Shown here in pieces: positions 1 to 24,356 of a stretch of 24,356 nucleotides of DNA. The notes below the pieces were generated by a model. That model had not been told where the DNA came from, ran no database searches, and was given only the letters and a program-made list of their open reading frames with translations. The stretch comes from a virus. Location of the stretch: IMG/VR virus record IMGVR_UViG_3300005559_000021, positions 1 through 24,356 of that record; one strand, 5' to 3'. The number at the start of each line of letters is the position of its first letter. Position 1 is the first letter of the stretch. Both the position numbers and the translations under genes were made by a program.

Positions 1-89
1 GCGAGATGGCGGATGAGGCCGATCGCGATGCCTGGGAGGCGCGAGCGGAGGAAAAATATAATGATCGGAAAGAGAGGGGCGAGCGATGA
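1..89 (+). CDS. C-terminal end of an upstream early gene (partial)
   Basis: An open frame enters from the left edge (first full codon at base 3) and ends at TGA 87-89. It gives 28 highly charged residues rich in Glu, Arg, Asp and Lys. The stop overlaps the ATG of the ERF gene (ATGA at 86-89), the same coupling seen between most genes of this operon, which is the main reason to accept it as real. Function cannot be assigned from the fragment. Confidence 0.55.
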   Translation, partial: EMADEADRDAWEARAEEKYNDRKERGER

Positions 90-853
90 GCAAGGAGCCG
101 ACCAAAAACCTTCCCGTGCCGCTCAAGCGTGAAGAACTGACCGCTGTGCGGGAAGTCCCCACGGTGGCCGAGATCCTAGCGGCGGTCGTCGGCAAGGACG
201 GCAAGGGCGTCACCGGGGATAACGTAGCGGCGGTGCGGGAGATCGTCGGGCTGTATGAACGGGTTCAGGCGAAGGACGCGGAGAAAGAATTTGCGCGGGC
301 ATTCGTCGCGCTCCAGGCCGGGATGCCGAACGTCAAGGCGATCCGTGCGGTGCCGAACAATGACGGGTCAGTGCGCTACAAGTTCGCGCCCTACGAAGAA
401 ATCATGGAGCAGGTGGCGCCGATGCTGAAGGCGCACGGATTCACGGTGACATTCTCGACGGAAGTAACCGATACGCGCGTGGTCAAAATCTGCACCTTGC
501 AGCACGTCGGCGGGCACAGCCGGTCAAACCAGTTCGCGGTGCGGGTTGGCAAGGGGCCGCCGAGCGCGAGCGAAGCGCAAGCTGACGGGGCGGCGAATAC
601 CTACGCCAAGCGAGGCGCACTATGCGACGCGCTCAACATCGTTATCGACCATGACGACGACGCGCGGGCCGAGGGCGGCAAGATCACGCCAGGGCAGGCG
701 ACCGAACTCCGGTTGCGCGTCCGGCAGACCAGCAGCGACGAGCCGAAGTTTCTCAAGTTCGCGGGTGCTGCGAACTACGAGGACATCCCGTCCACGAAAT
801 ACAACATCCTGGACGAATACCTGCGGCGCAAGGAAGGGGCGATGCGCCGATGA
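86..853 (+). CDS. erf: ERF-family single-strand annealing recombinase
   Basis: 255-residue protein of the ERF superfamily (P22 Erf type), which binds single-stranded DNA and anneals complementary strands in phage recombination and end repair. Family signatures seen: the segment KFAPYEEIMEQVAPMLKAHG (about residues 99-118), matching the conserved 'Y..l..i...v.p.l..~hGl' core, and TYAKRGALCDALNI (about 172-185), matching the 'TYa.RyaL' motif. The C-terminal quarter is charged and variable, as is usual. The ATG overlaps the upstream stop and is preceded by AGAGGGG, a good ribosome binding site. It sits two genes before a YqaJ exonuclease; together they form the standard annealase plus 5'-3' exonuclease pair. 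High confidence in family; in vivo role is inferred from the family. Confidence 0.9.
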   Translation: MSKEPTKNLPVPLKREELTAVREVPTVAEILAAVVGKDGKGVTGDNVAAVREIVGLYERVQAKDAEKEFARAFVALQAGMPNVKAIRAVPNNDGSVRYKFAPYEEIMEQVAPMLKAHGFTVTFSTEVTDTRVVKICTLQHVGGHSRSNQFAVRVGKGPPSASEAQADGAANTYAKRGALCDALNIVIDHDDDARAEGGKITPGQATELRLRVRQTSSDEPKFLKFAGAANYEDIPSTKYNILDEYLRRKEGAMRR

Positions 854-1013
854 ACAAGGAATACATCGGCGACTCCGTTTACGCGGACTTCGACGGCTAC
901 CACATCGTTCTGATGACCGAAAACGGATTCGGGCCATCCAACATAACTACCGCAAGCGGCTGCGAGATCTGCATGAGTTCCAGGATCGGCTGAGAGAGGA
1001 AGGCAAGCAGTGA
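850..1013 (+). pseudogene. Small phage protein broken by a frameshift
   Basis: From ATG 850 (ATGA overlap with ERF) the frame reads MNKEYIGDSVYADFDGYHIV and on to ENGFGPSN, then becomes unlike protein and stops at TGA 991-993 after 47 residues. In a second frame the sequence from about 945 reads NYRKRLRDLHEFQDRLREEG and stops at TGA 1011-1013. That second stop overlaps the GTG of the next gene (GTGA 1010-1013), the linkage used throughout this operon, so the second frame is probably the original C-terminus. The N-terminal half resembles a small phage family I remember as 'YIGDSVYv.fDGy.IvLtTENG...SNtI.LEP'; the LEP part is missing, which fits a short deletion plus frame change near 940-945. 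A sequencing error or a genuine 47-residue product are alternatives. Confidence 0.5.
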
Positions 1014-1222
1014 ACCTGTCAGACATCAAGCCTGGTATGCGAGTTGCCTACGTGCCTCTTCACGCGCACGGCAACATGGAGCATCCCGACGTTGAGCACG
1101 GCACTGTATCGTCCTGCAATTCCCGCTACGCCTTCGTCCGGTTCGACCGGCAGGTGGGCAAATTCGGCTGTGAAGGCACAACTTCTCAGTCGTGCAAACC
1201 CGAGGACCTTGTCGCGATATGA
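1010..1222 (+). CDS. Small conserved phage protein, function unknown
   Basis: 70 residues starting at GTG 1010, which overlaps the preceding stop and follows the purine-rich GAGAGGAAGG at good spacing. The sequence opens DIKPGMRVAYVPLHAHGN and later has HGTVSS and YAFVRFD, a pattern typical of small beta-rich KOW/SH3-like phage proteins in which a 'PG..V.Y' strand is followed by 'G.V......FV.F'. No catalytic motif or membrane segment is seen. Its stop overlaps the start of the exonuclease gene (ATGA 1219-1222), so it is probably co-translated with it. The fold is only a guess. Confidence 0.7.
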   Translation: MNLSDIKPGMRVAYVPLHAHGNMEHPDVEHGTVSSCNSRYAFVRFDRQVGKFGCEGTTSQSCKPEDLVAI

Positions 1223-1857
1223 AAATCCGCACCGACATCCAGCAAGGCTCGCTCGAATGGCTCGCCGCCAGGGCCGGGATTCCAACCGCGTCGGAGTTCG
1301 ACCAGCTTTTGACGCCCGAATTTGAAATCCGCAAGGGGCAGATGCCAGCCACTTATCTTGCGCGGAAAGTCGCTGAAAAATGGCTGGGGGGTCCGCTGCC
1401 TGGCTTCTCTTCGCTCGACATGGAGTTTGGCAAAATCCGCGAGGAAGAGGCGCTACCCTGGTATGAACTGGAATTTGGCGAGACGGTTCAACGCGTCGGA
1501 CTCGTGACGACCGACGATGGCCGCGTGGCCTGCTCGCCGGACGGGCTGATCGGCGAGGACGGCGGACTTGAGGTCAAATGCCCGGAGCCGACGGCGCACG
1601 TCAAATACCTGCTCGACGGCGAAGTCCCCAAAGAATACCGGGCGCAAGTTCACGGCGCGATGTTCGTCACTGGGCGTCCGTGGTGGAAGTTCGTGTCGTA
1701 TCGCCGGCACTTCCCGCCGGTCGTGCATGTGGTGTTCCGCGACGAGAAAATCCAGGAGGCAATCGCGGAGGCTCTCGCGCTGTTTCTCCCGCGCCTTGAC
1801 TGGGCGATGGAAGCGATTGCGGGGATGAATGGCGGTCTTTCGGAGGGACGCAAATGA
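1219..1857 (+). CDS. YqaJ-family viral exonuclease (lambda Exo-like)
   Basis: 212-residue nuclease of the YqaJ/lambda-exonuclease (PD-(D/E)XK) family, which resects linear duplex DNA 5'-3' to give single strands for the annealase. Motifs in order: SLEWLAARAGIPTASEF (residues 11-27), the typical 'WL..R.g.itAS.f'; an REEEA stretch (74-78); CSPDGL (105-110) with the metal-binding Asp; LEVKCP (117-122) with the ExK pair; and YRAQVHGAMFVTG (140-152) carrying the conserved Gln. ATG 1219 was chosen because it overlaps the previous stop and starts immediately before the domain; a longer frame to 1192 would overlap the previous gene by 31 bases. Partner of the ERF protein at 86-853. Confidence 0.92.
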   Translation: MKIRTDIQQGSLEWLAARAGIPTASEFDQLLTPEFEIRKGQMPATYLARKVAEKWLGGPLPGFSSLDMEFGKIREEEALPWYELEFGETVQRVGLVTTDDGRVACSPDGLIGEDGGLEVKCPEPTAHVKYLLDGEVPKEYRAQVHGAMFVTGRPWWKFVSYRRHFPPVVHVVFRDEKIQEAIAEALALFLPRLDWAMEAIAGMNGGLSEGRK

Positions 1858-2135
1858 CCAAGCTCACAAAGCCCGTGGCGCGCGAGACGGGCAAATTCTA
1901 CGAGGCGCGGGCGGTCATCGTAACGCTCGCGCCAGCTGGCTCTCAGAACGAGGCTTTGGTCGGTCTCCGGCTCAAGGGACGGCGCGCGCAATACGTGTGC
2001 GCCTTGAGCGACATCTACCGCTAGGCCGCGATTGGGCACGGCCAGAAAGAAGCGGCGGCAAAACGCGCGGCGCGCAAGAACGGCGTGCCGTGGAAGCAGG
2101 CGAGGAAAAAGTTCGTGGCGGGGAATTCGATATGA
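1854..2135 (+). pseudogene. Small basic phage protein interrupted by an amber codon
   Basis: ATG 1854 (ATGA overlap with the exonuclease, GGAGGG six bases upstream) opens a frame reading MTKLTKPVARETGKFYEARA through LKGRRAQY to SDIYR, then TAG at 2022-2024 (56 residues). The same frame continues without another stop for 36 codons, rich in Lys, Arg and Ala (KEAAAKRAARK), to TGA 2133-2135, which overlaps the ATG of the next gene. Length, basic tail and coupling at both ends suggest one ancestral gene of about 93 residues. The N-terminal half resembles a widespread phage family with 'KPV.RET......R.lIV.L.P....LR.KG.R'. TAG ends the portal gene and others here, so systematic amber recoding is unlikely; nonsense mutation or sequence error is more likely. 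Confidence 0.5.
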
Positions 2136-2329
2136 CCAAATACATGCATGATCTGTTCGTGAGCTACACGCAGGCCGTCGCGAACGAGGCGATGATTTCC
2201 AACGATGAAAACGCTAGCGATAAGCGATGGGCAGAGGCTATGGTCCGCCGGCGCGAACGGCGTGCCCGTCTCGTGGACGCGATTGAAAAGCTGGAGGAGT
2301 TGGCGATGCCGGCGGAAGGGCGGAAATGA
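2132..2329 (+). CDS. Small charged hypothetical protein
   Basis: 65 residues from ATG 2132, overlapping the frame of the preceding gene by ATGA and ending at TGA 2327-2329, which overlaps the next ATG. The middle is strongly basic (VRRRERRARLVDAIEKLEEL) and is predicted helical or coiled-coil in character. No known domain recognised. Position within the tight early operon supports expression; role unknown. Confidence 0.6.
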   Translation: MTKYMHDLFVSYTQAVANEAMISNDENASDKRWAEAMVRRRERRARLVDAIEKLEELAMPAEGRK

Positions 2330-2556
2330 AAATCACGATACACTCAACAACAACGGTTGACTCAATCAACGGCGTGCCGGCGCGAGTCTGGGAAGGAGAG
2401 ACCGACTCAGGCGTTCCGGTCGTTTGCTTCATCACGCGAATCGCCGTCCCGCTAGGACGAGCGCCAAAGGACTACGCGCAGTTCGACCTGGAACTTGAAT
2501 CGCACGAAGCGCCCAAGGCGGAAATCGCGGCGATCCCGCTGCGGATGATTCTATGA
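2326..2556 (+). CDS. Small conserved phage protein, function unknown
   Basis: 76 residues from ATG 2326 (ATGA overlap; the sequence upstream, GGAAGGGCGGA, can act as ribosome binding site). It contains VDSINGVPARVWEGETDSGV and PVVCFITRIAV, a pattern I recognise from small early proteins of other phages ('..NGvpaRvWeGeT.sGi.v..fI.riav') but for which I know no function. It looks beta-rich with no membrane segment. The stop overlaps the next gene (2553-2556). Confidence 0.7.
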   Translation: MKITIHSTTTVDSINGVPARVWEGETDSGVPVVCFITRIAVPLGRAPKDYAQFDLELESHEAPKAEIAAIPLRMIL

Positions 2557-2768
2557 CCCGAGCGGAACAGGAGCGGGCGATCCAAAATGCTTTCGCGGCC
2601 GTCAATAGGATGGTTGAGCAAATGGATGGCACTAATTTGGGCCTCGAGGATTGCGCCGACTGCTGGGTGAAAGCGATCGGAGCTACGGGTTACAAGCCTG
2701 AAATTTTGTCCGCTCTTCTGGCCTGCGCGCTTGTCTTGCTGGCTGAGGAGCGGCGGAAAAACAGTTGA
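2553..2768 (+). CDS. Small hypothetical protein with Cys pair
   Basis: 71 residues from ATG 2553, overlapping the previous stop by ATGA. The N-terminal two thirds is polar and helical with a DCADCW segment; the C-terminal part is a hydrophobic helix (ILSALLACALVLLAEE) that could be amphipathic or membrane-associated, followed by a basic end. No family recognised. Co-transcribed with its neighbours by position. Confidence 0.6.
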   Translation: MTRAEQERAIQNAFAAVNRMVEQMDGTNLGLEDCADCWVKAIGATGYKPEILSALLACALVLLAEERRKNS

Positions 2769-2772
2769 CGGA

Positions 2773-2964
2773 ATGAAACTGCGTCGCGGTCCAATGGTCG
2801 GTGATTACGAACTGCAAATCTTCGGCGGGTCTTTGCAACTCGAATGCGGACGCTGGCATTGGATTCCGGGAATTATTTGGTGGCCCGGATTGGATGCCAG
2901 AGGCAACACGCGAAAATCAATTCGCCTGATTCGTTTGCCGAGATGGTTGTGGAAATCGACATGA
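2773..2964 (+). CDS. Small basic, Trp-rich hypothetical protein
   Basis: 63 residues from ATG 2773, four bases after the preceding stop, with GACGGA just upstream. The frame can be extended to 2731, but that would overlap the previous gene by 38 bases, so the internal ATG is preferred. Contains several Trp (GRWHWIPGIIWWPGL) and a basic C-terminus (RLIRLPRWLWKS). Its stop overlaps the next ATG (2961-2964). No domain recognised. Confidence 0.5.
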   Translation: MKLRRGPMVGDYELQIFGGSLQLECGRWHWIPGIIWWPGLDARGNTRKSIRLIRLPRWLWKST

Positions 2965-3173
2965 GGGAGCCGCGGTCATTCAAACATTTCCCGGTTGGGG
3001 CGCTCTGTCCGGTCTGCGGCACGAACGAGGATGCTGAATCGGTGTTGCTCACAATCACCGGCACGCAGGAAGGCAACTGTTGCGAGGCCAAACCCGTTCA
3101 CCTGCGCTGCGCTATGGCCACGCATTTCGATGCGCGCCGCGGCCTGTTGTGGTCGCACTGCAACTCGAAGTGA
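2961..3173 (+). CDS. Small protein with CPVCG zinc-binding knuckle
   Basis: 70 residues from ATG 2961 (ATGA overlap). LCPVCGTNEDAESVLLTI contains a CxxC knuckle typical of zinc ribbons; further Cys residues follow (NCCEAKPVHLRC). The usual second CxxC is not clear, so metal binding may be completed by the later Cys and His residues. Small zinc-ribbon proteins are common in phage early operons; the target is unknown. Its TGA overlaps the GTG of the next gene. Confidence 0.65.
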   Translation: MREPRSFKHFPVGALCPVCGTNEDAESVLLTITGTQEGNCCEAKPVHLRCAMATHFDARRGLLWSHCNSK

Positions 3174-3391
3174 ATCAAAAGCAAAATCACCGCCGGCTCA
3201 TGGCCCGCATCGGACGCGGCTGGCTCTCGCTGAGGCAATACCAGGTCCCGCAATGCGTCGCCTACCGCGAGGACGGGAAACTCTGCCGGGAGGTCGCCAC
3301 GGTTCTCGACACGCAGCGCGGCGGTATGGTCTGCGAGAAGCACGCGCCGAAGGATGAAAAGCCGCCGGAGCAAACGCTGTTGAGCCTGTGA
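3170..3391 (+). CDS. Small hypothetical protein with two Cys and CEKH end
   Basis: 73 residues from GTG 3170, overlapping the previous stop by GTGA; ATG 3200 is an alternative start giving 63 residues. Basic N-terminus, then VPQCVAYREDGKLCREVATV and MVCEKHAPKDEKPPEQ. The spaced Cys and His residues (C, C, CxxH) may form a small metal site, but no family is recognised. The stop overlaps the GTG of the following gene. Confidence 0.6.
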   Translation: MNQKQNHRRLMARIGRGWLSLRQYQVPQCVAYREDGKLCREVATVLDTQRGGMVCEKHAPKDEKPPEQTLLSL

Positions 3392-3567
3392 AGACGGCGC
3401 AACCCGAACTCAAATTTGATGATCACCCGCGAGAGATTGTGACGGAGAACTCGGAGGACTTTTTCGCGCTGTGCGAACGGGACCGGGCCGGGGAACTGGT
3501 CATTGAGTCGGTCCAGGTCGGGGACTCGAAAGGGCAGTGGATTTGCAGGGTAAAATATGTGAATTGA
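3388..3567 (+). CDS. Short hypothetical protein ending the first early block
   Basis: 59 residues from GTG 3388, which overlaps the previous stop (GTGA 3388-3391), to TGA 3565-3567. Polar and acidic: FDDHPREIVTENSEDFFALC then ERDRAGELVIESVQVGD. The end, WICRVKYVN, is beta-like. No known domain. It is the last gene before an AT-richer spacer and the HNH insert, so the original operon continuity probably ran from here to 4324. Confidence 0.5.
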   Translation: MKTAQPELKFDDHPREIVTENSEDFFALCERDRAGELVIESVQVGDSKGQWICRVKYVN

Positions 3568-3666
3568 TTTCTGTTAATGAGGTTCGGCTCGGGAAAGTGA
3601 ATTTTTTGGTGAGTTATTAACGGCGTCCATGCCCAGACTAGGCCACAGCTGCGGTGTGTTTGGAGT

Positions 3667-3695
3667 TTGTCGGACTTAATCACAGCCCTTAATAA
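3667..3695 (+). promoter_or_regulatory. Possible sigma-70-type promoter before the HNH unit
   Basis: In the AT-rich spacer after 3567 there is TTGTCG (3667-3672), a 17-base gap, then TAATAA within TAATAATAAT (3690-3699). Spacing is ideal, but each hexamer matches the consensus only partly, so this is a weak call supported mainly by the change in base composition and its position upstream of an independent gene unit. Confidence 0.25.
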
Positions 3696-3714
3696 TAATA
3701 GGGGAGATTGAAAA

Positions 3715-3846
3715 ATGGTCAGCAGCAGTAAGTCCTGTGAACAACTTTGCTGCTTGCAATCCGCCAGTGATCGCCTGAAAGTTCGCGCGGCTTTGATACA
3801 GCCGAAAAAGCGTGATGAACACTCAGCTTTCCATTCCGCCTTCTGA
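3715..3846 (+). CDS. Possible small ORF upstream of HNH gene
   Basis: 43 codons from ATG 3715, preceded by GGGGAG at about nine bases, to TGA 3844-3846. The product is polar with several Cys (KSCEQLCCLQSAS) and a basic centre (IQPKKRDEH). No family is recognised. The rest of 3568-3901 shows no other convincing gene. It may be a leader peptide of the HNH gene or non-coding. Confidence 0.3.
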   Translation: MVSSSKSCEQLCCLQSASDRLKVRAALIQPKKRDEHSAFHSAF

Positions 3847-3901
3847 CTGCGGCCACATCGCGCGCCGGTATCACTTTCGGGGGCGGAATGGCTTCCACCA
3901 A

Positions 3902-4327
3902 ATGCCCCAGACCAGCTACTCAGAAAAGCTTTGCGACCCAAGGTGGCAAAAGAAGCGGTTAGAAATCCTCGACCGCGACAACTTCACGTGCCGCATGTGC
4001 TTTGAAAAACTGGAACAACTGCAAGTCCATCACAAATTCTACAGAAGCGGCGCAGCTCCCTGGGAATACGAGGACGACGAGCTAATGACGCTTTGCCGAA
4101 CATGTCACAATGCCGTTTGGGAATTACACAAAGAAATCGGTTTGCTGCTCTTAGACACTTCCAGTCACAGACTCCTGCGAGACCTCGCAATGTTTTTAAA
4201 CGAGTCGGACTCACTGGAGCAATCAATGTTGAGCGTGATCATGAATGTTGTGCGCAGATGGCGGCCCAACTTAGAGCCGTTCTACGATTTGGCCGTTCAG
4301 GAACTTCATAACCAACGCGGCATATGA
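3902..4327 (+). CDS. HNH endonuclease
   Basis: 141-residue HNH nuclease. The core reads SYSEKLCDPRWQKKRLEILD (residues 5-24), then C30-x2-C33 (TCRMC), VHH (42-44) and C65-x2-C68-H69 (CRTCHN), i.e. a zinc-stabilised betabeta-alpha-metal site with the general-base His in VHH. Such free-standing HNH proteins cut DNA and occur as homing-type or packaging-linked enzymes. The start is uncertain: the domain normally begins just after MPQTSYSEK, so ATG 3902 is chosen; GTG 3812 or ATG 3815 would add about 30 residues that match nothing I know and would overlap the small ORF at 3715. Base composition is lower in GC than the flanks, suggesting an acquired cassette. Its stop overlaps the next ATG (4324-4327). 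Confidence 0.82.
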   Translation: MPQTSYSEKLCDPRWQKKRLEILDRDNFTCRMCFEKLEQLQVHHKFYRSGAAPWEYEDDELMTLCRTCHNAVWELHKEIGLLLLDTSSHRLLRDLAMFLNESDSLEQSMLSVIMNVVRRWRPNLEPFYDLAVQELHNQRGI

Positions 4328-4530
4328 CCCCCGACCTCCGATCCTCAATTTCTGAATCTGAACTGTTTCGTGGCTACGGGGTGACTCCGCAGCAGATCCG
4401 TGCGGTTTACGATCCGATGGTCAAAGCGGCCCATCTGCAAAAGCCCGCCGGGGAGCCAACCCGCAAGTTGAAGGAATTCTGCAAAGCGATTTACTGCGGG
4501 CCGATAGACGGCCTGATTTCCCAACTCTGA
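4324..4530 (+). CDS. Small hypothetical early protein
   Basis: 68 residues from ATG 4324 (ATGA overlap with the HNH gene) to TGA 4528-4530. Features: ESELFRGYGVTPQQIRAVYD followed by a basic helix (GEPTRKLKEFCKAIY). The 'LF..YGVT..QIRAVYDPM' stretch has the look of a short helical, possibly nucleic-acid-binding protein, but no family can be named. It is the last gene before the sigma-54-type promoter. Confidence 0.55.
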   Translation: MTPDLRSSISESELFRGYGVTPQQIRAVYDPMVKAAHLQKPAGEPTRKLKEFCKAIYCGPIDGLISQL

Positions 4531-4532
4531 CA

Positions 4533-4547
4533 TGGCACGCCCCTTGC
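4533..4547 (+). promoter_or_regulatory. Sigma-54 (RpoN)-type promoter
   Basis: TGGCAC (4533-4538), five bases, TTGC (4544-4547): the GG at 4534-4535 and GC at 4546-4547 are separated by exactly ten bases, as required for the -24/-12 elements of RpoN promoters (consensus TGGCACG-N4-TTGCW). Only the final W is missed (G at 4548). It lies in one of the few real gaps of an otherwise overlapping operon and points at the TTG gene at 4621, with an expected transcript start near 4559. No activator binding site could be identified. Activity is inferred from the motif only. Confidence 0.6.
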
Positions 4548-4592
4548 GATAAGCCCCACGCTTGTCGTTTCTGCGATACGTTCTGGTTCTGA

Positions 4593-4615
4593 CTCCGGGT
4601 CTATCTGACCGGAGG
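4593..4615 (+). promoter_or_regulatory. Hairpin masking the ribosome binding site of the 4621 gene
   Basis: CTCCGG (4593-4598) pairs with CCGGAG (4609-4614) around a ten-base loop. The 3' arm contains most of GGAGG (4611-4615), the Shine-Dalgarno sequence five bases before the TTG start. If it folds, translation of the next gene would be reduced or made switchable. The pairing is seen; regulation is inference. Confidence 0.35.
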
Positions 4616-4620
4616 TTCCC

Positions 4621-5028
4621 TTGCTGAGCGCCGATGGGTCCGCCGATCCTTCGCGCTGCACCGCTTCCCACGCCGAGGACGGCCACCTGGAGCCGTCGTG
4701 CGGCTTCGACTACGCCGAGATTGACCGGAACGTGTTTCGTGTTGATCCGCAGGATCACGTTGCCGCTCTCAGCGATGAGGAAATCGACGCGGCCTGCTAC
4801 GTCATCACGCGTGTGATTGAATGGCTCTGGCAGGACGGGATGAAGAATTGCGACGGCCTTCAGAACCGCGCCGTTGTCCTTTGTTGGGTGTTCCTGTCCC
4901 AGCTTCGCACACTGACCATGACCGAGATGGCTGCCGGATTCGGCAAAAAGAAGCAGTCGCTCGGCCGCGCGGTGGACGATTTCAAGCGGTCGTTTCCCAA
5001 AATTCGGATTGCCCACATGAAAGACTAA
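4621..5028 (+). CDS. Hypothetical protein with C-terminal HTH-like segment
   Basis: 135 residues from TTG 4621, chosen because GGAGG lies five bases upstream and no other start fits. The central region is acidic (LSDEEIDAACYVITRVIEWL). The C-terminal part, TMTEMAAGFGKKKQSLGRAV then DDFKRSFP, has the layout of a helix-turn-helix (the 'T..EMA..FG.kkqsLgRav..F' pattern is like sigma-factor or small regulator HTHs). It is the first gene after the sigma-54-type promoter, so it may be a regulator of the next expression stage. The HTH assignment is from pattern only. Confidence 0.6.
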   Translation: MLSADGSADPSRCTASHAEDGHLEPSCGFDYAEIDRNVFRVDPQDHVAALSDEEIDAACYVITRVIEWLWQDGMKNCDGLQNRAVVLCWVFLSQLRTLTMTEMAAGFGKKKQSLGRAVDDFKRSFPKIRIAHMKD

Positions 5029-5217
5029 ATGAACGAACTCCGACGCATCGTGCTAAACATATTCGCCATCTCCATTTCAATGGCCGTTTCCTACCTGACG
5101 CTGACGAAGGGCTGGGGGATGGAAGTGAGAAGCTGGTGGTGGGTCATCGGCTGCGGCTTCTTCGGGCACGTTATCGCGCTGTCTCTTGTCGCGCTGGCGA
5201 ACGCGAAAGACAAATGA
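5029..5217 (+). CDS. Small membrane protein with two transmembrane helices
   Basis: 62 residues starting directly after the preceding stop (TAA 5026-5028, ATG 5029). Two hydrophobic segments: about residues 7-25 (VLNIFAISISMAVSYLTL) and 37-57 (WWWVIGCGFFGHVIALSLVA), with a short loop holding KGWGM and a basic tail NAKDK. The topology would suit a small holin, but no lysis enzyme is next to it, so holin is only one option. Its stop overlaps the next ATG. Confidence 0.6.
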   Translation: MNELRRIVLNIFAISISMAVSYLTLTKGWGMEVRSWWWVIGCGFFGHVIALSLVALANAKDK

Positions 5218-5351
5218 CTACCCGCTTCTACCGCAACCCGCGCCTCGCCCGCGCCGGCAAGGAACTGGTTTCCAGGCCGGGCCGTTTAAGAAGATTCGCC
5301 CGAAAACTTTCCGGGGCGCTCTCGCGCCTTTGGGCAATGCTCAGCCTATGA
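5214..5351 (+). CDS. Very small Arg-rich protein
   Basis: 45 residues from ATG 5214 to TGA 5349-5351, linked by ATGA overlaps at both ends (5214-5217 and 5348-5351). The sequence is strongly basic, with eleven Arg (RNPRLARAGKELVSRPGRLR and so on) and a hydrophobic end (LWAMLSL). It may bind nucleic acid or be a membrane-active peptide. No family recognised; the double overlap is the evidence for it. Confidence 0.5.
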   Translation: MTTRFYRNPRLARAGKELVSRPGRLRRFARKLSGALSRLWAMLSL

Positions 5352-5527
5352 AAATCGAAGTCACCAGAACCACGACGATGAAAAATCATTCAATCGTCAA
5401 GCGCGCATCCGCCGAGTTTGAGCCGGAGATTTTGGAGATCAACGATGCGCGCGATACCAGCGATCAAATCCGAGACTACACCCGCGCGCTATTCGAGTCG
5501 CTCAACCCAGAGACGCAAACGAAATGA
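5348..5527 (+). CDS. Small hypothetical protein
   Basis: 59 residues from ATG 5348 to TGA 5525-5527, overlapping both neighbours by ATGA. An internal ATG at 5378 (MKNHSIVKRASAEF) is an alternative start. The C-terminal half is acidic and helical (EINDARDTSDQIRDYTRALF). No domain recognised. Confidence 0.5.
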   Translation: MKIEVTRTTTMKNHSIVKRASAEFEPEILEINDARDTSDQIRDYTRALFESLNPETQTK

Positions 5528-6081
5528 AAAAACTCGACCTCATCAAACCCGGCGGCGCACGCGGCCACCAGCTCAACTCGCTTGCCCGCGAGATCAACGA
5601 CGGACAGGACGCAATCGCCGCGCTGCAAGACCAGACAAGCAGCAAGGCCGCTGACTGGCTCTGCGAAATGTCCCTCCAAGGCCAGCGCCTTCTGAAGATC
5701 AAAGAAATCGTCGGGCACGGCAAATGGATGGAATGGCTCTCAGCCAACTGTCCGCTCGTGACGCAGAGCAAAGCAAATCGGTACATGCGCCTGGCCGCAA
5801 ATTACGCACGCGTGCGCAATTTGAACGGGGACGGCGCCGGTTCGCTACGCGAGGCGCTTCGTCTGTGCGCCGACCGCGAGGAGCAGGGGCCAAACGGCAA
5901 CGGAAACGGCGCGACGAAAAGCTGGCCGGCTTTTATCGAAGGCATCGGCAAATTCTCGAAGTCCGTCGCCTACGCGGTCAAGCATCCGCTCTCGCTCTGG
6001 CCGGCTGAAGGGAAAGACAAACTGCGCCAAACACTGGAACCGATCTTCAGGGAACTCTGGCCGGAGAAGTTTGGGGTTTGA
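5524..6081 (+). CDS. DUF3102-like protein
   Basis: 185 residues from ATG 5524 (ATGA overlap). It carries the DUF3102 hallmark: LLKIKEIVGHGKWMEWLSAN (residues 56-75) followed by CPLVTQSKANRYMRLAANYA (76-95), corresponding to 'L...k..l.HG.W..wl....~~s.~~A.ryM.la'. Proteins with this domain occur in phages and plasmids, often near partition or methylation genes, and are thought to bind DNA. The C-terminal half includes a Gly/Asn-rich linker (NGNGNG) and a helical segment of unknown role. It is the last gene of the early operon before a 590-base poorly coding region. Confidence 0.75.
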   Translation: MKKLDLIKPGGARGHQLNSLAREINDGQDAIAALQDQTSSKAADWLCEMSLQGQRLLKIKEIVGHGKWMEWLSANCPLVTQSKANRYMRLAANYARVRNLNGDGAGSLREALRLCADREEQGPNGNGNGATKSWPAFIEGIGKFSKSVAYAVKHPLSLWPAEGKDKLRQTLEPIFRELWPEKFGV

Positions 6082-6371
6082 CCGCAGTGTTTGATGGATG
6101 CGCGCAAAGTTGTATTGCAAGAAATGAATCGCCAAGCGCGAGCCGGCCGCCAGCTTGTCGCCTCGCGTTGGCACCTGCAGTCTCGTCGGTGCCACTCCGT
6201 TGGAGTGGAAAATATCCTTCCGAACCTTCCGTCGCACTTCCCGCCCCTGCCTGCTCGGAAGCTTCGGAAGCTTTTTCTTCAGTCCATCCGGTACCGCCGA
6301 TGAACGCCCACCAGATTACGAAGACAAGGCCCGGCAACGATGCCGAGTGCAATCCTAAGGATGGTTTTCAT
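6047..6371 (-). pseudogene. Possible minus-strand small membrane protein split by a frameshift
   Basis: On the minus strand ATG at 6371-6369 opens MKTILRIALGIVAG, and a +1/-1 change near 6328-6331 (the GGGCC run) joins it to LVFVIWWAFIGGTGW followed by an acidic, Ser/Ala-rich stretch (EEKASEASEQAGAGSATEG). Read together they form one continuous 24-residue hydrophobic helix after a basic N-terminus, which is unlikely but not impossible by chance. The second frame runs to a stop at 6047, slightly inside the convergent DUF3102-like gene. No family recognised, weak ribosome binding site. Listed because the helix continues across the two frames; it may be spurious. Confidence 0.22.
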
Positions 6372-6383
6372 TTCGATCTCTAG

Positions 6384-6673
6384 GTGAATCAATTGATTTT
6401 TATGCGCGACAAGGACCGAAAAGACCCCGGTCAAGGAATCTTTTATCGGGGGTGAGGGGCCACACGGGTTACCGGCTATGATCGGCTTTCGGGCTCGCGG
6501 CGTCCGAAATCCGCATGTCCGTGTCCGCCGCACCCGCCGTCGCGCGCTTTGCCGCCTTCCTGCCCCGTTTCCAGCATGGACGCTCCCCAATACCCGCCAA
6601 CTCGCCAAATCGCGTTTTGGGTGAATACACCCAGGACAAATCGTGTCCGGCGCGGACAAATCGTGTCCGGTGA
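6384..6673. other. Non-coding stretch before the small terminase gene
   Basis: No convincing gene on either strand. It holds a loose hairpin with AAAAGA/TCTTTT and CCCCG/CGGGG arms around 6418-6456, then at its right end a perfect palindrome GGGTG-AATA-CACCC (6619-6632) and the two tandem GGACA...TGTCC boxes listed separately. The clustering of symmetrical sites directly before terS suggests a control or packaging region. Confidence 0.45.
6634..6670. promoter_or_regulatory. Tandem palindromic boxes before terS (operator or packaging site)
   Basis: The 17-base unit GGACAAATCGTGTCCGG occurs twice, at 6634-6650 and 6654-6670, start to start 20 bases (about two helical turns). Each copy is itself a dyad, GGACA-N5-TGTCC. 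A third dyad, GGGTG-AATA-CACCC, lies just upstream (6619-6632). The second copy ends three bases before the terS ATG at 6674. Two explanations fit: operator of a dimeric repressor, or recognition repeats for the small terminase subunit, which in several phages binds repeats in or near its own gene. The repeats are seen directly; the role is inferred. Confidence 0.6.
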
Positions 6674-7216
6674 ATGCCCGACGAACACGCACCCGGAACA
6701 ATCTCGGCCGAGGAACTGACCGCGATCACCGGCCTGACCGCCCGCCACCTGCTCCGGTTGGCCACTCAGGGCCACTACCCGCACCCCGCCCACGGCCGCT
6801 ACATCGCCGGCAAGGTCCTAGTCGGCTTCATCAAATATCAAGCCGAGCTGCTGAGACGAAAGAACGGCAAGCTGGCCAAGGAGCAACTGGCGCTCACAAA
6901 GGCCAAGCGCGAACGGCAGCAAGAAGAGTTGGCCCTCATGCGCGGCGAATACGTCGAGAAGGCTGTCATCGGCCCAGCGCTTCGAAACGTCTCCCTCCAC
7001 CAGCGCGCGGTCTTGCAGCGAATCCTTGAGCAAGAGGTTGCCCCGAACCTGGCCGGCCTAACCCCCATCGAAGTCGTGGAACGGATGAAGCGCGCCGTCG
7101 ACGAGATTTGCGCCACGTTCCGGGAAGGCGTCGTCGGCTGGCTGGACAAGGCGCCGGAACCTGCCGTCACAAATTCTCAGGCCGATAATCCGCAGCCCGC
7201 CAATCCCACCAACTGA
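6674..7216 (+). CDS. terS: Terminase small subunit (Nu1-like)
   Basis: 180 residues. The N-terminal part, ISAEELTAITGLTARHLLRL (residues 10-29) followed by GRYIAGKVLVGFIKY, has the winged-helix layout of lambda gpNu1 and relatives (an HTH whose recognition helix follows 'tgls.r.vr.l...G', then a wing). A Lys/Glu/Gln-rich helix, likely coiled coil for oligomerisation, follows (ELLRRKNGKLAKEQLALTKA, ERQQEELALMRGEYV). Location upstream of the large subunit supports the call. The protein recognises the packaging start site and stimulates cutting by TerL. Tandem palindromes end three bases before its start. Confidence 0.8.
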   Translation: MPDEHAPGTISAEELTAITGLTARHLLRLATQGHYPHPAHGRYIAGKVLVGFIKYQAELLRRKNGKLAKEQLALTKAKRERQQEELALMRGEYVEKAVIGPALRNVSLHQRAVLQRILEQEVAPNLAGLTPIEVVERMKRAVDEICATFREGVVGWLDKAPEPAVTNSQADNPQPANPTN

Positions 7217-7337
7217 TTCGCTTGTCATATGCCCCGATGATCCACCGCCTGGCCGTCTGTCGATCCCAATTCTGCTCATTACAATCTTCACCTCCGAATT
7301 GTAGCGAGCAACCGCCCTTGCCCACCGTCCAACCATC

Positions 7338-7439
7338 GTGAACATAAATTTGCAGCGTGAAGTGAGCGGGGCCGAGTTCCTTTGCTGGTTCCTGGCGCTG
7401 GTCGCAGTGCTCGTGGCGCTGGTGATGCGGGCGGTGTGA
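7338..7439 (+). CDS. Possible 33-residue single-helix membrane peptide
   Basis: GTG 7338 to TGA 7437-7439. After a polar start (MNINLQREVSGAEF) the sequence is one hydrophobic helix (LCWFLALVAVLVALVMRAV). No clear ribosome binding site. The rest of 7217-7474 shows no other gene; GCGCC-T-GGCGC at 7453-7463 is a small palindrome. Small membrane peptides are common in phages but this one rests on hydrophobicity alone. Confidence 0.3.
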   Translation: MNINLQREVSGAEFLCWFLALVAVLVALVMRAV

Positions 7440-7474
7440 CTTGACATCCGTCGCGCCTGGCGCAAAGTCGCCCC

Positions 7475-7560
7475 GTGAAGCCGACGCGGGAAATCCAATT
7501 TCCTCTCCCTGAGTCTGGATTGCGTCCAGGCGTTTCCACGCCCCCGCGCGGAGGCTTCAC
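7475..7560 (+). ncRNA. Candidate structured RNA leader of the 7577 gene
   Basis: GTGAAGCC (7475-7482) is perfectly complementary to GGCTTCAC (7553-7560), enclosing GCGGG/CCCGC (7486-7490/7543-7547) and two local hairpins, GGAAAT-CCA-ATTTCC (7489-7503, sharing two bases with the previous stem) and CTGGA-TTGCG-TCCAG (7515-7529). The element ends 16 bases before GTG 7577, with a purine-rich ribosome binding site between. It could be a cis-regulatory RNA or just a mobile palindromic sequence. It does not match a riboswitch class I can name. Confidence 0.3.
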
Positions 7561-7576
7561 AGCGGGGAGAGGATTA

Positions 7577-8125
7577 GTGGCTGTTTTGTGCGCCAGGGCC
7601 AACAGCAATTACGTCGGCATTCCCGGCGTTCAGATTTACGACCGGAAACGCGATGCTCGCACCTTTCCCGGAGGAATGCCGGTGATTGCCCATCCACCTT
7701 GTCGCGCATGGTCTGTTTTCTGCGCGGCTCAAGCAAAGCCGGAACCGGGCGAAATGGAACTCGGCCTGTGGTGCGTCGAGCAGGTCCGGCGGTGGGGTGG
7801 AATTCTAGAACAGCCAGCGCACAGCAGATTGTTTTCTGCCGCTTCGTTGCCTCTCTCTGGACCCAGCAAACCGCATGGGTTCACGCTGGAGGTCTGGCAA
7901 TGTTGGTGGGGATTCCCGCAAATAAAAAGGACGTGGCTCTTTTTCTCGGGGATTTCCCCGCGACAGATTCAAACGCCCATGCGCCTACATGCCCGGGGAG
8001 CGGACAAGCGGACGTGGCGATTGATGAGCCATGCGCAGCGCAGCACGACGACGCGCGAGTTCTGTGAGTGGCTTGTGGACGCGGCGCGGCTGGCAGAGTG
8101 CCAGCCAAGCCAACCGATTTCCTAG
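7577..8125 (+). CDS. Methylase-like phage protein with HPPCRAW motif
   Basis: 182 residues from GTG 7577, preferred because GGGGAGAGG lies just upstream and the conserved part starts at once (MAVLCARANSNYVGIPGVQI). The frame is open to GTG 7475, but that stretch is a set of palindromes and looks non-coding. Motifs: DARTFPGGMPVIAHPPCRAW, then WCVEQVRRWGGILEQPAHS, and WQCWWGFPQIKRTWLFF. The 'HPPCRAW...vrrwGGiLEhPa.S' pattern belongs to a common phage family sometimes annotated as DNA methylase-related; the PPC recalls the catalytic Pro-Cys of cytosine-C5 methylases, but the SAM-binding motif is not obvious. Encoded between the terminase subunits and overlapping the TerL start by 28 bases. Function remains open. 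Confidence 0.72.
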   Translation: MAVLCARANSNYVGIPGVQIYDRKRDARTFPGGMPVIAHPPCRAWSVFCAAQAKPEPGEMELGLWCVEQVRRWGGILEQPAHSRLFSAASLPLSGPSKPHGFTLEVWQCWWGFPQIKRTWLFFSGISPRQIQTPMRLHARGADKRTWRLMSHAQRSTTTREFCEWLVDAARLAECQPSQPIS

Positions 8126-10005
8126 CATCCGCGATTCGCGATGCGTGGACCGCGCCGTTTCGCGGTGAGATTTACGAGTTTGCCGGCGCGCTGAACCTCC
8201 AGGCCGGCTACTCAGTCAAGGGGCAGTTCGACATTCACTCCGCTCCGTGGCTCATCGAGCCGTTCGAGGCCATCCGCGATCCGCGCGTCCGCGTTGTATC
8301 CATCCAGGCCGGCGTACAAACACTCAAATCGCTTATTGAGGACATCACAATCCCGTATTGGATCCTCCACGACCCCGGCGATTGCCTGTTCCTGCTGGAT
8401 ACCGACCCCAAGGCGCTCCTTTATTGCAGCGGCCGCTTGATGCCTCTCATCCGCAGCGTCCCGGAAATCCAGCGCCTGCTCCTCGAAGTCGCCGACCACG
8501 AGAAAACAAAAACCCGAATCAAATTCCACGCGATGAAGCTGGTCGTGGGCGGCCTGAACGAGGGGAACTGCCAGTCGCTCAGCTACCGCTACGTGATCGT
8601 GGACGAGGCCTGGATGGCCCGCGCCAACGGCCTGCTCCGACAGGCGCGCTACCGGATGACGCAATACCCGGACACCTCCAAGTTCCTCGTCATCGGACAA
8701 GGCGGGATCTGCGACGAGGACGCCGACACGATCCACAAGGAGACCGACCAGCGCGAACTTAACTTCCGCTGCCCGTTCTGCTCGTTCGCGCAGCCATTCG
8801 ACATTTCACGGTTGCGCGGCGAAGACCACCCGAAGCCCGAACTGCGCGGAACCTATTCCGGCCTTTCTTGGGACCGCAACGAAACGACCAAGCCGGGCGG
8901 CCGTTGGAACTGGGACGCGGTCTGGCGCTCGGCTCACATCCGCTGCTACCGGTGCGACGCGCGGATTGAGGACCGGCCCGAAGTGCGCCGGCAACTCTGC
9001 GACAGCTACCACTTCACGCCGACCAATCCCGGCGCGCCAAAAGAACTCGTCGGCTTCCACTGGCCGCAGCCGGCGTCCCCGCGCATCGCGCTGGGCAAGC
9101 TCGCGGTGGCTTACCTCAAGGCGAAGGTCGCCGCCGACGAATTGGGATACCGTCTCCCGCTTCAGGAATTTTACCAGAAGGAGTGGGGCCTGAGCTGGAG
9201 CACAGACACAGCCGACGAGCATCGCGCTGTCATCCACGAGCCCTACGACATTCATTCCGACTGGCCGGAGGAAGCGCACCGCTGCCTGATTGCCGACTGC
9301 CAGCGCGACCTGGCGAAATTCTACGTCAGCGTCTTTGCCGTGGCCCTGTCCGGCGTGGCGCGCGAGTTGGCGCGCGTCACTTGCGCGAGCTTCGACGAAA
9401 TCGGCGCGGTGCAAACTCAATGGAAGGTCAAAGACCAGCACGCCTTTCTCGACTGCGGTTACGAGATGGTCAAGGTCCTCACCGAGTGCGTGCGCCGCGG
9501 CCACGTAGGACTTGTTAAGATCGGAAAGCAGACGCGCAAAGTCTGGCTCTGCTGGACCGGCCTGAAGGGGAGTGGCCAGGAAATGTTCGTTCACGTTCAT
9601 CCGCGAACCAAGGTGAAGGAGTGGCGCATCTACAGCGAGCGCAAATTCTACAACGTGAATCTGGGCAAGGATGGCAAGGGACCGCGCGCTCCTTGGTATG
9701 AGTGGAGCAACCTGCACGCGAAAGACCTCTTGCGTCCCCGTCGCGATGGCGAGCCGACCGTGCCCAAGCTCCGGTTTCTCCCCGACACGCTGCCAAACTC
9801 CGACCCTTATTCGCACTTCGCCCAGATGCGATCCGAACGGCGCGAGGAAAAGTTCGCTAACGGGAAAAAGTCGGCGCGGTGGTTGCTTGTGAAGGAGAGC
9901 CGGCCAAACCACGAGTGGGACAAGTGCGGTATGCTGATGGCGTTCATGGCCATTGTCGGTATCGTGGGGCCAGCAGAACTGACCAGCGAAAATGAACCGA
10001 CCTGA
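8098..10005 (+). CDS. terL: Terminase large subunit (GpA family)
   Basis: 635-residue packaging motor of the lambda gpA family. ATPase: a deviant Walker A at AGVQTLKSL (residues 71-79), Walker B VIVDEAW (166-172), and a following coupling segment (FLVIGQGG). A zinc-ribbon-like pair, RCPFCSF and IRCYRCDARI, lies in the middle. The nuclease domain has LIADCQRDLAKFYV and AFLDCGYEMVKVL, matching the 'D.Q.d......G' and 'DsGy' acidic motifs, with HAKDLL near the end. It pumps DNA into the prohead and cuts the ends. Start: GTG 8098 limits overlap with the previous gene to 28 bases; GTG 8068 would add ten residues. High confidence in family. Confidence 0.93.
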   Translation: MPAKPTDFLASAIRDAWTAPFRGEIYEFAGALNLQAGYSVKGQFDIHSAPWLIEPFEAIRDPRVRVVSIQAGVQTLKSLIEDITIPYWILHDPGDCLFLLDTDPKALLYCSGRLMPLIRSVPEIQRLLLEVADHEKTKTRIKFHAMKLVVGGLNEGNCQSLSYRYVIVDEAWMARANGLLRQARYRMTQYPDTSKFLVIGQGGICDEDADTIHKETDQRELNFRCPFCSFAQPFDISRLRGEDHPKPELRGTYSGLSWDRNETTKPGGRWNWDAVWRSAHIRCYRCDARIEDRPEVRRQLCDSYHFTPTNPGAPKELVGFHWPQPASPRIALGKLAVAYLKAKVAADELGYRLPLQEFYQKEWGLSWSTDTADEHRAVIHEPYDIHSDWPEEAHRCLIADCQRDLAKFYVSVFAVALSGVARELARVTCASFDEIGAVQTQWKVKDQHAFLDCGYEMVKVLTECVRRGHVGLVKIGKQTRKVWLCWTGLKGSGQEMFVHVHPRTKVKEWRIYSERKFYNVNLGKDGKGPRAPWYEWSNLHAKDLLRPRRDGEPTVPKLRFLPDTLPNSDPYSHFAQMRSERREEKFANGKKSARWLLVKESRPNHEWDKCGMLMAFMAIVGIVGPAELTSENEPT

Positions 10006-10189
10006 TGCGGTGAAATTTGAAATCGGCAGCACGGTGTATCATCGCGCAGACGGCAAGCGCGGGATCGTTACCGGAATTCTTTTCCGCCCCCACGGCACGC
10101 TCTATGCCGTCGCATTCGGGATGAACAGCGAAGGATGGGCTTACGAGTGCGAGCTGTCACGCGAACAGGAATTCACGCTCACCGAATGA
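9992..10189 (+). CDS. Small hypothetical protein, SH3/KOW-like pattern
   Basis: 65 residues from ATG 9992, overlapping the terL end by 14 bases. EIGSTVYHRADGKRGIVTGI then LYAVAFG shows the 'G..V.h..dg..GiVtgi......Y.V.f' pattern of small beta-barrel proteins that sit near terminase genes in many phages. No enzymatic motif. Its stop overlaps the next ATG (10186-10189). Confidence 0.65.
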   Translation: MNRPDAVKFEIGSTVYHRADGKRGIVTGILFRPHGTLYAVAFGMNSEGWAYECELSREQEFTLTE

Positions 10190-10671
10190 ACACCCGCGAG
10201 CAAGCCCTCAAGAACCAGGTCCGCAAAGCGCAAGACCTCATCCGCCAATTCGAGGAAGGCACCGGGCGGCACAATTCCAATCTGATAGACACGACGCACG
10301 ACGCTGGCGCGCGAATCAATCTGGCGGACGAAAGACTGTTCACACTCATGGCCGCCGAACTGATACGCAGATACGATACGCTCGAGTCAGGGCCGACGGA
10401 TGACTTAGAACGCCATTTGGTTCAATGCGGCATGCTGTGCCATAGGCCAGAGGATTGCCGGATCGGTCAGGTCGTGCGACTCGAAACGATTGACCGCGAC
10501 CCCCGCGAACGCTGGGCCTCGGTGGCTGTTCCAATCGGTCCGGTGACTTACATAGAGGGAGATGAAACTTTCGCCGCGCAAGCGGCCACCCGTTTCGAAT
10601 TCGAGCGCGTGAAGTTCTGTTACAACATCTCCGTCAGGATCGAGCGCGAATTCTGGAAGCGGGTCGCCTGA
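10186..10671 (+). CDS. Hypothetical protein between terL and the connector
   Basis: 161 residues from ATG 10186 (ATGA overlap). Helical, charged N-terminus (NQVRKAQDLIRQFEEGTGRH) and a C-terminal half with two Cys (CGMLCHRPEDCRIGQVV) and several beta-like strands. No family recognised; it could be a small head or packaging accessory. It ends the block before a 109-base gap. Confidence 0.6.
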   Translation: MNTREQALKNQVRKAQDLIRQFEEGTGRHNSNLIDTTHDAGARINLADERLFTLMAAELIRRYDTLESGPTDDLERHLVQCGMLCHRPEDCRIGQVVRLETIDRDPRERWASVAVPIGPVTYIEGDETFAAQAATRFEFERVKFCYNISVRIEREFWKRVA

Positions 10672-10757
10672 CCCTTTCGACCCGACAAGATTCGGGACTT
10701 GAACCGCGCAACGTCAAAAAAGCGGTGACAGCCGGGAGAGACCGGCATCCCCAAACC

Positions 10758-10792
10758 GTTGACCCCTCGGCATTCCCAGAATGCCGGTCAAC
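10758..10792 (+). promoter_or_regulatory. Start-site element: GTTGAC box and start-codon hairpin
   Basis: GTTGAC (10758-10763) lies 17 bases before ATG 10781. CGGCATT (10768-10774) and AATGCCG (10780-10786) form a perfect stem that contains the ATG, and GTTGAC itself pairs with GTCAAC (10787-10792) inside the gene, leaving a four-base bulge. No Shine-Dalgarno sequence is present. The preceding gap also holds CCCGA-N6-TCGGG (10681-10696). The same arrangement recurs at 15365, 17509 and 22802. Confidence 0.5.
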
Positions 10793-11044
10793 TACTACGT
10801 CACCAAGACTGAAGATGAGCTGAAGGTCATGCTCGATGCGCTGCAAAAGCGCACGACCACGGGCTTTGTCTCGCAGACTTCAGCCGCTGGCCTCCAACAA
10901 ATCCGCTCCTTCCAGGGCGGCAGCCGCGTCGAGGTGGAGATCAAGCGGGTCCTTTACTCGCTGTTCGTTCTGCTGCCGGGCATCTACGCCAACCCCTACA
11001 CCTCGCGGATTCGGCGCACGCGGGCCCGATTCACCTTCTCGTGA
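10781..11044 (+). CDS. gpW-like head-tail connector protein
   Basis: 87 residues from ATG 10781. Small size, position directly before the portal and the layout (N-terminal helix DELKVMLDALQKRTTTGFVS, a beta-like GSRVEVEIKRVL, then a hydrophobic helix YSLFVLLPGIYANPY) fit the gpW family, which joins head and tail and is encoded next to the portal in lambda-like phages. The C-terminus is basic. Sequence similarity is only moderate, so the name rests partly on synteny. The start codon is inside a hairpin and lacks a ribosome binding site. The stop overlaps the portal GTG. Confidence 0.5.
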   Translation: MPVNYYVTKTEDELKVMLDALQKRTTTGFVSQTSAAGLQQIRSFQGGSRVEVEIKRVLYSLFVLLPGIYANPYTSRIRRTRARFTFS

Positions 11045-12741
11045 GCGTCTCAATCGACCTCCCGCGCCGGATGCCAGCCTCTCGCCGGCAATCCAAACTG
11101 TTCGGCCCGACCGGACAGCCGGTCTCCTATTTCCTTTACCCGTCACCGCGCCACAACCTGCGCCAGAACCGTCCGCGCTACTGGCTCAGCCCAGACACCA
11201 AATCCAACGTCAGCGAATACGACCGCTGGGAGATGGTCAACTACGCGCGCCAACTGTTCGCGCAAATCGACGTTCTCAACTCGGCGGTCGTCACGAAAAA
11301 CAACTGGGCTTTCGGCGACGCCTGGGACGCTCACTACGCCGGCAACAATCCGGCCTGGGGCGCAGTGGTCGAGGACTGGATTAACAACGTCTGGATGCCC
11401 AACGCGAACGTGCGCGGCCCGCAGTATTCGTTCAAACGCTCGATGCTTCTCTCCGGGATGGCCTGGGACGTTGACGGCGACGACGCGATGGTGCTCACTG
11501 AGAGTGCAAACGGTTTCCCCCAACTCGCTTTCTATCCCTCGACCAAAATCGCTACATACGGCGCCGGACGGATGAGTCCGCAGGGGCAAGCGCCGGGCGG
11601 CATCGTCCAGGGCGGGCCGTTCGACGGCGCCAAGATTTTCGACGGCATCATTCTCGACCGCAACTCGCGAGCCATCGGCCTGCGTATCATCGGGGAGGAC
11701 GGCGATTATCAGGACATATCGGCTTACAATGCGGATCTAGCCTACGAGCCGACCTGGGCCGACCAAGTCAGGGGCATCCCGAAAATAGCGACTTCGTTAC
11801 TCAGATGGATGTCGCTTCAGGACATCGACGAATTCATGCAGCGGGGCGTCAAGCGCGCCGCGTCCATCGGCCTCATCCAGAAAAACGAGGAAGGCGAAGC
11901 CGCGCTCGGCAACGAAGTAATCACCGAGGAGACGGATACACAGGCGCCCACCGGAAGCGGCGCGCAAGTGGCCTATGAGGAGATTGAAGGCGGCGAAATG
12001 TATTACCTCTCATCGGCCGGCAACGAATCCATCGAAGCTCTGACCTACAAAAACCCGCATCCGAACACCGAAAAGTTCGTCGAGCGTATCACGCGGGGAT
12101 GTCTGTCTAGCGTGGGCTGGTTCATAGAGCTGCTCGACCTGACTTCCACCGGGCGCGCCCCGACTCGCGTTCTATGCGAGCTGGCCAACCAATCAATATG
12201 GTCCCGCCAAGGGACTGGATACCGCCGCTGGAAGCGGGCGATTTCCTACGCGGTGATGAAGCAGATGAAACGCGGCGGCCTGCCGCGCAACGACGACACC
12301 GTGGACGCGCTCTCGTGGGAGCCAGGCCTGCCCAAGCCCTTGAGCGTGGACGCGGGCAACGACGCGCAGGCGGACCGCGAGTCCCTGAAGCTGGGCACAA
12401 CGAACAAAATGATTTTGGCCCAGAAATGGCACGGCATGCACTACCGCGGCCTGGACGACCAGCGGGACAAGGAACTGCGCGAGACCGTCGGTCGGGCAGT
12501 GCGAATCAACAAGGATTTCCCGCAGGTCCCGTTCGAGCGCGCATTGGAACTGCTCGAACAGCGCAGCCCGAATCCGATTTCGACCAAGATCACGGAGACA
12601 GCGAGCGCGCCCAAGAGCAAAGGAGCCGCAGCAACCTTCAACGTCTCTTTGCCCGAAGAACAGAAAAACCGCCGCGTGAAATTCATCCGCGCCAGCGATG
12701 GCTCCCTCACGGGCGCGGAAGTGGAAAATCAGACGGATTAG
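11041..12741 (+). CDS. Portal protein (lambda gpB family)
   Basis: 566 residues from GTG 11041, overlapping the previous stop by GTGA. Portal of the lambda family: the N-terminal region WEMVNYARQLFAQIDVLNSA (residue 61 on) corresponds to the conserved 'R.L..ns..~~~ai' helix; the middle has GDDAMVL, a long central helix WMSLQDIDEFMQRGVKRAAS, and the C-terminal stretch has ITRGCLSSVGWFIELLDLTS, equivalent to 'ia.~lGv~ye.l..d'. The C-terminal 60 residues are polar and variable. Twelve copies form the ring through which DNA is pumped. It ends in TAG, which argues against amber recoding in this genome. Confidence 0.88.
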   Translation: MSVSIDLPRRMPASRRQSKLFGPTGQPVSYFLYPSPRHNLRQNRPRYWLSPDTKSNVSEYDRWEMVNYARQLFAQIDVLNSAVVTKNNWAFGDAWDAHYAGNNPAWGAVVEDWINNVWMPNANVRGPQYSFKRSMLLSGMAWDVDGDDAMVLTESANGFPQLAFYPSTKIATYGAGRMSPQGQAPGGIVQGGPFDGAKIFDGIILDRNSRAIGLRIIGEDGDYQDISAYNADLAYEPTWADQVRGIPKIATSLLRWMSLQDIDEFMQRGVKRAASIGLIQKNEEGEAALGNEVITEETDTQAPTGSGAQVAYEEIEGGEMYYLSSAGNESIEALTYKNPHPNTEKFVERITRGCLSSVGWFIELLDLTSTGRAPTRVLCELANQSIWSRQGTGYRRWKRAISYAVMKQMKRGGLPRNDDTVDALSWEPGLPKPLSVDAGNDAQADRESLKLGTTNKMILAQKWHGMHYRGLDDQRDKELRETVGRAVRINKDFPQVPFERALELLEQRSPNPISTKITETASAPKSKGAAATFNVSLPEEQKNRRVKFIRASDGSLTGAEVENQTD

Positions 12742-12748
12742 AAAATTT

Positions 12749-13153
12749 ATGGCCAATAACCTCAAAACCTCAATCGTATCGCGCAATGCCGAACTCGACG
12801 CGCTGCGCGCGCTCGCTAACTCCGGTCCGCTGCGAATTTACGACGGAACGCAACCGGCCACGCCGGAGACGGCGATCACGACGCAGACGCTACTCGCCGA
12901 ACTCACCATGAACGCGACTGCGTTCCCAGCGTCGTCTGGCGGCGTCATTACGGCCAACGCTATAACCGATGACACAGACGCTAACGCCACCGGCACAGCG
13001 GCCTGGTATCGCCTGCTTGAATCCGACGGCACAACGGTTCTCTGGGACGGCAGCGTTGGCACGGCCAGCGCGGACCTGGTGATGAACTCAGTAGCGATCC
13101 AGATTCACGCGAAGGTCTCCGTGACGAGCTTCACCTATACCCTCCCGCAATGA
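12749..13153 (+). CDS. Conserved virion-associated protein (decoration- or fibre-like)
   Basis: 134 residues from ATG 12749, seven bases after the portal stop. The sequence has the pattern LRIYDGTQPATPETAITTQT, LLAELTMNATAFP, DDTDANATGTAAWYRLLESD and VLWDGSVGTASADLVMNSV, a family common in tailed phages where it is annotated as structural or hypothetical. It is beta-rich with no membrane segment. No Shine-Dalgarno sequence before the ATG. Function in the virion is not established. Confidence 0.65.
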   Translation: MANNLKTSIVSRNAELDALRALANSGPLRIYDGTQPATPETAITTQTLLAELTMNATAFPASSGGVITANAITDDTDANATGTAAWYRLLESDGTTVLWDGSVGTASADLVMNSVAIQIHAKVSVTSFTYTLPQ

Positions 13154-13338
13154 ACGAAGTCACTCTCACGATCACATTCTCGCAAGGCAAACCCCTTCAG
13201 GTCACAGGCCCGCTGCAAGACAAGATTCTCTGCTATGGACTCCTTGAATCCGCGCGGGACGCCATCAAAGAGTTTGCGCCGCCGGCGGTCATTCCCGCTG
13301 CCACAATTCCGAATAACCATTTCGCCCACCGTCTATGA
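13150..13338 (+). CDS. Small hypothetical protein
   Basis: 62 residues from ATG 13150 (ATGA overlap). VTLTITFSQGKPLQVTGPLQ and DKILCYGLLESARDAIKEFA: a beta hairpin followed by a helix. I recognise the 'pl.V.GPl.dKilcYGlLe.Ard.I..f' pattern from other phages, with no known function. Stop overlaps the next ATG. Confidence 0.65.
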   Translation: MNEVTLTITFSQGKPLQVTGPLQDKILCYGLLESARDAIKEFAPPAVIPAATIPNNHFAHRL

Positions 13339-13646
13339 GCGATGCCTACGTCCAGATCGTGCCGGACAGCTCCGGGAAAAAAATCCAAGCCTTCGAGAAC
13401 ATTCTCGGGGCCAATACGGTCGAGGCGCAGGCGGTTACCAGCGTGGACAAGTATGGCACTCCGAGAGGCGTGGACGGCGCGCCGGACATTGTTCAGAGCC
13501 GCACGGTAGACAAACTCCTCACGGAAATTCTCATCGAACTGAGAATCAACAATTTTTACTTTCGCGAACTCAACCCAACGATCCTGCGCGATGGCAGCGA
13601 AGTGCTTTCCCAGGACCTAACCATCACGGCAAATCTGGTCGAATAA
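13335..13646 (+). CDS. Hypothetical virion-module protein
   Basis: 103 residues from ATG 13335 (ATGA overlap). DAYVQIVPDSSGKKIQAFEN, then a helical segment VDKLLTEILIELRINNFYFR, then LNPTILRDGSEVLSQDLTIT. Proteins like this usually accompany phage fibre or baseplate-type genes ('V...p.stGkki......l'). No catalytic motif. Role unknown. Confidence 0.6.
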   Translation: MSDAYVQIVPDSSGKKIQAFENILGANTVEAQAVTSVDKYGTPRGVDGAPDIVQSRTVDKLLTEILIELRINNFYFRELNPTILRDGSEVLSQDLTITANLVE

Positions 13647-13652
13647 AATAAT

Positions 13653-14252
13653 ATGATCACTCAAATTCAGACAGGCATCCAAAGCAACGGCGACGGTCAA
13701 ATCATCCAGGCGCGCGGAGGCAAGCAAGGCGACATGCTCGTTTCCGAGCTTCACGCGCGTTACTACGAGACGACCTACCGCGGAAACATGTTCGGCATCA
13801 CGGGCGCGCTCACGACCACGACGGCGGCTGGCGCGGCCACGTTCACGGGCCTGATTGTCGGCAATCCCGCTGGCTCCGGCTACAACCTGGCAGTCGGCAA
13901 GGTCAGCGTGTTGCAAGGAGCGGCGCTCACGGCTGAAACGGACATCGGCATCATGTACGGGATCAACACAACCACCGTGAGCTTGGCGACAATTTTTAAC
14001 CGCATTGCTGGCGGACGCGCCTCCATCGCCGTTGCCAACGCCGGCCAGACCATCACCGCGATGACATCCTTCATCGTGTTTGCCGGTTCCGGTTCGGGCG
14101 CCATCACGGTGCCGGGCCTGATGCCAATCGTAGGATTGGATTTTGAAGGCAGCCTCATCATTCCGCCCGGTTACGCTTTCGCAAGCTACACCTCGCGCGT
14201 GACAACGACCGCGCTGATGTTCTGTTTCCACTGGGAGGAAGTTCCGATCTAA
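13653..14252 (+). CDS. Hypothetical structural protein, beta-rich
   Basis: 199 residues from ATG 13653 after an AT-rich six-base gap. MITQIQTGIQSNGDGQIIQA, ARYYETTYRGNMFGITGALT, then long Gly/Ala/Thr-rich beta stretches (TTAAGAATFTGLIVGNPAGS, YAFASYTSRVT) and an aromatic end FCFHWEEVPI. It resembles phage proteins encoded with fibre genes where the product is part of the virion. No signal peptide. No ribosome binding site. Confidence 0.65.
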   Translation: MITQIQTGIQSNGDGQIIQARGGKQGDMLVSELHARYYETTYRGNMFGITGALTTTTAAGAATFTGLIVGNPAGSGYNLAVGKVSVLQGAALTAETDIGIMYGINTTTVSLATIFNRIAGGRASIAVANAGQTITAMTSFIVFAGSGSGAITVPGLMPIVGLDFEGSLIIPPGYAFASYTSRVTTTALMFCFHWEEVPI

Positions 14253-14255
14253 GAC

Positions 14256-14277
14256 GGGGTTAGCTTATGCTGACCCT
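14256..14277 (+). promoter_or_regulatory. Hairpin enclosing the 14267 start codon
   Basis: Bases 14256-14264 pair with 14269-14277 (core GGTTAGC/GCTGACC with two G-T pairs) around the loop TTAT (14265-14268). The ATG at 14267 thus lies across loop and stem, with its G opening the 3' arm. No Shine-Dalgarno sequence. Same geometry as at 17509, 18967 and 22802. Confidence 0.45.
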
Positions 14278-15340
14278 ACTATTTTTCCAGGGTTACTCCG
14301 GGACTGGGGCCGCCACGGCTGCGAGCGCTACCGGTGCCGGCGCTGCAAACCTCGTTTTCAGCGGCTCAGGCGCGGGCACCGGGACCGTGGCCACATCTTC
14401 GGCTTCCTGTCTTCTTGTATTCTCCGGCACAGGCGCTGGGACGGCAGCCAAAGCCGCATCGAGCGCGAGTGGAAAACTTATCTTCGCCGGCACCGGCGCG
14501 GCGAGTGCGGCTCGCGCGACATCGTCAGCCAGCGTCCTTCTTGTTTTCTCCGGCAGTGAGTCGGCCACCGCGAAAGCAGCCGCAAGCGCATCTGTAGGGA
14601 AACTTGTCTTCTCGGGAACAGCCATCGACACCGCCGCGCGCGCTACCTCCGCAGCATCCGCCACACTCGCCTTTTCAGGGACGAGCGCGGTCACCGGAAG
14701 AGCGGTGACTTCCAGCGCCAGCGGGCTGTTGGTATTCACCGGAACCGCTGCCGATACTGCGATCAAAGGAACCTCAAGCGCATCTGGACTTGAAATTTTC
14801 ACCGGCACAGGCACCGCGACGGGTCAGGCGACGGGCAGCGCGAGCGGCGCGTTGAGATTCACGGGGAGCGGCGCGGGCACGGGGAGCGCCGGAACTTGCA
14901 GCGCCAGCGATACAAAAAACTTCAGCGGTCAGGCCGGCAACGTGGCGGGCAAGGGCAATGGCAGCGGACACGCCACCCGAACACTCAAACTCGGCGGACA
15001 ATTAGGACCACAACCCGGACAGCGACGCTCCACTCTTGACTGGCTGAAGCTCTGGCGAAACGCCGCGCCCGATCCTGGACCGACGAGAATTAGAATCGCT
15101 GGACGTGCGGAAGCGAGCGCGGCCTCGGCGGCGAGTTCAGGGTCCGGAAAGGTTGTGCCCAGCGTCACCGGAGCGGCTCGCACGGCAGGAGCCAAAGCAT
15201 CTGCCCTGGCGCAATCGCGCAATTTCCGACCGATTATCGGGATGAATCGCGTTCAGGCGAAACGAGCAAAGTTGAACAGTTGCGGTCGGATCAATTTCCC
15301 TGATGAAGAGGAAGTCGCGGCACTCCTGCTGCTGAACTGA
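14267..15340 (+). CDS. Repeat-rich fibre-like protein
   Basis: 357 residues from ATG 14267. After a short hydrophobic start (MLTLLFFQG) come about ten tandem repeats of 21 residues (residues 10-218, one of 20), consensus [FY][ST]G[ST]-x-A-x-T-x3-A-T-S-S-A-S-G-x-L-V. The regular small-residue pattern with one aromatic and one aliphatic position per turn suggests a stacked beta-solenoid or fibrous rod. A Gly/Asn-rich segment and a basic C-terminal part (QRRSTLDWLKLWRN) follow. Likely a fibre, whisker or other extended virion part. No receptor-binding domain or chaperone is recognisable. Confidence 0.65.
   Translation: MLTLLFFQGYSGTGAATAASATGAGAANLVFSGSGAGTGTVATSSASCLLVFSGTGAGTAAKAASSASGKLIFAGTGAASAARATSSASVLLVFSGSESATAKAAASASVGKLVFSGTAIDTAARATSAASATLAFSGTSAVTGRAVTSSASGLLVFTGTAADTAIKGTSSASGLEIFTGTGTATGQATGSASGALRFTGSGAGTGSAGTCSASDTKNFSGQAGNVAGKGNGSGHATRTLKLGGQLGPQPGQRRSTLDWLKLWRNAAPDPGPTRIRIAGRAEASAASAASSGSGKVVPSVTGAARTAGAKASALAQSRNFRPIIGMNRVQAKRAKLNSCGRINFPDEEEVAALLLLN
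14294..14920 (+). repeat. Ten tandem repeats of about 63 bp coding 21 residues
   Basis: Units begin at each [FY][ST]G motif. Eight units of 21 codons, one of 20 and one of 21 fill the stretch. Units diverge at the DNA level but keep the residue pattern, indicating old duplications held by selection on structure rather than recent expansion. Confidence 0.75.
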
Positions 15341-15342
15341 AG

Positions 15343-15348
15343 GTTGAC
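15343..15348 (+). promoter_or_regulatory. GTTGAC box before the 15365 start
   Basis: GTTGAC (15343-15348) followed by CCC lies 16 bases before ATG 15365, one base less than at the three other copies. No perfect start-codon hairpin is seen here; GACAGA (15360-15365) can pair with TCTGTC (15378-15383) around a twelve-base loop. No Shine-Dalgarno sequence. Confidence 0.4.
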
Positions 15349-15364
15349 CCCACGCGGATGACAG

Positions 15365-16579
15365 ATGAAACGATTTCTCTGTCTGATGTCCCTTTTGCTG
15401 TTCGCGGCCTCGGCCTTTTGCGCCTCGCCTTCGGTCCTCGTCACCGTCTCGGACTTCACACTCGACTACTCCGCTCCCAACCGCGTTGTGCGGCTCAACC
15501 CTACTGCGGCCACAGGCGGAACCGCGCGGCGCGGGCTGAGCGATTCAAGCGGGCAAGTGACTTTCGCGAGCGTCACGCCCGGCCTCTGGACTCTGACGAT
15601 TGAAAGCATCGGCGTGCCAGCCCTGAGTCTGCGCGTGCCCAGCAGTTCGGCGACTCTCTCCGCGAGCAATCTTGTAGTGTCAGCCTGGACGCCGCCGACA
15701 CCAGCTACCGCGAGCAGCGCAGCAAACAATCTCCGCGCGTGGTCGCTACTCGTCACTGATCCGCTCGCTTTGCCGGGGGATATTTCACTCGACGGGAAGA
15801 CCAACCGGATCGGCGACAACGGCACGGCGATCACCTACAACGGCACGGCGGCCGGTGGCGGCTCGGCAACGCCGTGGACAACAAATGAAGACGCGGCTGG
15901 TTTCGCGTTGACAAATCTTTCGCAAACGATCTGGAACGACGGCGCTGAAATCTGCAGGATTCAAGGCGGAGGCGGTGCCCGGCAATTTTTCGTGGAATCC
16001 GCAGATGGCGCGCTTGTCAATGATCCAAGCACGGCAAAATTGGCCCTAATAATCTCGGCCACATCGGCCAGTCTGTCGCTTCATCAATTTAATTCCGACG
16101 GCGTTTCTGCCGGTATTCAATTCTACACCTCCACGACAGGGACAAATCGCTTTCCGGCGTTTGAGTTGTTCGATGGTTCTAGTTATTTGGCCCTGCTCGA
16201 TCCAACCGGCCAGGACGGCGACGATAATTATATTTTTGACGCTACGGTTCCGGCATCCAGAATCCTTTCCGTAAGGACAAACGGCACGACCGTTTTCAGC
16301 GTGGCCGCAAGCGGTCTAGCAAGTTCCGTCGCCGGCTTCGCATCAACCGACACAACCGCCGCTGTGAACATCGCGGCAACCGGCTGGACGAACACGTTCG
16401 GGAAAAACGCAGTCGTGTATTACGACGGCATCTCGATCACCGCCAAAGTTTACAACAACGCCGGGATCGCGATCTACACCAACGCGACTGCCCTCGGAGG
16501 CGGCTCAATCCTCCTTCAGCCGAGCGGCAAAGTCATCTTGAGCGGCACAAGCGTCGTGGGCCGCGCAGCGCCGTTTTGA
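15365..16579 (+). CDS. Secreted or fibre-like protein with signal peptide
   Basis: 404 residues from ATG 15365. The N-terminus MKRFLCLMSLLLFAASAFCA is a textbook signal peptide (basic n-region, hydrophobic core, small residues near 18-20). Next comes a beta domain with TVSDFTLDYSAPNRVVRLNP and VTFASVTPGLWTLTIE, resembling the small carbohydrate-contacting domains at the start of phage fibres, then Asn/Gly/Thr-rich repeats typical of tail fibres (TNRIGDNGTAITYNGTAAGG; DDNYIFDATVPASRIL; GWTNTFGKNAVVYYDG). A signal peptide on a virion protein is unexpected; export to the cell surface is the alternative. Preceded by a GTTGAC box. Confidence 0.65.
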   Translation: MKRFLCLMSLLLFAASAFCASPSVLVTVSDFTLDYSAPNRVVRLNPTAATGGTARRGLSDSSGQVTFASVTPGLWTLTIESIGVPALSLRVPSSSATLSASNLVVSAWTPPTPATASSAANNLRAWSLLVTDPLALPGDISLDGKTNRIGDNGTAITYNGTAAGGGSATPWTTNEDAAGFALTNLSQTIWNDGAEICRIQGGGGARQFFVESADGALVNDPSTAKLALIISATSASLSLHQFNSDGVSAGIQFYTSTTGTNRFPAFELFDGSSYLALLDPTGQDGDDNYIFDATVPASRILSVRTNGTTVFSVAASGLASSVAGFASTDTTAAVNIAATGWTNTFGKNAVVYYDGISITAKVYNNAGIAIYTNATALGGGSILLQPSGKVILSGTSVVGRAAPF

Positions 16580-16583
16580 ACAA

Positions 16584-17411
16584 ATGAAATTTCCCCAAAT
16601 CCTCGCAACATTAACCGAAGAGCCGTTGCTCATCACGCCCAACGCCCATGCCGCGCTGCTCAAAATGTTCGAGGAACACGCGACCCTCAGTCGCGAGCAA
16701 TTCAAATCATTGCGCGAAGGAACGGACTTTTGCGGTGACTCAGTCGAGGTGCCCCAAGCCGAAGTCCGCGACGGCATCATGTACCTGCCCATCGGCGGGC
16801 CGATCGGCAAGGGCCTTGGCGGATTCGAGAAGGGTGCGGGCTGCGTCGATTGCGCGGACATCTGCGACGAACTCGACAAGATGGAAGAAGACCCGATGTG
16901 CCGCGCGGCCATCCTGGTCATTGATTCACCCGGCGGCATGGTTCAGGGGATCGCCAGCGTCGCCGACAAAATCCTTTCCTGCGACAAACCGATTTACGCT
17001 TTCACCGACGGCCAGATGTGCAGTGCGGCCTACTGGATCGCCTGCTCATCTGACGCGGTGTTCGCAACCGGCGACTCGGATGTTGGATCAATCGGCTCCT
17101 ATTGCTATCTGCTCGACCAGTCCAAGCGATACGCGGACGCGGGCGTTAAGCCGGTGCTGGTGACCAGCGGGAAATTCAAGGGCATGGGCGCTCCAGGAGT
17201 TCCGTTCACCAAGGACCAGATCGCTCTCCTGCAACAGCGGATCGACGACATCAGCGAAAAGTTTTACAGCCACGTCGAGGAGATGCGCGGGGCGGCCAAC
17301 GTCTCGCGCGAAGACATGCAAGGGCAGACCTTCGCGGGGGACAGGGCCGTGACTAACGGTTTGATCGACGACGTCGTGGATGATCTCGACGACGTGGCGG
17401 CGCTGCTCTAA
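16584..17411 (+). CDS. Head maturation protease, S49 family (lambda gpC-like)
   Basis: 275 residues from ATG 16584. S49/SppA-type serine peptidase: AILVIDSPGGMVQGIASVAD (residues 109-128) with the oxyanion 'SPGG' loop, MCSAAYWIA (145-153) with nucleophile Ser147, SDVGSIGSY (165-173), and TSGKFKGMG (194-202) supplying the general-base Lys (Lys197 or Lys199). In lambda-like phages this enzyme trims scaffold and portal during head assembly. It is followed directly by the scaffold and capsid genes, as expected. The fibre-like genes between portal and protease are unusual. Confidence 0.88.
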   Translation: MKFPQILATLTEEPLLITPNAHAALLKMFEEHATLSREQFKSLREGTDFCGDSVEVPQAEVRDGIMYLPIGGPIGKGLGGFEKGAGCVDCADICDELDKMEEDPMCRAAILVIDSPGGMVQGIASVADKILSCDKPIYAFTDGQMCSAAYWIACSSDAVFATGDSDVGSIGSYCYLLDQSKRYADAGVKPVLVTSGKFKGMGAPGVPFTKDQIALLQQRIDDISEKFYSHVEEMRGAANVSREDMQGQTFAGDRAVTNGLIDDVVDDLDDVAALL

Positions 17412-17467
17412 CGCGGTCGCATGTTTCGGCGTTGCTCGCTCCGCGTCGCCCATCTTCGCAAAACCAT
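17408..17467 (-). pseudogene. Relic of an HNH endonuclease C-terminus
   Basis: On the minus strand the 97-base gap after the protease reads LRRWATRSEQRRNMRPR and stops at TAG, complementary to 17408-17410, overlapping the protease stop. RWATRSEQ is the signature of the C-terminal part of HNH homing-type endonucleases ('CRWATr.EQ..N'). The plus-strand bases CCGCGTCGCCCAT (17441-17453) recur at 24311-24323 in the HNH tail at the right edge, encoding WATR there too. Upstream on the minus strand a stop interrupts the frame, so only about 18 codons remain. Chance cannot be excluded for so short a piece. Confidence 0.4.
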
Positions 17468-17474
17468 CTATCCA

Positions 17475-17519
17475 GTCAACCCCGCGTTGACCGCTGGCAA
17501 CTGCCAGAATGCAGTTGCC
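17475..17519 (+). promoter_or_regulatory. Start-site element: GTTGAC box and start-codon hairpin
   Basis: GTTGAC (17486-17491) lies 17 bases before ATG 17509 and also pairs with GTCAAC (17475-17480) just upstream. A perfect nine-base stem, GGCAACTGC (17496-17504) and GCAGTTGCC (17511-17519), encloses the loop CAGAAT; the G of ATG is the first base of the 3' arm. An alternative smaller stem is CTGGCA-AC-TGCCAG (17494-17507). No Shine-Dalgarno sequence. Confidence 0.55.
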
Positions 17520-17967
17520 TGACTTTATTGCCAAGATGCTCGACTTCTCCAAGAAGGCCGAGACCCACTTTGACGCCACAGCCCTCCTCGCCGCAGCCAA
17601 CGCCAAAATCGCCACCCTCGAAGCCGAGAATGCGACGCTCAAGGCCGCCAGCTCGGACTTTGACGCGAAGATCAGCGTGTTGACGACCGACGTGGCCACT
17701 GCGAAAGCGGCCACCGCAGCCAAGGAGACCGAACTAAAAAACGTCCAGGCGCAACTGGCCAAGGCCAACACCAAGGCCGAGGACATTATCACTGGTCAAG
17801 GCCTGCCCCCGAATCAACTCCCGGCAGCCGGCACGGCTGACGCCCAAGGCAAGCAGAAGGAAAACGCCTGGCAGAAATACCAGGAACTCTCCGTCAGCAA
17901 CCCTCGCGAAGCCGGTGCTTACTGGGCCGCGCACGCCGACGAGATTTTGAAGAGCCGCCCCGCGTAA
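17509..17967 (+). CDS. Probable scaffolding protein
   Basis: 152 residues from ATG 17509. Central region of about 80 residues is an Ala/Lys/Glu/Thr-rich coiled coil (ANAKIATLEAENATLKAASS; TAAKETELKNVQAQLAKANT), followed by a Pro/Gly-rich linker (GQGLPPNQLPAAGTAD) and a short C-terminal domain (NPREAGAYWAAHADEILKSR). Helical, charged scaffold proteins with a small C-terminal capsid-binding part are normally encoded between protease and major capsid gene, as here. Assignment is from composition and position; no specific family signature. Confidence 0.6.
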   Translation: MQLPDFIAKMLDFSKKAETHFDATALLAAANAKIATLEAENATLKAASSDFDAKISVLTTDVATAKAATAAKETELKNVQAQLAKANTKAEDIITGQGLPPNQLPAAGTADAQGKQKENAWQKYQELSVSNPREAGAYWAAHADEILKSRPA

Positions 17968-18001
17968 ACGATTTCAGCAACACAACCCACACCCCAATAC
18001 C

Positions 18002-18946
18002 ATGGCCAACACACTCGGCACATTAGCCACCGCGACAATCGTGCAGGAAGCACTCGCCCTCATTTTCACCAAACGCCCGGTCCTTAATTCCATCTCGATG
18101 GGATTCACCGACCGGAACGGCTCACCCATCGCCGCGTTCAATCAATCGGTCATCACGCGCACACTCGGCATCCCGACCGTGCAGAATTTCGGCGGAACAA
18201 TCTCAGCGCGCGGCGACGTGGACGTGAACGTAACACTCGACCAGTTTAAGGAAGTCGGTTACTCCTACACGCCGCAGGAATATAGCGGCACCAACCGCGA
18301 TCTTATACGCGAGGCCGCGGATCCGCTGGCAATCGCGCTAGCCAACCACATGGTTGACGCCATCGCCTCAATCTGGACCATCGGCAATTTCCCCACGCGC
18401 ACCGGCGCGGACGCGGTCGCCAACGGCAGCACGGTCACCAAGACAGTTTTGGGAGCCGGCTGGTCTTACCCGCATTTGACCGATGTGCGAAAGACCCTCA
18501 ATCAATCGGGCGTTCCCGACGCTGGCCGATTTTACGTGGGCAACTCGAACGTCTACGGCTCGCTCCTCACCGATCTGCGCATCGTGGGATTCCTGAACAA
18601 CCAGAGCAACGGCGACGCGATCAAAACGGGCAAATTGCCCGATGTGGCCGGCTTCGGACTGGCTGAATATCCCGGACTCCCCTCGACCGGCAATCTCTGC
18701 GCCTTCTCCGGCACGAAGGATTCGACCGTTTACGCGCACCGCGTTCCTCGCGATCCGCGCGAAGTGATTCCAGGCCTGCCGATTCCCGGCAACATGGGCT
18801 ATGTCACCGAGCCACGCACCGGCCTTACGGTGATGGTGCTTGAATACATCGACCTGGCCACGCTGAACATCGTCACGAAGCTCATCTGGATGTATGGCAA
18901 AGCGGTCGGCAACGCCAACAACGGACAGTTGATCGTCACGGCTTAA
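18002..18946 (+). CDS. Major capsid protein
   Basis: 314 residues from ATG 18002. The sequence MANTLGTLATATIVQEALAL, then ISARGDVDVNVTLDQFKEVG, YTPQEYSGTNRDLIREAADP and the C-terminal GNMGYVTEPRTGLTVMVLEY fits a HK97-fold coat protein of the P22-like or related branch: an N-terminal helix, an extended beta region (E-loop equivalent) and a late beta-strand-rich domain. Position after protease and scaffold supports this. The leader from 17968 is A/C-rich with no Shine-Dalgarno sequence although this should be the most expressed phage gene. A 12-base palindrome CGGCTTAAGCCG (18939-18950) includes the stop codon. Confidence 0.8.
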   Translation: MANTLGTLATATIVQEALALIFTKRPVLNSISMGFTDRNGSPIAAFNQSVITRTLGIPTVQNFGGTISARGDVDVNVTLDQFKEVGYSYTPQEYSGTNRDLIREAADPLAIALANHMVDAIASIWTIGNFPTRTGADAVANGSTVTKTVLGAGWSYPHLTDVRKTLNQSGVPDAGRFYVGNSNVYGSLLTDLRIVGFLNNQSNGDAIKTGKLPDVAGFGLAEYPGLPSTGNLCAFSGTKDSTVYAHRVPRDPREVIPGLPIPGNMGYVTEPRTGLTVMVLEYIDLATLNIVTKLIWMYGKAVGNANNGQLIVTA

Positions 18947-18957
18947 GCCGCTACGGT

Positions 18958-18975
18958 TGGGGCCCTATGGCCTCA
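18958..18975 (+). promoter_or_regulatory. Hairpin enclosing the 18967 start codon
   Basis: TGGGGCC (18958-18964) pairs with GGCCTCA (18969-18975), with one G-T pair, around the loop CTAT (18965-18968). ATG 18967-18969 spans loop and stem and its G opens the 3' arm. GGGG within the 5' arm might act weakly as ribosome binding site but would be paired. Confidence 0.45.
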
Positions 18976-19338
18976 ATTCAAGACCTTCACATCACCGCGG
19001 CCATCCTAGCGAATGGCGCGGTGAAAATACTTTACGCCGGCCTCGATGCCGCTAAAGCGCAGGAGTTTTACTCCCGCGCCGGAACCGATGTCCTTGAAGT
19101 CGGCGTAATATCCCACCCCCAGGCTGTGTTCCCGCGCCGTCCGAACGAGGAAGCCCGTCTCGCAAAAGAATCCGCCGAAGCAGCCGAAGCGCGGGCGCAG
19201 CGCGAGCGGGACAAGCTCGCTATTCTGGCCGAGGCGAAGGAAGCGCAGGCAAAAGCACTGGCCTCCGATGCCAAGGCGATGCGCGATGCGCTGGCGGCGC
19301 AATTGAGAAAATCGGATGTTGCTTCGGGCGGGACTTAG
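18967..19338 (+). CDS. Hypothetical protein with coiled-coil C-terminus
   Basis: 123 residues from ATG 18967. The N-terminal third is a small beta-alpha unit (ASIQDLHITAAILANGAVKI, EFYSRAGTDVLEVG); residues from about 60 are a long Ala/Glu/Lys/Arg helix (ARLAKESAEAAEARAQRERD; LAILAEAKEAQAKALASDAK) likely to form a coiled coil. No family is recognised. It ends in TAG. Located after the capsid gene where head-completion genes often lie. Confidence 0.6.
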   Translation: MASIQDLHITAAILANGAVKILYAGLDAAKAQEFYSRAGTDVLEVGVISHPQAVFPRRPNEEARLAKESAEAAEARAQRERDKLAILAEAKEAQAKALASDAKAMRDALAAQLRKSDVASGGT

Positions 19339-19355
19339 TCCGTAGTGTTCGGGCC

Positions 19356-19796
19356 ATGAAAAAATTCTTCCTATCGCTCTCCGCGTTCGTCCTCTGTTCG
19401 CTCCTGCCGGCCAAAGCCCAGACCTACGGCACGATTGCGGTAACAGCCTGCCCGGCCTCGGTCATCCTCAACACCTCCAGCAATTTCTCGGCTACGATTG
19501 ACACGCGCTACAACCGCAACGTCACCCTGGACATTTACGGCCGATGCCTGACGGCGACGAACACAACGTTTGTTCTGACGTGCGTTCGCTCACTCGATCT
19601 GGCGACTTTCGAGAGCAGTTCTCTTTCTCCGTACGTTTTCACGCTCACGATCCCGACCAACGGAACCACGTATCACCTGCTCACGAACATCGACGTTGGC
19701 GCGTGCGGCTATCTCATCCCGACGAATGCCGCAGCTGGCGCGAGCGGAACGGTGACAAATTGCGGCGTTACGGTCGCCTTGAAGCCGGGGAACTGA
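19356..19796 (+). CDS. Secreted protein with signal peptide, function unknown
   Basis: 146 residues from ATG 19356. MKKFFLSLSAFVLCSLLPAKAQTYG is a signal peptide with a likely cleavage after AKA (residue 21). The mature part is Thr/Asn-rich and beta-like with five Cys (ACPASV, GRCLTA, TCVRSL, ACGYLI, NCGVTV) that could form disulfides outside the cytoplasm. This supports a periplasmic or surface location rather than a place in the head. No family is recognised. Superinfection exclusion or surface change would fit but is speculation. Confidence 0.6.
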   Translation: MKKFFLSLSAFVLCSLLPAKAQTYGTIAVTACPASVILNTSSNFSATIDTRYNRNVTLDIYGRCLTATNTTFVLTCVRSLDLATFESSSLSPYVFTLTIPTNGTTYHLLTNIDVGACGYLIPTNAAAGASGTVTNCGVTVALKPGN

Positions 19797-19806
19797 AAAT
19801 TGCCCG

Positions 19807-19941
19807 GTGAAGCCCGCCTGGTATATCGTCATCCTGGCATGGTTCGCCCTGCTAATGTGCTGGATTTTTTTATTCCGCGCGTGGTTGGCGGTCTTTCGAG
19901 ACCGCAAAGACAAGCGCAAGAATGACTCTCTTGTGAAATGA
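19807..19941 (+). CDS. Small single-pass membrane protein
   Basis: 44 residues from GTG 19807 to TGA 19939-19941. One hydrophobic helix (about residues 5-28, with WYIVILAWFALLMCWIFLF) followed by a basic tail (RDRKDKRKNDSLVK), giving an N-out, C-in topology by the positive-inside rule. The gene follows the secreted protein by ten bases and may be co-expressed with it. The strand shows no other good gene here. Confidence 0.45.
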   Translation: MKPAWYIVILAWFALLMCWIFLFRAWLAVFRDRKDKRKNDSLVK

Positions 19942-20135
19942 AAATCCCGCCCGCTCCGGTGCTCCGTGGTTTGGTGAAGCGGATAACGCCGGGGCGAGGC
20001 GGGAGGCGATTTACCACCCACCCAATGGCGGGCAGCAACGCGAATGTGGGAATCCGAGTGGATGCGATGTTCACGGTAATGCTTCCGCGTGTCGACGCGG
20101 CGCGGTCGTGGTCGAGACCGAGAGTTCGACGATAG
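19938..20135 (+). CDS. Doubtful small ORF after the membrane protein
   Basis: 65 codons from ATG 19938, overlapping the previous stop by ATGA, to TAG 20133-20135. Basic composition (VLRGLVKRITPGRGGRRFTT; VDAARSWSRPRVRR) and no recognisable domain. An open frame also exists on the minus strand (19829-20149), so the coding strand is uncertain. Kept only because of the ATGA coupling. Confidence 0.3.
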   Translation: MKIPPAPVLRGLVKRITPGRGGRRFTTHPMAGSNANVGIRVDAMFTVMLPRVDAARSWSRPRVRR

Positions 20136-20174
20136 TCGCAGGCCAGCAAATTCTTTCGCTCGCGCCGAGTGCCC

Positions 20175-20263
20175 GCCCGCTAGATTTGCGGGTGTCCGGC
20201 GTAGAAAAATCCCGCCGTAGGGCCGAAAGGTCCCGTTGCCGGACTTTGTTCCTGGTCGCAGAG
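20175..20263 (+). ncRNA. Candidate structured RNA before the terminator
   Basis: In a stretch without a convincing gene (20136-20324), successive helices can be drawn: CCCGC-N7-GCGGG (20176-20192); an outer stem GTCCGGC/GCCGGAC (20194-20200/20238-20244); and inside it GGGCC-GAAA-GGTCC (20220-20233 approximately) capped by a GNRA tetraloop. The strong terminator at 20264-20296 follows about 20 bases later. This could be a small phage RNA with its own terminator or only a structured 3' UTR. No known RNA family is recognised. Confidence 0.3.
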
Positions 20264-20296
20264 CCGGGCGCGTTTCGAGGGCGCGCCCGGTTTTTT
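20264..20296 (+). terminator. Rho-independent terminator
   Basis: Perfect nine-base GC-rich stem CCGGGCGCG (20264-20272) and CGCGCCCGG (20282-20290) with a nine-base loop, followed by six T (20291-20296). It would end late transcription from the head genes and isolates the accessory cassette that starts about 30 to 150 bases further on. Confidence 0.85.
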
Positions 20297-20324
20297 CATT
20301 TGCATTCCCGCGCGGTGAGGAGTA

Positions 20325-20441
20325 ATGGACGGGCATGGTTCTGGCGAATCAGAGATTCACCCTTCAACCGTGCCGTCGAACAGGCTTTTCGGCAGAAACC
20401 CTTCTGCCTTCTCTGAGCCTTGCCAGCGACGGCGCGATTGA
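20325..20441 (+). CDS. Possible 38-residue ORF at the head of the accessory cassette
   Basis: ATG 20325 to TGA 20439-20441, with GAGGAG directly upstream (spacing short). The product (MDGHGSGESEIHPSTVPSNR, then LFGRNPSAFSEPC and a basic end) is not low-complexity and reads like protein, but no family is recognised. Its 3' part contains the hairpin GGCAGAA-ACCC-TTCTGCC (20391-20408), and its stop overlaps the AGGAG that serves the next gene, suggesting coupled translation. Confidence 0.35.
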   Translation: MDGHGSGESEIHPSTVPSNRLFGRNPSAFSEPCQRRRD

Positions 20442-20451
20442 GGAGTGAAAT

Positions 20452-20775
20452 ATGAGCGCAACCAACGGGAGGTATAAAACCAAATGGATTGCCGCCGGCA
20501 AACGCGACGGTGTTTTTGAAGGAAGGCGCGATGCGGAGAAAAGTGGGCGAGAGTTTGGCGCTTACTGCCTAGCTCAAAAACTGAAGATCCTACTGGAAGA
20601 GATCGAGAGTAATCTGAACTGTTGGCACCTCAATAAAGAGAAGCTGACCTGGAAGGACGGAGAACAATCGGCTTGGACGATGCAAGAGCTTGCCGAGCGG
20701 TTTGCCAGGGCCGATACGATTATTCAAATCGCGCAGGACATTTGCGCTGCAAACATTCGGGAGGCGGGAATATGA
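20452..20775 (+). CDS. Hypothetical protein of the accessory cassette
   Basis: 107 residues from ATG 20452, preceded by AGGAG at six bases, a clear early-type ribosome binding site. Mostly helical: WIAAGKRDGVFEGRRDAEKS, FGAYCLAQKLKILLEEIESN, MQELAERFARADTIIQIAQD. No catalytic motif. Its stop overlaps the next ATG (20772-20775). The family is unknown to me; the style is that of the early region, not of the surrounding late genes. Confidence 0.65.
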   Translation: MSATNGRYKTKWIAAGKRDGVFEGRRDAEKSGREFGAYCLAQKLKILLEEIESNLNCWHLNKEKLTWKDGEQSAWTMQELAERFARADTIIQIAQDICAANIREAGI

Positions 20776-21614
20776 GCACAAGCACGCCCACAGTCGCGGT
20801 CTCGTCGGAGAAACCCAAAGCTAGGGAGTCCTTGTCCGAAGCCGAAGCCGCCGAACTTCAGAAGCAAGAGAAGTTACTCGCGGCTGGATTCAAATCAATA
20901 CGCGATTGCGCGTCCGCGCTTCGCGTCATCCGGGACAAAAAACTTTATCGCGGCGGATTTGATTCCTTCGAGGAATACTGCGAAGCGAAGTGGCACCGCG
21001 AGCGGACCTCCATTTTCTACCTGCTGAAGTCCGAAGAACAGCGGGAAGAGATGTTGAAAATTTTCAACATGGCAGGGGAGGAGAAAGCCGCTGAACTCGT
21101 CCAGGATTTGTCCGCCAGCGGCGTCCGCGAACTCGTAAAGGTCGAACCGGGGAACCGGATCAAAGTTTTCGAGCAGGCGGTCCAGCAAAGCAACGGAGAA
21201 CCGCCCACGGCGCAAACAATCAGGTCATTCATTGACGCTGGCCTAAAGGCGAGCAAAGCCGTCGAGGCGGAACTTGGACTTACCGGCGAATCGACCAAGC
21301 CGAAGAAGTCCAGGAGAAACTCCAGGCGCGGCCGGCTCAGCAAAAAAGAACTGATGGAAATGGATCGCGAGGAGCAGCGATTTGCGGATTCGATCAGCAA
21401 GCCGCGTCGGAAGCGCGGAGCCAAACCGCCGTCAAAGGACAATGCCGAGGCGCATTTGTCCGATTACGACGAATGGCAGGACGCCCGCGCGGCACGGTGG
21501 CAAAAGGATTTCGGCGCGCGGGCATGGCGCGCTTACAACGCGCAGGTGTTCGAGATCCTGCGCGAAGTTCGCGGCTGGTGGGAAAATCGGATCAAAGCGG
21601 AGTTTGTCAAATGA
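20772..21614 (+). CDS. Probable DNA-binding protein with SFEEYC motif
   Basis: 280 residues from ATG 20772 (ATGA overlap; GGAGGCGGG upstream). Residues 40-85 read AALRVIRDKKLYR-type sequence leading to FDSFEEYCEAKWHRERTSIF, i.e. the 'AL..Ird.kLYr....sFEeYc..rWg..rs.~Y.l' pattern found in many plasmid and phage proteins next to partition, methylase or nuclease genes, likely a winged-helix or HTH-like DNA-binding unit. A Lys/Arg-rich linker (KPKKSRRNSRRGRLSKKELM) and a C-terminal helical part (DEWQDARAARWQKDFGARAW) follow. Not a ParB nuclease by motif. Related in style to the DUF3102-like protein at 5524-6081. Confidence 0.65.
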   Translation: MSTSTPTVAVSSEKPKARESLSEAEAAELQKQEKLLAAGFKSIRDCASALRVIRDKKLYRGGFDSFEEYCEAKWHRERTSIFYLLKSEEQREEMLKIFNMAGEEKAAELVQDLSASGVRELVKVEPGNRIKVFEQAVQQSNGEPPTAQTIRSFIDAGLKASKAVEAELGLTGESTKPKKSRRNSRRGRLSKKELMEMDREEQRFADSISKPRRKRGAKPPSKDNAEAHLSDYDEWQDARAARWQKDFGARAWRAYNAQVFEILREVRGWWENRIKAEFVK

Positions 21615-21889
21615 CTGCCGACGAAGCTCAAAGAGAAATTGTTGAGGCGCTTTTCAACGTCGCCAAGCATGCGGCGCCGCATGAGTTCCAGGTTTTTTTC
21701 GCCGGCATCATCAGCAACGTGGTCGGCAACATGAGCGAAGACTGCTGGCGGGAATTCCGAAAAATAAAGCCGTGCGGGACCGTTGGTTGCGACTGTCACC
21801 TTATCATGCCGATTGTAATGCAAGCCCTCGAAGCGCTTCGCGAGGATCACCGGAACCATCTGTCCGAAACAAAAACACTCAGCGCGTGA
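21611..21889 (+). CDS. Hypothetical protein
   Basis: 92 residues from ATG 21611 (ATGA overlap). Helical, with FFAGIISNVVGNMSEDCWRE and a Cys/His cluster CGTVGCDCHLIMPIVMQALE followed by ALREDHRNHLSE. The C-x4-C-x-C-H cluster may bind metal. I recognise the '..C.CH...mpv....~alRedH..h' style from other phages but no function is known. Confidence 0.6.
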   Translation: MTADEAQREIVEALFNVAKHAAPHEFQVFFAGIISNVVGNMSEDCWREFRKIKPCGTVGCDCHLIMPIVMQALEALREDHRNHLSETKTLSA

Positions 21890-21890
21890 A

Positions 21891-22184
21891 ATGGGCAAGG
21901 TCCGCATAATTCAAAAGCTGTGCCCGGAGCGGCACTGCATCGTCGCGGCGGCCTACGTCGAAGGAGAGGAAATCTCCGAGAGCGTGAAAGCCATGCTCGC
22001 GCAGATAGAGGCGGGACTCGGCGCCCACCCGTGGTGTGGCATCTGCGGCTCGGCGGCTCTGCGGTGGGAAGACTCTGCCACGCGATTCGACACGATGGAG
22101 GAAGCGCGGCCCTGGCTGGAAAAAACGCAGGCCGCGAATCTGGCCGCGATGCGGCTCTTCTCGGCACAGCCCAAACCCAATTGA
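21891..22184 (+). CDS. Hypothetical protein with CxxC (WCGICGS)
   Basis: 97 residues from ATG 21891, one base after the previous stop. RIIQKLCPERHCIVAAAYVE, then AHPWCGICGSAALRWEDSAT and FDTMEEARPWLEKTQAANLA. The 'kLCPeRH......Y......NPWCglCgs....E...t.f.tmeeA...l...e.aNl' pattern belongs to a phage family of unknown function, probably zinc-binding through the CPxxH and CxxC pairs. The stop overlaps the next start. Confidence 0.65.
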   Translation: MGKVRIIQKLCPERHCIVAAAYVEGEEISESVKAMLAQIEAGLGAHPWCGICGSAALRWEDSATRFDTMEEARPWLEKTQAANLAAMRLFSAQPKPN

Positions 22185-22567
22185 CTGTGGGCATCTCCCA
22201 ATTTCAACTGGACGCGATGCTGTCGCGGATGGCGCACAACAAGGCGCGTCGCAATGGAGATCCGGAACCGGAGGCGCAACCAGCCGAGCGCGAGCGCGGA
22301 CTCCACGACGAAATTCTTTTGGCGTGTTCCGAGCGCGGTTGGCTCGTCATCCATTCGAGAATGGATCTGCCTTCCACTGTCGGCATCGGCACAGCCGACT
22401 TCGTCATACTCGCCGACGGAGGACGGACGCTGCTGGTCGAGGCCAAGGCGCGAAACGGGAAGCCGACGGCGGCTCAACTCGCCTGGCTCGCCTGGGCGAA
22501 GAAGCTCGGACACCGGGGCGCGGTCGTGCGCTCGCTCGCGGAGTTTTTGAAGTTTGTGGAGGAATGA
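22181..22567 (+). CDS. VRR-NUC domain nuclease
   Basis: 128 residues from TTG 22181 (TTGA overlap with the previous stop); GTG 22187 is a close alternative. The VRR-NUC fold (PD-(D/E)XK type, Holliday-junction-resolvase-like) is shown by ERGLHDEILLACSERGWLVI (helix with the first acidic residue, Glu44), VGIGTADFVI (67-76) with Asp73, LLVEAKARNG (84-93) with Glu87 and Lys89, and TAAQLAWLAWAKKLG (96-110) with Gln99. These residues match the active site. Phage stand-alone VRR-NUC proteins are thought to resolve branched DNA. It sits directly before a methyltransferase fragment. Confidence 0.88.
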   Translation: MTVGISQFQLDAMLSRMAHNKARRNGDPEPEAQPAERERGLHDEILLACSERGWLVIHSRMDLPSTVGIGTADFVILADGGRTLLVEAKARNGKPTAAQLAWLAWAKKLGHRGAVVRSLAEFLKFVEE

Positions 22568-22776
22568 TTCCCTCGCTCCAAATCCTTCAAGGCGACGCGC
22601 TCCAGGTCCTGAAAACTTTGGCGTCGGATTCGGTTCATTGCGTCGTTACCAGCCCGCCGTTTTGGGGCCTGCGAGATTACGGAACGGCGCAGTGGGACGG
22701 GGGCGATCTGGCGTGCGACCACAACGCCCGAAGCGGCGACTTGCGCTTCACGCATCCCGGTCTCACGCTCGCCTGA
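22564..22776 (+). pseudogene. Truncated DNA methyltransferase, N-terminal fragment
   Basis: 70 residues from ATG 22564 (ATGA overlap, GGAGG adjacent). LQGDALQVLKTLASDSVHCV followed by VTSPPFWGLRDYG is the start of an N4-cytosine/N6-adenine DNA methyltransferase: the SPPFWGLRDYG box is catalytic motif IV. WDGGDLACDH follows, as in full-length homologues, then TRSGDL-like sequence unrelated to the family and a stop at 22774-22776. Complete enzymes are usually well over 200 residues with a SAM-binding FxGxG motif, which is absent here. The fragment ends 25 bases before the next virion gene, so a deletion probably joined the two. Unlikely to be active. Confidence 0.7.
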
Positions 22777-22778
22777 TT

Positions 22779-22811
22779 GTTGACCCCCGCCCGTTGCCGA
22801 CATGGCAACGG
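22779..22811 (+). promoter_or_regulatory. Start-site element: GTTGAC box and start-codon hairpin
   Basis: GTTGAC (22779-22784) lies 17 bases before ATG 22802. A perfect eight-base stem, CCGTTGCC (22791-22798) and GGCAACGG (22804-22811), encloses the loop GACAT; the G of ATG opens the 3' arm. No Shine-Dalgarno sequence. It marks the switch from accessory genes back to virion genes. Confidence 0.55.
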
Positions 22812-23167
22812 CAATAGCAACGGACCTGGGCGACATAGTCGCCCTCCAACTGGAATCGCTGGCATTGAGCGAAAGCTCGATGCGCTGCTCGATCATCTGG
22901 GCGGGCGACGAATATCCGTGCGTCGGCGGCCCTGAATTCGGCGGCAAGAAACTTGAATCGGGCGGCTTCCGGCTCACTGCCAAAGTGGTCGTCAAAGTCC
23001 GCGTCGAGGTGTTCCCCGACGGCGTCGGCATCCCGCAGGAGAAACAGACGCTCCAATACAAGCGCAACTTTTCAGCCGAGCCGAAGCTCTACCGGATTGA
23101 CTCAGTGACCAACGCTTACGGCGCGTGGCTTGAGTTGCACCTCGAGGACCCGGCACAGGGGGCGTGA
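22802..23167 (+). CDS. Probable head-tail joining protein
   Basis: 121 residues from ATG 22802. The sequence ATDLGDIVALQLESLALSES, then AGDEYPCVGGPEFGGKKLES and GGFRLTAKVVVKVRVEVF, with KQTLQYKRNFSAEPKLYRID near the end, is a beta-rich protein resembling the small attachment proteins (lambda gpFII or related) encoded before tail completion genes. The family is common in tailed phages; the precise step is inferred. Its stop overlaps the following open frame (GTGA 23164-23167). Confidence 0.6.
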   Translation: MATAIATDLGDIVALQLESLALSESSMRCSIIWAGDEYPCVGGPEFGGKKLESGGFRLTAKVVVKVRVEVFPDGVGIPQEKQTLQYKRNFSAEPKLYRIDSVTNAYGAWLELHLEDPAQGA

Positions 23168-23568
23168 TGAATAATACAAGTCGGACAGCGTCCAAATTTT
23201 GTTCGGCAAGGCAAGCTGTGGCGTGGCACGGCCAGGCACGGTCGGGCGTGCTGTGGCAAGGCAGGATTTGGCGCAGAGCTAAAACTCTGCGCCTTTGCTT
23301 TTTTATCTGTTCGTCAATTGCGCTTGTAGGCTGCGCTCATTTTTCATCCCGGCAAACGGAGACATCACTCGACGGCACGCAGCGCACAACGAGAATTTCA
23401 GTCTTAACTTTCTTCGACGCGCACAATGACCTGGCCAAATTGCGCGCTTCGACGACCGACAGAACTCAGAATTTGAATCTGGCCGGCCTGAACGAGAACG
23501 CTTCGAGCACCAACGCGGTCAAGATGCTGGAACTCATCGCGGCAATCGTCGGAACGGTGGCGAAATGA
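23167..23568 (+). CDS. Lipoprotein gene with a disturbed 5' end
   Basis: The frame from ATG 23167 (or GTG 23164) gives 133 residues. The convincing part starts near residue 41: LRLCFFICSSIALVGCAHFS is a lipoprotein signal with lipobox LVGC (Cys codon at 23332), followed by QTETSLDGTQRTTRISVLTF, DAHNDLAKLRASTTDRTQNL and NENASSTNAVKMLELIAAIV. I remember similar phage lipoproteins ('GCa.f....QTdtS...g...R.I.T......s.LA..Ka..tdkTQ...v..L'). The first 40 residues are encoded by GGCA repeats and a terminator hairpin and are probably not part of the ancestral protein; no ATG, GTG or TTG lies between them and the signal. Could be a lysis (spanin-like) or exclusion protein. Confidence 0.5.
   Translation: MNNTSRTASKFCSARQAVAWHGQARSGVLWQGRIWRRAKTLRLCFFICSSIALVGCAHFSSRQTETSLDGTQRTTRISVLTFFDAHNDLAKLRASTTDRTQNLNLAGLNENASSTNAVKMLELIAAIVGTVAK
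23205..23266 (+). repeat. Degenerate GGCAAGGCA-type short repeats
   Basis: A 60-base stretch made of variants of GGCA(A/C/T)(G): GGCAAGGCAAG, TGGCGTGGCACGGCCAGGC, TGTGGCAAGGCAGG. The low-complexity pattern suggests slippage-driven growth. It ends four bases before the terminator stem. Confidence 0.55.
23270..23304 (+). terminator. Rho-independent terminator inside the lipoprotein frame
   Basis: GGCGCAGAG (23270-23278) and CTCTGCGCC (23285-23293) form a perfect nine-base stem with loop CTAAAA, followed by TTTGCTTTTTT. It lies within the open frame of the lipoprotein gene, immediately before the signal-peptide codons. Confidence 0.75.
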
Positions 23569-24245
23569 GCGAGGGATGGGACCAGTCCGAATTTGATGCC
23601 GCGCTCAAAGACTACATCGCAGTGAGCAGACATACCGCTGCTGAAATCATCAATCGGAAGGCGTTCTTCATTGCGAGGAAGGCGTTGTGGTTCACCGTTA
23701 AATCTGACCCCGGCGAAATCCGTTCCCGCCTCAACCGCTCGATCACCGTCGAGCGCACAACGGCGAGCGGCCGCACGGAACTTTCCACTGGGCCGTTCGG
23801 GGCAATCCTCATCAATTCGCGGCTCGGCAAAAAGGGCGAGCCCGGACTTTCCGGACCGGCGATGCGCGAGGCGCTTGTGCGTCTCATCGCCGCCCGCGTT
23901 CGGTCAGTCGCATTCCTGAAAGCGGGCTGGTTGCCGGCAATCCGGATCCTCGACCGCATCGTGAACGACAAGGAGGGCGCGGCGCCATTCCCGCCAGAGG
24001 CGAACCGAATGGCATGGAGTCCCAAACAGATCGGCGACGCCGTGCCGGCGAAGCCGGGCGACCTCCCCTTCGCGACCATCGTGAACGCGGCCATTGCCGA
24101 GCACGACAAGAAGGGCGCGCTCCAGATTTACGGCTCGCGCGCGCTCGACACGGCATTCTATGACGAGGCCGCCTCAATGACCGAGGAAACAGCCCGGCGG
24201 CTGCAGAAAGATGCGGACAAAGTGAACGCGGTGCTAATGAGTTAG
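23565..24245 (+). CDS. Tail completion or HK97 gp10-like protein
   Basis: 226 residues from ATG 23565 (ATGA overlap with the lipoprotein gene). QSEFDAALKDYIAVSRHTAA and EIINRKAFFIARKALWFTVK, followed by SRLNRSITVERTTASGRTEL, follow the HK97 gp10/minor tail pattern (N-terminal helices with an 'A..i...Ak...p.' stretch, then a beta domain). The C-terminal part is helical (ASMTEETARRLQKDADKVNA). Encoded after the joining protein, as tail completion genes are. Family level only; sequence motifs are weak. It ends in TAG at 24243-24245. Confidence 0.5.
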   Translation: MSEGWDQSEFDAALKDYIAVSRHTAAEIINRKAFFIARKALWFTVKSDPGEIRSRLNRSITVERTTASGRTELSTGPFGAILINSRLGKKGEPGLSGPAMREALVRLIAARVRSVAFLKAGWLPAIRILDRIVNDKEGAAPFPPEANRMAWSPKQIGDAVPAKPGDLPFATIVNAAIAEHDKKGALQIYGSRALDTAFYDEAASMTEETARRLQKDADKVNAVLMS

Positions 24246-24356
24246 CCCGTTGGCGTGGGCGGTTGAATAGTAGTCTTACGGTTACTGCGCTTATTGTTTG
24301 CCTGTTCTTTCCGCGTCGCCCATTTGCAATTGTTCGGCTCGTAGTCGCCGTCGTTA
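24242..24356 (-). CDS. HNH homing-type endonuclease, C-terminal part (partial)
   Basis: On the minus strand an open frame enters from the right edge and reads NDGDYEPNNCKWATRKEQAN then NKRSNRKTTIQPPTPTG before TAA (complement of 24242-24244). 'DGdYePnNCkWATrkEQanNkRsNR' is the diagnostic C-terminal end of HNH endonucleases of the NUMOD/AP2-linked type: the Cys-x-Trp-Ala-Thr segment follows the catalytic HNH fold. The stop codon overlaps the TAG of the convergent tail gene by three bases. The catalytic region lies outside the window. Confidence 0.8.
   Translation of the reverse strand, partial: NDGDYEPNNCKWATRKEQANNKRSNRKTTIQPPTPTG

Follow-up and report, generated by a model that had tools for sequence, protein, structure and literature searches.

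In phage T4, the start codon of the lysis gene e is gated by an inhibitory hairpin, and the gene is served by a late promoter (PMC3014915). In phage Mu, an inhibitory stem encloses the start codon of mom, the site for its activator lies immediately upstream, and translation is activated by Com (PMC6483171). The locus described here shows start codons of late genes enclosed in stems, some of which are preceded at a nearly constant distance by a GTTGAC box. The window, meaning the whole stretch of DNA that was analysed, is the 24,356-base IMG/VR virus record IMGVR_UViG_3300005559_000021, which belongs to a lambda-like tailed phage and is spanned in full by a near-identical record of 39 kb. It encodes a terminase large subunit (8068-10005), a portal (11041-12741), an S49 head protease (16584-17411) and a major head protein (18002-18946), with gene starts derived from open reading frames rather than from annotation or proteomics. 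Terminases 83% and 56% identical to that of the window are found in metagenome-assembled contigs labelled Verrucomicrobia and Chthoniobacteraceae, and a Verrucomicrobiota genome (G001) contains orthologues of window genes; judged from these sequence relationships, the host is therefore a member of the Verrucomicrobiota. No close annotated relative was found in INPHARED, where the protease query returned distant ones only, and no curated Rfam family matched the window. Immediately 5' of the gene at 6674, the palindrome GGACAAATCGTGTCC occurs twice in tandem (6632-6673), resembling an operator or protein-binding array. In the late region, a long inverted repeat rich in GC, with TTTTTT after it (20262-20297), is a probable intrinsic terminator.

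The original prediction placed stems over the ATG codons at 10781, 14267, 17509, 18967 and 22802, and all five, on the plus strand, were recovered. They consist of TCGGCATTC-cca-GAATGCCGG (10767..10787, ATG 10781, score 22), GGGTTAGC-TTAT-GCTGACCC (14257..14276, ATG 14267), GGCAACTGC-cagaAT-GCAGTTGCC (17496..17519, 9 bp, ATG 17509), TTGGGGCC-CTAT-GGCCTCAA (18957..18976, ATG 18967) and CCGTTGCC-gacAT-GGCAACGG (22791..22811, 8 bp, ATG 22802). The hairpin at 10781 is extended by an outer pairing of GTTGACC (10758-10764) with GGTCAAC (10786-10792). As had been proposed, in the other four stems the loop (TTAT, CAGAAT, CTAT and GACAT, respectively) ends in AT and the G of the ATG is the first base of the 3' arm. 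This arrangement is not a constant, and the ATG may be placed in the loop, at the junction of loop and 3' arm, or in an arm. The gene at 14267-15340 encodes degenerate repeats (LLVFSGTG..ATSSAS), has no relative in Pfam or PHROGs, and possibly specifies a fibre-like protein.

Every stem covering a start codon with a loop of 3-9 nt was scored by a simple pairing count (GC 3, AT 2, GU 1). Late starts split sharply, with the five stems scoring 21-24 and every other late start 11 or less, and none of the 20 early starts reached 18. Scores of at least 20 were thus obtained for 5/24 late versus 0/20 early starts (Fisher P 0.053); among 263 internal ATGs the share was 0.8% (for the late excess, binomial P about 1e-6 and Fisher 5e-5). 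These nominal P values are too flattering because the threshold was set post hoc and the examples had been picked beforehand. Strong stems were rarer at internal ATGs and were not seen at early starts, and the assignment of the stem-bearing genes to the late class held.

The constant part of the arrangement is the box rather than the stem: GTTGAC, first taken for an extension of a single stem, recurs at starts of which roughly a quarter carry a strong hairpin. Within the window it is located, always on the plus strand, at 10758..10763 (23 nt before ATG 10781), at 15343..15348 (22 nt before ATG 15365, where there is no strong hairpin), at 17486-17491 (23 nt before ATG 17509) and at 22779..22784 (23 nt before ATG 22802). 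Orthologues of the genes at 10781, 17509 and 22802 keep GTTGAC 22-24 nt before the start despite changed flanking letters. For 10781, the box is present 22-23 nt before ATG or GTG in 5/5 orthologues (L084, L085, L086, L087 and L004); the hairpin itself is kept in L084 and L087, L086 has in its place another stem of unchanged geometry (GTTGGC-gaaGT-GCCAAT) that fits its altered codons, and box-code pairing takes over in L085 and L004. The box of 15365 has its counterpart in L004 (at 7180, 22 nt, MKRFLLL). The box of 17509 is the 3' arm of a second hairpin, GTCAAC-cccgc-GTTGAC (17475..17491), a layout shared by L004, whereas L003 has the box alone; this pairing of box with upstream anti-box is possibly a second gating layer. 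The start-codon hairpin of the same gene has one pair broken in L004 and is absent from L003. For 22802, the box is conserved in the G001 prophage of Verrucomicrobiota (L113) and in a further record, G391 (L299), both of which keep the hairpin as GCCGTTGCTG-aaa-TGGCAACGGC, and the L003 orthologue reads GCTGAC at 24 nt. The stems at 14267 and 18967 have no GTTGAC box and are unsupported by sequence comparison: the former is carried elsewhere only by a near-identical twin record, too similar to judge conservation, and the L003 orthologue of the latter has neither box nor stem.

Beyond the window's family, GTTGAC (core TTGAC) is found 20-24 nt before ATG or GTG at late genes of many other Verrucomicrobiota tailed phages and prophages, including prophages within sampled Verrucomicrobiota genomes. 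On phage contigs collected by S49 protease homology, it occurs 89, 36, 19, 32, 19 and 16 times at 20 to 25 nt before ATG, respectively, compared with approximately 3 per position elsewhere, and no other hexamer is as enriched at -25..-19 (31 genes, versus 1 at a control position further upstream). The first base may vary, and single substitutions at bases 2-6 show no clear enrichment. The boxed genes are many and unrelated, encoding endolysin, terminase small subunit, head closure, S49 protease, a scaffold-like product, tRNA methyltransferase and unknowns; one phage tRNA methyltransferase-like gene (L024:3162-3908, phrog_4752) has both a late box and a start-codon hairpin. Counted over whole phage records, boxes mostly share a single strand, by 9:0 and 7:0 for the window's family; in several further phages there is a single box or none. 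Since the box sometimes falls within the last codons of an overlapping upstream gene and is scarcely found more than 25 nt before a start, it is linked to the start codon and not to the preceding gene. A stop codon of the upstream gene inside the box (the TGA of GTTGAC) was seen in 18/90 cases only and is not general.

The box is nearly confined to phage genes. The counts over 58 Verrucomicrobiota genomes are 5244 for GTTGAC-N14-18-ATG and 5295 for the shifted pattern GTTGAC-N23-27-ATG, which leaves no spacing excess; an apparent host-wide excess over the reversed pattern was rejected as codon-phase background on this comparison. Among 272 host genes examined, a box at 19-25 nt was seen in three, including one prophage gene. 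Boxed starts also lack Shine-Dalgarno sites: GGAG-like sites 4-16 nt before the start are found at 6.5% of them, under the 10.5% control, and compare with 19% at unboxed phage starts and 17% at host starts. In the one host 16S rRNA that was retrieved, the anti-Shine-Dalgarno end is normal and GUCAAC, the complement of the box, does not occur, which rules out for this molecule a pairing of the box with the tail or any other part of 16S.

Leader and code are matched at boxed starts, as the original prediction had it. The relatives supply a test independent of the window's chosen examples: across 68 boxed gene families, the stem score between spacer and first codons averaged 10.3, against 8.9 for swapped leaders (z 4.35, P about 0.001), and stems scoring at least 14 numbered 18 versus 5.0 expected. 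In this control, which keeps composition, spacers were exchanged between genes of equal spacing and each family was counted once, with hand-chosen deduplication thresholds. No such excess over swaps was found at unboxed starts of the same contigs, in host genes or in other phages. Conservation of the pairing holds for some boxed starts, with letters changed, and finds no support for 14267 and 18967. The endolysin gene has ATCGGGT-gcATGG-ACCCGAT in one orthologue and GGCGGGT-ATGG-ACCCGCT in another; with one or two exceptions, its starts fold so that the loop holds the ATG, and a single I-to-L codon replacement has its counterpart in the leader (T-A to G-C). For the terminase small subunit there are two stems that bear no relation to each other, TCCAT..ATGGA and GCTCC-tccAT-GGAGC, one each for the MEP and MEQ subfamilies. 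A hairpin wholly between box and start, in the style of T4 gene 25, was rejected as the general layout (mild excess, z -2.9, clear in few genes); three boxed starts (L038:4272, L069:3608 and L075:1704) do have a strong hairpin there, e.g. TCCGCA-acc-TGCGGA.

We tentatively interpret box and hairpin as a cis-acting start element for late genes of Verrucomicrobiota tailed phages that is read on the mRNA, the box replacing the Shine-Dalgarno site and the hairpin gating the start. The TTGAC-core box would take the place of the Shine-Dalgarno site at a distance of 20-24 nt upstream of the start, and for part of the genes pairing between spacer and first codons would close the start codon in a hairpin. 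A putative trans-acting reader, phage-borne or phage-induced, would bind the box, open or bypass the hairpin and load the ribosome, so that late genes might be switched on one by one. Reading on the mRNA is favoured because the box is linked to the start codon even inside overlapping gene ends, and an RNA stem closing the start because pairing is kept while sequence varies; together these lead us to prefer a translational gate, comparable to Com for Mu mom. The action on translation, the existence of a reader and the timing are what we infer here. The translational operator of the original prediction thus remains the likeliest reading, in line with the leader-code match, the late genes and the missing Shine-Dalgarno sites, with its emphasis shifted from the stem to the box. 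A wider version, which we regard as no better than speculative, is that the TTGAC box is a phage-specific non-Shine-Dalgarno start signal, common to divergent phages of one phylum, through which a putative factor directs Verrucomicrobiota ribosomes to the starts of phage late genes and opens the hairpins over them. The reader itself did not emerge from a comparison of eight box phages: packaging and head proteins were the only ones common to all, and a ParB-like protein was present in 6/8. A search for the Com zinc-ribbon (PF10122) gave 0/14 phage records at E up to 1, and no phage-borne S21 homologue scored over the cut-off.

Against a translational gate count the failure of these searches to find a reader, the boxed starts without a strong hairpin (roughly three quarters) and the letters of the box, TTGAC(A) being the bacterial -35 consensus and so a hint at transcription. 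The main rival reading, possible though rather doubtful to us, treats the box as the core element of a late promoter of the phage, with transcripts starting 0-4 nt before the start codon; the hairpin would then be limited to mRNA that reads through from promoters further upstream and includes the 5' arm, and would silence it, as for T4 gene e. No Shine-Dalgarno site would be needed, because the mRNA is near-leaderless. Consistent with this, a C-purine lies approximately 20 nt downstream of the box's first base in the two main spacing classes, k=20 and k=23 (for k=23, C in 17/27, P 0.002), resembling a transcription start, most 5' arms end 17-20 nt after that base, and a well conserved hairpin is on the endolysin gene, the kind of gene gated so in T4 (PMC3014915). 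The C-purine is, however, absent from the 22- and 24-nt classes. Of the two features of gene e type silencing, pairing of the start codon with the upstream leader is found for a subset of boxed genes; for a putative late promoter that would remove the 5' arm there is the C-purine of two spacing classes only, in an arrangement that corresponds to no known promoter geometry. Sigma promoters do not start 20 nt after a -35 box, the spacer is GC-rich with no AT-rich -10, boxes with longer leaders are lacking, host genomes show no excess, and sigma region 4 had no match over the cut-off in 14 phage records. A sigma-70 promoter proper was rejected: the -10 hexamer, approximately 17 nt after TTGACA, would sit in or next to codons 1-3, where base profiles have no TATAAT-like composition.

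The C-purine signal and the end positions of the 5' arms would equally suit an endonuclease that cuts near the start codon, at a place marked by box and hairpin, and so cleaves off the 5' arm to leave an mRNA with no leader; no nuclease candidate was found, and we hold this to be very unlikely. It is also improbable, if somewhat less far-fetched, that only the box matters and that the stems are a by-product of GC-rich leaders beside GC-rich code, the window's five being a lucky draw. Such a by-product would account for the roughly three quarters of boxed starts at which a strong stem is missing, and for 14267 and 18967, which lack a box and gain no support from relatives; against it, the composition-keeping leader swap still yields the z of 4.35, and the excess is not seen at unboxed starts or in host genes.

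A start-linked box in divergent late genes and phages of one phylum, with no excess in the host, implies a dedicated late-gene reader, which had no description in the literature searched; nor did that search return a paper connecting the box with Verrucomicrobia or with phage starts. If the box acts on translation, it would represent a new way to choose start codons without a Shine-Dalgarno site, and if it acts on transcription, a new promoter type. Either way, it can serve in practice to recognise Verrucomicrobiota phages and, within their genomes, late genes and the true starts of genes.

Similar to T4 genes e, soc, 49 and I-TevI, the box phages have late genes whose start codon is closed in a hairpin, and one of their best conserved cases is, like T4 gene e, a lysis gene. 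T4, in contrast, comes with a Shine-Dalgarno site and with a late promoter that has been mapped (TATAAATA), where the box phages have a TTGAC box set at a constant spacing from the start and no Shine-Dalgarno site, and, unlike T4, they carry many such genes per phage. With Mu mom they share an inhibitory stem over the start codon and a signal upstream, but in Mu a single gene is concerned and Com binds a hairpin-loop motif, whereas the box is linear, serves many genes and is accompanied by no Com homologue. The split ribosome sites of T4 genes 25 and 38 are alike in having a signal approximately 22-27 nt upstream and structure between signal and start; their signal is a Shine-Dalgarno sequence and their hairpin lies between it and the AUG, while in the box phages the hairpin mostly covers the AUG itself, and the box lacks complementarity to the 16S tail (one host 16S). 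The sigma-70 -35 element, finally, has the same TTGAC(A) letters, but the box stands instead 20-24 nt before a start codon and is followed by no -10 element.
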